From: Methylovulum sp.
GTDB taxonomy: Bacteria > Pseudomonadota > Gammaproteobacteria > Methylococcales > Methylomonadaceae
Direction: 5' to 3'
DNA: 64,000 bases
Assembly: GCA_028712695.1 (NCBI GenBank)
Contig: JAQTQZ010000002.1
Coordinates: 1 to 64,000, forward strand
This document shows, piece after piece, positions 1 through 64,000 of this stretch. Within the stretch, counting starts at the first letter, position 1. Every line of letters starts with the position of its first letter. Position numbers and translations under genes: made by a program. The notes under the pieces were generated by a model that did no database searches, was not told the DNA's origin, and worked only from the letters and a program-made list of their open reading frames with translations.

Positions 1-61
1 CGAGAAAAGGGTCTATGCCATTACGTGATTGGAAACCGGCCATTAATCAGCTTATGATTAG

Positions 62-286
62 GTATCAGGACAGGATGCCTGGTTTTATTTAACGGCGGTT
101 TACACAGATTTTTTTACACTCTCGCATCTGGCCGCAAACCGTATGTGGCCATTAGAGGCTAACCCGAAATCCTCCAGTAATGTTGTGGATGCGATAGCCC
201 GATTTGAAGAAAGGCAATGGGATCAACGCCATCCTAAACTATCAAGTCCAGCGCTTAAGCGGATACTAAATGCACTGTTCAAATAA
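62..286 (+). pseudogene. Orphan C-terminal reading frame, unidentified
   Basis: An open frame without a start codon runs about 74 codons to a TAA at 284-286. It ends in a basic, leucine-rich tail (SSPALKRILNALFK). Upstream in the same frame there are three stops within 60 bases, while another frame is open from the window edge to about position 90 and ends shortly after DRMPGFI. This pattern suggests a decayed gene with at least one frameshift, probably part of the mobile-element remnants that follow. I do not recognise the family; the transposase origin is only inferred from context. Confidence 0.3.
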
Positions 287-439
287 CAACCTACAACTAA
301 AATTGACTATTTTCCACTTTAATTAGGGGGCTGTTGCCATTTTGTCACAAGCGGTTGGGTTGAGATTGTAAGTAACCGTTCATAAATTTTTTAACATTTT
401 TATATCTACAAGCCTATAGAAATGAGGCTTGCTTGTTAA
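287..439. other. Non-coding gap with one small hairpin
   Basis: No coding frame is supported here. The stretch is AT-rich and holds one perfect 7-bp inverted repeat (CAAGCCT at 409-415 and AGGCTTG at 425-431) just before the IS element. Its last four bases, TTAA (436-439), are one copy of the target duplication of the insertion sequence. The hairpin has no T-run, so a terminator role is not shown. Confidence 0.4.
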
Positions 440-457
440 GGAACCGCTGAACAAATC
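440..457. repeat. Left terminal inverted repeat of the IS5-family element
   Basis: This 18-bp end is the exact reverse complement of 1608-1625. It follows directly after the TTAA target duplication. Confidence 0.92.
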
Positions 458-737
458 CCCTGAAATGAGATAATAGCGCCATCCATCCTCCTGACAGATA
501 GCCGCCCATGCGCCAGACCAGCTTCGCCGACCTTGATTACGACCACAAAAAACGCCAGACCCGCCGGGAGCTGTTCCTCATGGGGATGGAAAAGGCCGTG
601 CCGTGGGCGTTGCTACTGGAACAGTTGGCCCCGCATTATCCCACGTCAGGCCGCCGTGGCCGCCAGCCGATGCCCTTGCTGGTGATGCTGCGTATCCACT
701 GCATGCAGCAATGGTTCAGCTTTTCTGACCGGCAGAT

Positions 738-754
738 ACCCACAGGGCACAAGT
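738..754. repeat. 17-bp inserted sequence, copy A
   Basis: The sequence acccacagggcacaagt interrupts the transposase between DRQ and EDALYE. Deleting it restores an ATG codon (736, 737 and 755) and the downstream frame. The same sequence, with one mismatch and in the opposite orientation, is at 1056-1072. Partial matches occur nearby (12 bp at 2276-2287; gggcacaagtgg at 1881-1892), but they may be chance. Confidence 0.7.
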
Positions 755-1055
755 GGAAGACGCGCTCTACGAAATCGAGAGCGTGCGCCGCTTTGCGGGT
801 TTTGCCGGTGTCACTGATGCCTTGCCGGACGAGACCACGATCTTGAACTTCCGGCATTTCCTCGAAGGCAACGGACTCACCGCCGTGCTGCTGGAGACCG
901 TCAACGCCCACCTCAAGGCACACGGCCTGCTGGTGTCCAAAGGCACGATGGTGGACGCTACCATCGTCCATGCCCCCAGCTCCACCAAGAACAAGGACAA
1001 AGCCCGCGATCCTGACATGCACTCCACCCAAAAGGGCAAGCAGTGGTATTTTGGG

Positions 1056-1072
1056 ACGTGTGCCCTGTGGGT
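1056..1072. repeat. 17-bp inserted sequence, copy B (inverted)
   Basis: The sequence acgtgtgccctgtgggt is the reverse complement of copy A with one mismatch. It lies exactly between the codons for WYFG and MKIHIG of the transposase and shifts the frame. Its removal restores continuous coding. Confidence 0.7.
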
Positions 1073-1607
1073 ATGAAAATCCACATCGGCGCCGACGTCA
1101 ACTCCGGCGCGGTGCACAGCGTCACCGTGACCCTGGCGAACACCGCCGACATCACCGAGCTGCCCAACCTGCTGAGCGAAGACGACCAGGCTGTCTTTGC
1201 CGATGCGGGCTACACCAGCGACGAGTACAAGCGCGGCGCCCGCCACTTAGGTGTCCGCTGGTGCGTCAACGACAAGCGTAAGCCGAACAAGAACCTGTCG
1301 TCCAAACAGAAAAAGCGCAACCGCAAACAATCGGTGGTGCGGGCAAGGGTCGAACACACAACCGCATCATCAAGTGCCAGTTCGGCTTCCGCAAGACCCG
1401 TTACCGGGGCTTGGCGAAGAACGCCTCGCAGGTTAACTTGCTGGTTGGCCTCGCCAACCTGTACCTGCTCAGGAGGCCATTGATGGCCGCCTAGGGGGGG
1501 AATCCGCCCAAAGTGGGCTGGAAACCGGGAAGCCGTTTAAAACGGCACGTCAAATGGCGTACGAAATTTAAAAAAGCTGAAAACCATCGGCCAATCTGGG
1601 AATCGCC

Positions 1608-1625
1608 GATTTGTTCAGCGGTTCC
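1608..1625. repeat. Right terminal inverted repeat of the IS5-family element
   Basis: This is the exact reverse complement of 440-457. It is followed by the second TTAA of the target duplication at 1626-1629. Confidence 0.92.
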
Positions 1626-1629
1626 TTAA

Positions 1630-1853
1630 AAGACTTTTGCACTACTACTTACATGCCGGCGCTGTGCGCCTGGACACACAATCCGATGATCTGCACCTTC
1701 TGCGAGCGTCTCAAGGCCAACGGCAAGAACGGCAAGGCGGTTGCTTGTGCCGCCATGCGAAAGCTCATCCATATCGCTTTCGGCGTCCTTCAATCCGGTG
1801 AGCATTTTGATCCGCCTTGGGTAATCTCTAAAAATAAACCTTGTAAGACTTGA
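1630..1853 (+). pseudogene. IS110-family transposase, C-terminal remnant
   Basis: The frame reads TTYMPALCAWTHNPM, then FCERLKANGK and AAMRKLIHIAFGVLQSG, and stops at 1851-1853. This is the usual C-terminal part of IS110/IS1111-type transposases (YMPAL, FYERL and MRKLL motifs). Only about 70 residues remain. The N-terminal DEDD domain is not found on either side of the IS5 element, so the gene was truncated before or independently of that insertion. No start codon belongs to it. Confidence 0.65.
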
Positions 1854-1869
1854 TTTTCGATTTTTAAGA

Positions 1870-2430
1870 CGGTATCTCTGGGGCACAAGTGGCGCAAGCT
1901 CCGTAAACTATCGTAACGGCTACAGTCGGCCAGCGGTTCCAGGGTTAATGCGGGTGTTGGGGCGGGCATATCCTCGAGGTTTTTTGGCTGGGTTTTTTCG
2001 GTTAACCGGCGCCTTCCGTTAAGGACGATGGCGGCGCTTATGATACCGGTCTGCAAGGCCAGATCGCAGGCCACTTCATAAGGTGTCCAACCTGGACACG
2101 TGCCATCGGCAACAGATCGACAAATGCCCAGGGCCTCTCCTCTTGTTTCAGAATACGGTCGCGGACTACTTTGATTGGCACGCCCAATGGCTGCCAGTAT
2201 GTGGTGATGGCTTCCTTGCTCGATAGCCTGGCTTGTCATGCTAGCGATTTTGCCGCCTTGCACCATAGCCGCTGCACCCACAGGGCATAAAGCGGATAGA
2301 AGAAGCGTTTAAACGCCTCAAACACCGTCTGGCTCTGGAAAACACCTCCGGTTTGTCGTGGTTGGCCGCGCTACAAAAGACTTTGGCGCCAAAATGCTTG
2401 CCGACAACCTCCATTCGCTGACGGTTCATG
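1870..2430 (-). pseudogene. Degenerate DDE-type transposase fragment
   Basis: On the minus strand one frame reads, with internal stops, FEAFKRFFYPLYALWVQRLW, then PLGVPIKVVRDRILKQEERP followed by WAFVDLLPMA. The last part resembles the segment before the third acidic residue of IS4/IS701-like DDE transposases, where a conserved VRDR...RP precedes the strand that leads to the catalytic glutamate. The reading frame is broken by several stops, so it is a relic. The family assignment is tentative. Longer open frames on either strand across this stretch have no recognisable protein. Confidence 0.35.
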
Positions 2431-2657
2431 AAGCCGAAGCTTTCGGGACGATAAAAGACGGGTATAAGATTAATCGGACTTATGCCTTTTCACACCTCAA
2501 ACGCTGCTTGCTGATACTCATGCCAACAGCGGAGCAGTTCGTGGCCACTTTTAAAAAGATCGCCAAAAATCTCATTGGAGTGGTGCCGGATGTTTCAAAG
2601 CCACGACCGAATCATCCCAAACCTCAGCGAAAACATGACTATAAATCAACTTGTTAA
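2358..2657 (+). other. Open frame of unknown nature in the IS graveyard
   Basis: A 99-codon frame is open here. It contains AEAFGTIKDGYKINRTYAFS and an alanine/lysine/proline-rich tail. The middle could be a transposase C-terminal segment, but I cannot assign a family. It overlaps the minus-strand transposase relic and has no convincing ribosome binding site. It is probably mobile-element debris and not an expressed gene. Confidence 0.25.
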
Positions 2658-2890
2658 TGGGTTGGCCGACTTAAGTTTAAAGGATTGGCTCATTATGGGT
2701 TAACTCCCTGGAATCAATTAAGCGCCTTCTTAATTTGTGCGCGGAAAGATATTTTGCCCGACTTCTTTTTGTATTGTGTGATCGTAGCCATATAATGCTC
2801 AAAAATATATTTTGAGCATATATTGTCCAACTAATACCAATAAATGTCTAAAACGTAGACTGAAAATATATAGAAATAATTAATATTAAA
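2658..2890. other. AT-rich leader before dusA
   Basis: No gene is visible. The DNA becomes strongly AT-rich towards dusA and holds a 10-bp perfect inverted repeat at 2795-2819. This stretch should contain the dusA promoter, but no clear -35/-10 pair stands out. Confidence 0.4.
2795..2819. promoter_or_regulatory. Perfect inverted repeat upstream of dusA
   Basis: The arms ATGCTCAAAA (2795-2804) and TTTTGAGCAT (2810-2819) are perfect complements separated by 5 bp. They lie about 72 bp before the dusA start. No T-run follows on the plus strand. It may be an operator, a relic of a mobile-element end, or a hairpin that closes transcription from the upstream debris; the sequence does not decide. 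Confidence 0.4.
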
Positions 2891-3904
2891 ATGATGGAAT
2901 CCAATAAAAACAATCAACAAGGCGCTATTTATAAGGTATCGAGATTTTGTGTCGCCCCAATGCTTGATTGGACAGACCGGCATTGCCGGTTTTTTCATCG
3001 CTTGATGTCCCGTCATGCGCTACTGTATACCGAGATGGTGACTACTGGGGCGCTAATCCATGGCGACCAGCACCGGTTTTTGCAATTTAATGCTGCCGAG
3101 CATCCGCTTGCCCTGCAACTGGGTGGGAGCAATCCGAGGGAGCTGGCGATTTGCGCGAAAATGGCGGAAGACTATGGCTATGATGAGGTCAACCTAAATG
3201 TCGGTTGCCCTAGCGATAGGGTGCAAAATGGCCGTTTCGGGGCGTGTTTGATGGCTGAGCCAGCGTTGGTCGCCGAATGCGTGTCGGCAATGCAGCAAGC
3301 CGTGTCGATTCCGGTCACAGTAAAATCACGTATCGGTATTGATGACCGGGATTCTTATCCGGAGCTGGTGCAGTTTGTTTCGACTGTCGCTGATGCGGGT
3401 TGTCAGCGGTTTATTATCCATGCCAGAAAGGCGTGGCTGAGCGGGTTGTCACCTAAGCAAAACCGTGATGTGCCGCCCTTGCGTTATGATGTGGTGTATC
3501 AACTGAAAATTGACTTCCCCCAGCTGGAAATTATATTGAATGGTGGTGTGACTTCATTAGACCAAACAGAAGACATATTGCAACAAGTTGATGGCGTGAT
3601 GGTTGGGCGTGAAGCTTATCAGAACCCTTACTTTTTGGCTGAGGTTGACAGGCGTTTGTTTGCCGGAGCGGATGATATTCTGTCACGCGAGCAAATTGTC
3701 GGGCAGCTTATACCCTATATTAAGGGCCAGCTTAAAACGGGGGTGCGTTTAAACAGTATTGCACGTCATATTTTGGGTCTATTCCATGGCGAGTACGGTG
3801 GCAGGCTCTGGCGACGGACTATTAGTGAACAGGCGTGTAAAACGGATGCCGATGAGTCGGTGATTCTTCGGGCATTAACATTCACGGCGCATGATGTATA
3901 CTGA
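2891..3904 (+). CDS. dusA: tRNA-dihydrouridine(20/20a) synthase DusA
   Basis: DusA reduces uridine 20/20a in the D-loop of tRNAs with FMN and NADPH. The protein has 337 residues, normal for DusA. The FMN-binding start of the TIM barrel is [12 protein letters not shown] (about 20-31), the catalytic cysteine is C106 in [12 protein letters not shown], and [13 protein letters not shown] is the DusA signature. Two ATGs stand in tandem at 2891 and 2894; there is no strong Shine-Dalgarno sequence. folE follows after a short gap. The 5' end of dusA is a known target of some genomic-island integrases, and here it directly borders transposon debris, but no integrase gene is present. Confidence 0.95.
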
Positions 3905-3934
3905 CCCGTTTATTTATAATTGAGATTACAAAAC

Positions 3935-4477
3935 ATGGAAGCGCATTTTGCCAAAATTATTGAGGCGGTTGGTGAAGACCTGACCCGCGAAGGTTTAGTC
4001 GATACGCCTAAACGGGCGGCTAAGGCATTCAAATTTTTAAACAATGGTTATGAGAAAACCTTGGAAGAAGTGCTGAACGGGGCTATTTTCACTGCCGAAA
4101 CCGAGGATATGGTGATTGTTAAGGACATCGAACTGTATTCATTATGCGAGCATCACTTACTGCCGTTTATCGGCAAATGCCATGTCGGCTATTTGCCGCA
4201 AGGTCGGGTGCTAGGTTTGTCTAAGGTGGCGCGTATTGTGGATATGTATGCCCGGCGTTTACAAATCCAGGAAAAATTGACCAAGCAAATTGCCGATGCA
4301 ATTGAATTGGCAATAGATGCCCGTGGTGTTGCGGTTGTCATTGAAGCAAAGCATTTGTGCATGATGATGCGCGGTGTTGAAAAGCAGAATTCGGTGATGA
4401 CAACGTCGGTGATGACCGGTATCTTTCGTAACCATATCAGCACCCGTTCAGAATTTTTAAATCTGATCAACCGATAA
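3935..4477 (+). CDS. folE: GTP cyclohydrolase I
   Basis: FolE converts GTP to dihydroneopterin triphosphate, the first step to folate and probably to pterin cofactors. With the ATG at 3935 the protein has 180 residues. The zinc ligands are C71 and H74 in [10 protein letters not shown] and C142 in LCMMMRG. A TTG at 3920 would add five residues, but the ATG gives the usual FolE N-terminus. It ends 6 bp before hemH, so dusA, folE and hemH may be cotranscribed. Confidence 0.95.
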
Positions 4478-4483
4478 GTTCTT

Positions 4484-5455
4484 ATGAGCTCAGAAAAGAC
4501 AGGCGTGTTGCTGGCAAATTTAGGCTCACCGACAGCACCGACGACGTCGGCAGTCAGGCAATTTTTGAGGGCTTTTCTTGGGGATCCGCGCGTGGTCAAT
4601 CTGCCGCGTTTTTTGTGGTTGCCAATACTGCATGGCGTGATATTACCTTTTCGACCACGCAAATCTGCGAAAGCCTACCGTAAAATTTGGGATGACGAGA
4701 AAGGTTCGCCGCTGACTTTTTTTACCCGCCAACTCACTGAAAAAATTGCTGGCCGATTGGCTGGCCAAGGTGTTTTAGTCGATTATGCCATGCGTTACGG
4801 TGAGCCTTCGATTGCCCGCCAATTACGGCGCTTTAAAGAACAAGGTGTCAATCACATTGTCGTCTTGCCGTTGTATCCGCAATATTCCTCAACAACAACG
4901 GCTTCTATCTACGATGATTTAGTCAATGAGTTAAACCAGTGGCGACACGTGCCCCGTTTTGAGTTCATCAGTGATTATCATCAGGACAGTGGTTATATTG
5001 CGGCGGTGGCCCAATCTATCGAACAGGCTTGGCGTGAACAGGGACGAAATGAAGTGTTGTTGATGTCGTTTCATGGCTTGCCCGCACAATTGACTAAGTG
5101 GGGTGATCCATATTTTTATCATTGCCAAAAAACTGCGGCGTTAATTGCCGGGCAGTTAGGGCTTAAAGAAACGCAGTGGCGGCTTGTGTTCCAGTCGCGT
5201 TTTGGTAAGACGGAATGGTTAAAACCGTACTGCGCCGATACCTTGCAGGCATTGCCGGCGCAAGGCGTCAAAACGGTTGACTTGGTATGCCCTGGCTTTG
5301 CAGTCGATTGTCTGGAGACCTTGGAAGAAATTGCGATGGAAAATAAAAGCCTGTTTATTGGCGCGGGCGGTACCGATTACCGTTACATTCCTGCGTTGAA
5401 TGATTCTGATGCACAGGCCAATGCTTTGGTCCGGCTGCTTGAACAAAGTGTTTAA
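4484..5455 (+). CDS. hemH: Ferrochelatase
   Basis: HemH inserts Fe(II) into protoporphyrin IX, the last step of heme b synthesis. The 323-residue protein has the family start GVLLANLGSPTAP and the catalytic histidine H197 in LLMSFHGLP. The motif with the conserved acidic residue, PGFAVDCLETLEEI, lies in the C-terminal half. No iron-sulfur cysteine cluster tail is seen, which is usual for gammaproteobacterial enzymes. It follows folE by 6 bp. A 101-bp gap separates it from the next gene. Confidence 0.95.
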   Translation: MSSEKTGVLLANLGSPTAPTTSAVRQFLRAFLGDPRVVNLPRFLWLPILHGVILPFRPRKSAKAYRKIWDDEKGSPLTFFTRQLTEKIAGRLAGQGVLVDYAMRYGEPSIARQLRRFKEQGVNHIVVLPLYPQYSSTTTASIYDDLVNELNQWRHVPRFEFISDYHQDSGYIAAVAQSIEQAWREQGRNEVLLMSFHGLPAQLTKWGDPYFYHCQKTAALIAGQLGLKETQWRLVFQSRFGKTEWLKPYCADTLQALPAQGVKTVDLVCPGFAVDCLETLEEIAMENKSLFIGAGGTDYRYIPALNDSDAQANALVRLLEQSV

Positions 5456-5556
5456 TCGGCTATAGTTAATAAGTTTTACGGTATGGCATAGTTTCTTTGG
5501 CGACGCACGGCAACCGACCGAGGGCTATTCATTCAAGAGACACCTGACGGGTTAAA

Positions 5557-7140
5557 ATGATGAAACAAACTCTATTACAAAGTTGGCAGGATACTTGGCC
5601 TGTTGTTAAAGCGACTGAGCCATTGCCTATTGCTGAAGGCGTCATTGACCAGACGGCTTTTAATGCGATTGAAGTTGATGACGTGTTTGAAACAGTCAAT
5701 TATGCCGGTACGACCATAGGGCAGGCGGTGCTATACCGCTCTTTAACCCAGCCTTTAGAGAGCCACGAAGCCATTCAGGCCAAGCAGGATGCGGTCACCG
5801 AATTAAAAAACAAGCCTGCCTTAAAATCTGCAATTGAAGCGCTTGTCACCCATGCGGCAGGCCAGGAAGCTGATTTTTACCGCCTATTGTTCGGTAAATT
5901 CCTGAGCGCTTTTGAGCCTGTCCGCGAAGACAATGAAATCGAAGGTTATGGCTATGTGCGTTATATCCGTGGCGTCCGTTTTATGCGGGACTTGGTGGCC
6001 CAAGTGCAGGCGTCGGAACAGCCACAAAGCCCGTATTTGCAGTCGTTGTTTGGCACGATTAAAGCCTTTGCCGATACCCGCACTTATTCGTTGATGGTGG
6101 GGCCGGCTTATATCACCGAGAACGGTATCCAGTGCAAAGAGGAGCGGTGCCACTCATGGTTGCCCGCGCTTATTTTTAAGCCGCGCATCTTTAAACCGGC
6201 GCTGTTTGTTTTGGCGTTTGCGGCCTTTTGGTTATTGAAACATTTTGTCCCGGATCTGTTTGATGCCATCCCCAGTGTGGCCATTTTCTTTAGTCCGCTG
6301 TTATTGCTGTATTTCCCTATAGTCGGTGGTTTTGACCGCGACCATTGCATCAATCCGTTACGCCATGAATTCAGGAAATCGGCCGCTGTCGGCGAAACCC
6401 TTGATGCGCTAGGGCAATTGGACGAATTGCTGGCGTTTATCAAATTTGCTGAAGCGTTCGGCCACAGCACCGTACTGCCCACAGTGATAGACAGTCCCCA
6501 TCACCGGATCAATTTAACGGATGCCAGAAACCCCGTGTTGGGCAAACAAAATGATGCGTATGTCGGCAATGATTTTGTTCTGGACGATGACAAACTGGTG
6601 TTGGTGACGGGGCCTAATAGCGGGGGTAAGACGGCGTTTTGCAAAACCATCACCCAGATTCAGTTATTGGCGCAAATCGGCTGTTTTGTTCCAGCGCAAT
6701 CCGCTATGTTGACCGTTGCCGATAAGATTTTCTATCAAGTGCCGGAAATCAGTCATTTGAATGATGGTGAAGGCCGTTTTGGCACCGAACTTAAACGCAC
6801 TAAAGACATTTTTCTGGCAAGCACCGCCAAAAGTCTGGTAGTGCTCGACGAATTATCCGAAGGCACAACCTTTGAAGAAAAAATGGAATCGTCAAGCAAT
6901 GTGTTGAACGGTTTTTATCGCAAAGGCAACAGCACCATTTTAATCACCCATAACCATCAACTGGTCGATTTGTTTGCCGGTCAGGGTGTCGGCGTCCCCA
7001 AACAGGTCGAGTTCGCTAATGATGCGCCGACCTACCGCGTTATCCCCGGTATTTCTAGGGTTAGCCATGCCGACCGCGTCGCTAAAAAAATCGGCTTTTC
7101 CAAAGAAGACATAGACCATTATCTGGCGGACTCAAAATGA
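5557..7140 (+). CDS. MutS-related ATPase with hydrophobic segments
   Basis: The C-terminal half is a MutS/MSH ABC-type ATPase: Walker [11 protein letters not shown] at 351-360, the Q-loop/signature region around 365-420, Walker [11 protein letters not shown] at 427-436 and the H-loop TILITHNH near 465. The mismatch-binding N-terminal domain of true MutS is missing, and the protein is only 527 residues long. Residues about 214-257 form one or two hydrophobic segments, so it may be membrane-bound. Such short MutS-like proteins are not shown to act in mismatch repair. The stop codon overlaps the purT start (ATGA), so the two are translationally coupled. Confidence 0.8.
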
Positions 7141-8336
7141 ACATAGGCACAGCACTGACTAATAGCGCGACGAAAGCTTTATTGCTGGGTAGCGGTGAAT
7201 TAGGCAAGGAGTTGGCTATCGCTTTGCAACGCTACGGCGTGGAAGTGATAGCTGTTGACCGGTATCAAAATGCGCCTGCCCAGCATGTCGCCCACCGCAG
7301 TCATGTGATCGATATGACTGACGGCGAAGCGGTGAAAAAACTGATTGCTTTGGAGCAGCCAGATTTTATTATTCCGGAAATTGAGGCGATTGCCACTGGC
7401 GCGCTTGCCGAGATTGAAGCTGCAGGCGGTTGTACGGTGGTGCCGAATGCCCGCGCCATTGCCTTGACGATGAACCGCAAAGGCATTAGGGTGCTAGCGG
7501 CTAAACATCTTAAAGTGCCTGCTTCGGCTTATGCTTTTGCCGAATCTTTTAATGAATTAAAGGCTGCGGTTGATAAAGGTATTGGTTATCCCTGTTTTGT
7601 TAAGCCGACTATGTCGTCGTCGGGTAAAGGGCAATCGCGGGTTGAATTTCCCGATCAACTCCAGGCCGCATGGGATTATGCCAGGTCGGCAGGGCGCGTC
7701 GACACAGGGGAAGTCATTGTTGAAGCCGCCATCAATTTTGATTTCGAAATCACACTATTGACGGTACGGGCGTTGAATGCCCACGGTGACGTCCAAACTT
7801 ATTTTTGTGAGCCGATAGGGCATAGGCAAGAACACGGCGATTACCGCGAAAGTTGGCAACCACAGGGCATGACACAGGCCGCCATTAAGGCCTCCCAAGA
7901 GATTGCCGAGAAAATAACCAGTACTATTGGTGGGCTGGGGTTGTTCGGCGTTGAGTTGTTTGTCAAGGGCGATGAAGTCTGGTTTAGCGAAGTGAGCCCT
8001 AGGCCGCATGATACCGGCATGGTGACCATGGTCACCCAAAAACAAAATGAATTTGATCTCCACGCCCGTGCCATTTTAGGTTTGCCTGTCGACACCTGTT
8101 TAAGTGAAAGTGGCGCCAGTGCCGTTATTTTAAGTGGCATTGATGGACATGGTGTCATTTATAATGGCCTGGCGCAGGCGCTTGCCGTACCAGCCAGTGA
8201 AATCCGCCTGTTTGGTAAACCAGACGCCTTTGTCAACCGGCGTATGGGTGTTGCTCTAGCAACCGCAGCAACTGCCGATGAAGCCAGAATAAAGGCGGCA
8301 ATCGCCGCAAACCTGATAGTAATTAAACCCGAATGA
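7137..8336 (+). CDS. purT: Formate-dependent phosphoribosylglycinamide formyltransferase
   Basis: PurT uses formate and ATP to formylate GAR in purine synthesis, a formate-linked alternative to PurN. It has 399 residues, near the family length. It begins with the nucleotide-fold motif [19 protein letters not shown] and continues with the ATP-grasp domain ([12 protein letters not shown], then [20 protein letters not shown] with its metal-binding glutamates). It overlaps the MutS-like gene by 4 bp. Use of formate would suit a C1-utilising cell, but the gene is common in other bacteria. Confidence 0.95.
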
Positions 8337-8347
8337 CAGGAATATCT

Positions 8348-8953
8348 ATGCTGAAAATCGTGCTTATTTTATGTATCTCAGTGCTTTCTAACCAAGCAAT
8401 CGCCGATATTTATAAATACGTTGACCGTGATGGCCGTACTTACTATACCGATGAACCCAGGAACCGCCTTTTTAAGCGCATCATCAAATCCAAACCGCAT
8501 ACCTATAACACGTATACCTCTTATACCTTTAAAAACTTCTCTCCCCGAAAAAGCCATTACAGCTCAGTCAACAAGAAACGGTTTACTGACTTAATCGAAC
8601 AGACAGCGTCTAAATATCAAGTTGATCCCAAACTGGTGCATGCGGTCATCCAGACCGAATCTGCTTATAATTCCACCGCTATCTCTTCGGCGGGCGCCGT
8701 GGGTCTGATGCAGTTAATGCCGGAGACAGCAAGACGTTTTGGCGTTATCGACCGCAATGATCCCGACCAGAATGTTGAAGGCGGCACCCGTTACCTTAAG
8801 CATCTGATTAATTTGTTTGAGCCTAACTTGCATTTGGCTGTTGCTGCATACAACGCTGGCGAAAATGCCGTCATGAAATACAACAACACTATTCCACCTT
8901 ATCCCGAAACACAGAATTATGTTAAGCAGGTGTTGGGATTATACAATCGCTGA
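8348..8953 (+). CDS. Lytic transglycosylase with DUF4124 and SLT domains
   Basis: The ATG at 8348 gives a signal peptide (MLKIVLILCISVLSNQAIA) preceded by a fitting CAGGA; the earlier ATG at 8333 would overlap the purT stop. After the signal comes a DUF4124-like segment (DIYKYVDRDGRTYYTDEP), then an SLT domain from about residue 75. The catalytic glutamate is E104 in VIQTESAYN, followed by GAVGLMQLMP and the late AVAAYNAGENAV. This is a soluble family-1 periplasmic muramidase that cuts peptidoglycan glycan strands. The specific substrate role is unknown. Confidence 0.85.
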   Translation: MLKIVLILCISVLSNQAIADIYKYVDRDGRTYYTDEPRNRLFKRIIKSKPHTYNTYTSYTFKNFSPRKSHYSSVNKKRFTDLIEQTASKYQVDPKLVHAVIQTESAYNSTAISSAGAVGLMQLMPETARRFGVIDRNDPDQNVEGGTRYLKHLINLFEPNLHLAVAAYNAGENAVMKYNNTIPPYPETQNYVKQVLGLYNR

Positions 8954-9007
8954 TGCCATTGCACATGCTGTGTGCCATCCACTGCAAGAAACTAGAGGAA
9001 TCCCGCT

Positions 9008-9778
9008 ATGGTGCCCGAACAAACATTAAATTTAACAGGCAAAGTTGCCTTGGTCAGCGGTGGGGCGGTCGGCATAGGGCGGGCGGTGGCGCTTACCTTA
9101 GGTAAAGCAGGCGCTACGGTAGGAATCAACTATTATTCCAGTAAAGCCGCTGCCGAAACGTTGTTGGTTGAACTGACGGCGTTGAATATCAAGGCGATAT
9201 TGTTGCCTGCCGACCTTACTGATGAAGCTGAAGCTAACGCGATGGTTGACAAGTTGGTTGCCGAAACCGGACGGCTGGACATTTTGGTCAATAACAGTGG
9301 CGGCTTGGTCAAACGCGCCAAGATTGAAGATTGCTTGCTCGCAGACTGGAATAAATCCCTCGATATTAACCTGACCAGTGCCTTTTTACTGACCAAACGT
9401 GCCATCCCGCATTTACGCGCCACCGCCAGTGGGCGCATTGTCAATATCCTGTCGCTGTCAGTGCAGACAGGTGGTGCGAATGGCGGTGGCGCTTATGCGG
9501 CGGCTAAAGGTGGGTTGATGGTGTTTACCCATACCTTGGCAAAAGAATTGGCACCGGCTGTGCGCACCAATTCGGTCATGCCCGGCACGGTGGAAACCCA
9601 GCACCACGAAATCCATTCCACGGCGGAGATGATGGAGAATTACCGCAAACAAACCCCGCTAGGCCGTAACACCTTTGCCGAGGAAGTCGCCAGTTCGGTG
9701 TTGTTTTTGGCCAGCGATATGTCGTCGCATATTAATGGCGCATTGATTGATATTAGCGGCGGGCGGTTTTTGCGTTAA
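9008..9778 (+). CDS. SDR-family oxidoreductase (FabG-like)
   Basis: A 256-residue classical short-chain dehydrogenase. The cofactor motif is SGGAVGIG near residue 17, the NNSGG motif follows, and the active-site serine, tyrosine and lysine are seen in SLSVQ and YAAAKGG. The C-terminal segment SHINGALIDISGGRF is typical of NAD(P)-dependent FabG-like enzymes. An AGAGGAA-like site precedes the ATG. Substrate cannot be read from the sequence; a role in fatty-acid synthesis is not implied because no fab genes are nearby. Confidence 0.8.
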   Translation: MVPEQTLNLTGKVALVSGGAVGIGRAVALTLGKAGATVGINYYSSKAAAETLLVELTALNIKAILLPADLTDEAEANAMVDKLVAETGRLDILVNNSGGLVKRAKIEDCLLADWNKSLDINLTSAFLLTKRAIPHLRATASGRIVNILSLSVQTGGANGGGAYAAAKGGLMVFTHTLAKELAPAVRTNSVMPGTVETQHHEIHSTAEMMENYRKQTPLGRNTFAEEVASSVLFLASDMSSHINGALIDISGGRFLR

Positions 9779-9829
9779 TCTGTTATCGCTGATGATGCGC
9801 TAACACAAGCGCGTCGCAGGGATTGCAGG

Positions 9830-10306
9830 CTAATCATTAGGCGTTGTTGAACGCCCCAAACCAAACGACTCTGCCAACATCAACCCAACCCCCACCGTAA
9901 TCGCGGAATCGGCGATATTGAATGCGGGCCAGTGCCATGTGCCGTAATAAACATCCAAAAAGTCAATTACATAGCCATAAGCTAGCCGGTCGATCAAATT
10001 GCCGATAGCACCGCCCAGCACCAGCGCCAATGACACCGCCATTAACTTCTCATGCTTTTGTAGCCGCGCCAGCCAGAAGGCGATGCCAATACTCATCACC
10101 AACGCCAGACCAGCAAAAAACCAGCGTTGCCAACCGCCCGCCTCACTTAAGAAACTGAATGCCGCGCCCGTGTTGTGCACATAAGTCAGGCTAAAGGATG
10201 GCATTAACTCTATGGACTGGTAAAGCTGCATCGTGCCGTCTATGTACAGTTTGCTGCCCTGATCCAGCACCAGGGTCAGCAACGATAACCACAACCATTT
10301 AAGCAT
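9830..10306 (-). CDS. lspA: Prolipoprotein signal peptidase
   Basis: LspA removes signal peptides from diacylated prolipoproteins at the inner membrane. The 158-residue protein has four hydrophobic segments. The two catalytic aspartates are in [10 protein letters not shown] and [11 protein letters not shown]. It overlaps the end of ileS by 8 bp, the standard ribF-ileS-lspA order. Several lipoproteins of this window (MlaA, DolP, the OMF) would be its substrates. Confidence 0.96.
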
Positions 10307-13124
10307 AACGTCTCACTTCCCCGTCACCTGCGACATTTTCCACACAACGCCCGCATAATTCAGGATGTTCGGAATCGCTGCCGATGTCACTGCGTTGGTG
10401 CCAGCAGCGCACGCATTTGTTATGTTCTGACGCGAGCACTTTTAATTTGACGCCGTTAATTTCAGTTGCCACGGCATCGTCCGGGCAGAATTGGTCTGAA
10501 ATGAGCGCCGCATCGGACGTGATAAAGATAAAATGCAATTCGCCCGCCAGTTGGTTTAGGGCGGCAAAATAATCGCTATCGCAATACAGTTCAATTTTAG
10601 CATTCAGCGATGCGCCTATATCGCCTTTGGCGCGGCTTTTTTCCAGTTCTTTGCCGACTTCTGTCCGTACCGCCATGACTGTTTGCCAAAACTCGCGGTT
10701 CAATGGCGAGTCCGCATCCAGCTTGGCCAGCCCTTGGTACCATGTTTCCAGAAACACGGATTCACTGCGTGCACCCGGTATGTATTGCCAGATTTCATCG
10801 GCGGTATAGCTGATGATCGGCGCCAGCCAGCGTGTCAAGGCTTCCAAAACGTGGTACATCGCCGTTTGTGCGGAACGCCGCGCCAAGCCGTCCGCTTTGG
10901 CGGTATATTGGCGGTCTTTGATGATGTCCAGATAAAAGCCGCCCAGATCAATCACGCAAAAATGATGCACTTTTTGATAAATGGCCTGGAATTGGTACGT
11001 GTCGTAAGCGGCTTTGACCTCTTCCTGCAACAAGTAAGCCCGGTCGATTATCCAGCGGTCTAACGCCAATAAATCTTGGTCAGGTACTTTGTGCAGGGCA
11101 GGGTCAAAATCATTCAAATTGGACAATAGGAAGCGGGCGGTGTTTCTAAGGCGTCGGTAGCCGTCAGATGTGCGTTCAAGAATCTCATCCGACACGCGCA
11201 TTTCACCGCGATAATCGGTGGCGGCAACCCACAGGCGCAGCACATCCGCACCCAGATTTTTCATGACCGATTGCGGCGGGATGACGTTGCCCTTGGACTT
11301 GGACATTTTTTCGCCCTTGGCATCGACGGTAAAACCGTGTGTCAATACGGCTTTATACGGCGCTATCGCATTCATTGCGACTGACGAGAGCAATGACGAT
11401 TGGAACCAGCCACGGTGCTGGTCGGAGCCTTCCAGATACAAATCCGCCGGAAAATGCAGGCCTTCACGGCGTTCCAACACGGCGGCATGGGTCACACCGG
11501 AATCAAACCAGACATCCAGCGTGTCAGTTGTTTTGTCGTAGTCAGCCGCCCCGTCACCCAAAAAGTCTTCAGTTTTAAGCGCAAACCATGCCTCTATGCC
11601 TTGCTGTTCGATACGCAGGGCGATTTGTTCAATCAATTCAGCGGTGTGCGGGTGCAGTTCGCCGGTTTCTTTATGGACAAACAAGGTGATTGGTACGCCC
11701 CATGTGCGTTGCCTGGAAATGCACCAGTCAGGACGGCCAACAATCATGCTTTCGATACGCGCCTGGCCCCAATCGGGAATCCAGTCCACGCGCTTGATTT
11801 CATTCAGCGCCTGAGTGCGCAGGTTGTTTTTGTCCATCGCAATAAACCACTGCGGCGTGGCGCGGAAAATGATTGGCGTATGGTGCCGCCAGCAATGCGG
11901 ATAACTGTGCAGCAGGGCATGGTGATGTAACAGTTTGCCTTTTTCTGTCAGCACGTCGATGACATGCGTGTTCGCGTTGAAGACGTGCTCACCGGCGAAC
12001 AATTCCGTGCCAGGCAGAAATACACCGTCGCTGCCGACTGGGTTATCGATGGGCAAACCGTATTTGCGGCCCACGATATAGTCGTCCTGACCGTGTCCTG
12101 GTGCCGTGTGCACCGCGCCGGTACCGGCCTCAACCGTGACATGGTCGCCCAGCACAATCGGCACTTGCCGGTCATAAAATGGATGCTGCAATAATTGGTG
12201 TTCCCACGCCGCGCCTTTGCAGTAACCGACGACATGGTGGTTTTGGATGTCATAGCGCAACATCGCGTCTTTCAACAAGTCTTCGGCAACCACCAAGCGC
12301 TCGTGTACGCCGTCTTTTTCACATTGCACGACGGCATATTCAATGTCGGCGTTCAGCGCGACGCCTTGGTTGGCGGGTAACGTCCACGGCGTTGTCGTCC
12401 AGATGACCACCGACAAAGAACCTAGCCCTTCATGTTCCGGCGCATGATGGCAACAGGCCATGAAGCCTGCTTCGTCAACCACTTGAAAGCGCACGTCAAT
12501 TGCCGGCGAGTGTTTGTCCTCATATTCCACTTCCGCTTCCGCCAAGGCCGAGCCGCAATCGGTACACCAATGCACCGGTTTGGCGCCTTTGCTGATATGG
12601 TCGTTTTGCACGATTTTGCCTAGCGCCCGCACAATGTCGGCTTCAAACGCATAGTCCATCGTCAAATAAGGCCGCTCCCAATCGCCAAACACGCCCAAAC
12701 GGACAAACGCCTCTTTTTGCAGACTGACCTGTTTTGCGGCATAGTCGCGGCAAGCCTTACGGAAATCGGCAGGCGACACTTTGACGCCCGCTTTGCCGAC
12801 TTTTTTCTCGACTTGCAATTCAATCGGCAGGCCGTGGCAATCCCAGCCAGGCACGTAAGGCGCATCGAAACCGCTTAGAGTCTTGGCTTTGATGATAAAG
12901 TCTTTTAGCACCTTGTTGACGGCATGGCCGATATGGATTTCGCCGTTGGCATACGGCGGGCCGTCATGCAGGACAAAAATATGCCGTCCGGCGCAGTTTT
13001 CGCGGATTTTTTTGTACAAGTCCGCTTGCTGCCATTTTTTTAATCGTTCAGGTTCACGCTGCGCCAGGTTGCCTTTCATCGGGAACGCAGTGTTCGGTAA
13101 GTTCAGGGTTTTTTTATAATCCAT
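10299..13124 (-). CDS. ileS: Isoleucyl-tRNA synthetase
   Basis: IleRS charges tRNA-Ile. The protein has 941 residues. The class Ia signatures are [11 protein letters not shown] (HIGH box) near residue 64 and [10 protein letters not shown] (KMSKS) in the second half. The C-terminal zinc module is visible as CVRCWHQR and CGRCVENV. It lies downstream of ribF and overlaps lspA. Many plus-strand frames inside this gene are shadows. Confidence 0.97.
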
Positions 13125-13150
13125 TGTTATAAGCTCTTGTCTTAAATTTT

Positions 13151-14149
13151 TTAATCAACCGCATGTTTTGCGATGGGGGTATTAGTTTTATAAAGCGTTC
13201 TTTTGATGGGCGTCTTGTTATGTTCCGCAAAAATAGCCTTGGCCTCCGCCACATCCAGCACGATTTGCGCCTTAAGGTCGTCCAGCGAATTAAACCGCAG
13301 CTCATCCCTGATTTTTTGCTTGAAATGCACTTCGACGTAACGGCCGTAGATTTCCTTATCAAAATTAAACAAATGGGCTTCCAATATCACTTTGGAACCG
13401 CCATCAACGGTAGGCCGCGTGCCGACATTGGCAACACCTTCAAATTCCAGATCATCAATGCCGGTCAAGGTGACGGCAAAGACGCCATTGACCGGTGCAT
13501 TTTTTCTGAACATTTTAATATTGGCGGTCGGAAAACCAATCGTCCGCCCCCGTTTGTCGCCATGTGCCACCCGTCCACATACCGAATAGCCATGCCCCAA
13601 CAAGCGTTCGGCTTGGATCAGGTCGCCTGCGCCTAGCGCATCCCTAATTAGCGTGCTGCTGACCCGAAGCCCGGCCGATTGGAATGAGCCGGTGTCTTCA
13701 ATTTGGAAACCGTGCCGGTCACCTTTGGCTTTAAGCAAGGCGAAATTGCCGCGTCTCGCCTTGCCAAAATGAAAATCGTCACCGATCACCAGATGCTTGA
13801 CGTTGAGTTTCTTGATCAGAATCTCATCAATAAATTGTTCCGCTTCATAGTTGGCGAAATGCCGGTTAAAACGGACTATTAGCAGGTTATCGATCGGTAA
13901 TGAATTAAATTCAAGCACTTTTTCACGCAGGCGCATCAAGCGCGGCGGTTCATTGTCTTTGAGGAAATATTCCAGCGGTTGTGGCTCGAAAATCATCACG
14001 ACAACCGGCAAACCCAACGCTTTGCCGCGCTCAGCCAGTTTTTTTATCACCACCCTATGACCTAAATGTAAGCCGTCAAAATTGCCGATTGTCAGTACGC
14101 AACCGTTTTTGAAGGTTTCTAAATGGGTGAGTCCTCTAATTACGCGCAT
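13151..14149 (-). CDS. ribF: Bifunctional riboflavin kinase/FAD synthetase
   Basis: RibF makes FMN and FAD from riboflavin. The N-terminal adenylyltransferase domain begins [12 protein letters not shown], followed by FEPQPLEYF. The C-terminal kinase domain has [16 protein letters not shown]. The length of 332 residues is normal. It precedes ileS by 26 bp; murJ, often upstream, is not here. Confidence 0.96.
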
Positions 14150-14159
14150 CGTTGTCTAA

Positions 14160-15590
14160 TCAAATTAATGGCAACATCTTGTCGGGATTGAGGATGCCGT
14201 TAGGATCAAACTGGCGTTTGATGTTGCGCATCAGTTCCAGCGAGTTGGCATCCAGTTCGCGGTCGACAAAATCGCGTTTCTCAAGACCGACGCCATGTTC
14301 GCCAGAGAGCGTGCCGTTAAGTTTTAGCACGAGGGAAAAAATCTCATCCAGACAATGGTGGGCTTTACTGCTTTGTTCGGGGACATCAGGATCGAGCAAC
14401 AGGTTGACGTGGATGTTGCCGTTGCCGGCGTGACCAAAATTTATAATGGGTAACTGGTATTTGTTTGACAGCTTGTCCAGCCCCTCGATTAGCGCGGGTA
14501 TTTCAGTGACAGGGACAACGACATCTTCATTGATTTTTTTTGGGGCAACCTTGCGTAACGCGGGCGACAAGGCTTTGCGGGTCTGCCACAAATCAGCCAC
14601 TTCTTGCTTGGTTTGGGCGACGCGGATGTCCAACAGCCCCGCATTTTTGGCGTTGGCGGCGACTTTTTCGGCGGCGGCGTCCAGCCCTTCTGTTGCCCCG
14701 TCCACTTCAATCATCAATAATGCGCCTGCTTGTTCAGGCAGGTCGCAGTTGGAATAGTGCCGGATCATGTTGATGGCGTTGCCGTCAATAAACTCCAGCG
14801 CGCACGGGACGATGGGTTGGGCCATGATGGCGGAAACGGCCTGTGCGGCATCAAATACTGTTTGGTAAATGGCCCTGAGGGTTTTGGTGGCTTCCGGCAG
14901 CGGGGTCAATTTTAACGTGGCTTCGGTGATGATCGCCAAGGTGCCTTCCGAGCCGATGATGAGGCGGGTCAGGTCATAGCCGACCACGCCTTTACTGGTG
15001 CGGACGCCGACGCGAAGCTCCTTGCCTGCACCCGTGACCGCCCGTAAACCTAAGGTGTTTTCGCGGGGTGTGCCATATTTTACCGCTTTGGGGCCTGCCG
15101 AGTTGTAGGCCAGATTGCCGCCGACGCTACAGAAGGCCGCACTGGTAGGGTCAGGCGGCCAGAAAAAGCCGTGTTGTTTGACGATGTCTTGGACTTCTTG
15201 GTTGGTCATTCCGGGTTCGACAATGATATAGCGGTTGTCGGGCGAAAATTCGACCAGCCGGTTCATGCGTTCCAGTGACATGACCAGGCCGCCCTTTAGC
15301 GGCACGGTGGCCCCGGTGGTGCCGGTGCCCCGGCCACGGACGGTCAGGGCGACTTGGAACTGATTGCAGGCTAGGACTACGCTGACGACTTGGTCGTGGG
15401 TGGTGGGAAAAACCACCACTTGCGGCAAGCTATGGCGGCGGCTGTTGTCATAGCCGTAAACCCAGCAATCTTCAGGTGCCGTGAGTATTTCAGGCGCGGC
15501 AAAAATGGTTGCCAGCAACGCTAAAAATTCGGTGGGTAAGGGGGCTGTATTAGTCAAGATATTCGAAAACGGTAATGATTTTTTTGACAT
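14160..15590 (-). CDS. FAD-binding oxidase, GlcD/D-lactate dehydrogenase type
   Basis: A flavoprotein of the PCMH/VAO class that oxidises a 2-hydroxy acid, probably D-lactate or glycolate. The FAD-binding region includes RGRGTGTTGATVPLKGG and the C-terminal domain has FGHAGNGNIHVNLL and LSGEHGVGLEKR. No GlcE or GlcF partners are adjacent. The start is uncertain: ATG at 15590 is chosen; a TTG at 15557 would fit the family N-terminus better and overlap dolP by only 8 bp, while ATG 15611 is also in frame. None has a good ribosome binding site. Confidence 0.85.
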   Translation of the reverse strand: MSKKSLPFSNILTNTAPLPTEFLALLATIFAAPEILTAPEDCWVYGYDNSRRHSLPQVVVFPTTHDQVVSVVLACNQFQVALTVRGRGTGTTGATVPLKGGLVMSLERMNRLVEFSPDNRYIIVEPGMTNQEVQDIVKQHGFFWPPDPTSAAFCSVGGNLAYNSAGPKAVKYGTPRENTLGLRAVTGAGKELRVGVRTSKGVVGYDLTRLIIGSEGTLAIITEATLKLTPLPEATKTLRAIYQTVFDAAQAVSAIMAQPIVPCALEFIDGNAINMIRHYSNCDLPEQAGALLMIEVDGATEGLDAAAEKVAANAKNAGLLDIRVAQTKQEVADLWQTRKALSPALRKVAPKKINEDVVVPVTEIPALIEGLDKLSNKYQLPIINFGHAGNGNIHVNLLLDPDVPEQSSKAHHCLDEIFSLVLKLNGTLSGEHGVGLEKRDFVDRELDANSLELMRNIKRQFDPNGILNPDKMLPLI

Positions 15591-16122
15591 CAGGCTGGTG
15601 TCTGACCACATTGACAACGAGCGAGCCTTCTTCTCTGTGGACTAAGCCCATCAGGTAAACGACGGCGTTTTCGGTGACCACTTTGACTTGGGATGAGTCA
15701 AAATTTGGCAAGGTGCGGATTTGCGTCAGCACAGCGGTTATGTTCCGGGTCATTTGTACGTCTTTTGCACGGTTATGCACATCACTGGGGTAGGCAATGG
15801 CAATGTTGTTGTTGACCCGGTTGACATTATCAATAACTCGGATGAGTGTGATGATTTTATTTCGAAGTTCCGGCGTCGCCGCTTCGCCAGTGACCAGTAC
15901 CGCGCCATTGTAAACATTGGCGTTGACATGCGTTTGTGTCTGTAAAGCGTCATCGTCATTCAGGTCTTCGTAAATTTCCGCCTCAATGTCCCTATCGTTG
16001 GCGACGGCATCGGCACTACGGCGCTCATATAACGAGACCGGTTCAAAATTTTGGTGGCCGGATTGCGGTGTGCCGCAAGCGGTCAGCAACAGGGTTAGTA
16101 GGGGCAATAAGGGGTTTTTCAT
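15550..16122 (-). CDS. dolP: BON-domain outer-membrane lipoprotein DolP
   Basis: The N-terminus MKNPLLPLLTLLLTACG is a lipoprotein signal with its cysteine at residue 16. Two BON domains follow, about 40-115 and 118-190. E. coli DolP (YraP) supports outer-membrane integrity at the septum. Position next to diaA and yraN matches the E. coli gene order. It ends in overlap with the start region of the GlcD-type gene. Confidence 0.85.
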   Translation of the reverse strand: MKNPLLPLLTLLLTACGTPQSGHQNFEPVSLYERRSADAVANDRDIEAEIYEDLNDDDALQTQTHVNANVYNGAVLVTGEAATPELRNKIITLIRVIDNVNRVNNNIAIAYPSDVHNRAKDVQMTRNITAVLTQIRTLPNFDSSQVKVVTENAVVYLMGLVHREEGSLVVNVVRHQPDVKKIITVFEYLD

Positions 16123-16125
16123 GGG

Positions 16126-16713
16126 TTAGCCACCGAATAATTGCTGATCAATCAAGTCGCAGAAACAATGGGTGATCAGGATATGGGTTTCCTGAATACG
16201 GGCGCCAGAATTTGATGGGACGCGGATTTCTATATCGGTTTCGCGCAGTAACGGTGCAATCATGCCGCCATCGTTGCCGGTCAGGGCAATCACTGAAATG
16301 TCCTTGTCATGCGCGGTGGTGATGGTTTTGGCAATATTGGCCGAGTGCAGGCCGTCGCTATAGGCCACGACAATGTCGCCACTTTGGCCTAAGGCCCTAA
16401 GTTGTTTGGCAAACACTTCATCAAAATGGTATTCGTTGGCAATCGCCGTTAGGGTTGCGACATCGGTGCATAAGGAGATGGCCGGTAATGACGGGCGGTC
16501 GCGCTCAAATTGATTGAGCATCGCCGATGATAGCAATTGTGCGCTAGTTGCCGAACGCCCGTTGCCGCAAGTTAGTATTTTCTTGTCATTCAACAGGCAA
16601 TTGACCAGCCGCTGGGCGGCATATTCGATCAGTTCGCAAAGGTTCGCCAGCGCATCCTGTTGGGTCTGGATGCTGTCGGTAAAATGGTTAATGATACTGT
16701 CTTGTAAACTCAT
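16126..16713 (-). CDS. diaA: SIS-domain protein DiaA
   Basis: A 195-residue phosphosugar-isomerase-fold protein. The sequence follows E. coli DiaA closely (SIQTQ, CGNGRSATSAQ, ERPSLPAISL, TAIANEYHFDEVFAKQ, ALTGNDGG, RIQETH). DiaA binds DnaA and helps the timing of replication initiation. The related GmhA acts in heptose synthesis; DiaA is preferred because of similarity and the dolP-diaA-yraN context. It lies 3 bp upstream of dolP. Confidence 0.85.
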   Translation of the reverse strand: MSLQDSIINHFTDSIQTQQDALANLCELIEYAAQRLVNCLLNDKKILTCGNGRSATSAQLLSSAMLNQFERDRPSLPAISLCTDVATLTAIANEYHFDEVFAKQLRALGQSGDIVVAYSDGLHSANIAKTITTAHDKDISVIALTGNDGGMIAPLLRETDIEIRVPSNSGARIQETHILITHCFCDLIDQQLFGG

Positions 16714-16728
16714 GGCGTGATTATAGGT

Positions 16729-17094
16729 TTAAAAAGCGTTTTTTATCCAGTTTATGCTGCCATTGCCGGACATGGCAATCACATCAAAGCGTATTGGCCA
16801 ATCGGTTTTCTGGGCGGCTAAATAAAACTGCGTTGCGGCTATTATACGCGATTGTTTGGCAGGCGTGATGCTCTCAGCGGCACTGCCGTACCGGTCGGTT
16901 TTACGGAATCTGACCTCGACAATAACCAAGGTTTGCTTATCGGTCATGATTAAGTCCAGCTCGCCTTGTTTACAGCGAAAATTGCGGCTAACCGATTTTA
17001 AGCCCTGTTTAATGAGGAAGTTGTGCGCCTGCTGTTCGGCACTCTCACCGCGTAGCAGATGCGCGGCTTTGGCTTTTATATCAATGAATGGCAT
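16729..17094 (-). CDS. yraN: YraN family protein (UPF0102)
   Basis: A small nuclease-fold protein of the UPF0102 family, function not settled. Motifs GESAEQQAHNFLIKQGLK, NFRCKQGELDLIM and LVIVEVRFRK contain the conserved E, D and E-V-K residues of a PD-(D/E)XK core. ATG at 17094 gives 121 residues; a TTG at 17109 would add five. It precedes diaA and is divergent from rsmI. Confidence 0.88.
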   Translation of the reverse strand: MPFIDIKAKAAHLLRGESAEQQAHNFLIKQGLKSVSRNFRCKQGELDLIMTDKQTLVIVEVRFRKTDRYGSAAESITPAKQSRIIAATQFYLAAQKTDWPIRFDVIAMSGNGSINWIKNAF

Positions 17095-17219
17095 AGGGCT
17101 GTTATCCAAAAAGCAGTGCCGGCCTTGGGTGCTGTTATAATTTCCAACCAGCCCAAACCGGCATGGTATAGAAAAACAGCGGCTTATGGCAGCACCTTTA
17201 TGTTAGCGGAGAATCTTAA

Positions 17220-18080
17220 ATGTCAACGATAGACGGTAAATTATACGTTGTTGCCACACCCATCGGTAATTTGGCCGATATGAGTTTTAGGGCGGTTGAG
17301 ACCTTAAAACAAGTTGATTTGATTGCCGCAGAAGACACCCGCCACGTCAAAATGCTATTGCAGCATTATGGCATTACTAACCGGCTAGTGTCATTGCATC
17401 AACATAATGAAGACAAGGCGGCACTGGCGTTGCTGGAGAAATTGCGGGCAGGGCAGTCTATTGCGTTGGTTTCGGATGCCGGTACACCGCTGTTAAGTGA
17501 TCCCGGGATGCCGTTGGTCAAGTTGATTAAGGATGCCGGATTGGATGTGGTGCCTGTGCCCGGTGCCTGCGCGTTGATTGCAGCGTTATCAGCAGCAGGG
17601 TTGCCGGTCAGCAAGTTTACTTTTGAGGGTTTTACGCCCCGTACTTCATCGGCGCGTAAAGCATTTTTTGCTGAGAAGGTGGCAAGCCCCATCACCTGGG
17701 TGTTTTATGAATCCAGCCACCGTATTCTGGCGTCATTACAGGATATGGCCGAGATTGTGCCGCTGGACCGTGAGATTGTCATCGCCCGTGAACTGACCAA
17801 GTTGCATGAAACTATCGTCAAAACCAGTTTGGCCGATGCGCTGGAGCGGGTCACGCACGATGACAATATGAGGAAAGGTGAGTTTGTGGTGATTGTTGAC
17901 GGCGCGCAGATAGATAAAAAAGAGCAGTCCATAAGTGCTGAGCACGAAAAGATACTCAGCATCTTGTTAAAGGAATGTTCGATTAAAAGTGCCGTAGCCA
18001 TGGCGGCAGAGATTACCGGAGCGCGGAAAAAATTACTGTACCAGGCGGCATTGGCGATGGAAAGTGCAAAAAATATTTAG
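17220..18080 (+). CDS. rsmI: 16S rRNA (cytidine1402-2'-O)-methyltransferase
   Basis: RsmI methylates the ribose of C1402 in 16S rRNA using SAM. The 286-residue protein has the tetrapyrrole-methylase fold: LYVVATPIGNLADM at the start, AEDTRH, and DAGTPLLSDPGMPLV. A GGAGA site precedes the ATG. It is transcribed away from yraN across a 125-bp gap. lpoA, which sits between rsmI and yraN in many relatives, is absent. Confidence 0.95.
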   Translation: MSTIDGKLYVVATPIGNLADMSFRAVETLKQVDLIAAEDTRHVKMLLQHYGITNRLVSLHQHNEDKAALALLEKLRAGQSIALVSDAGTPLLSDPGMPLVKLIKDAGLDVVPVPGACALIAALSAAGLPVSKFTFEGFTPRTSSARKAFFAEKVASPITWVFYESSHRILASLQDMAEIVPLDREIVIARELTKLHETIVKTSLADALERVTHDDNMRKGEFVVIVDGAQIDKKEQSISAEHEKILSILLKECSIKSAVAMAAEITGARKKLLYQAALAMESAKNI

Positions 18081-18139
18081 GGTTTATCCAATACGGACTG
18101 CTAGCCGCCACTACAAATTTCAGGGTTCAGTTTTTACCA

Positions 18140-19378
18140 TCAACCCGTTATTTTCACCCGTGCAAATTTGCGTTTGCCGACTTGATAAACCTGCTCGGTG
18201 TTTGCCGCAATTTCCAGTTTGCTGTCGGTTATTTTTTCGCCGTCAATTTTTACTGCCCCTTGGTTAATCATGCGGATAGCTTCTGATGTGCTGCCGGTCA
18301 GGCCAGCGTCCTTCAGCAGTTTGGCTATGCCGTAGCCATCCCCTTCAACGGCCAATTCAATTTCAGGCATGTCCTCAGGCATCGCGCCGCGTTGGAATCG
18401 CGCCTCAAAACTTTCCAATGCCTTGACCGCCGCCTCGGCATTATGGAAACGTTCGATAATTTCCTGAGCCAGCTTGACTTTGTAATTGCGCGGATTGGCG
18501 CCTTGCCCACATTCCTGCTGCCAAGCTGTGATCTCCGTCATCGGACGGAAGCTTAGCAATTCAAAATAGCGCCACATCAAGTCATCAGAAATCGACATCA
18601 GCTTGCCGAACATGTCATCGGCGGAGTCGGCTATGCCAATATAGTTATTGAGCGACTTGGACATTTTTTGCACGCCGTCCAACCCTTCCAAAATGGGCAT
18701 GGTCATGACGACTTGCGGTTTTTGTCCGTAGACTTCCTGTAATTGCCGACCGACTAACAAGTTAAATTTTTGGTCTGTGCCGCCTAATTCAACATCGGCT
18801 TTCATGACCACAGAATCATAACCTTGAATCAACGGGTATAAGAATTCGTGTATGGCAATCGACTGGCTGTTTTTAAAACGTTTGCTGAAGTCGTCGCGCT
18901 CAAGCATTCTGGCAACGGTGTGTTTGGCGGCCAGTTGGATGAAATCCGCTGGCGACATGGCATTCATCCAAGTCGAGTTGAACATCACCTGGGTTTTAGC
19001 AGGGTCTAGGATCTTGAAAACCTGGGCTTGATAGGTTTCTGCATTGGCGATCACTTCATCGCGGGTCAATGGCTTGCGTGTCACATTTTTGCCGGTAGGA
19101 TCACCGATCATGCCGGTAAAGTCGCCAATTAAAAACAGGATTTCGTGGCCCGCATCCTGAAATTGTTTCAGCTTATTGATGAGCACGGTATGGCCCAGAT
19201 GCAAATCGGGCGCCGTCGGGTCAAAGCCTGCCTTAATCCGTAACGGCCTGTTTTCCGACAGTTTTTTGATTAGTTCCTGCTCAACTAAAACCTCGTCCGT
19301 CCCCCTTAAAAGGGTGGCTAATACATCATCCTGCACTGTTTTCTCCACATCGGTGTACTTAAAAATCGGTGTCGGCAT
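18140..19378 (-). CDS. tyrS: Tyrosyl-tRNA synthetase
   Basis: TyrRS charges tRNA-Tyr. The 412-residue protein has the class Ic signatures [12 protein letters not shown] and [11 protein letters not shown] and a C-terminal S4 RNA-binding domain (about 350-410). It is convergent with rsmI with a 59-bp gap that shows no terminator. Confidence 0.96.
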
Positions 19379-19424
19379 TATAGATTAACAGGGGAGGTGT
19401 CGGATAAAATTTTCCGCGTGTGTG

Positions 19425-20666
19425 TTAGTCGATAGTCTCCACCCAACTACAGCGATCCTTAACAATCTTAGCCGTGTTGGTGTTGCCGATGCCTTTGGCG
19501 ATGAGCGCAACCACCCGGTCATCGGTATCGTAACCGATATGGGCATCCATTGGATTGGCTAGTTTACCTAAACCAAAAGCGTCAAAAATAGTGGCGACGT
19601 TAATGTTAATGTTGGTGACGTCAATACATAACCGTGAATCCAAATATTTTTCTACAAAACCATGTGGAATAGCATAGCTGAGCAAGTCATTCGGGTCGCT
19701 AAACGCGATGATGGGTGTTTTGGCTAGCATGCGTTGGTCATATTTTTCGCCTTCGGGTTTGCAGTAAGCGGCGTTTTGATTGCTCACTTCTGGCATTTTA
19801 CGGCCGAGTTGCAGCATGGGTAATTGATTGGACATCATATAAATTGGGATTTCTTTATTTTTTAATGCGTTTCTGAATCCAACATCACGCTTGTCCAGCA
19901 ACGTGGCGATGCGCTGCATGCCGTCAATAGTGATACGGCTGCCTAAGCTGTGCGAGACAAACGCATATTGGTCCTTAAGGATATTTGCGGCGGTGCTGTC
20001 ATCATTAAACGAACAGGCTTGGCTGACATCGTCAGGCAAGTCTTTCCAAGTGCTTTTAGTCATCCAGCAAAAGGCTTGTGCGAAGGAAACCAGGATGTCT
20101 TCCCTGCTGTCGCCTAGATAAATGATAGGGTCTGGCCCCGTATCATTGGAAAACTTCTTCATCAAATCATTGACTTCAGCCCTACGGAAGGAGTATTCGC
20201 CCGAATTGTCATAAGCCAGCACTTCCTTTTGCGCGGCGGTAATTGCAGACCAGGTCAATTCATAAAACAACAGCTCACGGCTTCTGTCTTTGCTTAAGAG
20301 CCGCGTGATGCGCAGATTGCCTAGGTTTTTACTATTATCGAGCCGGTGGGTCAGGGTAATTGTCTTGTATTGCCTGGAGATCACCGGCAAATCCAGTTCT
20401 TTAGCCAGTTTTTCTGAAAATTGGGTGGCGTATCCTGGTAGGTGGTTGCCTACGCCGTGTATCATCAACACCTTCATTTTGCCGTTTTTGTTGTTCAAAA
20501 AAGGGCTAATGCCGTTAAAGGGTCTGCCCCATATTTCACAAAGACGGGTATCGGCGGATGCCTGCTTTTCTAAGAAGGCCTCGGCCATGCCTTTGCCAAG
20601 GCTGGTGCAACCGCTGAAGGTGCTGGTGATAAGTAGGGCAAGCAATGGGATGGCGGTTGGTTTCAT
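19425..20666 (-). CDS. Lipoprotein with alpha/beta-hydrolase-like region, unknown function
   Basis: ATG at 20666 gives a lipoprotein signal MKPTAIPLLALLITSTFSGC; a TTG or ATG ten codons upstream is also in frame. About residue 60 onward reads KMKVLMIHGVGNHLPGYA, the beta strand and oxyanion turn of a serine hydrolase, and later AFVSHSLGSRITIDG, a GxSxG-like nucleophile elbow (S-H-S-L-G). The 413-residue length is larger than a minimal hydrolase. It may be a membrane-bound esterase or lipase. No neighbour suggests a substrate. Confidence 0.6.
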   Translation of the reverse strand: MKPTAIPLLALLITSTFSGCTSLGKGMAEAFLEKQASADTRLCEIWGRPFNGISPFLNNKNGKMKVLMIHGVGNHLPGYATQFSEKLAKELDLPVISRQYKTITLTHRLDNSKNLGNLRITRLLSKDRSRELLFYELTWSAITAAQKEVLAYDNSGEYSFRRAEVNDLMKKFSNDTGPDPIIYLGDSREDILVSFAQAFCWMTKSTWKDLPDDVSQACSFNDDSTAANILKDQYAFVSHSLGSRITIDGMQRIATLLDKRDVGFRNALKNKEIPIYMMSNQLPMLQLGRKMPEVSNQNAAYCKPEGEKYDQRMLAKTPIIAFSDPNDLLSYAIPHGFVEKYLDSRLCIDVTNININVATIFDAFGLGKLANPMDAHIGYDTDDRVVALIAKGIGNTNTAKIVKDRCSWVETID

Positions 20667-20804
20667 GGCATCTTTGACAGTAAATTGGTTTCTCATGGTG
20701 TGTCAGTAAAATTTGACATCGGTTACCCGTGCAATTATTACAGATTTTTTAGGGATATGAAGTTTCTGATGTGTTCGTTTTGCTATTATTTATGCAGCGT
20801 ACAG

Positions 20805-20810
20805 TATAAT
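20805..20810 (+). promoter_or_regulatory. Possible -10 element for the manC-like gene
   Basis: TATAAT occurs 78 bp before the start, in an AT-rich gap. A TTGCTA at 20780-20785 could be a -35 with a rather long 19-bp spacer. It is a weak prediction. Confidence 0.3.
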
Positions 20811-20887
20811 AAGCGTATTTGCCGCGTAGTCTGAAAGCAGTTGCACAAAGAATGGCACAGATTTTAAAACCCTAAGGAAAACATATT

Positions 20888-22288
20888 ATGATTCCGGTGA
20901 TTCTATCAGGCGGCTCAGGAACACGGCTGTGGCCTTTGTCCAGAGGCCAGTACCCTAAACAATTTTTGCCCTTGGTTTCTGAACATACTATGGTTCAGGA
21001 AACGATGCTTAGGTTAGTGGGTCTTCAAGGGCTACAAGCACCTATTGCAGTTTGCAATGAAGACCATCGTTTTATGATGGCGGAGCAGTTATGGGAAATA
21101 GGGGTGAAGCCTGCAGGCATTATTCTTGAACCGATGGGCAAAAACACCGCGCCTGCGGTGGCTATGGCGGCGTTAAGTGCGGCTTCTGAAGAGGATGTAT
21201 TGCTAGTGCTGCCTGCCGATCATGTGATAGCGGATGTCGGGGCATTCCATAAGGCGGCTGTCCAGGCGCAACGGCTTGCAGAGCAGGGGTATTTGGTCAC
21301 TTTTGGCATTGTGGCAAGCGAGCCTGAGACCGGATACGGTTATATCAAACGTGATGCAGCGGTGCAGGGTGAAGCGTTTAAAGTGGCGGCGTTTGTTGAA
21401 AAACCGGACTTGGAAACCGCAACCCAATATGTGCAAAGCGGCGATTATTTTTGGAATAGCGGCATGTTCGCCTTTAAAGCAGGTAGCTTCTTAAAGGAGC
21501 TGGAAAAGTTTAATCCGGCTATGTTGGCGGTATGTCGGGATGCCTTAAAAGAGGCTAAAATAGATCTGGATTTTGTCCGTCTGGACAAAGATATTTTTGC
21601 CGCCTGTCCGGCGGATTCTATTGACTATGCGGTTATGGAAAAAACGGATAAAGCCGTGGTTATCCCATTGGATGCGGGTTGGAATGATGTCGGTTCTTGG
21701 TCGGCTTTGTGGGATGTGACGGCTAAAGATGTTTTTGGCAATGCCATTAGCGGTGATGTCTTAACGCTGGATAGCCATAACTCGTTCATCCACGCTGAAA
21801 ACAAACTGGTTGCGGTTATCGGTGTGCATGATCTGGTGGTGGTCGAAACGGATGACGCCGTGATGATTGCGCCCAAAGACCGGGTGCAGGAAGTCAAAGC
21901 CATTGTGGATCAGTTAAAAAAACGTCAGCGTAGCGAAGCCGATGTCCACCGCAAAGTCTACCGCCCTTGGGGGCATTATCATTCAATCGATGAGGCCGAG
22001 CGCCACCAGACCAAACGGATTGTCGTTAAACCAGGGGCAAAACTGTCAGTGCAAAAACATCATCACCGCGCGGAACATTGGGTGGTTGTTAAAGGGACTG
22101 CCTTGGTGACTAAAGGCGGCGAACAGTTTTTGCTGACCGAAAATGAATCCACTTATATCCCTCTTGGTGTTATCCATTGCCTCGAAAATCCGGGTGTGAT
22201 CCCCTTGGAGATAGTCGAGGTGCAGTCGGGAAGTTATTTGGGTGAAGATGATATTGTGCGTTTTAACGACCAATACGGGCGTATGTAG
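20888..22288 (+). CDS. manC: Mannose-1-phosphate guanylyltransferase/mannose-6-phosphate isomerase
   Basis: A bifunctional ManC/AlgA/XanB-type enzyme of 466 residues that makes GDP-mannose. The nucleotidyltransferase starts ILSGGSGTRLWPLSRGQYPK with the pyrophosphorylase signature; the metal-binding region FVEKPD is about 165. The C-terminal cupin isomerase domain (about 350-466) has RPWGHYHSID and VQKHHHRAEHW. GDP-mannose serves exopolysaccharide or LPS synthesis. galU follows by 58 bp and makes UDP-glucose. Confidence 0.92.
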   Translation: MIPVILSGGSGTRLWPLSRGQYPKQFLPLVSEHTMVQETMLRLVGLQGLQAPIAVCNEDHRFMMAEQLWEIGVKPAGIILEPMGKNTAPAVAMAALSAASEEDVLLVLPADHVIADVGAFHKAAVQAQRLAEQGYLVTFGIVASEPETGYGYIKRDAAVQGEAFKVAAFVEKPDLETATQYVQSGDYFWNSGMFAFKAGSFLKELEKFNPAMLAVCRDALKEAKIDLDFVRLDKDIFAACPADSIDYAVMEKTDKAVVIPLDAGWNDVGSWSALWDVTAKDVFGNAISGDVLTLDSHNSFIHAENKLVAVIGVHDLVVVETDDAVMIAPKDRVQEVKAIVDQLKKRQRSEADVHRKVYRPWGHYHSIDEAERHQTKRIVVKPGAKLSVQKHHHRAEHWVVVKGTALVTKGGEQFLLTENESTYIPLGVIHCLENPGVIPLEIVEVQSGSYLGEDDIVRFNDQYGRM

Positions 22289-22346
22289 AATCCGCTATGC
22301 CAGTTTTATTGGAGTTGTCTTTTTTAGTATTGAATAGGAAAAATTA

Positions 22347-23231
22347 ATGAATAAAAAAATCACCAAAGCAGTGTTCCCTGTTGCCGGTTTAGGCTCGCGC
22401 TTTTTACCTGCGACCAAAGCCATGCCTAAGGAAATGTTGCCTATTGTCGATAAACCGTTAATGCAGTATGCGGTGGAAGAAGCGATTGCTGCCGGTATCG
22501 ACACTATGATTTTTATTACTGGCCGCACCAAAAATGCCATCACCGATCATTTCGACAAGGCTTACGAGCTGGAAACCGAACTGGAAACACGCGGTAAAAC
22601 CGAATTGTTGAAACTGTTGCGGGACATTGTGCCGCCACATGTGTCTTGTGTCTATATCCGCCAGTCAGAAGCGTTAGGCTTGGGGCATGCAGTTTATTGC
22701 GCCCGGCCGGTAGTCGGTGATGAGCCCTTTGCCGTTATCCTGCCGGATGATTTGATCGAGGATGGTAGCCGGGGATGTATGGCACAAATGGTCAAGCTGT
22801 ACAATGAAAGCGAATGTTCCATCTTAGGGGTTGAAACTGTTGATCCTAGCGAAACCGATAAATACGGCATTGTTAGGACGGCTGATTTTTCAGGAACGTC
22901 GGGCTCGGTTGAGTTAATTGTCGAAAAGCCTAAGCCTGAAGTCGCCCCGTCAAATTTAGCTGTAGTTGGCCGTTATATCCTCACCCCTGCTATTTTTGAC
23001 AAAATTAAGAATACCGGTCGGGGCGCAGGCGGAGAAATCCAATTGACCGACGCCATTGCTGATTTGTTGGAAGATGAAAAAGTGTTGGCCTATAAGTTTG
23101 CCGGCAAGCGTTACGATTGTGGTTCTAAGTTGGGCTTTTTGATTGCTACTGTAGAGTACGGTTTATTGCATAGTGAATTAAAGGGTGGGTTTTTAGCTTA
23201 TCTGAAAGGGTTGGTTGCGGATAAGGGCTAA
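22347..23231 (+). CDS. galU: UTP-glucose-1-phosphate uridylyltransferase
   Basis: GalU makes UDP-glucose. The 294-residue protein opens [23 protein letters not shown], split here in the family motif, followed by [18 protein letters not shown] and EKPKPE. The K-to-A-to-M-P-K-E region is the UTP-binding loop. It follows the manC-like gene, forming a nucleotide-sugar pair. Confidence 0.94.
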
Positions 23232-23388
23232 TCTTGTGATTGGGTTGTGCCTTACTGAAACAGGAAGGGGATAAACCGGACTTCCTAAACCCCCGATGTT
23301 ATAGACAGAAGCTAATCAATCTGTAGGCAACTTCATATATAATGTCGGGCTTGTTTGCCATATCCCCGTAATACACACTTTAACTTAC

Positions 23389-23622
23389 ATGCGAAAAAAG
23401 AAGACAGCAACGTTATTTGAGGACTCGCTCTTTGAACTTGAGCAACTTGTTGCCCAACTTGAGCAAGGCGATATATCCTTGGAAGAATCATTAAAAGCCT
23501 TTGAACGTGGCGTCAACCTTACCCGAACCTGTCAAAAAGCTTTGCAAGAGGCGGAACAGAAAGTTCAGATCCTAATAGAAAAAAACGGCACTCAAACCCT
23601 GGAGCCCTTTACCGATGAGTAA
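23389..23622 (+). CDS. xseB: Exodeoxyribonuclease VII small subunit
   Basis: A 77-residue Xse[32 protein letters not shown] and a coiled-coil-like tail. It partners XseA to degrade single-stranded DNA. It overlaps ispA by 8 bp in the standard xseB-ispA-dxs order. A TATAAT at 23338-23343, 45 bp upstream, is a possible -10 but has no good -35. Confidence 0.9.
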
Positions 23623-24511
23623 TGCGTTAAAAGAATACCTTAGTTTTTGTCAAAACCATGTGGAAAGGGCGCTAGAGCAGCGGTTGCCTGGTGAACAGAT
23701 ACTTCCGCAAAAACTGCATAGCGCGATGCGCTATTGTGTGCTGGATGGTGGCAAGCGTATGCGGCCCATGTTGACTTATTGCACCGGAAAAACGCTGGGT
23801 ATTGCACCGGAAGCGCTTGATGGGCCAGCGTGTGCCGTTGAAATGATCCATGTCTATTCGTTGATCCATGATGATCTGCCAGCAATGGACGATGACGATT
23901 TAAGGCGAGGAAAACCGACCTGCCATGTTGCCTTCGATGAAGCCACCGCTATTTTGACCGGTGATGCGTTGCAAGCATTGGCATTTGAAATATTGGCCCA
24001 CGATCCCAGTATTATAGTCAACGCAGAAAATCGGCTGAAAATGATTGCCGCCCTTGCTAAGGCAAGCGGTTCGCAAGGTATGGTGGGCGGACAGGCGATT
24101 GACCTGGAATCGGTAGGGACAAAACTGAATTTGCCTGAGTTGGAAAACATGCACATCCATAAAACCGGTGCCTTGATCCGCGCTAGCGTCACTATGGCGA
24201 CGTTGGCAAAGGCCGATGTAGATCCTGCGCTTGCGATAAAATTGGACCATTATGCTAAATGTATTGGCTTATCCTTTCAGGTTAAAGACGATATTTTGGA
24301 CGAAGAAAGCGATACCGCCACGCTAGGTAAAACTCAAGGTAAAGATAAGGATAATGACAAGCCCACTTACCCTGCTCTTTTGGGTTTGGCTGGAGCCAAA
24401 CAAAAGGCTCAGGAATTGCATGAAATGGCGCTGGAAAATTTAAGTGTTTTTGGCAAAGAGGCTGATCTTTTGCGTGACTTGTCGCTTTATATCATTCAAC
24501 GAGACCATTAA
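23615..24511 (+). CDS. ispA: Farnesyl diphosphate synthase
   Basis: IspA condenses DMAPP with two IPP to FPP, the precursor of squalene and hopanoids. The 298-residue protein has the first aspartate motif [14 protein letters not shown], with the KPTCH motif, and the second [17 protein letters not shown] motif is near residue 45. It overlaps xseB. FPP feeds the squalene synthase encoded at 30457-31632. Confidence 0.95.
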
Positions 24512-24594
24512 TTACCTACTTGATCACTAGGAAATGAAGCGGGATAATCACGTGGCGGGTTCAAGCCGCGCCAACTCAAGGAATCGATTTTTAC

Positions 24595-26457
24595 ATGAAC
24601 ACATCACATCATTACCCGCTGCTCGACACCATCGCCAGTCCGGCGGACGTGCGCAGCCTTCCCCGTGAGCTCCTCAAGCCGCTGGCGAAGGAGCTGCGGG
24701 AGTTTTTGACCCAGACCGTGAGCGTGTCGGGCGGGCACTTTTCCGCCGGGCTCGGCACCGTCGAGCTGACCGTCGCGCTGCACTACGTCTTCGACACCCC
24801 GTCCGACCAGCTGGTCTGGGACGTCGGCCACCAGGCCTACCCGCACAAGATCCTCACCGGCCGCAAGGGGCGCATGGCGACCATCCGCAGCCGTGACGGC
24901 ATCTGCGCCTTCCCCAGCCGCCAAGAGAGCGAATACGACGCCTTCGGGGTCGGCCACTCCAGCACCTCCATCAGCGCCGCGCTGGGCATGGCGATAGCGG
25001 CGGGCCTGAAGGGCGAGGACAAACAAATGGTCGCCATCATCGGCGACGGCAGCATCACCGGCGGCATGGCCTACGAGGCCATGAACCACGCCGGCGCCAT
25101 CGACGCCAACCTGCTCGTCATCCTCAACGACAACGACATGTCCATCTCCCCGAACGTCGGCGCGATGAACAACTACCTGTCCAAGATCCTGTCCAGCCGC
25201 TTCTACTCCTCCGTGCGCGAAGAAAGCAAAAAAGTGCTCGGCAAGATGCCCACCGTCTGGGAACTGGCGCGGCGCACCGAAGAGCATGTCAAAGGCATGA
25301 TCGTGCCCGGCACCCTGTTTGAAGAACTCGGCTTTAACTACATCGGCCCGATCGACGGCCACGACCTGGATGTCCTGGTCTCGACCCTGGAAAACCTCAA
25401 ACACATCAGCGGCCCGCGCTTCCTGCATATCGTCACCAAAAAAGGCAAAGGCTACGGCCCCGCCGAAAAAGACCCCTTGGCCTACCACGGCGTGCCCGCG
25501 TTCGACCCCGCCCAGGACAGCCTGCCCAAATCCGCCCCGTCGCCGCACCCCACCTACACCGAAGTGTTCGGCACCTGGCTGTGCGACATGGCCGCACAGG
25601 ACGACCGCCTGCTCGGCATCACCCCCGCCATGCGCGAAGGCTCCGGGCTGGTCAACTTCTCACAACGCTTCCCCGACCGCTACTTCGACGTCGCCATCGC
25701 CGAACAGCATGCCGTCACCCTGGCGGCCGGGCAGGCCTGCCAAGGCGCCAAACCCGTCGTCGCCATCTACTCCACCTTCCTGCAGCGCGGCTACGACCAG
25801 CTCATCCACGACGTCGCCCTGCAAAACCTCGACGTCCTGTTCGCCCTCGACCGTGCCGGCCTGGTCGGCCCCGACGGCCCCACCCATGCCGGCAGCTTCG
25901 ATTACAGCTTCCTGCGCTGCATCCCCAACCTGGTCATCATGGCCCCCGCCGATGAAAACGAATGCCGGCAAATGCTGACCACCGGCTTTCTCCATCCCGG
26001 CCCCGCGGCCGTGCGCTACCCGCGCGGCAAAGGCCCCGGCGTCGCCGTGCAGCCGGGCCTGGACAGCCTGCCCCTCGGCAAGGGCGAAGTGCGCCACCAC
26101 GGCAGCCGCATCGCCATCCTCGCTTGGGGCAGCATGGTCGCCCCCGCGCTGGCCGTCGGCAAACAGCTGGGCGCCACCGTCGTCAACATGCGCTTTGTCA
26201 AGCCCCTGGACGGCGGGCTCGTCCTGGAGCTTGCCAAAAGCCATGACAGCTTCGTCACCGTCGAGGAGAACGTCATCGCCGGCGGGGCGGGCAGCGCGGT
26301 CAACGAGTTCCTGCAGGCGCAGAAGGTCCTGATGCCGGTGCTGAACCTCGGCCTGCCCGACTGCTTCGTCGAGCAGGGCACTCGCGAGGAGCTGCTGGCG
26401 CTGTGCGGCCTGGATGTGCCGGGGATTTTGGCTTCGGTTGAATCATTCTGTGCCTGA
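24595..26457 (+). CDS. dxs: 1-deoxy-D-xylulose-5-phosphate synthase, copy 1
   Basis: DXS makes DXP from pyruvate and glyceraldehyde 3-phosphate, using thiamine diphosphate; it starts the MEP pathway. The 620-residue protein has [18 protein letters not shown] (TPP-binding), [12 protein letters not shown] and [16 protein letters not shown]. It lies in the canonical xseB-ispA-dxs order, 83 bp after ispA. Only about the first 11 residues differ from copy 2 at 37910-39772; the remaining DNA is almost identical. GC is near two-thirds, far above the neighbours, which is evidence of transfer or a strong codon bias. Confidence 0.95.
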
Positions 26458-26459
26458 TT
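24628..26459 (+). repeat. 1832-bp near-identical repeat, dxs copy 1
   Basis: This stretch matches 37943-39774 with five single-base differences that I can find (26268, 26382, 26385, 26391 and 26392). All are synonymous and lie near the 3' end. The match starts at codon 12 of dxs and stops two bases after the stop codon. Confidence 0.93.
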
Positions 26460-26536
26460 ATAGGGTTGCGGGTTACCTGACGGCGGATGCCTGAAGGCGT
26501 TATTAAAAGTTAAATTCTAACCAGATAGAACTCACT

Positions 26537-27052
26537 ATGCACAGATTAAGAAGTAAAATCCGCGATATTCCAGATTTCCCTAAATCCGGTATTGTCTTCA
26601 AGGACATTACGCCATTAGTGAAAGACCCTGCCACTTTGAGATTGTCTGTGCACCAACTGTTACAGCCTTTTTTGGGGCGCGATATAACGGCTGTGGCAGG
26701 TATGGAGGCACGGGGGTTTATTTTTGGTTCTTTAGTCGCATGGGAACTGGGCTTGCCTTTTATACCGCTCAGAAAACCGGGCAAACTACCTTATGATGTA
26801 CAAAGCGTATCTTATGATTTGGAATACGGATCAGCGGAGTTGGAGGCGCATATTGATGCGTTTGAGGCTAATGACCGGGTTTTATTGATTGATGATTTGT
26901 TGGCTACGGGTGGTACAGCAAAAGCAAGCTGTGAGTTGGTGGAAAAGCTCGGGGCGACAGTGGAAGCCTGCGCGTTTGTTGTGGAGCTGGATTTCCTTGA
27001 AGGTAGAAAAAAGCTCAGTGGCTACGAAGTGCATTCATTGCTGCACTTTTAA
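26537..27052 (+). CDS. apt: Adenine phosphoribosyltransferase
   Basis: Apt salvages adenine to AMP with PRPP. The 171-residue protein has the PRPP motif VLLIDDLLATGGTAKA (about 115-130). The start IRDIPDFPKSGIVFKDITP is typical. It follows dxs copy 1 by 79 bp but is ordinary in base composition. Confidence 0.95.
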   Translation: MHRLRSKIRDIPDFPKSGIVFKDITPLVKDPATLRLSVHQLLQPFLGRDITAVAGMEARGFIFGSLVAWELGLPFIPLRKPGKLPYDVQSVSYDLEYGSAELEAHIDAFEANDRVLLIDDLLATGGTAKASCELVEKLGATVEACAFVVELDFLEGRKKLSGYEVHSLLHF

Positions 27053-27072
27053 GGCGACGGGGCAATAAAAAA

Positions 27073-27118
27073 GACACAAGACATAAATTAGGGAGCGGCA
27101 ATTGTCTTGTGTCGAAAA
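27073..27118. terminator. Hairpin between convergent apt and mlaA
   Basis: Arms GACACAAGACA (27073-27083) and TGTCTTGTGTC (27103-27113) are perfect 11-bp complements with a 19-base loop, then GAAAATTTTT. It sits 20 bp after apt and could end transcription from both sides. The long loop makes it less canonical. Confidence 0.5.
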
Positions 27119-27207
27119 TTTTTACAGGTAGGTGGGCTTTTTGTTTAGGGCTACACGGTTATTTTTTTTAATTATGAAAGACTTGGCTTTGAATAAAGCC
27201 TAGTACC

Positions 27208-28173
27208 TTAACGGCGATAAAATGGCTGTTTTTTTCGGCTCTTAAGGTGTAATTTATCAGCCTTATTGCCCGCATCTTCAAGTGTTTTTGCGGTTTCATC
27301 AAACGACTTTGTTACGCCAAGAAAAGACTGTCCGGCCTCTTCGAATGTTTGGTTGCTGCTGGAGTCATTTTTTATGGGTTGGCTGGGAGTAGTAGTGGAG
27401 CCTGCACTTTCGGCGTCAAATTCGTCCAGTTCATCATACAAGTCTGTGTTTGCTGCCGATTTTCCGTCCGTAGCCAAGCCGCCCCGCCATTGTAGAAAAG
27501 ATTCCCGGGTAAACACATAGGGGTCTAGCGCGGCTTCATCAATGAATTTCAATGCACCCTCGGCATTTGCTCGGGCGTTTAGCAGTGACAGCAGTTGCAC
27601 GGGTGCGCCTACATAGCTTGAGGGATTTGCGGCCGTATCAAAAATGGCGCCTGGAATACCCCGCACGGTTGTGGGGCCTAGCAAAGGTATGATCAAGTAA
27701 GGGCCGCGTGGAATTCCCCATACGGCCAGTGTTTGGTCGAAATCTTCCTCGTTTTGTTCTAAGCCTGCGTCTTTAGCAACGTCTACTAAGCCTAATAGGC
27801 CCAATGATGAATTGATTGCAAAGCGTCCGGTGTCTTTTGCGCTTTGCTTAAGCTTGGCTTGCAAAACATCATTTATGATTACGTTTATGTTCTTTAGATT
27901 ATTATAAAAATTAAATACGCTAGTTTGTACAAATTGCGGCGTTATTGCCTTATAGGCGCTGGCGATAGGCGCGGCGACGTAATCGTCGACGCTATCATTA
28001 AAAACAAATGTTTTCCGGTTTATGCGCTCATAAGGGTCGGCCTTGCTTAGTGTTGGTTGAGTCCCGGTATTTGTGGTTGCGCAGCCGCTGTTCAGAATAA
28101 ACAGGCCAGCTAGCATGAGGAAAAAGGCACGCTGGCGTTTATTGGGGCGCATGATATTACGAAGGGTGTTCAT
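27208..28173 (-). CDS. mlaA: MlaA/VacJ family lipoprotein
   Basis: MlaA is an outer-membrane lipoprotein that removes misplaced phospholipids and hands them to MlaC. The protein has 321 residues with a lipoprotein signal ending LFILNSGC and the family core YERINRKTFVFNDSVDD, PQFVQTSVFNFYNNLKNIN and GPYLIIPLLGPTTVRG. It is next to an MlaC-like gene and hpnH, so it may act on hopanoids or lipids bound with them. The C-terminal tail (about 225-321) is acidic, serine-rich and probably unstructured. Confidence 0.88.
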   Translation of the reverse strand: MNTLRNIMRPNKRQRAFFLMLAGLFILNSGCATTNTGTQPTLSKADPYERINRKTFVFNDSVDDYVAAPIASAYKAITPQFVQTSVFNFYNNLKNINVIINDVLQAKLKQSAKDTGRFAINSSLGLLGLVDVAKDAGLEQNEEDFDQTLAVWGIPRGPYLIIPLLGPTTVRGIPGAIFDTAANPSSYVGAPVQLLSLLNARANAEGALKFIDEAALDPYVFTRESFLQWRGGLATDGKSAANTDLYDELDEFDAESAGSTTTPSQPIKNDSSSNQTFEEAGQSFLGVTKSFDETAKTLEDAGNKADKLHLKSRKKQPFYRR

Positions 28174-28184
28174 TGCTATAAAAC

Positions 28185-28802
28185 CTATAGTTTCGAATAG
28201 TTATCAATTTTTTCGGTAATTTTGGTTATTAAAGCATCAAAGCCTTCGCGTTGTAAAACGGCTGTGTATTCCGAACGTTTTAACGCCAGGTCGCTGACAC
28301 CATTGGCAATGATATTGATGATGCGCCAACTATTGCCTTGTTCTTTTAGCATGTAGTCGAATTTCACGTCTTTTTCGTCAGGGATGCTTAGGTGCGTATG
28401 GATAACGACGCCGCCCCGAGTCGTCTCTTCTTCTGAATCAAAGTCAAATGATTCGCCGTCATAGTCTTTAAAGTTGTGCGCATAAGAAGCGACGCTTAGC
28501 TTGGTGAATACATCAACCAGCTGTTTTTGCTGAGACTCAGACAATTTTTCCCATTCTTTACCAACCACAATACGGGCAATTTTTGGCAAGTCATGGCTTT
28601 GGGTGACGGCATCATGCAGTTTGCTGTAGCGGCCGGAATAGCCAGCGCTTTTGCCCGTTTTCATGACATCTATCAGTTCATTTTGAAAGCTTTCGACAAC
28701 TTGCTTGGCAGTTGCCGTGCTTTGGTTTTCTGCGCTTGCTGTGGCTGTCGAAAACAAAAAGGCTATAAGCACGGTAGCCAGCTTAATGTGTTTTAAACCC
28801 AT
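28185..28802 (-). CDS. MlaC/HpnM-like periplasmic lipid-transport protein
   Basis: A 205-residue MlaC (Ttg2D) family protein with a cleavable signal ending TATASAEN. The family segment YSKLHDAVTQSHDLPKIARI and the C-terminal NSWRIINIIANGVSDLALKR are visible. In hopanoid clusters this family is called HpnM. Its position between mlaA and hpnH, with hopanoid synthesis genes just beyond, fits that name; phospholipid transport remains possible. Confidence 0.8.
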   Translation of the reverse strand: MGLKHIKLATVLIAFLFSTATASAENQSTATAKQVVESFQNELIDVMKTGKSAGYSGRYSKLHDAVTQSHDLPKIARIVVGKEWEKLSESQQKQLVDVFTKLSVASYAHNFKDYDGESFDFDSEEETTRGGVVIHTHLSIPDEKDVKFDYMLKEQGNSWRIINIIANGVSDLALKRSEYTAVLQREGFDALITKITEKIDNYSKL

Positions 28803-28889
28803 AAATTAGAAACCTCGTAAAAATAACAGCACAAATAGATTAAGTAGCGTTTTAAGCGATAACCGCGAATTCCCTCCGAAAGAAAATTG

Positions 28890-29993
28890 CTAATCGGCCA
28901 TTTCTACTTTAATAGGGATTCCCGCAAGCTTTGAATTAGATGTTGCTGGCAGTGCTTTTGGCTCAGGCACCATATTACCTTCGGTTTTCGGGCCTTTGAT
29001 GGCTGTCAGTAAGGCTTTCAGCGGATGTTTTAGCATATCCTCAACGGCGGTTGCTTCGTAGCCACAATGTGCCATGCAGCTTGCGCATTTAGGGTTGCTG
29101 CTGTTGCCGTATTTTTCCCACGGGGTGGTGCCTAAAAGCTCTTGAAAAGTGGCGGCATTGCCTTCGTCTGCCAGTAGGTAGCACGGTTTTTGCCAGCCGA
29201 AAACGTTGCGCGTCGGGTTGCCCCAAGGAGTGCATTCGTAACTTTGGTTGCCCGCTAAAAAATCAAGGTAGAGGGAAGAGTGGTTTAATTTCCAGTTACG
29301 GTTTTTGCCGATTTTAAAAATCCCTCGGAACAAATCCTTAACGTCTTTGCCTTTGATAAAAACATTCTGTTGGGGGGCGCGTTCGTAACTGAATCCAGGT
29401 GCAATAGTGATGCCCTCAACACCCAGTTCCATTGCGTAATCTAGGAATTCGGCAACTTCTTGGGCATTTTCACCTTGGAACAGAGTGCAGTTGATAGTTA
29501 CCCTAAAGCCTTTGCCTAGTGCCAGCTTAATGGCTTCTACTGCCCGGTCAAACACCCCCTCTTGACAAACAGAAGTGTCGTGCCTTTCTTGCATGCCGTC
29601 CAAATGGATGGAAAAGGTCAAATAAGGGGAGGGCTTGTAGTCATCGATTCTTTTTTTCAATAGCAGCGCATTAGTGCACAAATAAACGTATTTTTTTCGG
29701 GCAATAATGCCTTCGATAATTTGTGGCATCTCTTTATGGATCAGTGGCTCGCCACCTGGAATGGAGACCATCGGCGCACCGCATTCGTCAACGGCCTGCA
29801 TACATTCTTCATAAGAGAGGCGTTGGTCAAGGATATCGTCAGGGTAGTCGATTTTGCCGCAACCTGCACAGGCGAGGTTGCAACGGAACAGTGGTTCTAG
29901 CATGAGCACTAAAGGATATTTTTTAACGCCTCTTAGTTTTTGTTTGATCAGATAACTGCCGACTGTTAATTGTTGGCGTAAAGGAACTCCCAT
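28890..29993 (-). CDS. hpnH: Adenosyl-hopene synthase HpnH (radical SAM)
   Basis: HpnH joins a 5'-deoxyadenosyl group to diploptene to give adenosylhopene, the first step to C35 hopanoids. The radical-SAM cluster motif CNLACAGC (Cx3Cx2C) is near residue 44, after PLVLMLEPLFR. The C-terminal domain has cysteines in PKCASCMAHCGYE. ATG at 29993 is chosen because AGAGGG lies 7 bases upstream; a TTG at 30023 is an alternative. HpnG, which acts next, is encoded at 33696-34415. Confidence 0.94.
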   Translation of the reverse strand: MGVPLRQQLTVGSYLIKQKLRGVKKYPLVLMLEPLFRCNLACAGCGKIDYPDDILDQRLSYEECMQAVDECGAPMVSIPGGEPLIHKEMPQIIEGIIARKKYVYLCTNALLLKKRIDDYKPSPYLTFSIHLDGMQERHDTSVCQEGVFDRAVEAIKLALGKGFRVTINCTLFQGENAQEVAEFLDYAMELGVEGITIAPGFSYERAPQQNVFIKGKDVKDLFRGIFKIGKNRNWKLNHSSLYLDFLAGNQSYECTPWGNPTRNVFGWQKPCYLLADEGNAATFQELLGTTPWEKYGNSSNPKCASCMAHCGYEATAVEDMLKHPLKALLTAIKGPKTEGNMVPEPKALPATSNSKLAGIPIKVEMAD

Positions 29994-30456
29994 CAGTAAA
30001 CCCTCTAAAATTGTAATAAGCAATGGCCGTCATGCGCTGGACGGTCTGATATAGAAACACTTAGCAATGAGTGTGTAGTAATAAAGCAACAGACGGCCGG
30101 CGGTTAATAAAATGTAACCTGATGTGATCCGGGTTGTCGGCAGCTGGATGTTTCTGTCTATCCTTTTATATAATACAATCGCTTAGCTAATTGTTGACTA
30201 GAATACTACCTTTTAGCGGTTGACTCCAGTTTTTGCATCAAATTGTCTGTAAGCAAGTAATTTTAAATGTATTCGCATAAATGCAACATTTCTCTTTAAA
30301 TTACTGTTTTTATTCTCAAAAAACGGGTTCGATGGCCTTTAAAATAAGCGCATTGGTAATAAAACAACATTGCTTTGCAAAATACCAACAAACAGTCTAT
30401 GATTATTGTCAATTGACGTAATTTACTATAGAACTCATAGCATTATTAAAAATATC
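29994..30456. other. Divergent hpnH/sqs intergenic region
   Basis: About 460 AT-rich bases separate the two hopanoid transcription units. No coding frame is convincing. Both units must have promoters here. TTGTCA (30406-30411) and TATAGA (30427-30432) with 15 bp between form a possible promoter for the squalene synthase. A TATTAT run on the minus strand near 30170-30180 is a possible -10 for hpnH. Confidence 0.45.
30406..30432 (+). promoter_or_regulatory. Possible sqs promoter
   Basis: TTGTCA and TATAGA are separated by 15 bp, slightly short. A start point near 30440 would leave about 17 bases before the ATG at 30457, which lacks a clear ribosome binding site. It is a prediction by eye only. 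Confidence 0.3.
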
Positions 30457-31632
30457 ATGAGCGTTCCCCAACTATCTCTGGATGATCCAAGACTGCTTAA
30501 TCAGTTGTCTGATAAAGATTTTCAAGCCGCCTTACTTGAAGGTGTGTCCAGAACGTTTGCCCTGACTATCCCACAGTTACCGGAAAAGCTTTACGATGCG
30601 GTCGCCAATGCGTATTTATTGTGCCGTATAGTTGACACGATCGAGGACGAGGTTTCGTTGACGACTAGGCAAAAACAGCATTTTTGCAGTGAATTTATTG
30701 AGGTGGTAAGAACAGGCGACAATGCCGAGCCTTTTGCCGTTGAGCTTGCGCCTTTGCTTTCCGATCAAACCATACCGGCTGAGCACACGTTAATCCACGT
30801 CTTGCCGCGCGTCATTCAAATTACCCATAGCCTTGAACCCGGACAAACTGAAGCTTTAGCCGCATGTGTCGAAACGATGGCGGCAGGCATGCCGATCTTT
30901 CAGGCTCAGAATTTGCATAACGGCTTGGCCACGCTCGCCGATTTAGATAAATACTGTTATTACGTTGCGGGTTGTGTCGGTGAAATGCTGGCAAAGCTTT
31001 TTTGCCACTATTCGCCGGAAATTGCACAACATCGTGAACAGTTGTTGGCGTTGTCCGTGTCGTTCGGGCAAGGTTTGCAAATGACTAATATTCTGAAAGA
31101 TATTTGGGATGATGCGGAACGGGGCGTGTGCTGGTTGCCGCAGGACATTTTCACTGAAACTGGGTTCGACCTTAAGGAATTGTCTCCGGAAACCAATGAT
31201 GAGCATTTCAGGAAAGGCCTGGAGCATTTGATTGGTATTGCGCACGGCCATTTAAAGGATGCTTTGGCATATACCCAGTTGCTGCCGGCGCATGAAACAG
31301 GTGTCCGTAACTTTTGCCTATGGGCGTTAGGTATGGCTGTTTTAACACTAAGAAAAATTAAACAGAATTTGAATTTTACTGATTCAAGTCAGGTCAAAAT
31401 CAGCCGTAATAGTGTTAAATCGACGATATTAGCCACTCGCTTAGCAGGGCGTAGCAACGCCTTGTTATCTCTGCTTTTTAATTTAGTCAGCCGTGGTTTG
31501 GCAACACCAGGCTGGTCTTATCCAATTTCATCCCACGCTCCCTTTCCAGACCCTGCTTTACCTCTTGAAACCGCTTCTATCCTTTCTGTGACAGAGGGTA
31601 TGCAGTCGTCAAAAGCCAATTCAGATCTTTAA
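30457..31632 (+). CDS. sqs: Squalene synthase (squalene/phytoene synthase family)
   Basis: Joins two FPP to squalene, the substrate of the adjacent cyclase. With ATG 30457 it has 391 residues. The substrate-binding acidic motifs are DTIEDEV (about 60) and NILKDIWDDAERG, and the FALTIPQLPEKLYDAVANAY start is typical. It is a single squalene synthase and replaces the three-enzyme HpnC-HpnD-HpnE route, which is not seen here. shc follows by 9 bp. The open frame extends upstream to a TTG at 30406 that is not supported. Confidence 0.88.
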   Translation: MSVPQLSLDDPRLLNQLSDKDFQAALLEGVSRTFALTIPQLPEKLYDAVANAYLLCRIVDTIEDEVSLTTRQKQHFCSEFIEVVRTGDNAEPFAVELAPLLSDQTIPAEHTLIHVLPRVIQITHSLEPGQTEALAACVETMAAGMPIFQAQNLHNGLATLADLDKYCYYVAGCVGEMLAKLFCHYSPEIAQHREQLLALSVSFGQGLQMTNILKDIWDDAERGVCWLPQDIFTETGFDLKELSPETNDEHFRKGLEHLIGIAHGHLKDALAYTQLLPAHETGVRNFCLWALGMAVLTLRKIKQNLNFTDSSQVKISRNSVKSTILATRLAGRSNALLSLLFNLVSRGLATPGWSYPISSHAPFPDPALPLETASILSVTEGMQSSKANSDL

Positions 31633-31641
31633 GGAAACGCC

Positions 31642-33699
31642 ATGTTTACCGATGCCACTAACCGTATAAATACTTGTCATGCCCCGAGTTCATCGGTGGC
31701 TATCCATTCTAATGCGTATGACCTTAATAAAGCCATTGAAAGGGCGCAGAATAAATTGCTGAGCCTGCAGGATAAAGAAGGTTTTTGGGTGTTTGAGCTG
31801 GAAGCTGACTGTACGATCCCTTCAGAATATATTTTGATGATGCACTATTTGGGGGAGATTGATGTTCCGTTACAGGCTAAAATTGCCAATTATTTAAGGT
31901 CGCGCCAGTCTGAAGACGGCAGTTATCCGTTGTTTACCGGTGGTGTTGGTGATATTAGCTGTAGTGTGAAAGTCTATTACGCCTTGAAAATGGCGGGAGA
32001 TGCTGTTGATGCGCCGCATATGGCACGTCTCAAAAATTATATTCTCAGTCAAGGTGGTGCAGCTAAAGCAAACGTGTTTACCCGGATTGCACTGGCAATG
32101 TTTGAACAGATACCTTGGCGCGGTGTACCGTATATTCCTGTTGAAATCATGTTGTTGCCGCGTTGGTTCCCATTCCATTTGGATAAGGTGTCCTATTGGT
32201 CAAGAACCGTTATGGTGCCGTTGTTCATTCTTTGCACATTAAAAGCGACGGCTAAAAATCCTAATAAGGTCAATATATTGGAATTGTTTATCACCCATCC
32301 GGATGCGGAGTGGCATTATTTTCCGGAACGGACGTTACTGAACAAGGTTTTCTTAGGATTGGACCAATTGGGCCGGACAATTGAGCCATTCATTCCCAAA
32401 GCGATACGCAGCCATGCTATTAAAAAAGCCAAGGACTGGTTTGTTGAGCGGCTTAATGGCGAAGACGGTTTGGGCGGAATTGCCCCTGCTATGATGGCCG
32501 CCTATGAAGCCATGTTGCTGATGGGAATGCCGAAAGATCATGAACATGTGGTAATGGCACGCAAAGCCATAGATAAGCTGTTGGTCATTAATGAGCATGA
32601 TGCCTATTGCCAGCCTTGTTTGTCACCAGTCTGGGATACCGGCTTGGCTGCACTTGCCTTACAAGAAGCTGATAAAGAAGCCAATGTGGATAGTTTGGCC
32701 CGTGCCTACGATTGGCTAAAATCAAAACAATTATCCGATGAACCTGGCGACTGGCGTATTTCTAAGCCGGACTTGGCAGGTGGTGGCTGGGCGTTCCAAT
32801 TTGCCAATCCGCATTATCCTGATGTGGATGACACCGCAGTGGTCGCTTTTGCGATGGCGGATTCTGATTTTGGTGGCCTAGACGAGTCCATCCATCGGGC
32901 AACCCGCTGGATAGTCGGGATGCAATCGAAAAACGGTGGCTATGGTGCATTTGATGTCGACAACACTTGTTATTATCTAAATGAAATTCCGTTTGCCGAC
33001 CATGGTGCTTTATTGGATCCACCAACCGCCGATGTCAGCGCACGCTGCGCAATGTTGATGGCACGGGTCGCTAAAGACCATAGTGAATATTTACCGGCAT
33101 TGGAACGTACTATAGATTACTTGCGTAGCGAGCAGGAAGCCGATGGCTCTTGGTTTGGACGCTGGGGCACCAATTATATTTATGGCACTTGGTCGGTATT
33201 GCTAGGTTTGGAGCAAACTCAGTTGCCTAAAACTGATCCTATTTATAGCAAAGCGGCACAATGGTTGAAAAGTGTGCAGCGTGCGGATGGCGGTTGGGGG
33301 GAAGACAATTACAGCTACCATGATTCCGATTGCCGTGGGCAATATCGTTTTAGTACGGCATTCCAGACCGCTTGGGCAGTTTTAGGGCTAATGGCGGCAG
33401 GTGAGGCGCATAGCGCTGAAGTCAAGGCAGGCATTGACTTCATCCTTCGCCACCAGCAAGCAGATGGTGTTTGGAATGACAAATGCTTTACTGCACCGGG
33501 TTTTCCTAAAGTGTTTTATCTCAAATATCACGGTTATGATAAGTTTTTCCCGCTGTGGGCGCTTGCCAGATACCGTAACGAGCTTAACCGCCGCACTAGT
33601 TCCCGACTGGCTGATGCCATACACACCATCCATGGCGATCGCCACGCTAGTTCCCGACTGGCTAATGGCATACACACCATCCATGGCGATATAAAGTGA
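31642..33699 (+). CDS. shc: Squalene-hopene cyclase with repeated C-terminal tail
   Basis: Shc cyclises squalene to hopene and hopanol at the inner membrane. The 685-residue protein has the catalytic DxDD motif in YPDVDDTAVVAF and multiple QW repeats such as QEADGSWFGRWG and QRADGGWGEDNY. The core ends near LARYRNELN. About 35 extra residues follow, built from a 17-residue unit (SSRLADAIHTIHGD) that is present twice. The end overlaps the GTG start of hpnG by 4 bp (GTGA), so coupling is likely. Confidence 0.95.
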   Translation: MFTDATNRINTCHAPSSSVAIHSNAYDLNKAIERAQNKLLSLQDKEGFWVFELEADCTIPSEYILMMHYLGEIDVPLQAKIANYLRSRQSEDGSYPLFTGGVGDISCSVKVYYALKMAGDAVDAPHMARLKNYILSQGGAAKANVFTRIALAMFEQIPWRGVPYIPVEIMLLPRWFPFHLDKVSYWSRTVMVPLFILCTLKATAKNPNKVNILELFITHPDAEWHYFPERTLLNKVFLGLDQLGRTIEPFIPKAIRSHAIKKAKDWFVERLNGEDGLGGIAPAMMAAYEAMLLMGMPKDHEHVVMARKAIDKLLVINEHDAYCQPCLSPVWDTGLAALALQEADKEANVDSLARAYDWLKSKQLSDEPGDWRISKPDLAGGGWAFQFANPHYPDVDDTAVVAFAMADSDFGGLDESIHRATRWIVGMQSKNGGYGAFDVDNTCYYLNEIPFADHGALLDPPTADVSARCAMLMARVAKDHSEYLPALERTIDYLRSEQEADGSWFGRWGTNYIYGTWSVLLGLEQTQLPKTDPIYSKAAQWLKSVQRADGGWGEDNYSYHDSDCRGQYRFSTAFQTAWAVLGLMAAGEAHSAEVKAGIDFILRHQQADGVWNDKCFTAPGFPKVFYLKYHGYDKFFPLWALARYRNELNRRTSSRLADAIHTIHGDRHASSRLANGIHTIHGDIK
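33596..33690 (+). repeat. 51-bp tandem duplication at the shc 3' end
   Basis: Two copies of a 44-base stretch (33596-33639 and 33647-33690), 51 bp apart, differ at two positions. The duplication is in frame and adds SSRLADAIHTIHGD-type units to the cyclase. A GGCGATCGCC palindrome spans the junction. I found no other copy in the window. Confidence 0.85.
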
Positions 33700-34415
33700 T
33701 CACCGGTATTGTTGTTGCGTTGCCTGAAGAACTGGCTACCCTGACATCAAAACGGATTGACAAAGGGCATTGTGTTTTCATCGCTGACAAATTGTTAGTC
33801 GCTTATTCTGGGGCGGGTTCTAAAAACGCGACGGTTGCCGCTGAGTTATTGATTAGCAAAGGCGCCACCCAGCTTATTAGCTGGGGTTGTGCGGCCGCGC
33901 TCGACACTGCTTTAATGCCGGGGGACTTGGCGTTGGTGGATTGTCTGATTGATGTTAATGATGATGAGTTGTTGGTTGACCATAACTGGCACGAGTACGC
34001 TAAAAATCTGTTGGCTTCTGACGTTGCAGTGCGCACGGGTAGCTTGACAGAAAGCGTGAATATTGTTTTTGCCGGCAAAGAAAAGCTGCACTTGCAACTC
34101 ATAACTAAAGCTATTGCGTTGGATATGGAGAGTGTTTCCATAGCTAGGGTTGCACAAAAAAAATCCCTGCCGTTTCTTGCTATTAGGGCAATTGTCGACC
34201 CTGCCGATATGGATTTGCCAAGAGCGGTTGGTTATGCCGCCAACGCGGAAGGTGATATTGTCCTGAGCCGGTTGTTGTTGTTTCTGGTCTTGCATCCTGT
34301 TGAACTGCCGCGTTTGATTCGCTTGGGTTTTTATTTCAATGCCGCTAAAGCCACGTTAAAGCGTGTGGCGAGGCGATTAGATGACTTGGCCGATTTTCCA
34401 AATAAGCTCAAATGA
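33696..34415 (+). CDS. hpnG: Hopanoid-associated phosphorylase HpnG
   Basis: A 239-residue nucleoside-phosphorylase-fold protein. HpnG removes adenine from adenosylhopane to give ribosylhopane. The active-site region is LDMESVSIARVA and AIRAIVDPADMDLP. The GTG start at 33696 overlaps the shc stop. It joins shc, hpnH and hpnO in one C35 hopanoid pathway. Confidence 0.86.
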   Translation: MITGIVVALPEELATLTSKRIDKGHCVFIADKLLVAYSGAGSKNATVAAELLISKGATQLISWGCAAALDTALMPGDLALVDCLIDVNDDELLVDHNWHEYAKNLLASDVAVRTGSLTESVNIVFAGKEKLHLQLITKAIALDMESVSIARVAQKKSLPFLAIRAIVDPADMDLPRAVGYAANAEGDIVLSRLLLFLVLHPVELPRLIRLGFYFNAAKATLKRVARRLDDLADFPNKLK

Positions 34416-34483
34416 GAGCGCCCTTGAGTTTCCGGTTAAACGACCTGAAACTTGCATCCTGAACTTTGCATTTTGTATCTATC

Positions 34484-35875
34484 ATGACTTTTAGTATTGC
34501 CGAACTCTTTGCCCAGCACAGCACGGATAAATTTGATTTACACGAACAGTTCCTAAACAACCAAATGGTTAGGGTGCTAAAAACCATTGGCTATGACCGC
34601 CATTACAAAAAAGCGGTTGGCCAATATCTGTATGATCAAGAAGGCACCGAGTATCTTGATTTGCTTAGCGGTTTCGGTGTATTTGCGATTGGCCGTAACC
34701 ACCCTACAGTGATTAGTGCGTTAAAGGAAACCCTGACATTGGAGCTGCCCAACTTGGTGCAGATGGATGTGTCAGTGCTCAGCGGCTTGTTGGCCCAAGA
34801 GCTGTTAAAAACCACGCCTGATAACCTTACAAAAATGTTTTTCTGCAATTCCGGTACGGAAGCGGTGGAAGCTGCCATTAAGTTTGCCCGTTACACGACT
34901 AAGCGCGAAAAAATAGTCTTTTGCGAACACGGCTATCATGGTCTGACCATGGGGTCGTTATCCTTAAACGGCGAGAACATTTTCCGTGAAGGGTTTGGGC
35001 CCTTGCTGCCCGGTTGCCGTGCCGTGCCGTTCAACGATTTGGTGGCACTGGAAGCTGCGTTAAGCAACAGCGATGTGGCTGCATTTATTGTTGAACCGAT
35101 ACAAGGCAAAGGCGTAAACCTTCCTGAGGACAACTACCTGTCCGAAGTGGAACGTTTGTGCAAAAAATACGGCACACTGTTTGTTGCCGATGAAGTCCAA
35201 ACTGGTTTAGGGCGCACAGGTAAGTTTTGGGCGATAGACCATTGGGGCGTGCAGCCGGACATGATTTGCATGGCAAAAGCCTTGTCAGGCGGTTTTGTAC
35301 CGGTTGGCGCCGTCGCGATGACGCAAAAAATCATGGACACCGTTTATAACCGTATGGACAGGGCGGTCGTACATGGTTCGACCTTCTCTAAAAACAATAT
35401 GGCAATGGCGGCAGGGCTTGCGACATTGCATGTCATGGCGGAAGAAAAACTGGTCGAAAACAGCGAGAAGGTAGGTACTGACCTTATCAATACCCTGAAT
35501 GCCATGACAGGGAAATATGAATTCCTAAAAGAAGCACGCGGTAAAGGCATGATGATAGCGATTGAATTCAAGGCGCCTAAAAGCCTCACGTTAAAAGCGG
35601 CTTGGGCGATGTTGGAGGCCGCCAATAAGGGTCTTTTCTGCCAGATGGTCACCATACCGTTGTTTAAAGAACATCATATTTTGACGCAGGTTGCGGGGCA
35701 TGGCATGAACGTCGTCAAGTTATTGCCACCGCTAAACTTAACACAAAAAGACCGCGACCATATTGTCACTGCATTTGATAAAACGATTGCCGACACACAT
35801 CAGATTCCCGGTTCCATATGGGATTTAGGTAAAAATCTTGCCAGCCATGCGCTAAAAGGCAAAAAAGGAAGCTAA
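34484..35875 (+). CDS. hpnO: Class III aminotransferase, probable HpnO
   Basis: PLP enzyme of the ornithine-aminotransferase type, 463 residues with ATG 34484. The lysine is in CMAKALSGGFVPVGAV; FVADEVQTGLGRTG holds the PLP-contact aspartate. HpnO converts ribosylhopane to aminobacteriohopanetriol. The position directly after hpnG supports that role and argues against an arginine or GABA pathway. The copC-like gene starts 1 bp after its stop codon. Confidence 0.82.
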   Translation: MTFSIAELFAQHSTDKFDLHEQFLNNQMVRVLKTIGYDRHYKKAVGQYLYDQEGTEYLDLLSGFGVFAIGRNHPTVISALKETLTLELPNLVQMDVSVLSGLLAQELLKTTPDNLTKMFFCNSGTEAVEAAIKFARYTTKREKIVFCEHGYHGLTMGSLSLNGENIFREGFGPLLPGCRAVPFNDLVALEAALSNSDVAAFIVEPIQGKGVNLPEDNYLSEVERLCKKYGTLFVADEVQTGLGRTGKFWAIDHWGVQPDMICMAKALSGGFVPVGAVAMTQKIMDTVYNRMDRAVVHGSTFSKNNMAMAAGLATLHVMAEEKLVENSEKVGTDLINTLNAMTGKYEFLKEARGKGMMIAIEFKAPKSLTLKAAWAMLEAANKGLFCQMVTIPLFKEHHILTQVAGHGMNVVKLLPPLNLTQKDRDHIVTAFDKTIADTHQIPGSIWDLGKNLASHALKGKKGS

Positions 35876-35876
35876 C

Positions 35877-36230
35877 ATGAAAAATCTCTATTTATTAAGT
35901 TTGCTATTATTGGCGTTGTATCAACCCATCGCCTGCGCCCATGCAGTTGTCACGGACTATTCGTTAAAAATCACGCCGATTCATGAAAACCAAGCAGATA
36001 AAGTCAGTTTGGATTTTAATTCTAAAATAGAACTAGGTTTGTCCCAGGTTTTTTTGGTCAGCAAAGGCGATAAACAAACTTTGTTAACTATTGGCAAAGG
36101 TGATAAGCAGGGGCGAGTCAATATTGAAATACCCGCATTGGTGTCTGGTGATTACGCGTTAAAGCTCAAGGTTTTTGCCGCCGATGGGCATTTGACCGAA
36201 GACGTCATTCATTTTACCGTCGCTCCTTAG
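35877..36230 (+). CDS. CopC-family periplasmic copper-binding protein
   Basis: A 117-residue protein with a signal peptide ending IACA; the mature chain would start with histidine (HAVVTDYS). CopC proteins bind Cu(II) with the N-terminal histidine and a DGH motif, seen here in FAADGHLTEDVIHFTV. The protein is a single beta-sandwich domain with the expected length. It is followed 9 bp later by a CopD-type gene and belongs to the hopanoid operon by position. Confidence 0.82.
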   Translation: MKNLYLLSLLLLALYQPIACAHAVVTDYSLKITPIHENQADKVSLDFNSKIELGLSQVFLVSKGDKQTLLTIGKGDKQGRVNIEIPALVSGDYALKLKVFAADGHLTEDVIHFTVAP

Positions 36231-36239
36231 GGTTCAATC

Positions 36240-37907
36240 ATGGCCGGTATTGCTGATTTCCTTGATTCACTGATTGGTGGTTTTGCGCTGGTCTGTTTTG
36301 CATTTGCTGTCGGCAGCCTGTTTTGGGGACTGTTTGTATTGCGTCCTTGGTTGCGCGACGCAGGTTACCCTGCTGTTTTACTGGAAAGAACAGTTAAATT
36401 GTTGTATGCGGGTGGTTTTGCATTGGCCGGTGCGCAAGTGTTTAAAATTATTCTGAAAATTTGGCTGATGAGTGCAGTGCTGGACAAATGGCCATTTCCC
36501 GAATTTGCCGAAACAACCCAATTCATTGGCGGGATTGTCAGGGCTTTATTCACCTTGGTATTAGCTGGCTACTGTTATTGCGTGCTGAGTAAAAATCCGT
36601 ATTCCAAGGACTATTGGCAAACCGCCGGATTGGTCGCCGTGCCGATGATTATTTCGGGGGCGTGGCTAGTACACGCCGCTGGACGTTTTGATAACCCCGT
36701 TATTTTGATGGGCTTAACAGTTATCCATCAGTTGGCGGCGGCGGCGTGGATTGGTGGCGTATTTCATCTGGTCAACATCTGGTTGATGCGCAGCAAAAAA
36801 CAGATTTCTGCTGATTTATGGCCACTGTTGCTGAAACGGTTTTCACTATTCGGCATGGCCTCGGTGGGTGTTATTTTGCTGTCGGGTGTGCCGATGGCGT
36901 TGCAATATATTGATAGCTGGAACGGTTTTATAGGTACCGGCTACGGTAATTTGCTCATGGTGAAAATTATTTTGTTGGCATTGGCTCTCAGCTTGGCTTG
37001 GCTTAACAAGTCGGCAGTTGCCGATTATTTTGTTACACGTGACGGTCATGCGTTGAATTATCGTGTGCCTTACTATATTGAAGCAGAAGCCTTTGTTTTA
37101 ATTACCTTACTGTTTACGGCTGCGAGCCTTGCATCGCAACCCCCTTCGATTGATATTCCCAACCTGACTGCCAGTTGGCAAGAGGTAGTGGACATGTTCA
37201 CACCGCGTGTCCCAAGGACGGCCTCGCCAACGCATCAGGCACTGATTGCCGGTGAAGCCGGCCGGGTTGCAATTATTGGTCAGGTTCCTTCAGAGGCGGC
37301 GACTGCCTGGTCGGACTACAATCACAATATTGCCGGTATTTTTCTGACTACGATGAGCTTTTTTGCAATGCTCTCTTATGTCAAGCGCTTGCCATCAGCT
37401 TTTTCCGGATTTGAGCGCTATCTAGGTTATCTGACCCGTTACTGGCCGATAGGTTTTGTCGGTTTGGGCATTTTCCTGTTTTTCCGTAGCGACGCTGAAA
37501 CTTGGCCGCTAGGCCCGATTGGCTTTTGGGAAAGCACGTTTAATAACGGGGAGGTCTTGCAGCACCGTATTGCCACCTTGTTAGTATTTGTGCTGGGTGT
37601 GCTGGAGTTGGTTGCCCGATTGCCCCGTAACCAGAATAGCCGGTTACCTTATTTTTTTCCGATATTGGCTGCTTTTGGCGGGTTGATGTTATTGACGCAT
37701 TCGCATGTCGGATTTCAAGCTAAAAGCGCGTTCCTGATTCAGATTGGTCATACTTTAATGGGGGTGTTCTCGCTTGTGCTCGCTTGTGGTCGGTGGTTGG
37801 AATTGAAACTCGACAGGCCAGGTAAGGATATTGCCGGATTTATTTCTGTTGCCGCCTTGTTCCAAATTGGACTTATTTTGATGTTCTATCGTGAACCGCT
37901 TTATTAA
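36240..37907 (+). CDS. CopD-family membrane protein, extended
   Basis: A 555-residue integral membrane protein. The first part (about 10-295) has eight hydrophobic segments and the CopD segment [20 protein letters not shown] second part (about 345-555) adds about six segments with histidines, including [22 protein letters not shown] and IGHTLMGVF. It may move copper across the inner membrane with the CopC-like protein; transport is inferred. It ends 2 bp before dxs copy 2. Confidence 0.75.
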
Positions 37908-37909
37908 TT

Positions 37910-39772
37910 ATGAACACACCAGACGCCTACCCGATCCTTAACACCATCGCCAGTCCGGCGGACGTGCGCAGCCTTCCCCGTGAGCTCCTCAAGCCGCTGG
38001 CGAAGGAGCTGCGGGAGTTTTTGACCCAGACCGTGAGCGTGTCGGGCGGGCACTTTTCCGCCGGGCTCGGCACCGTCGAGCTGACCGTCGCGCTGCACTA
38101 CGTCTTCGACACCCCGTCCGACCAGCTGGTCTGGGACGTCGGCCACCAGGCCTACCCGCACAAGATCCTCACCGGCCGCAAGGGGCGCATGGCGACCATC
38201 CGCAGCCGTGACGGCATCTGCGCCTTCCCCAGCCGCCAAGAGAGCGAATACGACGCCTTCGGGGTCGGCCACTCCAGCACCTCCATCAGCGCCGCGCTGG
38301 GCATGGCGATAGCGGCGGGCCTGAAGGGCGAGGACAAACAAATGGTCGCCATCATCGGCGACGGCAGCATCACCGGCGGCATGGCCTACGAGGCCATGAA
38401 CCACGCCGGCGCCATCGACGCCAACCTGCTCGTCATCCTCAACGACAACGACATGTCCATCTCCCCGAACGTCGGCGCGATGAACAACTACCTGTCCAAG
38501 ATCCTGTCCAGCCGCTTCTACTCCTCCGTGCGCGAAGAAAGCAAAAAAGTGCTCGGCAAGATGCCCACCGTCTGGGAACTGGCGCGGCGCACCGAAGAGC
38601 ATGTCAAAGGCATGATCGTGCCCGGCACCCTGTTTGAAGAACTCGGCTTTAACTACATCGGCCCGATCGACGGCCACGACCTGGATGTCCTGGTCTCGAC
38701 CCTGGAAAACCTCAAACACATCAGCGGCCCGCGCTTCCTGCATATCGTCACCAAAAAAGGCAAAGGCTACGGCCCCGCCGAAAAAGACCCCTTGGCCTAC
38801 CACGGCGTGCCCGCGTTCGACCCCGCCCAGGACAGCCTGCCCAAATCCGCCCCGTCGCCGCACCCCACCTACACCGAAGTGTTCGGCACCTGGCTGTGCG
38901 ACATGGCCGCACAGGACGACCGCCTGCTCGGCATCACCCCCGCCATGCGCGAAGGCTCCGGGCTGGTCAACTTCTCACAACGCTTCCCCGACCGCTACTT
39001 CGACGTCGCCATCGCCGAACAGCATGCCGTCACCCTGGCGGCCGGGCAGGCCTGCCAAGGCGCCAAACCCGTCGTCGCCATCTACTCCACCTTCCTGCAG
39101 CGCGGCTACGACCAGCTCATCCACGACGTCGCCCTGCAAAACCTCGACGTCCTGTTCGCCCTCGACCGTGCCGGCCTGGTCGGCCCCGACGGCCCCACCC
39201 ATGCCGGCAGCTTCGATTACAGCTTCCTGCGCTGCATCCCCAACCTGGTCATCATGGCCCCCGCCGATGAAAACGAATGCCGGCAAATGCTGACCACCGG
39301 CTTTCTCCATCCCGGCCCCGCGGCCGTGCGCTACCCGCGCGGCAAAGGCCCCGGCGTCGCCGTGCAGCCGGGCCTGGACAGCCTGCCCCTCGGCAAGGGC
39401 GAAGTGCGCCACCACGGCAGCCGCATCGCCATCCTCGCTTGGGGCAGCATGGTCGCCCCCGCGCTGGCCGTCGGCAAACAGCTGGGCGCCACCGTCGTCA
39501 ACATGCGCTTTGTCAAGCCCCTGGACGGCGGGCTCGTCCTGGAGCTTGCCAAAAGCCATGACAGCTTCGTCACCGTCGAGGAAAACGTCATCGCCGGCGG
39601 GGCGGGCAGCGCGGTCAACGAGTTCCTGCAGGCGCAGAAGGTCCTGATGCCGGTGCTGAACCTCGGCCTGCCCGACTGCTTCGTCGAGCAGGGCACGCGG
39701 GAGGAATTGCTGGCGCTGTGCGGCCTGGATGTGCCGGGGATTTTGGCTTCGGTTGAATCATTCTGTGCCTGA
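37910..39772 (+). CDS. dxs: 1-deoxy-D-xylulose-5-phosphate synthase, copy 2
   Basis: A second full DXS of 620 residues, identical in protein sequence to copy 1 after about residue 11 ([16 protein letters not shown] here, [16 protein letters not shown] in copy 1). It starts 2 bp after the CopD-type stop without a clear ribosome binding site, so translation probably depends on coupling. Its GC is much higher than that of the preceding hopanoid genes. Its place at the end of the hopanoid and copper operon suggests extra DXP for hopanoid synthesis. Confidence 0.95.
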
Positions 39773-39774
39773 TT
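37943..39774 (+). repeat. 1832-bp near-identical repeat, dxs copy 2
   Basis: This matches 24628-26459 in direct orientation with five synonymous differences near the 3' end. The sequence outside is unrelated on both sides. Confidence 0.93.
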
Positions 39775-39817
39775 TAGTCTCTGTGTAACGCATAAAAAAT
39801 TATTGTTGAACATTGAT

Positions 39818-40909
39818 ATGACCACCTTACCTTTTCAAGATTACGCCTTACTCGATGATGACGAATGCGATGCCCGCATTATTGCCGCAAAAGCTAAGCT
39901 TGGCAGACGTTGTGTGATACTCGGCCATCATTACCAACGTGATGAAGTCTTCAAACATGCCGATTTTTCTGGCGATTCATTAAAGCTATCCAGAGATGCC
40001 GCGCACTCGGATGCCGAATATATCGTATTTTGCGGCGTGCATTTCATGGCGGAAGTCGCCGACATACTATCCCGCCCGGAGCAGATTGCCATTTTGCCGG
40101 ATTTAGCGGCGGGCTGTTCGATGGCGGATATGGCGAATCTGGTAAAAGTACAGCAATGCTGGGAGGAGCTGGCGCAAGTCATTGATGTGGAGAATGATGT
40201 AACGCCAGTCACCTATATCAATTCAGCCGCCGACCTGAAAGCATTTTGCGGCAAGCATGACGGCATCGTTTGCACCTCATCAAACGCCCGGAAAATACTG
40301 GAATGGAGTTTCGCCAAACGTCCGAAAGTGCTGTTTTTCCCCGACCAGCATCTGGGCCGCAATACCGGCTATCGCATGGGCATTCCGTTGGAAGAAATGG
40401 TCATCTGGGATTTCAACAAACCCATGGGCGGCCTGACACAAGAGCAGATTAACAACGCCAAGATGATACTTTGGAATGGCTATTGTTCCGTCCATCAGGC
40501 TTTTAAGCCGGAACAGATAGACAATTTTCTGGCGCGTTACCCTGAAACCAAAGTCATTGCGCACCCTGAAGCGTGTTTTGAAGTCTGCCAGAAAGCCGAT
40601 TATGTCGGTTCCACGGAATATATCCTGAAAACAGTCCGCGAAGCCGAGGCCAACACCCGTTGGCTGGTGGCTACCGAACTGAATTTGGTCAACCGCTTGC
40701 ATGACGAATGCAAGGCGCAGGGTAAAAACATCCATTTTATGTCGCCTACACTCTGCATGTGCTCAACCATGTTTAGGACTGATCCGCAACATTTGGCCTG
40801 GATAATGGAAAATCTGGCCGCAGGCAATGTGATTAACCGGATTTCTGTGTCTGCGGATGAAGCTAAATTGGCTAAAAGAGCGTTGGACAACATGCTTGCA
40901 GTTTCTTAA
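39818..40909 (+). CDS. nadA: Quinolinate synthase NadA
   Basis: NadA condenses iminoaspartate with DHAP to quinolinate in NAD synthesis, using a [4Fe-4S] cluster. The 363-residue protein has its conserved cysteines in AAGCSMAD, KHDGIVCTSSNA, HPEACFEVC and SPTLCMCSTMFR. ATG at 39818 is preferred to the TTG at 39803. It starts 45 bp after dxs copy 2 and has ordinary base composition. Confidence 0.94.
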   Translation: MTTLPFQDYALLDDDECDARIIAAKAKLGRRCVILGHHYQRDEVFKHADFSGDSLKLSRDAAHSDAEYIVFCGVHFMAEVADILSRPEQIAILPDLAAGCSMADMANLVKVQQCWEELAQVIDVENDVTPVTYINSAADLKAFCGKHDGIVCTSSNARKILEWSFAKRPKVLFFPDQHLGRNTGYRMGIPLEEMVIWDFNKPMGGLTQEQINNAKMILWNGYCSVHQAFKPEQIDNFLARYPETKVIAHPEACFEVCQKADYVGSTEYILKTVREAEANTRWLVATELNLVNRLHDECKAQGKNIHFMSPTLCMCSTMFRTDPQHLAWIMENLAAGNVINRISVSADEAKLAKRALDNMLAVS

Positions 40910-41044
40910 AAATAGCGCACTTCTTAACGAGGCTTATGTTCTAGGCCGTCATATTGAAATTGTTCACGAATAAAATGCCTTGCGCACAAGCGCCTTTTAG
41001 TGTCAGTGTGCCTCATTTTAAATGAGGTTTTACAAAACACCGTG

Positions 41045-41479
41045 ATGGAAAAAACACCGAAAAAAGCTAAGCCAGACCGACAAAAGCCAGCGGTTAGTGC
41101 GCATACGGCACTAGTGCCGCTAGCCAAGAGCAGTAAGCTAATGGCGTTACGCAACAAAAATCAGCCAACTTCTGAGGCTGACAACCCCTTGTCCACGAAT
41201 GAACACTCCCCTAATTTAAAACCCGCCACCGCCAAAGAATTGCTTGCGGCTAGAGCGATGATTGATGGCAAGATCAGGGAAGTCATGGCAAGTTTTCCTG
41301 AGGCAAAGAAAAATAGTTTATTCAGGTTCAGGTTTGGTTCTGTTGAGGCGATTAAAGCCATGCCAATCGCAATGGCGTTTAAAAAATTAGGCATTAATGG
41401 CTGCACAGTCAAAATAGCGCTGCTTGCCGATAGGGACTATTACGGCAATGACACCCAGCCCGGTAATGACGTTATCTGA
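41045..41479 (+). CDS. Hypothetical protein, lysine-rich N-terminus
   Basis: I do not recognise this protein. The ATG at 41045 gives 144 residues. Residues 1-60 are rich in K, P, S and N and look disordered. A helical segment (AKELLAARAMIDGKIREVMA) and a short alpha/beta-like end (SVEAIKAMPIAMAFKKLGIN, then VKIALLADRDYYGND) follow. No signal peptide or membrane segment is visible. It is alone between nadA and pabB. A further upstream start at 41000 is not supported. Confidence 0.55.
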   Translation: MEKTPKKAKPDRQKPAVSAHTALVPLAKSSKLMALRNKNQPTSEADNPLSTNEHSPNLKPATAKELLAARAMIDGKIREVMASFPEAKKNSLFRFRFGSVEAIKAMPIAMAFKKLGINGCTVKIALLADRDYYGNDTQPGNDVI

Positions 41480-41633
41480 TAGGCGAGCCATCAGAAATTG
41501 CGGTGATTGATGTTACAATATCCGGCTTAAAACGCAGATCCTATCACTAGCCGGCATTGCGTTCCCTTGCAGTTTTATTGCCGGTGTTGGCATTAATGCT
41601 ATTTATCCTAACGAGACTACCTGTTCACTTTCG

Positions 41634-43004
41634 GTGCTGAAACAACTTATTTTCCCCTTGCCTTATTTTGCTGACAGCGCAGCACTTTTTTCCACAATTG
41701 CAGACCAACCCTGGGCCGTTTTTCTTGATAGCGGCTATCCACATAGCCGCCAAGGGCGCTACGACATTATCGCCGCTGATCCGGTGTGCACGCTGGTCAC
41801 CCATGGCGAGACAACAACTGTGACCAATCACGGTATGGTAACGCAGTCAAATGCCGACCCGTTTGCTTTGGTTAAACAACAGGTCGCCAACCATGAAAAA
41901 GTTATCGGCGCCTTACCGTTTAATGGCGGCGCTATCGGTTATTTTTCGTATGATCTGGCGCGTCGTCTGGAGCATTTGCCCGTGCTTGCCGAAGATGCCG
42001 AACACATCGCAGAAATGGCGGTGGGCATTTACCGTTGGGCGGTGATTGTCGACCATCACCGGCAGCAAAGCGTGCTGGTCGGATGGGGGCTTGACGGTCC
42101 AACGCAGGGCAAATTAATTGCCCAGTTCAGCCATTTGCCAGACCGGCAGCCACAACCCGCGTTTAATGTTGTTAGTGACATTAAGGCCAATATGGACAGG
42201 GAAAGTTATGCCAAGGCGTTTGACCGGATTAAGCACTATCTAAAAGAAGGCGATTGCTATCAGGTCAATTTAACCCAACGGTTTGCCGCCGCTTGCGAGG
42301 GCGATCCTTGGGCAGCCTATCAATTGTTGCGGCAACTAAACCCCGCACCGTTCAGTTGCTACCTTAATTTTCCCGAAGCGCAAGTTTTAAGCTCATCGCC
42401 GGAACGTTTCTTAAAACTGAAAAACGGCATCGTTGAAACCAAACCGATTAAAGGCACCCGCCCGCGCAAAGCCGATGATGCGCAAGACCGGCAACAAATC
42501 AGCTTGCTGGAAAACAGCAAAAAAGACCGTGCCGAAAACCTGATGATCGTCGATTTATTGCGTAACGACATCGGCAAAACCTGCAAGACCGGCTCGGTCA
42601 AAGTGCCCAAGCTGTTTGCCGTGGAAAGTTACGCAACCGTGCACCATTTGGTCAGCACAATAACCGGCGAATTGGCGGACAACCAGCACGCGCTGGATTT
42701 ATTAAAAAGTTGTTTCCCGGGCGGCTCCATCACCGGTGCGCCGAAAATCCGCGCCATGGAAGTGATCGAAGAACTCGAACCCAACCGGCGCGGCGTGTAT
42801 TGCGGATCGGTCGGTTATATCGGCTTTAACGGCAACATGGACACCAATATTGCCATCCGGACGCTCGTGCATTCTAATAATACTATCCGCTTTTGGGTCG
42901 GCGGCGGTATAGTCAATGACTCGGTTGTGGACGATGAATATCAAGAATGTTTCGACAAGGCCGCCGCGTTGCTTAAGCTTTTGCAGCAATTGACAGTCAA
43001 ATGA
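41634..43004 (+). CDS. pabB: Aminodeoxychorismate synthase component I
   Basis: PabB makes 4-amino-4-deoxychorismate from chorismate, on the way to p-aminobenzoate for folate and possibly methanopterin. The 456-residue protein starts at GTG 41634. The N-terminal region has FLDSGYPHSRQGRYDIIAADP-like sequence, and the chorismate-binding domain has LSSSPERFL, KPIKGTRPR and PGGSITGAPKIRAMEVI. It does not contain a PabA domain. TrpE is a related alternative; the PabB start motif favours PabB. Confidence 0.85.
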   Translation: MLKQLIFPLPYFADSAALFSTIADQPWAVFLDSGYPHSRQGRYDIIAADPVCTLVTHGETTTVTNHGMVTQSNADPFALVKQQVANHEKVIGALPFNGGAIGYFSYDLARRLEHLPVLAEDAEHIAEMAVGIYRWAVIVDHHRQQSVLVGWGLDGPTQGKLIAQFSHLPDRQPQPAFNVVSDIKANMDRESYAKAFDRIKHYLKEGDCYQVNLTQRFAAACEGDPWAAYQLLRQLNPAPFSCYLNFPEAQVLSSSPERFLKLKNGIVETKPIKGTRPRKADDAQDRQQISLLENSKKDRAENLMIVDLLRNDIGKTCKTGSVKVPKLFAVESYATVHHLVSTITGELADNQHALDLLKSCFPGGSITGAPKIRAMEVIEELEPNRRGVYCGSVGYIGFNGNMDTNIAIRTLVHSNNTIRFWVGGGIVNDSVVDDEYQECFDKAAALLKLLQQLTVK

Positions 43005-43152
43005 TTTTGGTTGGGGCTGGATGCAAGTAGCTGTTTTTTTGGATTGACGACGAACCTTTAAAGGTTGTTTTGCCACTTGTTTAGTGCTGTGAAAAATAGT
43101 TCTTTTTAAATCACTATCCAGCTTTTAATCATTGTTTAGAGGCTAGTTTTTT

Positions 43153-43800
43153 ATGCTTGAAAATTTATCGCTGTTTTCATCACTCTCCGCGCAAGACCTG
43201 TCGAAATTAGAAGTCGGCATGTTTACCCAGCGTTTTTCTAAAGGTTCGGTGCTGGTCACCCAAGGGGATCTTTCCAATAATCTGCTTTATCTGATCCTTA
43301 ATGGCAAAATTAAAGTCCTCATGACTAATGAGGAAGGACGCGAAATTTTGTTGGCCGTGTTTCGGCAAGGTGACAGTTTCGGTGAATTGTCATTATTTGA
43401 TGAAGAACCCCGTTCGGCGACGGTAATAGCGGTTGATGATTGTGAGCTTGCCTTATTGCCACGCGCTTATTTTTTCGATTGTTTGCGAAGTAATCCCGAC
43501 ATTGCGATTGAATTGCTAAAGACCGTCATTAAAAGGATGCGCAACACCACAGAAAAAGTCAGCAGTTTGGCCCTGGTAGATGTTTACGGAAGGCTTGCCA
43601 AGACGTTAAGCGACATGGCCAAAACCCAGCCCGATGGTTCAATGATGACAGAACCTCTGACACACCAAGAATTATCGACGATAGTTGGTGCTTCCCGCGA
43701 AATGGTCACCCGAATCCTTAATGATCTTAAGCGCGGCGGCTATATTGCTATCAACAAACACTGCATCGAGCTGAAAAAACCGTTACCGATGCGGTGGTGA
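43153..43800 (+). CDS. Crp/Fnr-family transcription regulator
   Basis: A 215-residue regulator with an N-terminal cNMP-binding-like fold (about 5-120; GELSLFDEEPRSATVIA) and a C-terminal winged helix (LTHQELSTIVGASREMVTRI). It lacks the Fe-S cysteines of Fnr. Ligand and targets are unknown. It starts 149 bp after pabB and is not clearly in an operon. Confidence 0.85.
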   Translation: MLENLSLFSSLSAQDLSKLEVGMFTQRFSKGSVLVTQGDLSNNLLYLILNGKIKVLMTNEEGREILLAVFRQGDSFGELSLFDEEPRSATVIAVDDCELALLPRAYFFDCLRSNPDIAIELLKTVIKRMRNTTEKVSSLALVDVYGRLAKTLSDMAKTQPDGSMMTEPLTHQELSTIVGASREMVTRILNDLKRGGYIAINKHCIELKKPLPMRW

Positions 43801-43805
43801 TTGCC

Positions 43806-43842
43806 CTTAAGCCGTGCGCTTTTTGCTTACGCTTAAGATTTT
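43806..43842 (+). terminator. Possible terminator after the Crp/Fnr gene
   Basis: Arms CTTAAGC (43806-43812) and GCTTAAG (43831-43837) flank a loop of 18 bases and are followed by ATTTTG. The position just after the stop codon fits, but the T-run is short. Confidence 0.35.
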
Positions 43843-43938
43843 GCCAAGGCCAACGAAATAAAAACCGATATTGCTCTGCTTCCTTCCACAAAGCACTACC
43901 AGTAAGCTGCATGGATCCCGTATGGATATGAGCTTTTC

Positions 43939-44727
43939 ATGATGACAATTTCCACTATTTATTTTATCAAGCTATTGCTGCTGCCACCTGCCAGCTTATT
44001 GCTCATTGCCTTGATAGGATTGCTGTTGCATAAACAGCGCATAGGGCTCATTTTAATAACAGTGAGTTTAGTATTATTGACCGCACTAAGCTTGCCCCTC
44101 GTGACGCGGGCCCTAGCAGGCACATTGGAAGGTTACCCACTTTTAACAGCTGACAAAATCGCACGATTCAAACCACAAGCGATTATTGTCATCGGGGGTG
44201 GCGAGATGCCTGGAGAGGAATATCAACAACCGCAAACCGTTAACTCACGTACCTTACTAAGGTTGCGCTATGCAGCCAAACTGGCGCGGGACACAGGTTT
44301 GCCCATTTTAGTGTCGGGCGGCAAAGTCTTTGCTGAAACAGAAACATCAGAAGCACAACTGATGGCTGACATTTTGCAAAAAGAGTTCAATATTCCGGTA
44401 AAGTGGCATGAATCAAACAGCCGTAACACCGACGAAAATGCCCAATTTAGCCGCCGACAGTTACAACCGCTGGGCATAAACAAAATTTTGCTGGTCACCC
44501 AAGCCTTCCATATGCCGCGTGCAACATGGGCCTTCCGCAACGTCGGTTTTCAAGTGCTGCCTGCTGCGACCCAGCTTATTAGCCATTCCTCGTCAGAATC
44601 GGTGGCAAGTTTCGTGCATTTTATTCCTTCTGCCGCTGAACTTGAACAATCATTTCTAGTCCTGCATGAGCATTTAGGGTTGTTATGGTATCGGTTTAAC
44701 GCTTATGTCAAGACACGGCCCTTCTAA
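43939..44727 (+). CDS. YdcF/ElyC-like DUF218 membrane protein
   Basis: A 262-residue protein close in length to ElyC. Two hydrophobic segments lie near the N-terminus (about 5-30 and 33-60). The DUF218 domain has AIIVIGGGEMPGEEYQQ, LPILVSGGK, ESNSRNTDENAQFSRR and LLVTQAFHMPRA. ElyC acts in envelope and peptidoglycan precursor homeostasis; the exact role here is inferred from family. It is followed by the protease gene at 117 bp. Confidence 0.78.
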   Translation: MMTISTIYFIKLLLLPPASLLLIALIGLLLHKQRIGLILITVSLVLLTALSLPLVTRALAGTLEGYPLLTADKIARFKPQAIIVIGGGEMPGEEYQQPQTVNSRTLLRLRYAAKLARDTGLPILVSGGKVFAETETSEAQLMADILQKEFNIPVKWHESNSRNTDENAQFSRRQLQPLGINKILLVTQAFHMPRATWAFRNVGFQVLPAATQLISHSSSESVASFVHFIPSAAELEQSFLVLHEHLGLLWYRFNAYVKTRPF

Positions 44728-44843
44728 ACATGCGCCGCACATTTCCCTGAATTTAGCCGCCGATGACTTATAATTAGCCTGGCTTATTGTCATTATTACC
44801 CTTAAGCTGGAACTCTACACCAATCTGCCTGCCGTATTCCGTT

Positions 44844-46301
44844 ATGAAACTTACTCCTGCCGCTATTACCCTGGCCTTAGGCTTGGGCTTTTTCTCCCCT
44901 CCCCAACAGGCGCTTGATATTGATAAAATTGAATTGCCTGATATGGGTGATTCCTCCGGTACGCTAATCACACCTGAAGAAGAAAAAGAGTTAGGCGAAG
45001 CCTTTTTCAGAAGCCTGCACTCGCAAATCACGATTAATCAAGATGCTGAAATCCAGCAATATATCCAAACAATCGGCGAAAAATTGACCGCCCATAGCGA
45101 TGCCCCTGGACGCCCGTTCCATTTCTTTGTGGTCATGGAAAATGACATTAACGCGTTTGCAGGCCCAGGCGGTTACATTGGGGTCAATTCGGGTTTGATT
45201 TTAACGACGGAAGCCGAAAGCGAACTGGCTTCGGTAATGGCGCATGAAATTGCCCACGTCACCCAAAGACATTTATACCGTGCCGCTGAAGCCGCAGGCC
45301 GCTTATCCATTCCGACCATGGCGGCGACATTGGCCGCCATTTTGTTGGGCACCCAATCACCCGCACTAGGGCAAGCCGCCGTTATGGCGATACAGGCGGG
45401 CAGCATCCAGTTCCAGATTGACTTTACCCGCGAAAATGAAGCAGAAGCAGACCGTGTCGGCATGCAGACCTTGTCAAGCTCCGAATACGATCCACGCAGC
45501 ATGCCCACTTTTTTTGAACGGCTGCAGCAATCTAGCCGCTATTATGGGCAATCCATCCCTGAATTTTTAAGGACTCACCCCGTCACCACATCGCGTATTT
45601 CTGACACGCGCGGACGGGCAGAAATATATCCTTACAAACAATATCCTGACTCGTTAGGCTACCAATTAACTAAAGCTAAAATCCGCGTCCTGACAACAAC
45701 GGACAGTGCGGAAACGCTCGACTATTTTCAGTCCAGGTTGTCGCAAGGCACCACCGAGCAACGTATGGTTGCCCAATATGGGCTGGGATTAATTGCCCTT
45801 GCCAGCCAGAAATTTAAAGACGCAGAGGGTATTTTTGGCAATTTGGCAAAAACTTACCCCAACCAGCCTCACTACCTATCAGCACTGGCCCGAACAGCAC
45901 TTGAAGCACGCGATTACAAAACCGCCCTCAGCCGTTATAAAAAACTGTCTGCCCAATATCCTGAAAATGAGGCGATTAAACTGGACTACATAACCTCTTT
46001 GCTCAAAGCAGGCGACACCGCGCAAGTCAAAGAAAAGCTCTTGTCATTAAGCATTAGCACCCAACAGCTCCCTATTTATTGGGAATTGCTGGCGCAGGTT
46101 TATAGTGCATTAAAACAACCGGCTGAATCGCATCGTTATCTTGCCGAGTATTATTATGCTACGGGTCAAACTAACGATGCCATCTTACAGATAAAGCTGG
46201 CGCAAAAATCGAAAGGCCTTAATTTTCAGCTATCATCGATATTGGCCAATCGGTTAAGTTTTTTCATCACGCAAGAACAAGAAGCCAGACGACAACATTA
46301 A
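44844..46301 (+). CDS. bepA: M48 metalloprotease with TPR repeats, BepA-like
   Basis: BepA-type periplasmic zinc protease and chaperone of outer-membrane protein assembly. ATG at 44844 gives a signal peptide MKLTPAAITLALGLGFFSPP. The zinc site is HEIAH in VMAHEIAHVTQRH, and the third ligand is in ENEAEADRVGM. The C-terminal half (about 280-485) is a run of TPR helices. An upstream TTG or other start at 44787 is not needed. The length and order match BepA (YfgC). Confidence 0.85.
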   Translation: MKLTPAAITLALGLGFFSPPQQALDIDKIELPDMGDSSGTLITPEEEKELGEAFFRSLHSQITINQDAEIQQYIQTIGEKLTAHSDAPGRPFHFFVVMENDINAFAGPGGYIGVNSGLILTTEAESELASVMAHEIAHVTQRHLYRAAEAAGRLSIPTMAATLAAILLGTQSPALGQAAVMAIQAGSIQFQIDFTRENEAEADRVGMQTLSSSEYDPRSMPTFFERLQQSSRYYGQSIPEFLRTHPVTTSRISDTRGRAEIYPYKQYPDSLGYQLTKAKIRVLTTTDSAETLDYFQSRLSQGTTEQRMVAQYGLGLIALASQKFKDAEGIFGNLAKTYPNQPHYLSALARTALEARDYKTALSRYKKLSAQYPENEAIKLDYITSLLKAGDTAQVKEKLLSLSISTQQLPIYWELLAQVYSALKQPAESHRYLAEYYYATGQTNDAILQIKLAQKSKGLNFQLSSILANRLSFFITQEQEARRQH

Positions 46302-46742
46302 ACTGACGTAACGACTTTAACTGAACCCGAGCTTAACAAAACAGCATCTAATGCCTAAAAAACTGTCTTTTTATTATTTTTAATGAATTTGTAACAATAT
46401 AAAAATATTAGTTATTTTTGATGACTAGCTTTATTTTTGAAAGAAACTATTTCTTTTTAATAGACAAAAGAGGATTTTTGAATATAAAATAGCCCTACCT
46501 TTTGAGAGCGAATGCCGGTTATAACACTGGCTGGAAAGGGGGAGGAGGAGCCTTGTCGGCTCATTGATAACAATAATAAAATTAAGTAAATTTGCTTGAG
46601 TTGGGTTGTATAAAGCTAAGCAGCTAAACCAATAATAACAATAATAATAAAGACTCAACACGCCCGCTTTAAGCGGGCTTTTTATTGCCTGCAAGAATGC
46701 GAAGGCAGCACCGCCAACATCTATTATTTATTGAGTATAACT
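46302..46742. other. AT-rich intergenic region with candidate small RNA
   Basis: No supported coding frame; an 87-codon minus frame is low-complexity. The stretch ends in a strong terminator (46662-46687) although no gene on the plus strand lies before it for 360 bp. Between about 46480 and 46660 there are a purine-rich GGGGGAGGAGGAGCC run, a small GAGCC-GGCTC hairpin and AATAACAATAATAATAA repeats. This layout could be an sRNA; see findings. Confidence 0.4.
46662..46687 (+). terminator. Rho-independent terminator
   Basis: Stem GCCCGCT/AGCGGGC (46662-46668 and 46672-46678) with a 3-base loop, then TTTTTATTG. This is a canonical terminator, read from the plus strand. Confidence 0.8.
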
Positions 46743-47753
46743 ATGTCACGCTGGCTAAAACGAATAGGCATTTCAATGCTGTTACTGGCAAGCATGCTAG
46801 CCATTTTATGCCTGTTCATCCGCTTTCAGGGTATCCAGTATGTTGCTGCCTATTCGGGCAACGGTTTTGCCCGTAACTTACCGGCGTTAGATGCCTATCC
46901 GGTACAAGGGCATGGCGGTACGGCCACTTGCACCACCAGCCAACCCATTAATGTCCTCACCTATAATGTCATGTATGGCTCTACATTCATTGAGGATATG
47001 GCCGCCCGTTTTCGTAATGGTGACACTGGCGGCTACTTGCCCTGGTCGCGCCGCTTTCCCGAAATTCGCCAACGTATTGCCAGTTATGCGCCAGACCTGA
47101 TCGGCCTCCAGGAGACGCATACGGATACAGATATAGCCTTGATTGTTCCCCAGGAAAAATACACCTTAGTCACTTATCACCTTGGCAGTTTTCAATACGG
47201 TGATGCTGCCTTGCTTTTTAAGACTAGCCGCTTTTCGCTACTGGATTCCGGACAGCTTTGGCTGGGGCCTGATCCTGAATTGCCCTTGGCTTTGGGCTTT
47301 CGTCCTCTGGCCATGATCCGCTATGTCAATTGGGCTATTTTGCGCGAACAAGCCAGCGGCTTTACCTTTTTGTTTGTCAACACGCATTTCGACAATGCCG
47401 GTGCGAACAAAGAGCCGAGTTCAACACTGTTCCATGACCGCATTGCAACCTTGGCAAAAGGAATGCCCATTATTGTTACCGGGGACTTTAACAGCACCGC
47501 CAGCACCGAGCGCTACCGCCGCTTTACCGGTGCAGACCAGACCCCGCCCTTGTTACGCAACGCCTATACGCTAGCTAATGAACCGGCTGTTACTGCCACG
47601 TTGCATCCTGACAACCGTATTGACCATATTCTTGCTGGAGGCCCTTGCCAAGTAGTGGCCGACAGCTGGTCTATTGACCAACGTCCACTCGGCAATGGGC
47701 AAGCTATGTCCGACCACGATCCGGTGCTGGCAAGCCTGCGTTTCATGCCATAG
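46743..47753 (+). CDS. Endonuclease/exonuclease/phosphatase family protein
   Basis: A 336-residue protein of the EEP fold. An N-terminal hydrophobic segment (about 8-25) anchors it or acts as a signal. Catalytic motifs are IGLQETHTDTD, FVNTHFDNAG, IVTGDFNSTA, RIDHILAGG and SDHDPVLASL. The family includes nucleases, phosphatases and sphingomyelinases; substrate is unknown. ATG at 46743 is favoured over TTG 46731. Confidence 0.82.
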   Translation: MSRWLKRIGISMLLLASMLAILCLFIRFQGIQYVAAYSGNGFARNLPALDAYPVQGHGGTATCTTSQPINVLTYNVMYGSTFIEDMAARFRNGDTGGYLPWSRRFPEIRQRIASYAPDLIGLQETHTDTDIALIVPQEKYTLVTYHLGSFQYGDAALLFKTSRFSLLDSGQLWLGPDPELPLALGFRPLAMIRYVNWAILREQASGFTFLFVNTHFDNAGANKEPSSTLFHDRIATLAKGMPIIVTGDFNSTASTERYRRFTGADQTPPLLRNAYTLANEPAVTATLHPDNRIDHILAGGPCQVVADSWSIDQRPLGNGQAMSDHDPVLASLRFMP

Positions 47754-47869
47754 CATAGAATGCTGCCTATAGGCAGCAAACAGGCTTTCGAACACTTATA
47801 TTCAATACCGTTGGCTTTTCCCATCCTTTTACGACAAGCCTTACAAAGCCAACGGCATTGCACCCCTTT

Positions 47870-49474
47870 CTATTCCACCAACATCCGGTTCAAAGGGCTA
47901 TTGTTTTCTATGGACAAACGCTGCTGGACGTTATTAGTATCGGTGCATTGTGAAACGAGCTCAGCAAGAAGTTGCACCTGCTCCGTATGTTCATGCCTGA
48001 CTGCTTCCAGCACCGCCGCCACTTCACTGTCTATAATACTGAGGGCGTTCGTCAAGCCCCGATTTAATCCACCTAAAGCCGCTTTTTTTAACGATGGCTG
48101 GGCTTTTTTCAGGATGAAATACGGCGCCAACCAAGTCATCGCAATCAACAAACTACTGTGTATGGCAAAATCCGCGCCTAGATAGTGCATGTTAGTCATA
48201 TTGCTATGGTAATAGCCAACAAACACTTGATAACCCACCCAAGACATAGCCGCCAATGGCAAGGTAATCTCACATAAACGCATGCACTTTAGGAAGCCAC
48301 GTTGAAATACATTGCCAGGATTGGCCAACGCCTGCCGTGCCCCCAGTTCGATTTGTGTCTGGGTGATTTTTCCCGCTTTTTCGCGCACCAATAGCAATTG
48401 GTTTTTAAGCGGTATAACGGGAATCCCCAGCTGATCAACAGCAAGGACAAGGTCATCCAGCGCATCATCAAAACGCGCTTGCGCCCACGCATCCCATAGT
48501 GCGTTATAAGCCGTCCGCTCACTCGCCAGTAAATCGGCAGCATGTTCGGCGTAGTAAGCCGCCGCTTGCTGTAACGGCCAAGTAAAACCTTGCTGCAACA
48601 ACTTAGTCGTTTCTTGCCACTGTTTATGCCACAGCGTTGGAGCCTGTTGAAAAGTCTCCCCATTGCCCAATAACTGCCCTATAGCACACAGTTTTTGCAC
48701 CAATTCCTGTTTGCGCAAATGCAATCCACGTTGTTCCAATTGCTCGATAACATGGCTCGTTGCCAGTGCGGTGATAGTTTCTTCCAACGCGGCAAACTCA
48801 TCGATTTGCAAATTTTCGGTGCAGGCTGTCTTGAAAATTATCGGTTCATAAAACCCAGCTTTATGCAGTTGTTGTTTGAAGTCATCATACTGTTCTTCTT
48901 GCCCCCGATCCCATTGGTTCAAAACAAACAGCCAAGCATGGCGGGCACCTTCTGCAAGCAATATCTGCCATGCCTTTTCATCACGGTAACGTTCGGGGCT
49001 GACAACATAAATCAGTACGTCTATGTGCGGTAGCCATTGCAAAACCAACTGTTTATTACTTTGCTCGGTACTGTCAAAATCGGGCATATCTATCCAGATG
49101 AGGTTTTTCTTCGACTCTTCCTCATGCTGCGCGATTTTGATTTGGGTGATTGGAAATTGCCCAGGTAATTGCTGCATAGCAACACTCGAATGATGAAATA
49201 ACGTAACTTCCCGTGAAGTTGGGCGTTCCACACCCGTATGCGCAATCGGCTTACCTGCCAAACGGTTAAGCAAAGTGCTTTTGCCTACGCCGCTACCGCC
49301 CATAAAAGCGACGATAAGCGGTCTGGAATCAGTCTGGTTAAACAGGCTTTCCGGTGTCCTAGTCTCCAGTTCAGCCAATTGCTGTGCCGCTTCTTTACCG
49401 AACCAGCCTAATGAACAGGCCCGTTCGGCCCAATCTTGTGTCTTTTCCACTAAATCAGAGTAATCGTAAGCCAT
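47870..49474 (-). CDS. Membrane-associated GTPase, first of a tandem pair
   Basis: A 534-residue P-loop GTPase. G1 is GGSGVGKSTLLNRLAG (about 55-70), G3 is WIDMPDFDS and G4 is LNQWDRG. Two hydrophobic segments are near residues 420-445 and 455-475. The protein probably uses GTP at the membrane. It overlaps the second GTPase gene by 20 bp. It is not a canonical translation or Era-type GTPase, and no established name is given. Confidence 0.72.
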   Translation of the reverse strand: MAYDYSDLVEKTQDWAERACSLGWFGKEAAQQLAELETRTPESLFNQTDSRPLIVAFMGGSGVGKSTLLNRLAGKPIAHTGVERPTSREVTLFHHSSVAMQQLPGQFPITQIKIAQHEEESKKNLIWIDMPDFDSTEQSNKQLVLQWLPHIDVLIYVVSPERYRDEKAWQILLAEGARHAWLFVLNQWDRGQEEQYDDFKQQLHKAGFYEPIIFKTACTENLQIDEFAALEETITALATSHVIEQLEQRGLHLRKQELVQKLCAIGQLLGNGETFQQAPTLWHKQWQETTKLLQQGFTWPLQQAAAYYAEHAADLLASERTAYNALWDAWAQARFDDALDDLVLAVDQLGIPVIPLKNQLLLVREKAGKITQTQIELGARQALANPGNVFQRGFLKCMRLCEITLPLAAMSWVGYQVFVGYYHSNMTNMHYLGADFAIHSSLLIAMTWLAPYFILKKAQPSLKKAALGGLNRGLTNALSIIDSEVAAVLEAVRHEHTEQVQLLAELVSQCTDTNNVQQRLSIENNSPLNRMLVE

Positions 49475-51194
49475 GACGTTTTTCTGTAAGTTGCTGCTGC
49501 GCCTTATAAAGCTGCTCAGGCGAAATATTGAAAGAGGTACGTGTCGACAATTGCCCAGGCAAATCTATAAGTATTTTACTGATGCTGCCGATAAAAAGGG
49601 TCTGCTTTACGGTATTAAGTTGCTGTTGTTTTAATTGCGCTTCCACGTTGTGCATATAACTGCCGATAGCGCTTTCAGCCAATAATGAAGTAACCGTCAA
49701 CATCGCTGGCGCAATCACCAAATCATGTACACCAATACCCCCTGTGTGCAAGGTCAGGGCGATCACTGCCGCATCGGCGGTGACACGGGTGGCACGCAAG
49801 CTATTTAAAACCATCGGTTGCTCTTGTAGCTTATGGTACAAATGGTGGGCTGTCTGTTCTACGTCCTGCTGAAAAGCCAGATGGTAATTTTTTGCCGCCA
49901 CCTGAAAATGCTGCACTATGTCCGGGCGTTGGCGACGCAGCAAGCCACCCAGTTCTTTCCACCAGAGGGCTTGTTTGCCTTGCTCGCTTTTATCGAGCAC
50001 ATGGTCGGCCAATTGTATTAAGGTATGTTCGGCTATTTGGTTTAATAAGATAATTTCTTGGCTGGTGTCCGCTATATGCAAGCGTTTACTCCCCAGCTTC
50101 ATCAGTTGCCGGACGGGCCAGGTAAGCGCCTTTCGGGCACCCGCAAGAACGCCCGCCAACCCGGGTATTTCCAATAAAACCAGCAATTCCGCCAAGGCCT
50201 GTTGAAAGGTTTCGTAATGATGCGGGTGGCTTAAAAAGTCACGTTGATAACTTGCCAATGCCTGAGCGATGACCTCGTCAATCAACGCCTGCCATTCAAT
50301 GAGAGCCTGATGCTCTTGCTGAACGGGCTTTAGCCACTCTGACCAATATTTTTGCAATAACAGCTGCTCAAAACGCGGCTGTTTTTTTACATTGACCTTA
50401 TCTGCAAGACGCGCCAGCCGATGCACGTCGGCCTCCGGCCAAACCGGCAATCCCGCAGGCTTTTGATAAAAAAGCGGCACGACCCCAGGAAATGCATCAC
50501 TTCTAGCCTGTTGCCATTTTTCTTTTAACGACTGTACCACCACCTTTTCCGAACCTTCCGCCAGCTTATTCAAGCAAATCAGGGTCGGCTGATGCAAGTC
50601 CTCAAGCATAGCCATCATGTCCCAAACTGATTGGTCGGCATATTTTTCCTTACTGACCACCAGAATAATCACATCCGCCAGCACAACGGCCCTAATGACG
50701 CCTTCCCGATAAGTGGCGGAGTCAATCGAATCAAAATCCGGCGTATCCCAGAGCACGCAAGCGGGCAGCAACGTTGATGCACTGGTATTTTCAGCCAATG
50801 AATAACAATCATGCCGTTGTTTTGTTAAATCACGTTGTGCCAAGCATTCAAAGCGCCCGAAATAGTGCTGCAAATCGCTACATTCGGCAAGGCTGACACC
50901 CTGACAAAAACCCTGCGGGTGAATGGTATAACCCGCCAAAGGGCTGACGCCCGCAGCTGCGCTATTCAATAACACATTAACCAAAGAACTTTTTCCCGCT
51001 TGGGTAGGGCCGACCACAGCAATTTGCAACGGCGGTTTAGTGTTTGCCACCAACCGTTGTCCCTTGCGGATAAAGGCTTCGGCAAAGATAAGCTGATCTA
51101 TGCGTTGTTGGAAAAGAGGCGTGTCAACTAACTGATTTTGTTGATTTAAAATAGCTTGATAACGCTGTCTTAGTAATTGGATAAATTCCAGCAT
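49455..51194 (-). CDS. Membrane-associated GTPase, second of a tandem pair
   Basis: A 579-residue protein with G1 GPTQAGKSSLVNVLLNS (about 60-75), G3 WDTPDFDS and G4 CLNKLAEG. The G-domain resembles the neighbour (VVSKEKYADQSVW here, VVSPERYRDEKAW there). A hydrophobic region is near 480-520. The genes overlap, so they probably work together. The dynamin-like idea is discussed under findings. Confidence 0.72.
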   Translation of the reverse strand: MLEFIQLLRQRYQAILNQQNQLVDTPLFQQRIDQLIFAEAFIRKGQRLVANTKPPLQIAVVGPTQAGKSSLVNVLLNSAAAGVSPLAGYTIHPQGFCQGVSLAECSDLQHYFGRFECLAQRDLTKQRHDCYSLAENTSASTLLPACVLWDTPDFDSIDSATYREGVIRAVVLADVIILVVSKEKYADQSVWDMMAMLEDLHQPTLICLNKLAEGSEKVVVQSLKEKWQQARSDAFPGVVPLFYQKPAGLPVWPEADVHRLARLADKVNVKKQPRFEQLLLQKYWSEWLKPVQQEHQALIEWQALIDEVIAQALASYQRDFLSHPHHYETFQQALAELLVLLEIPGLAGVLAGARKALTWPVRQLMKLGSKRLHIADTSQEIILLNQIAEHTLIQLADHVLDKSEQGKQALWWKELGGLLRRQRPDIVQHFQVAAKNYHLAFQQDVEQTAHHLYHKLQEQPMVLNSLRATRVTADAAVIALTLHTGGIGVHDLVIAPAMLTVTSLLAESAIGSYMHNVEAQLKQQQLNTVKQTLFIGSISKILIDLPGQLSTRTSFNISPEQLYKAQQQLTEKRHGLRLL

Positions 51195-51303
51195 GTCTGA
51201 TTAGCTCAGGGTTATAATAGCCGAGCATTTTACTTTGTTTAGTAATCTGGCGTTATCAATAACTATAAATACCATAGACCCGTCTCACTCCGAGGTTATC
51301 TTT

Positions 51304-51732
51304 ATGAAAAAAATCGTTACCTGCTTGCTTATTTTAAGCTGCGCCCTGTTAATGGCGTGTGGCAAAGGGGATAAAATCAACGGCCATAATACCAAAACTG
51401 CTTATAGATCGGTAAGGGCGTTAAAAAATCGCCTGCCCACCAATAACCGCATTGAATTTGAGGTTTCGTTCTGGACAATTCGTGACGCCAACAAAGATGA
51501 AGCTAAATTCCTCGATATCGTCGATGGTAAAACACCAGAAGAAATTATCGCGATGGGTAAAGAAATCTATCAAGAACGAAAAAATGCAGGTTTTGCAAAC
51601 TATACACAATATTCCAGCTGGGAAGATATGATTGCTAAATTTGGCGCAGAAAGGGACGACCAGGATAGCCGTAAAAGTAAGAAAAAAGAAGACTCCCGTG
51701 ACAGGGCCAATGACGTTTTGTATAAACTTTAA
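51304..51732 (+). CDS. Small lipoprotein, DUF6694-like
   Basis: A 142-residue protein with a lipoprotein signal MKKIVTCLLILSCALLMAC. The mature part has FEVSFWTIRDANKDEAKFLD and a lysine-rich end. This resembles the DUF6694 lipoprotein family; function is unknown. ATG at 51304 is preferred to the upstream in-frame start at 51235. It is divergent from the GTPase pair and convergent with the DUF2959 gene. Confidence 0.7.
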   Translation: MKKIVTCLLILSCALLMACGKGDKINGHNTKTAYRSVRALKNRLPTNNRIEFEVSFWTIRDANKDEAKFLDIVDGKTPEEIIAMGKEIYQERKNAGFANYTQYSSWEDMIAKFGAERDDQDSRKSKKKEDSRDRANDVLYKL

Positions 51733-51734
51733 GC

Positions 51735-52427
51735 TTAGCGTCCCGGCAACGCTTTTACCGGCGTTGTTTTTTGTTCGGCCAACACGGCAATAAACTGGTT
51801 AGCTTCGGCAATGGTTTGCTCCATTGCCTGGATCAACTGGGAAATATCAATTCCGATTTCAACAAACTCATGTTGCAATGCCGCAATAGCACGGGCATTG
51901 AGATTATGTTTAAGGTACAGCACCTGATCCTTAAACGCCGCCAGCACCGGCTGGATTTTACTTTCCGCCTTGTGCATCGTTTTGACCAGCCGGGCATAAT
52001 TTTGTCTGGCTGTCTTCAGCTGCTGTTTGCTGCTGCTACGCAAACTGCGGCTGGTATACTCGTTCAGTTCTTTTTCCCATTCCGCAAATAGCGCTTCACT
52101 GACTTCTTCTATCGCTTTAATGCGGCTGCTGACCGCATCGGATTTGGTACGGCAAAACTGGTATTGCCGGTTCAGCAAATGGTACCGATGTTCCAGCGAC
52201 GAATCATTCACGGCAATTAAGTTTTTAAACCGTGCCAACGCATCTTCAAATTCATCGCGCGTTTCTTGTAGGCTAACACACGCCTGTTCAACCTGATAAA
52301 CCACAATCGTCCGCTTGTGCTCGCCTATCGATTCCCTTGCCGTGTAATAAAGGGTATTGAGTTTTTTGGCAAAAAGCCGCTTGATAAAACCTACAAAAAG
52401 TTGTGATGCGTTGTTATGTCCGGTCAT
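51735..52427 (-). CDS. DUF2959-family protein
   Basis: A 230-residue helical, coiled-coil-rich protein. Family-typical segments are IGEHKRTIVVYQVEQA, IKAIEEVSEALFAEWEKELN and DQVLYLKHNLNARAIAALQ. Family function is unknown. The N-terminus lacks the usual lipoprotein cysteine. It overlaps the preceding kinase gene by 14 bp, so it is cotranscribed with it. Confidence 0.78.
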   Translation of the reverse strand: MTGHNNASQLFVGFIKRLFAKKLNTLYYTARESIGEHKRTIVVYQVEQACVSLQETRDEFEDALARFKNLIAVNDSSLEHRYHLLNRQYQFCRTKSDAVSSRIKAIEEVSEALFAEWEKELNEYTSRSLRSSSKQQLKTARQNYARLVKTMHKAESKIQPVLAAFKDQVLYLKHNLNARAIAALQHEFVEIGIDISQLIQAMEQTIAEANQFIAVLAEQKTTPVKALPGR

Positions 52428-52983
52428 TAAAGTGTTGTGCGTTAATAATTTTTATTGAAAAAGCCGCGTCTGTGACGCTAGTGCAAAAAGCTTTATCGAC
52501 AATAGCCTGTTCAGCAAGCTGTGGCAAACTGAGATTGGTGTCAATGCCTGCTGATTTTACCAGCACCAGCTCGGTTGCCGAAAGCACTCCCGCCAACCAG
52601 GCCGCCAAGCTGTCCGACGTGATGTCCCAAGATGCCGCAATACCGGCCTGATCAAGCTCGGTAATGGCGGGCGACCAGACCACTGTTTTAGCCTGCGCTA
52701 GGTGCTCGCGTATTTGCGCAACCGAACCGGCAACCACAAAACCAGGCTTCAGCCCGTTAAACAGCAAGGCCATTTGCTGCATTGCCAGCAACGCCATGGC
52801 GTGCGCGGTGCGGTCATCAAATTGCCAGTGGTGTTGGGCTAACCGTACCTGATCCGCAAAAGCACCGCCGCCCGGCACAATCACAACTGCCTTGCCCTGA
52901 TAACGCCGTCCGATGGTTTCAAGGCAATCACGCAAGTTGTCAGACTGCGCCAAACTACCGCCGAGTTTGATGAGGGTTGTCAT
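52414..52983 (-). CDS. Amino acid kinase superfamily protein, MfnE-like
   Basis: A 189-residue amino-acid-kinase-fold protein. It reads IKLGGSLAQS, VVIVPGGGAFADQVR, QFDDRTAHAMALLAMQQM, ASWDITSDSLAAWLAG and LVLVKSAGID. In methylotrophs this group is linked to methanofuran synthesis, where MfnE phosphorylates 5-(aminomethyl)-3-furanmethanol phosphate. I infer that role from similarity in memory only; no other H4MPT genes are in the window. It is too short for a full aspartokinase or PyrH. Confidence 0.62.
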   Translation of the reverse strand: MTTLIKLGGSLAQSDNLRDCLETIGRRYQGKAVVIVPGGGAFADQVRLAQHHWQFDDRTAHAMALLAMQQMALLFNGLKPGFVVAGSVAQIREHLAQAKTVVWSPAITELDQAGIAASWDITSDSLAAWLAGVLSATELVLVKSAGIDTNLSLPQLAEQAIVDKAFCTSVTDAAFSIKIINAQHFNDRT

Positions 52984-53054
52984 TCAGTCAGCTGAAAATA
53001 ATGGTTGTTGGATTGAGTGGTGATTTAAGTGCCCGAGAAATACAGTAGGACGCA

Positions 53055-56000
53055 TCACGCCTCTATTTTTGCCTTCGCATGGTTCTCACCAATCATCAGA
53101 TACACCGCAGGCACGACAAACAGCGTGAACAGCGTACCGATGGCAATCCCAGTGGCAATCACCAGACCCATGTTAAAACGCGACACCGCCCCCGCGCCGG
53201 TCGCCATAATCAGCGGTAGCACGCCTAACACCATCGCCGCCGTGGTCATCAAAATAGGCCGTAGCCGGATACCGGCGGCGGCTTCAATGGCGGCGCGTTT
53301 GCTCAGGCCTTCCTTTTGCTTATTGTTGGCGAATTCGACAATCAGGATGCCGTGTTTGCTGATTAAACCCATTAACGTCACTAGGCCGACTTCGGTGTAA
53401 ATGTTGAGCGTGGCGCTGCCTATGCCCAACGCGATAAAAATCAGCGCACCAGCGATGGACATGGGCACGGACACCAGAATAATCAGCGGATCGCGGAAGC
53501 TTTCGAATTGCGCCGCCAAAGCCAGAAAAATAATGATCAGCGCAAACAAAAAGGTGAACACGAAGCCGCTGGATTCGTTTACCAATTGCCGTGATTGGCC
53601 GCCGTAATCAATCGAATAACTGGGCGGCAACACACGTTTGGCGATGGTTTTCAGCGAGTCCAGCGCGTCACCCAGCGTGACACCAGGGAAGGGCACACCG
53701 GAGATGACTGCCGCGTTGATTTGCTGGAAGTGGTTCAGCGATTGTGGCACGGTTTTGGTGCTGAGCGTGGCAATTGTCGATAACGGCACGGTGGCGCCAT
53801 TGGCGGTGCGGATATGGTAATTTTGCAATTGGTCGGCATTAAGCCGGAAACGTTGCTGCACTTGTGGCGTCACTTTGTAAGAACGGCCGGCGAGGCTGAA
53901 ATAATTGACATAACCGCCACCCAGCATGGCGGCCATCGATGAGCCGACATCCTGCATGGTCAAGCCCAGCAGCGCCGCTTTGTCGCGGTCGATGTTGACT
54001 TCGGATTGCGGCTGGTCGTATTTAAGGTCGCTATCCATAAAAATAAACATGCCACTTTTGCGTGCTTCCTGCATAAATTGCTGGGACATGGCGTGCAATT
54101 GTTCAAACGAATCCGTTGACCCGATGACAAACTGCACCGGCAAGCCGCTACTGCCGGGCAACGGCGGCGGCTGGAAAGCGGCGACACGGACACCGGCAAT
54201 TTTGTTCAGCTCTTCTTGCAAGATGGGCTGGAGCTGGTTGCTGGTTTGGCTGCGTTGGTCCCACGGTTTAAGCACCATACCGGCAATGGATTGTCCCGGC
54301 ACATCTAGTTGGAAAACGTGGTCGCTTTCTGGATGTTTGATGAATTGTTCAAACACTTGGCGCGAATACAGTAAGCGCTGCTGCAAGGTCGCATCCGGCG
54401 CGGCGGTGGACATCGTGATGATGACGCCTTGGTCTTCTTGTGGGGCCAATTCGTTTTTTGCGCTGCCGTACAGGAAATAAATGCTGCCCAGAATGATGAC
54501 GGCAAACACGGCGGTCACTGGCAAATAGTCGAGCGTGCCATGCAGGGATTTTGAGTAGCGCCTGCTCAACCAGGCAAATTTTTGGTCGATACTGTCAACC
54601 AACCGTTCTTCCCAGCCGCTGCGGTCATGTTTGTGTGCTTTAAGCAAGCGCGAGCTCATCATCGGCGATAAGGTCAGCGCGACAATGGCGGACACGGTGA
54701 CCGCACCGACCACGGTGAAGGCAAATTCTGAGAACAATGCGCCGGTCAACCCGCCCTGAAAACCCACCGGCACATAAACCGCGATCAAGACGATGGTCAT
54801 GGCGATAATCGGCCCGGTCAGCTCACGCGCCGCCAACATTGCGGCGGGAATCGGTTCCATGCCGTCTTCCAGATGGCGGTTGACGTTTTCGACGACAATA
54901 ATGGCGTCATCAACGACGAGGCCGATAGCCAGCACCAATGCCAACAGCGTCAGCAAGTTGATGGAAAAACCGAACATCAGCATCATCGTGAAGGTGCCGA
55001 TCAGCGACAGCGGGATGGCGATCACCGGAATCAGCACGGAACGCGGCGAACCTAAGAACGCAAACACTACCAGCGTGACGATGATTAAGGCTTCGATTAA
55101 GGTGTGGATGACCTCATTGATGGAACTGTCGACAAATTTGGTCGAATCGTAAACAATTTTGCCGTTAATCCCTTCCGGCAATTGCGCCTGGATTTCCGGA
55201 AGAACCTCCCGCACCCTGCCGATGACGTCAAGCAGATTGGCGCCTGGCGCAATTTGCAGGCCGATATACACGGCCTTGTCGCCATCGAAGGCGACGCTGG
55301 ATTCATAGTCGTCAGCCCCCAGCGTGACATGCGCGACATCTTTAAGCCGGACGAGCGCCCCGTCTTGCTGCTTGATAATCAGCTCTTCAAACTCGGTGAC
55401 CGAATGCAGGCTGGTCGATGCGGTCAGGTTCACCTGCACCATCTGGCCTTTGGTCCTGCCCAAGCCAGCCAGATAGTTATTTTTTGCCAGGGCGGCACTG
55501 ACATCGGTGGCAGTCAGTGAATAGGCCGCCAGCTTGTCGGGATTCAGCCACGCCCGCAGGGAAAAGTACTTACCGCCCAGCAGTTCGGCGGTTTGGATGC
55601 CTGAGACGGCCTGCAATCTGGGCTGTACGGTGCGTATCAGGTAATCGGTGATATTGTTGGCGGGCAGCACGTTGCTGGAAAAGCCGATATACATGGCGTC
55701 AATGGTCTGGCCGATTTTTACGCTCAGTACGGGGCGTTGCGATTCCGGCGGCAACTGGTTAAGCACCGAGCTTATTTTGGAGTTAATTTCGGTCAAGGCT
55801 TTGTTGGGGTCGAAATTAAGCCGCAGGTTCGCGGTGATCGTGCTGATGCTGTTTTGGCTGGATGACGTGATGTAGTCGATGCCGTTGGCTTGGGAAATGA
55901 TGGTTTCCAACGGCGTGGTGATAAAACCCGCAACAATGTCAGGGTCGGCGCCGTAATAGGTCGTCGTGATGGTGACGATGGCGTTTTCGGTGCGTGGATA

Positions 56001-56108
56001 TTGCAGCACCGGCAAGTCGGTGAGTGCGCGGATGCCCAGCACCAGCAGCATCATGCTGACGACGGTGGCCAGGACAGGACGGCGGATGAAAATGTCAGTG
56101 AAGTTCAT
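53055..56108 (-). CDS. RND efflux transporter permease
   Basis: A 1017-residue HAE-1-type RND pump. The N-terminus NFTDIFIRRPVLATVVSM is typical, and the TM4 aspartate pair is in GLVVDDAIIVVENVNRH. Two large periplasmic loops follow TM1 and TM7. It is the last gene of the tetR-omf-mfp-rnd operon and would pump drugs or lipophilic molecules with proton motive force. Substrate is unknown. Many plus-strand frames inside it are shadows. Confidence 0.93.
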   Translation of the reverse strand: MNFTDIFIRRPVLATVVSMMLLVLGIRALTDLPVLQYPRTENAIVTITTTYYGADPDIVAGFITTPLETIISQANGIDYITSSSQNSISTITANLRLNFDPNKALTEINSKISSVLNQLPPESQRPVLSVKIGQTIDAMYIGFSSNVLPANNITDYLIRTVQPRLQAVSGIQTAELLGGKYFSLRAWLNPDKLAAYSLTATDVSAALAKNNYLAGLGRTKGQMVQVNLTASTSLHSVTEFEELIIKQQDGALVRLKDVAHVTLGADDYESSVAFDGDKAVYIGLQIAPGANLLDVIGRVREVLPEIQAQLPEGINGKIVYDSTKFVDSSINEVIHTLIEALIIVTLVVFAFLGSPRSVLIPVIAIPLSLIGTFTMMLMFGFSINLLTLLALVLAIGLVVDDAIIVVENVNRHLEDGMEPIPAAMLAARELTGPIIAMTIVLIAVYVPVGFQGGLTGALFSEFAFTVVGAVTVSAIVALTLSPMMSSRLLKAHKHDRSGWEERLVDSIDQKFAWLSRRYSKSLHGTLDYLPVTAVFAVIILGSIYFLYGSAKNELAPQEDQGVIITMSTAAPDATLQQRLLYSRQVFEQFIKHPESDHVFQLDVPGQSIAGMVLKPWDQRSQTSNQLQPILQEELNKIAGVRVAAFQPPPLPGSSGLPVQFVIGSTDSFEQLHAMSQQFMQEARKSGMFIFMDSDLKYDQPQSEVNIDRDKAALLGLTMQDVGSSMAAMLGGGYVNYFSLAGRSYKVTPQVQQRFRLNADQLQNYHIRTANGATVPLSTIATLSTKTVPQSLNHFQQINAAVISGVPFPGVTLGDALDSLKTIAKRVLPPSYSIDYGGQSRQLVNESSGFVFTFLFALIIIFLALAAQFESFRDPLIILVSVPMSIAGALIFIALGIGSATLNIYTEVGLVTLMGLISKHGILIVEFANNKQKEGLSKRAAIEAAAGIRLRPILMTTAAMVLGVLPLIMATGAGAVSRFNMGLVIATGIAIGTLFTLFVVPAVYLMIGENHAKAKIEA

Positions 56109-56114
56109 GGCGGA

Positions 56115-57245
56115 TTATTGGTCGACAGGTTGCGGGGCGGCATCGTTGCTGGGTTGTAGGGAATTATCAACCTGCACCGGCGAGCCGTTGCGTAATTTTA
56201 TCTGGCCGGACGTGACGATATTGTCGCCGTCATTGATCCCGCTAATAACGGCGATTTGGTCGCCACGGGTCGAACCTAGGGTCACAAACGCCTGTTTGGC
56301 GGTCAATTTGGGTTTGCCTTGGTCTCCCACGCTGTTATCCTCGATGCGAAAAACCGTTGCGCCATAAGCGTTAAAACTGATTGCCGTGCGCGGTACGGTG
56401 ATAAAGTGCTGCGCTTGACCTGTGGTGATTGTCACGGTGGCGTACATGCCGGGTAACAGCTTGTGGCCGGGGTTTTTTAGCGTCGCCCTGATCTGTACGT
56501 TACGGGTGTTGGGGTCTATTTTGGGATTGACTACGCTGATTTCGCCGGTAAATACCTGGTTGGGATAAGTGTCGGTGTGAAGGGATATCATTTGACCGGT
56601 TTTAAGTTCCGCCAAGGTCTGTTGGGGCAAGAAAAAATCCGCAAAAACGCTATCCAATGCTTGCAAAGTCACAATGGTTGCGCCGGCATTCAGGTACTGG
56701 CCGACATCTGCCGCCCGAATGCCCAATTGGCCAGAGAAAGGCGCGGTGATGGTTTTTTTGTCGATTAGCGCCTGCTGCGTGGAGACATTGGCGAGTGCGA
56801 TAGCCAGGTTGGCTTTGTCGGTGTCGACGGTCTGTTGGCTGACGGCTTTGGCATTAAACTGTGCCAGGCTGCGTTGGTAATTGATGCGCGCCAGTTCTGC
56901 CGTGGCATCCAACGATTTCAGCTTGGCCTTATCGTCATCGGCGCGTAGCTGCAGCAACGGTGCGCCCGCCTTCACGCTGTCGCCTTGCCGGAAATGGATG
57001 GCCTCGACGATCCCCGCCACTTCCGCACTTAGGTCAGTGCCTTGTGCCGCCCGCAACGTACCGACGGCTTTAAGTTCCGGCTGCCAGTCCTGGTAGCCCA
57101 CCTTTAAGGTTGACACGGTTTGCACGGGTTCACCTTGGGTGGACATGAACTGTTTGATCATGCGGCCTTTAAAGCCGATGAAGCCAAAGACGCCACCGAG
57201 CACTAGGCCGACTGCGATGAGCATAATTAACATGCGCTTGGTCAT
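56115..57245 (-). CDS. RND periplasmic adaptor protein
   Basis: A 376-residue membrane-fusion protein with an N-terminal membrane segment (about 8-27), a lipoyl/barrel core with GTDLSAEVAGIVEAIHFRQGD and the matching ITAPFSGQLGIRAADVGQYL, and the helical hairpin between them. It links the RND pump to the outer-membrane factor. It lies 1 bp after the outer-membrane-factor gene and 6 bp before the pump gene. Confidence 0.92.
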   Translation of the reverse strand: MTKRMLIMLIAVGLVLGGVFGFIGFKGRMIKQFMSTQGEPVQTVSTLKVGYQDWQPELKAVGTLRAAQGTDLSAEVAGIVEAIHFRQGDSVKAGAPLLQLRADDDKAKLKSLDATAELARINYQRSLAQFNAKAVSQQTVDTDKANLAIALANVSTQQALIDKKTITAPFSGQLGIRAADVGQYLNAGATIVTLQALDSVFADFFLPQQTLAELKTGQMISLHTDTYPNQVFTGEISVVNPKIDPNTRNVQIRATLKNPGHKLLPGMYATVTITTGQAQHFITVPRTAISFNAYGATVFRIEDNSVGDQGKPKLTAKQAFVTLGSTRGDQIAVISGINDGDNIVTSGQIKLRNGSPVQVDNSLQPSNDAAPQPVDQ

Positions 57246-57246
57246 A

Positions 57247-58779
57247 TCAGTCTCCTATTCCGAGTAGTTCAAAAAACGGCATGGTAGGTTTCTCTTTTGG
57301 GTGTTCTTGCATGATAGCGGTGGATAAATTGCCACGGTTCCACCAGCCGCCGCCGAGTGCCTGGAACAAGGCGGCAGTATCGGCGAGCCGTGTGGCTTGG
57401 GCTTTTATCAGGCCAAGGCGTGCCTGTTGGTGGTCGCGCTCTGCGGTAAGTAAGGCCAGATAGCTGACAGCGCCTAGGTCAAATTGCGCTTGTGTCAGGG
57501 TCAGGCTGTCGAGGGCGGCTTGTTCTGCGGCGTGCTGGGTTTTCAGTTCGGCCGCATCAAAGTCTAGCGCGCTTAAAGTGTCGGCGACATTCTGGAAGGC
57601 CAGTAGTACGGTGCTGCGGTATTGTGCGCCCGCTTGATCGTAAGCGGCGATGGCGGCACGTTTTTGGTGGAGGAATTCACCGCCATGGAAAAGCGGCTGC
57701 AACAGGTTGGCGCTGGTGTTCCAGATAAAGCTGCCAGGGACGAACAGGTCGCCGAGCTGGGTGGCAATGCTGCCGGCATTGGCGGTGATCGTGAAATCAG
57801 GGAATATACTGGCGGCAACGACGCCAATTTGGGCGCTGGCGGCGTGTAAAACCGCTTCTTGGGCGCGGACATCGGGACGTTGCCGGACCAGTTTGGCGGG
57901 CAAGCTTAGAGGGAGCTGTTCCGGCAAGCGCAAATCGGCAAGCGTGAATTGAGTTGCCGGTGCATTATTGGGGGTATCACCGACCAGTACGGATAGCCGA
58001 TGGCGCATTTGTGCCAACTGCTGTTGTAGCGGTGGCAAAGTCGTGCGTGTTTGGGCGAGTGTCGATTGTTGCGCCAGCACGGCGGCAGCGGATGCGCCGC
58101 CTAACTCAACTTGGCGTTTGATGACATCCAGTTGTTGGGCTTGTGTGGCGATAATGTCTTCAGTGGCGGTGATTTGCTCCCGTAACCCCGCTTCTTGTAT
58201 GACGGTGGTCACAATGTTGGCGGCTAACGTCAAGAATGCGCCTTCAAGCTGGAAACGTTGGTACTCTGCTTGGGCCGACAAGCCTTCGATTTGCCGTTGT
58301 ATCGCGCCGAACACATCCAGCGTGTAAGACACTTTAACGGAGGTGTTGTAGATGCTGAATAACTTGCTGCCCGAAGAGGGGTTGCCAAATTGTGCGCCGG
58401 AGATTTGCTGGCGCGTACCGGTGGCGGTCGCGTCAAGGGCAGGGAGTAGTGAGCCTTCTTTGGCGACAGCGGTTTCTTTCGCTTGCGTCAGGGTGGCTTG
58501 GGCGGCCTGCAAGTCGGGGTTGTGTTTGATTGCCCGGTCAATTAACGCGGTCAAGGCGGGCGAGCGGAATAAAGTCCACCATAAGCCAGGAATGTCCTTA
58601 CCGAGCGCCAAGTTTTGTGCCGCTTGGCTGTTTTCCTCTTTGCTGGAATAGCTGTCTAACGCAGGGCTAGCGGGTTGGGCAAAATCCGGTCCTAGGGTGC
58701 AGCCGGAAAATAGGAATGTGCCTACGATGACAGCCGTTCGAAAAAGGTGATGGTCAATAGCCAACATTTTAATCGCCAT
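57247..58779 (-). CDS. Outer-membrane efflux lipoprotein, NodT family
   Basis: A 510-residue TolC-like outer-membrane factor. The N-terminus ends in the lipobox FSGCTLGPDFAQP, and two OEP repeats follow. The last 25 residues (EHPKEKPTMPFFELLGIGD) extend beyond the usual end. ATG at 58779 is used; ATG 58767 is a shorter option. It forms the tripartite efflux system with the next two genes. Confidence 0.9.
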   Translation of the reverse strand: MAIKMLAIDHHLFRTAVIVGTFLFSGCTLGPDFAQPASPALDSYSSKEENSQAAQNLALGKDIPGLWWTLFRSPALTALIDRAIKHNPDLQAAQATLTQAKETAVAKEGSLLPALDATATGTRQQISGAQFGNPSSGSKLFSIYNTSVKVSYTLDVFGAIQRQIEGLSAQAEYQRFQLEGAFLTLAANIVTTVIQEAGLREQITATEDIIATQAQQLDVIKRQVELGGASAAAVLAQQSTLAQTRTTLPPLQQQLAQMRHRLSVLVGDTPNNAPATQFTLADLRLPEQLPLSLPAKLVRQRPDVRAQEAVLHAASAQIGVVAASIFPDFTITANAGSIATQLGDLFVPGSFIWNTSANLLQPLFHGGEFLHQKRAAIAAYDQAGAQYRSTVLLAFQNVADTLSALDFDAAELKTQHAAEQAALDSLTLTQAQFDLGAVSYLALLTAERDHQQARLGLIKAQATRLADTAALFQALGGGWWNRGNLSTAIMQEHPKEKPTMPFFELLGIGD

Positions 58780-58858
58780 TTTGTTTTGTTGATGATTTCA
58801 TCTGGGTATCTCAGGCACAGGGAAGTAGCCCTCGGTTTTTTTGTCAATCAAAAAGTTA

Positions 58859-59443
58859 TTAAAAGCTTGTTTTTAAACCATTTAGCAATAGTTCGGTGAT
58901 GTGTTTTACAATAACATCCGGCCTTTGGTTTTCCGGTTTCCAGCCCGGAAAGTTTTGATGCAGGGGTTGGTAGTCAATATAGTTTTTGACTAGGCCGATA
59001 ATGGACGTTGCAACCAAATGGGCGTCTAGCTGTGGAGCCAATTCGGTTGCCAGCTGCATTAACGAACAAAACTGGTTTTTAAAGACACCTTGCGCCAACA
59101 ACTGCATCCGTTCGGGATCGGCTTCCATGATTTCGCGTTGCATCAAACGGTGGAACTCACGGTCTTGCAGCATCACGTCAATCAAGGACTGCACAAACCA
59201 ACCCAATTTTTGTTCCGGTGTGCCATCAGATTCCCATACTTTGGTAAAAACCAGTTCTTTGCCCGAAAAAGCAAAGCGGATAGTTTCAAGATAGAGCGCC
59301 TTTTTATCGGGAAAATGATGGTAAATAGCGGCGACACTCATATCGACAGCCGCAGCTAACTGGCGCATGGATAAGCCTGAATAGCCTTTTTCTGCAAATA
59401 AACCAATAGCCTTATCCAGTATTTTTTCTTTTGAATTTAACAC
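58859..59443 (-). CDS. TetR/AcrR-family repressor of the efflux operon
   Basis: A 194-residue repressor. The N-terminal helix-turn-helix is GYSGLSMRQLAAAVDMSVAA, followed by IYHHFPDKKALYLETI. The C-terminal ligand domain is variable. The start is GTG 59443. It is the first gene of the efflux operon, so autoregulation and drug-induced release are likely (inferred). A palindromic candidate operator lies at 59456-59473. Confidence 0.88.
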   Translation of the reverse strand: MLNSKEKILDKAIGLFAEKGYSGLSMRQLAAAVDMSVAAIYHHFPDKKALYLETIRFAFSGKELVFTKVWESDGTPEQKLGWFVQSLIDVMLQDREFHRLMQREIMEADPERMQLLAQGVFKNQFCSLMQLATELAPQLDAHLVATSIIGLVKNYIDYQPLHQNFPGWKPENQRPDVIVKHITELLLNGLKTSF

Positions 59444-59455
59444 ATCACTCCATAC

Positions 59456-59473
59456 CTAACAAACGTTCGGTAG
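59456..59473. promoter_or_regulatory. Candidate TetR operator
   Basis: CTAACAAACGTTCGGTAG is an imperfect 18-bp palindrome (7 of 9 positions match) centred on ACGT, 13 bp upstream of the tetR start. Such sites are usual for TetR repressors. Confidence 0.5.
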
Positions 59474-59738
59474 GCATGTTAGCAATAAAACACATCCTTG
59501 GCAATGGCGTTTTAACGGCGTTATGATTTTTACAGGGTAAAAATACTGGCTTTAGTGGCCGGTAGCACAAAAGTTTCTGAATAGTGATTGATAGATTACA
59601 ATACTTTCCTTTATGCCAACGTCATCACGCGTAGCTTAGGATGCCGGTCACCCGGCCAACCCCGGCACGCGAATGGGCTCTTTCGTAATTACTGAGAGCG
59701 TACGCGCTATGCGTATTTAACGCTCATCACATAGACAG
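59474..59738. other. Intergenic region upstream of the Gfo/Idh gene
   Basis: No gene is seen. The stretch has two small inverted repeats (TGCCGG at about 59641 with CCGGCA near 59666, and TACGC/GCGTA at about 59701-59715). Promoters for both flanking genes must lie here, but none is clear. Confidence 0.35.
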
Positions 59739-60674
59739 ATGAAAAAATTAAAATGCGCTGTTATCGGTACTGGCTATCTGGGGAAATTCCACGCTGAAAA
59801 ATATGCCTCGTTACCGGATTGTGAACTGGTTGCCGTGGTTGATATTGATGAGGCGGCAGCCCAAGCTGTTGCCGTGAAATATGGCGCGGCGGTGTTGACT
59901 GAGTATGAGGATTTGTTGGGTGCAGTCGATGCGGTCAGCATTGTTGTGCCGACGACACTGCATCACCGGGTAGCCCGGGATTTTTTAAACTCAGGCGTTC
60001 ATGTCCTGGTTGAAAAGCCGATTACGGTTACTGTTGCGGAAGCCGACGAATTGATTGCTATCGCCAAAGAAAAAAACCTCGTATTGCAGGTCGGTCATCT
60101 GGAGCGTTTTAATCCCGCCGTATTAGGTTTGGACAAGGACGAAAAGCCGCTGTTTATTGAATCGCACCGGCTGTCGCCATTTAACCCGCGTGCCAACGAT
60201 GTCAGTGTCGTGCTGGACTTGATGATCCATGACATCGACATTATTTTGGCGCTGGTCGATTCCGAAGTGGAGCGCATCGATGCCAGCGGCACGGCCGTTT
60301 TGACGCAAGGCACGGACATTGCCAATGCGCGGCTATTGTTTAAAAACGGCTGCGTGGCGAATGTGACAGCAAGCCGCATCAGCATGAAGCTGGAGCGTAA
60401 AATGCGCATGTTTAGGCCATCGTCTTATGTGTCGGTTGATTTTCAAAACCGTGTGCTGACCAAACACCGCACCGGCAGCAAGGAAATGTTCCCGGGCATT
60501 CCTGAAATAGAAACCGAAGAATCCGTTTTTGAAAGCGGCGATGCGTTGCTGGAAGAAATCAAGCATTTCGTCAACTGCATCCAGACCGGTGAAAATCCGC
60601 TGGTTTCGGGTGTGGCAGGGCGTCGGGCATTGGCGACGGCGATACGGATTACTGGGTTGTTGGGCGATAAATAG
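59739..60674 (+). CDS. Gfo/Idh/MocA oxidoreductase, GnnA-like
   Basis: A 311-residue NAD-dependent sugar oxidoreductase. The N-terminal Rossmann motif is AVIGTGYLGKFHAEKYASL; VLVEKPITVTVAEADEL is the Gfo/Idh signature. The closest named role I can suggest is GnnA, which oxidises C3 of UDP-GlcNAc before GnnB adds an amino group. The DegT aminotransferase 109 bp downstream supports that. WbpB-type enzymes are an alternative. No lpx gene is in the window. Confidence 0.7.
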   Translation: MKKLKCAVIGTGYLGKFHAEKYASLPDCELVAVVDIDEAAAQAVAVKYGAAVLTEYEDLLGAVDAVSIVVPTTLHHRVARDFLNSGVHVLVEKPITVTVAEADELIAIAKEKNLVLQVGHLERFNPAVLGLDKDEKPLFIESHRLSPFNPRANDVSVVLDLMIHDIDIILALVDSEVERIDASGTAVLTQGTDIANARLLFKNGCVANVTASRISMKLERKMRMFRPSSYVSVDFQNRVLTKHRTGSKEMFPGIPEIETEESVFESGDALLEEIKHFVNCIQTGENPLVSGVAGRRALATAIRITGLLGDK

Positions 60675-60783
60675 ATGTAAGGATTAGGCGTAAGAGGGTG
60701 AGTTTTTTATACTTCTTGAGGGCGTCTAATCTACCCGCATTCCTCATCACAATTGATATAAACATAAAAGGCAACAAAAAAAC

Positions 60784-61890
60784 ATGATTCCAATGGTAAA
60801 TCTGAAGGCCCAATACGCTGAAATAAAAGACGAAGTCGAGCGTGGGCTGGCTGAAACGATAGCAAATTGTTCATTTATTCTAGGGCCGAATGTACAGGCA
60901 TTTGAGCAAGAAACGGCGGCTTATTTGGGCGTCAAACATGCCATTGGCGTGGCTTCAGGCACGGACGCGCTGCATCTGGCGTTGATCGCCGAAGGCATAG
61001 GGCAGGGGGATGAGGTTATCACCACGGCGTTTACTTTTATAGCGACCGCAGAAGCTATTAAGTATGTCGGTGCGGTGCCGGTTTTTGTCGATATTGACCC
61101 GAAAACCTTCAACATTTCCCCGCAAGCCATTGAACAGGCCATCACGCCGAAAACCAAGGCGGTCATGCCGGTGCATTTGTTCGGCCAACCGGCTGACATG
61201 GATTACATTGAAGCCATTTGCAAAGCGCACAATCTGAAATTGATTGAAGATTGCTGCCAATCGTTTGGCGCGTCAATCAATGGCAAACAAACGGGCGCGA
61301 TAGGCGATGCGGCAGGTTTCAGTTTTTTTCCCAGTAAAAATCTGGGGGCGTTTGGTGATGGCGGTTTGGTGGTCACTAATTCAGATGCAACGGCGGCCAA
61401 GCTAAAGCAGTTGCGTAATCATGGGTCGGATGTGCGCTATTACCACGATATTGTCGGTTATAACAGCCGCTTGGATGAGATGCAGGCGGTGATTTTGCGG
61501 GCTAAGCTCAAACGTATCGACCAATATAACCAAGCCCGCCGCCGTGTTGCGCATCGTTATTCGGCGCTGATGGCCGATTTGCCTTTGGTCACGCCGTATG
61601 AAGATGGGGTGGGCGAGCACGTTTATCATCAGTACACGCTGTTGTCCGGGCGTCGGGATGAAATCATGGCGGCTTTGCAGGCTAAGCAAATCGGTTGTGC
61701 GGTTTATTACCCCGTGCCGTTGCACCAACAAAATGTGTTCAAACAGGAATGTGCGGGCGTGAGTTTGCCAGAGACCGAAGCGGTTGCTGCCACGTGTTTT
61801 TCATTGCCGATTTGCCCGTTTTTAAGCGATGCTGAAATTGACGAAATAGCATCCGTTATCCGCAGTGTTTTAACGGCAACGCCTGAATAG
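60784..61890 (+). CDS. DegT/DnrJ/EryC1/StrS aminotransferase, GnnB-like
   Basis: A 368-residue PLP-dependent sugar aminotransferase. The lysine is in FFPSKNLGAFGDGG and the PLP-contact motif is LIEDCCQSFGA. It would transfer an amino group to the keto-sugar made by the neighbour, giving UDP-GlcNAc3N or a related sugar. The GnnB name is inferred from the pairing. A strong terminator follows. Confidence 0.75.
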   Translation: MIPMVNLKAQYAEIKDEVERGLAETIANCSFILGPNVQAFEQETAAYLGVKHAIGVASGTDALHLALIAEGIGQGDEVITTAFTFIATAEAIKYVGAVPVFVDIDPKTFNISPQAIEQAITPKTKAVMPVHLFGQPADMDYIEAICKAHNLKLIEDCCQSFGASINGKQTGAIGDAAGFSFFPSKNLGAFGDGGLVVTNSDATAAKLKQLRNHGSDVRYYHDIVGYNSRLDEMQAVILRAKLKRIDQYNQARRRVAHRYSALMADLPLVTPYEDGVGEHVYHQYTLLSGRRDEIMAALQAKQIGCAVYYPVPLHQQNVFKQECAGVSLPETEAVAATCFSLPICPFLSDAEIDEIASVIRSVLTATPE

Positions 61891-61920
61891 CCAGGATACT
61901 GTTACAAAAGCATTTATTTG

Positions 61921-61949
61921 CGGGGGGCTTCGGCTCCCCGTTTGTTTTT
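61921..61949 (+). terminator. Rho-independent terminator after the DegT aminotransferase gene
   Basis: CGGGGGGC and GCTCCCCG pair around a TTCG tetraloop (61921-61940), with one G-T wobble, and are followed by TTTGTTTTT. It separates the sugar operon from guaA. Confidence 0.85.
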
Positions 61950-61972
61950 AGATATAAACCAAGAGTCATACT

Positions 61973-63559
61973 GTGAAACCACAAGCCAGCAATATCCACG
62001 CCCACAAAATCCTCATCTTGGATTTCGGCTCACAATACACCCAATTGATCGCCCGCCGCATCCGTGAAATCGGTGTTTATTGCGAGATTTATTCCTGCGA
62101 ATGCGCGGCTGAAGAAGTGCAAAACTTTGCGCCTAACGGCATTATTTTGTCGGGCGGCCCTGATACGGTGACCAGCGGCGACACACCCCGCGCACCGCAG
62201 ATCGTTTTTGAGTTGGGCGTACCTGTGTTAGGTATTTGTTACGGTATGCAGACCATGACCGAACAAATGGGCGGCAAGGTTGAAAGCTCCAGTCACCGGG
62301 AATTCGGTTATGCGCAAATCCGTGCCCGTGGGCATTCAAAATTACTGACCGGTATTGAAGATCATTTATCCCCTGAAGGCTTTGGTTTGCTGGATGTCTG
62401 GATGAGCCACGGCGACCGTGTCGTGGCACTGCCAGAAGGCTTTATGCTAATTGCCAGCTCGGAGGGTGCGCCTATTGCGGGCATTGCCCATGAAGAAAAA
62501 GCTTTTTATGCCTTGCAATTTCATCCTGAAGTTACCCACACTAAGCAAGGCGGACGGATTTTAGCGCGCTTTGTGCTGGAAATTTGCGGCTGTGAGGCGT
62601 TATGGACAGCCAGCAATATTATTGATGACAGTATTGCGGCGGTGCGGGCAAAAGTCGGCAACGACCACGTTATTTTGGGGCTATCCGGTGGCGTCGATTC
62701 ATCCGTGGTCGCCGCCTTGTTGCATAAAGCCATCGGTACGCAATTAACCTGTGTTTTTGTCGATACCGGTTTGCTGCGCCTTAATGAAGGCGATCAGGTG
62801 ATGGCGATATTTGCCGAACATCTGGGCGTTAAGGTGATCCGGGTTGATGCTGAGCAGCATTATCTGGATGCGTTAGCCGGGATTACTGATCCTGAACAAA
62901 AACGTAAAATCATTGGCAATTTGTTTGTTGAAATTTTTGATGATGAAGCCAGCAAATTGACTGATGCCCGCTGGTTGGCACAAGGGACGATTTACCCAGA
63001 CGTGATTGAATCGGCAGGCTCAAAAAGCGGTAAGGCGCATCTCATCAAGTCGCATCATAATGTCGGCGGGTTGCCGGAAAATATGAAGCTAAAACTGGTT
63101 GAGCCATTACGTGAGCTATTTAAGGATGAAGTGAGGAAACTAGGCCTGGAATTAGGATTGCCGTCTGAAATGGTGTTCCGCCATCCATTCCCAGGCCCCG
63201 GTTTAGGGGTGCGGATTTTAGGTGAAGTGAGAAAGGATTATGCCGATTTATTGCGCCAGGCGGACGCCATTTTTATTGAAGAATTGTATCGCCATGATTT
63301 GTATGACAAGGTAAGCCAGGCATTCGCCGTTTTTTTGCCGGTCAAGTCGGTCGGTGTGATGGGCGACGGGCGGCGTTATGATTATGTGATTGCGATCCGT
63401 GCGGTGGAAACCATCGATTTTATGACGGCCCGTTGGGCGCATTTGCCGTACGAATTTTTGGATTTGATTTCACGCCGTATCATTAATGAAGTCGCCGGCA
63501 TTTCTAGGGTGACTTACGATATTTCTGGCAAGCCGCCTGCGACTATTGAATGGGAATAG
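61973..63559 (+). CDS. guaA: GMP synthase (glutamine-hydrolysing)
   Basis: GuaA converts XMP to GMP. The N-terminal class I amidotransferase domain has [11 protein letters not shown] (catalytic cysteine) and the HPEVTHT motif; the ATP-pyrophosphatase P-loop is [10 protein letters not shown]. The C-terminal dimer domain ends [20 protein letters not shown]. Length 528 residues is normal. It starts at GTG 61973. Its stop lies inside the tadA start region. Confidence 0.97.
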
Positions 63560-64000
63560 TGGGCACTGATGATGAGGCTTGGATGCGTTACGCACTGCGT
63601 CTTGCCCAGCGGGCGGAAAGCTTGGGTGAGGTGCCGGTTGGTGCCGTTATTGTTAAAGACGGGCGTTGTATCTCAGAAGGTTGGAATAGCCCGATTGCAT
63701 TAAACGATCCGACCGCCCATGCGGAAATCATGGCGCTACGGCAGGCGGGTATGGTTTTGGAAAATTATCGCTTAGTCGATACAACGCTCTATGTGACGCT
63801 AGAACCTTGTGTAATGTGCATGGGGGCAATCAGCCATGCCCGAGTCAGGCGCTTGGTGTTTGGCGCATCCGACCCTAAACGCGGTGCGGTCTGTCATGTG
63901 TTAAATCTGACGGATGCGCCGTTTTTAAACCATCGCGTGAGTTGGATGGGCGGGGTGCTGGAAGCCGATTGCTCGGAATTGTTAAGGGATTTTTTTCGCG
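63550..64000 (+). CDS. tadA: tRNA adenosine(34) deaminase, 3' end cut by the window
   Basis: TadA converts A34 to inosine in tRNA-Arg. 150 codons are present. The active site is HAE in TAHAEIMAL and PCVMC in [20 protein letters not shown] is the typical start region. The ATG at 63550 overlaps the guaA end by 10 bp; GTG 63559 is also possible. The C-terminal part lies outside the window. Confidence 0.9.

Follow-up and report, generated by a model that had tools for sequence, protein, structure and literature searches.

The window analysed here, a stretch of 64,000 nucleotides of Methylovulum sp. (Gammaproteobacteria, Methylomonadaceae; contig JAQTQZ010000002.1, positions 1 to 64,000), carries two dxs genes that lie 13 kb apart, are nearly identical and are much richer in G and C than their surroundings. 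How did the two genes come to be so similar, and what is the source of their unusual base composition?

Two dxs genes in the window

Both open reading frames are assigned to DXS by Pfam (PF13292, PF02779, PF02780). The alignment of the two copies extends over 1832 bp with zero gaps and exactly five mismatches, located in codons 558, 596, 597, 599 and 600 (of 620) and all synonymous. Chance cannot plausibly account for so long a match. It begins at codon 12 and extends 2 bases beyond the stop codon; the first 11 codons are locus-specific and unlike each other. GC content is 0.66 in either copy versus 0.45-0.48 in the 1.5-kb flanks. GC3 reaches 0.884 in dxs and 0.512 in neighbouring ORFs, and GC4 (G+C at four-fold sites) 0.97 and 0.59, respectively. 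The near-identical, GC-rich pair described in an earlier note on this DNA is thus borne out. Of the neighbours that place the copies, ispA was found by Pfam upstream of dxs1 and copC-copD upstream of dxs2 (Table 1). Search of the genome revealed just two dxs copies, both on one 169-kb contig.

Table 1. Features of the two dxs loci (positions in the window)
Feature	Position	Strand	Remark
ispA (polyprenyl synthetase)	23615..24511	+	PF00348; marker of locus 1
dxs1 ORF	24595..26457	+	DXS by Pfam; locus marked by ispA
Locus-specific 5' codons of dxs1, outside tract	24595..24627	+	No GC3 rise here in two-copy genomes as a group
Homogenised tract, copy 1	24628..26459	+	Codon 12 to 2 bases after stop; 1832 bp, 5 mismatches to copy 2
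Squalene/phytoene synthase, squalene-hopene cyclase, phosphorylase, class-III aminotransferase, copC, copD	30406..37907	+	Run ending in dxs2; background base composition
dxs2 (620 aa)	37910..39772	+	Downstream of copD, in hopanoid/copper gene run
Locus-specific 5' codons of dxs2, outside tract	37910..37942	+	
Homogenised tract, copy 2	37943..39774	+	Alignment to copy 1
nadA	39803..40909	+	PF02445; downstream neighbour of dxs2

Concerted evolution of dxs pairs in the family

We surveyed 74 of the 237 genomes of the family, a non-random sample chosen manually among the listed entries that had coordinates, with a preference for complete assemblies. In all 32 complete dxs pairs, the partner in the same genome is the nearest by distance among all sampled copies. 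A tree of the gene interior groups 31 of these pairs by genome, the exception being G120. Such clustering holds for copies 86 kb apart (G039) as well as for copies separated by 1.5-2.1 Mb (G178-G183). Locus-specific 5' codons are nevertheless retained in 32/32 pairs: interior bins are on average 96-99% identical between copies, whereas the 5' ends have diverged and bound the homogenised tract. Relatives assembled into a single contig, e.g. G001, display the same arrangement.

Pair identities range from 0.83 to 0.996, the least similar pairs being those of G222 (88.6%) and G113 (82.7%). The earlier note had proposed looking for two divergent dxs genes at these loci in relatives; mostly these are not divergent, 30 of the 32 complete pairs being at least 91.8% identical. 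Taken together, these data support recurrent gene conversion between dxs copies across the family and show that the copies evolve in concert. Of the recent gene conversion suggested for the window, the conversion itself therefore stands; a single recent event does not, since the process is recurrent across the family.

GC content depends on copy number

Relative to neighbouring genes, the logit shift of dxs GC4 averages 1.48 in 34 genomes counted as two-copy (among them, by inference, G003, with one full dxs and fragments, and G006, with two 3' fragments) versus 0.28 in 40 counted as single-copy (G203 among them despite two matches, the second of which is not among the matches listed, the second match of its genus mate G202 being a 33% relative), with p=1e-11. 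When G003, G006 and G203, whose status was inferred, are left out, the shifts are 1.36 and 0.29 (p=4e-11). GC3 excess in the 34 and 40 genomes is 0.179 and 0.045, respectively (p=5e-10). dxs lies above every measured neighbour in GC4 in 30/34 two-copy genomes versus 10/40 single-copy ones, and its four-fold sites are 82-99% GC in 27 of the 34 two-copy genomes, neighbouring genes being lower. Parsimony places 12 changes of dxs copy number on the tree, and phylogenetic regression (PGLS) on GC3 gives a copy-number effect of 0.136 (p=7.5e-10).

Single copies are low whether they occupy the ispA locus (n=11) or another site (n=29), so an effect of the locus itself was rejected. Sixteen genomes fetched later, with dxs extracted by tblastn, separate completely: the GC4 shift is 1.27-2.65 in four two-copy genomes and -0.04 to 0.72 in 12 single-copy genomes. 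G107 was counted as two-copy by inference, having a full copy and a fragment. In the main set the classes overlap, 13/40 single-copy shifts exceeding the lowest two-copy shift. The highest single-copy value (1.16, above many two-copy genomes) belongs to G031, whose assembly is 77% complete. A "single-copy" dxs in a draft can conceal a collapsed or missing second copy, and bias of this kind runs against the copy-number effect.

The difference is also visible as a step within the gene. In a sample of 30 two-copy genomes (G113, G222, G006 and G003 dropped) and up to 40 single-copy ones, codons 2-14 do not differ between the groups (p=0.28); across codons 61-590, GC3 excess is 0.182 in two-copy and 0.053 in single-copy genomes (p=5e-9). 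Identity within pairs and GC shift do not correlate (Spearman 0.22, p=0.23, 32 pairs), and both G113 copies are GC-rich though only 82.7% identical. dxs GC content thus depends on copy number, with a step near the tract edge.

tuf and other genes

The GC4 shift of tuf is 0.51 in 28 two-copy genomes (G004, at a contig end, and G014 and G018, with fragments on other contigs, counted by inference) versus -0.22 in 10 single-copy genomes (p=0.002). The comparison was made without the ambiguous genomes G002, G210 and G011 and likewise without G005, G006, G007, G009, G012, G019, G046 and G144 (no match at threshold) and G017 (fragments only). In G018, the single dxs is at background (GC4 0.697 vs 0.688) and the double tuf at 0.887. 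The shift is negative in 8/28 two-copy genomes, including those with identical or near-identical pairs (G205, G165), and positive in G013 and G059, where the tuf genes are just 81-83% identical. Duplicated tuf thus resembles dxs in some lineages and not in others, no tuf effect being seen in g18 and g26.

In G001, the dxs pair (GC4 0.959) has a higher value than any of the 295 genes in a 400-kb stretch from another part of the genome. The two tuf genes rank second and third within this stretch, and one gene with a single match in the genome still reaches 0.876. AMO/pmoA, considered as a third duplicated gene, gave one match in 13/18 genomes and a lower-scoring second match in the other five.

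Direction of substitutions

New changes between copies were compared with changes fixed in both dxs copies. In this polarised test, the pooled odds ratio is 0.50 (p=3e-4), in the direction predicted by GC bias; it is 0.65 (p=0.085) when stratified and 0.64 (p=0.47) in the eight genomes with the strongest shift. A re-chosen set of 20 genomes, which excludes G006, G113, G222 and any pair without a relative within 0.13, gives 0.74 pooled (p=0.22) and 0.58 stratified (p=0.05). Polarised differences between copies themselves lean to A/T (44 W>S vs 130 S>W; 35 vs 114 in the re-chosen set), a lean inflated by parsimony at GC-rich sites.

The rise is not distributed alike between the two bases in all genomes. 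In G000 dxs it is in C (C3 0.26 to 0.62, G3 0.25 to 0.27), and in G001 C rises and G3 falls from 0.27 to 0.23. Pure GC bias is expected to lift G and C alike. In G042 and G045 both are raised, more evenly.

Origin of the GC-rich pair

We propose, with a probability of roughly 0.78, that the two dxs genes stem from an old duplication and convert repeatedly, and that conversion between these paralogues is GC-biased. Repeated non-reciprocal homologous recombination within the chromosome would keep the pair near-identical. Wherever heteroduplex carries a mismatch of A/T versus G/C, the G/C version would be retained more often. The high GC content of four-fold sites in two-copy genomes would then arise because the pair keeps converting; a single copy has no conversion partner, and its composition would therefore stay near background. 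The bias probably arises when mismatches in conversion intermediates are repaired, and single-copy genomes have presumably lost one dxs copy. On balance, though with less confidence, we favour the broader view that this family of methanotrophs has strong bacterial GC-biased gene conversion that is switched on and off by gain and loss of a second copy. It would lift duplicated dxs (and tuf in some genera) up to about 3-4 logit units over background and override translational selection. Its strength would differ between genera and may therefore trace to an identifiable repair factor.

Conversion could instead be mutagenic: recombination between the copies, e.g. through error-prone synthesis, would make new A/T-to-G/C mutations rather than favour existing G/C variants. 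Under this model, too, GC content would depend on copy number and change stepwise near the edge of the tract, and the polarised test, marginal when stratified, is compatible with it. The A/T lean of differences between copies points the other way, even if parsimony exaggerates it, and we regard such mutagenesis as unlikely. Much less probable still is translational selection, in which a need for flux would account both for the second dxs copy and for selection of optimal codons that end in G or C. Two-fold pyrimidine codons do lean to C in methane-monooxygenase ORFs, as they do in dxs of strong lineages. However, four-fold GC of ribosomal (chosen by position and length), rpoBC/fusA and methane-monooxygenase ORFs (pmoA identified by profile, and the two ORFs flanking it, which we take to be pmoC and pmoB from gene order) is below that of dxs neighbours in 14/14 genomes, in contrast to 0.95-0.99 for dxs in strong lineages. 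Methane-monooxygenase ORFs use T/A at four-fold sites, with GC4 of 0.17 in G000 and 0.12 in G001 versus 0.97 and 0.96 for dxs. In strong lineages, first and second codon positions rise as well, and so do GARP amino acids (0.280 in single-copy, 0.304 in strong two-copy genomes). Codons 2-14 of dxs, moreover, show no rise. In Methylomonas sp. DH-1 growing on methane, no MEP genes are expressed less than the two dxs homologues, which also argues against such selection; methanol induces them 2.5- and 3.1-fold (PMC6373157). Codon optimisation is thus contradicted, and the effect on dxs GC is independent of codon optimality. Selection for isoprenoid flux, raised in the earlier note, may account for the retention of two copies; it does not account for their GC content.

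That note also read the pair as a GC-rich foreign allele, acquired and then copy-pasted to a second site. GC of 66% within a 46% setting and sharp borders fit this picture. Nevertheless, at the protein level DXS matches the full-length copies from 12 genus mates, AT-rich single copies among them, with 83-87% identity, and GC-rich copies vary from species to species and are placed among family members in the tree. Since the closest relatives among the sequences compared are inside the lineage by both protein identity and tree, horizontal acquisition was rejected and is highly improbable. No close foreign relative was among the matches listed, the top ones reaching 71% in protein and 73% in plasmid-record DNA, in two limited collections that may omit records very near the window. 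There is also hardly any chance that a single dxs gene was doubled by faulty or chimeric assembly, an outcome that the note had allowed for. Several draft assemblies of relatives do break inside dxs, as at identical repeats. Against an artefact argue the different flanks and 5' codons of the two copies on one 169-kb contig and the same arrangement in single-contig relatives.

Comparison with known systems

The presence or absence of a second dxs copy amounts to a natural experiment: in relatives and at either of two loci, the same gene can be examined once with a partner for conversion and once without, with neighbours in the same genome and presumably highly expressed genes as controls. Its outcome suggests that gene conversion as such favours G and C in bacteria, and two-copy methanotrophs offer a system for direct experimental test of this bias. 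Where a duplicated bacterial gene is locally GC-rich, horizontal transfer need not be the cause, and trees based on dxs or tuf may be misled by base composition.

Mammalian families such as Hsp70 are GC-rich and evolve in concert. As in those families, converting paralogues turn GC-rich here; those belong to meiotic eukaryotes, the present ones to a bacterium. Enterobacterial tufA/tufB and rRNA genes are described as evolving in concert by gene conversion, which keeps chromosomal copies near-identical as it does here (PMC8022953). In contrast to that case, homogenisation of dxs accompanies a large rise in GC; the term "GC-biased" is absent from the available text of PMC8022953. Whether bacterial GC content stems from biased gene conversion or from selection is still debated (PMC9339322; PMC6867656). 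Lassalle et al. 2015 proposed GC-biased gene conversion for bacteria, linking evidence of intragenic recombination to gene GC in a main text that does not mention paralogues, duplicates or tuf by name (PMC4450053). Our results agree with the view expressed there that recombination raises GC apart from codon selection and can oppose AU-ending optimal codons (PMC4450053). They differ in that here copy number turns conversion of orthologous genes on or off.

The dxs pair and its genomic setting

Genome search revealed two dxs matches in the whole 3.79-Mb genome, both situated in the window with their starts 13.3 kb apart. The genes share a tract of 1832 bp, reaching from codon 12 to two bases beyond the stop, within which five bases differ; all five differences are synonymous and located in codons 558-600. 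The near-identical pair about 13 kb apart described in the earlier note is thus confirmed, and so is its placement of one gene after ispA and the other at the end of the hopanoid/copper run, since gene order upstream of each copy agrees. G+C content at third codon positions (GC3) is 0.884 in both genes versus 0.512 in neighbouring ORFs. The same assembly (G000) contains a second match to ribosomal protein L2 (G000:C104:2111-2479), perhaps on a contaminant contig (stated contamination 2.44%).

Location and surroundings of the dxs genes in the window
Gene	Position	Orientation	Description
dxs1	24595-26457	same as dxs2	complete gene, preceded by ispA
dxs2	37910-39772	same as dxs1	complete gene; upstream run squalene synthase, squalene-hopene cyclase, phosphorylase, aminotransferase, copC, copD

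Search of the family detected dxs in 218 of 237 genomes, and methane/ammonia monooxygenase A matches in all 18 genomes tested, consistent with Methylomonadaceae. The main set consists of 74 genomes (73 relatives with neighbourhoods and the window), 34 two-copy and 40 single-copy, the class of G003, G006 and G203 being assigned by inference. The order dxs-prt-...-copD-dxs (prt, phosphoribosyltransferase gene) is kept in the window and in 25 relatives, 26 out of 26 stretches that cover the two loci; ispA is visible in 25 of these stretches. Single copies occur at the ispA locus (11) or elsewhere (29), mostly behind copD or an aminotransferase gene (aat). Six single-copy genomes (G002, G008, G016, G019, G200, G203; loci L151, L153, L156, L158, L180, L190) display the order copD- or aat-dxs-prt. 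This would be either the junction predicted for a circle excised by recombination between direct dxs repeats, or an ancestral order.

Concerted evolution of dxs copies

Gene conversion between the copies, proposed in the earlier note, is supported by the complete pairs: the partner is the nearest of all sampled copies by distance in 32/32, and 31/32 group by genome in an interior tree. The exception is G120 (L120), where one copy groups with the pair of the sister species G121 and the partner is still nearest by raw distance. Pair identity ranges from 0.918 to 0.996 save for G222 (0.886) and G113 (0.827). Homogenisation persists with copies 86 kb apart (G039) and, in genus g20, at 1.5-2.1 Mb (G178-G183; L140-L147), so chromosomal distance is no bar to conversion. 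The first dozen or so codons are locus-specific in all 32 pairs, as expected if conversion tracts need to begin within homology. Copies of G113 (L119) are just 82.7% identical and both GC-rich; this is perhaps a pair whose conversion ceased recently.

GC content and copy number

Mean GC3 excess of dxs over its neighbours is 0.179 in two-copy (n=34) versus 0.045 in single-copy genomes (n=40; p=5e-10). At four-fold sites (GC4), the logit shift is 1.48 versus 0.28 (p=1e-11), or 1.36 versus 0.29 without genomes of inferred status (32 two-copy, 39 single-copy; p=4e-11), and dxs tops every measured neighbour in 30/34 versus 10/40 genomes. The ranges overlap (0.37 to 4.24 and -0.20 to 1.16, respectively), with 13 of 40 single-copy shifts above the lowest two-copy one. 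Correlation of dxs GC4 with background is r=0.90 in single-copy and r=0.53 in two-copy genomes. Copy number changes 12 times by parsimony on the DXS protein tree, and phylogenetic regression on this tree yields a copy-number effect on GC3 of 0.136 +/- 0.019 (lambda 0.95, p=7.5e-10). No locus effect was found among single copies, those at the ispA locus (11) and others (29) being equally low. Pairs of higher identity do not show systematically larger or smaller shifts. Sixteen extra genomes, fetched once the association had been noticed and measured against 1.5-kb flanks, are fully separated: 1.27-2.65 in two-copy G119, G127, G138 and G107, -0.04 to 0.72 in 12 single-copy genomes.

Within the gene, codons 2-14, mostly outside the tracts, display no GC3 excess in two-copy genomes (-0.051 versus 0.004 in single-copy ones, p=0.28). 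Subtracting the single-copy from the two-copy excess gives 0.07 at codons 15-30, 0.18 at codons 31-60 and 0.09-0.22 deeper. In G000 and its relative G001, the rise is in C and not in G.

The tuf genes as a second pair

For tuf, measurements were obtained from 41 genomes. Of these, 28 carry two copies (contig ends or fragments being the basis for counting three of them as such), 10 carry one, and 3 are ambiguous. Relative to adjacent genes, GC4 of tuf is shifted by 0.51 where there are two copies versus -0.22 where there is one (p=0.002). Two genomes combine single dxs with double tuf: GC4 is 0.725 (neighbours 0.555) and 0.871 in G014, 0.697 (neighbours 0.688) and 0.887 in G018. The shift is negative in 8/28 two-copy genomes, including G165 and G205, whose pairs are near-identical or identical, and positive in G013 and G059 despite poor homogenisation. 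It follows that the tuf effect depends on lineage and is perhaps also shaped by translational selection.

Two-copy tuf of genera g18 (G165; G166, copies 93% identical) and g26 (G205; G213, 86%) shows no GC rise (L265, L276, L268, L277, L260, L274, L258, L273), suggesting that conversion bias or repair differs between lineages.

Codon selection and mutagenic conversion as rival explanations

Could codon selection explain the GC content of dxs? We reject this, as methane-monooxygenase genes, presumably very highly expressed, have GC4 of 0.17 (G000) and 0.12 (G001) versus 0.97 and 0.96 in dxs. Their preference is split: C at two-fold pyrimidine, A at two-fold purine and T/A at four-fold sites (L278-L294). 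Ribosomal and rpoBC/fusA ORFs have four-fold GC below dxs neighbours in 14/14 genomes examined. The shift in strong lineages extends to the first two codon positions of dxs and to its amino-acid composition. GC4 of the G001 pair exceeds all 295 genes measured in a separate 400-kb stretch, where tuf genes rank 2 and 3 (0.863, 0.858) behind a 703-residue gene (0.876) that we take to encode polyphosphate kinase and that has one match only in G001. In Methylomonas DH-1 on methane, dxs genes are described as the lowest-expressed MEP genes (PMC6373157).

As a less probable alternative to GC-biased conversion, a mutagenic form of conversion may underlie the rise. If conversion favours G/C, variants unspread to both copies would lean towards A/T more than fixed ones. 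Pooled ratios of A/T-to-G/C versus opposite changes in 26 focal genomes have the predicted direction (44:130 unspread, 219:323 fixed, p=3e-4). The test gives p=0.085 when stratified, p=0.47 in the eight strongest genomes, and stratified p=0.05 and pooled p=0.22 in a re-chosen set of 20. Being non-significant in the strongest genomes and marginal when stratified, it leaves some probability, though a low one, to mutagenic conversion.

Relation to known systems

In the literature, we looked for gene conversion in connection with GC bias, duplicates, tuf or Methylomonadaceae, and also for methanotrophs having two dxs copies. Titles and abstract starts of the matches listed, openly licensed papers only, mention no copy-number-dependent GC rise in bacterial paralogues, which is weak evidence of absence. 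GC-biased conversion in bacteria has been proposed based on intragenic recombination (PMC4450053), and its role is called unclear (PMC9339322) or debated (PMC6867656). Conversion of tuf and rRNA genes is described as already known in enterobacteria (PMC8022953).
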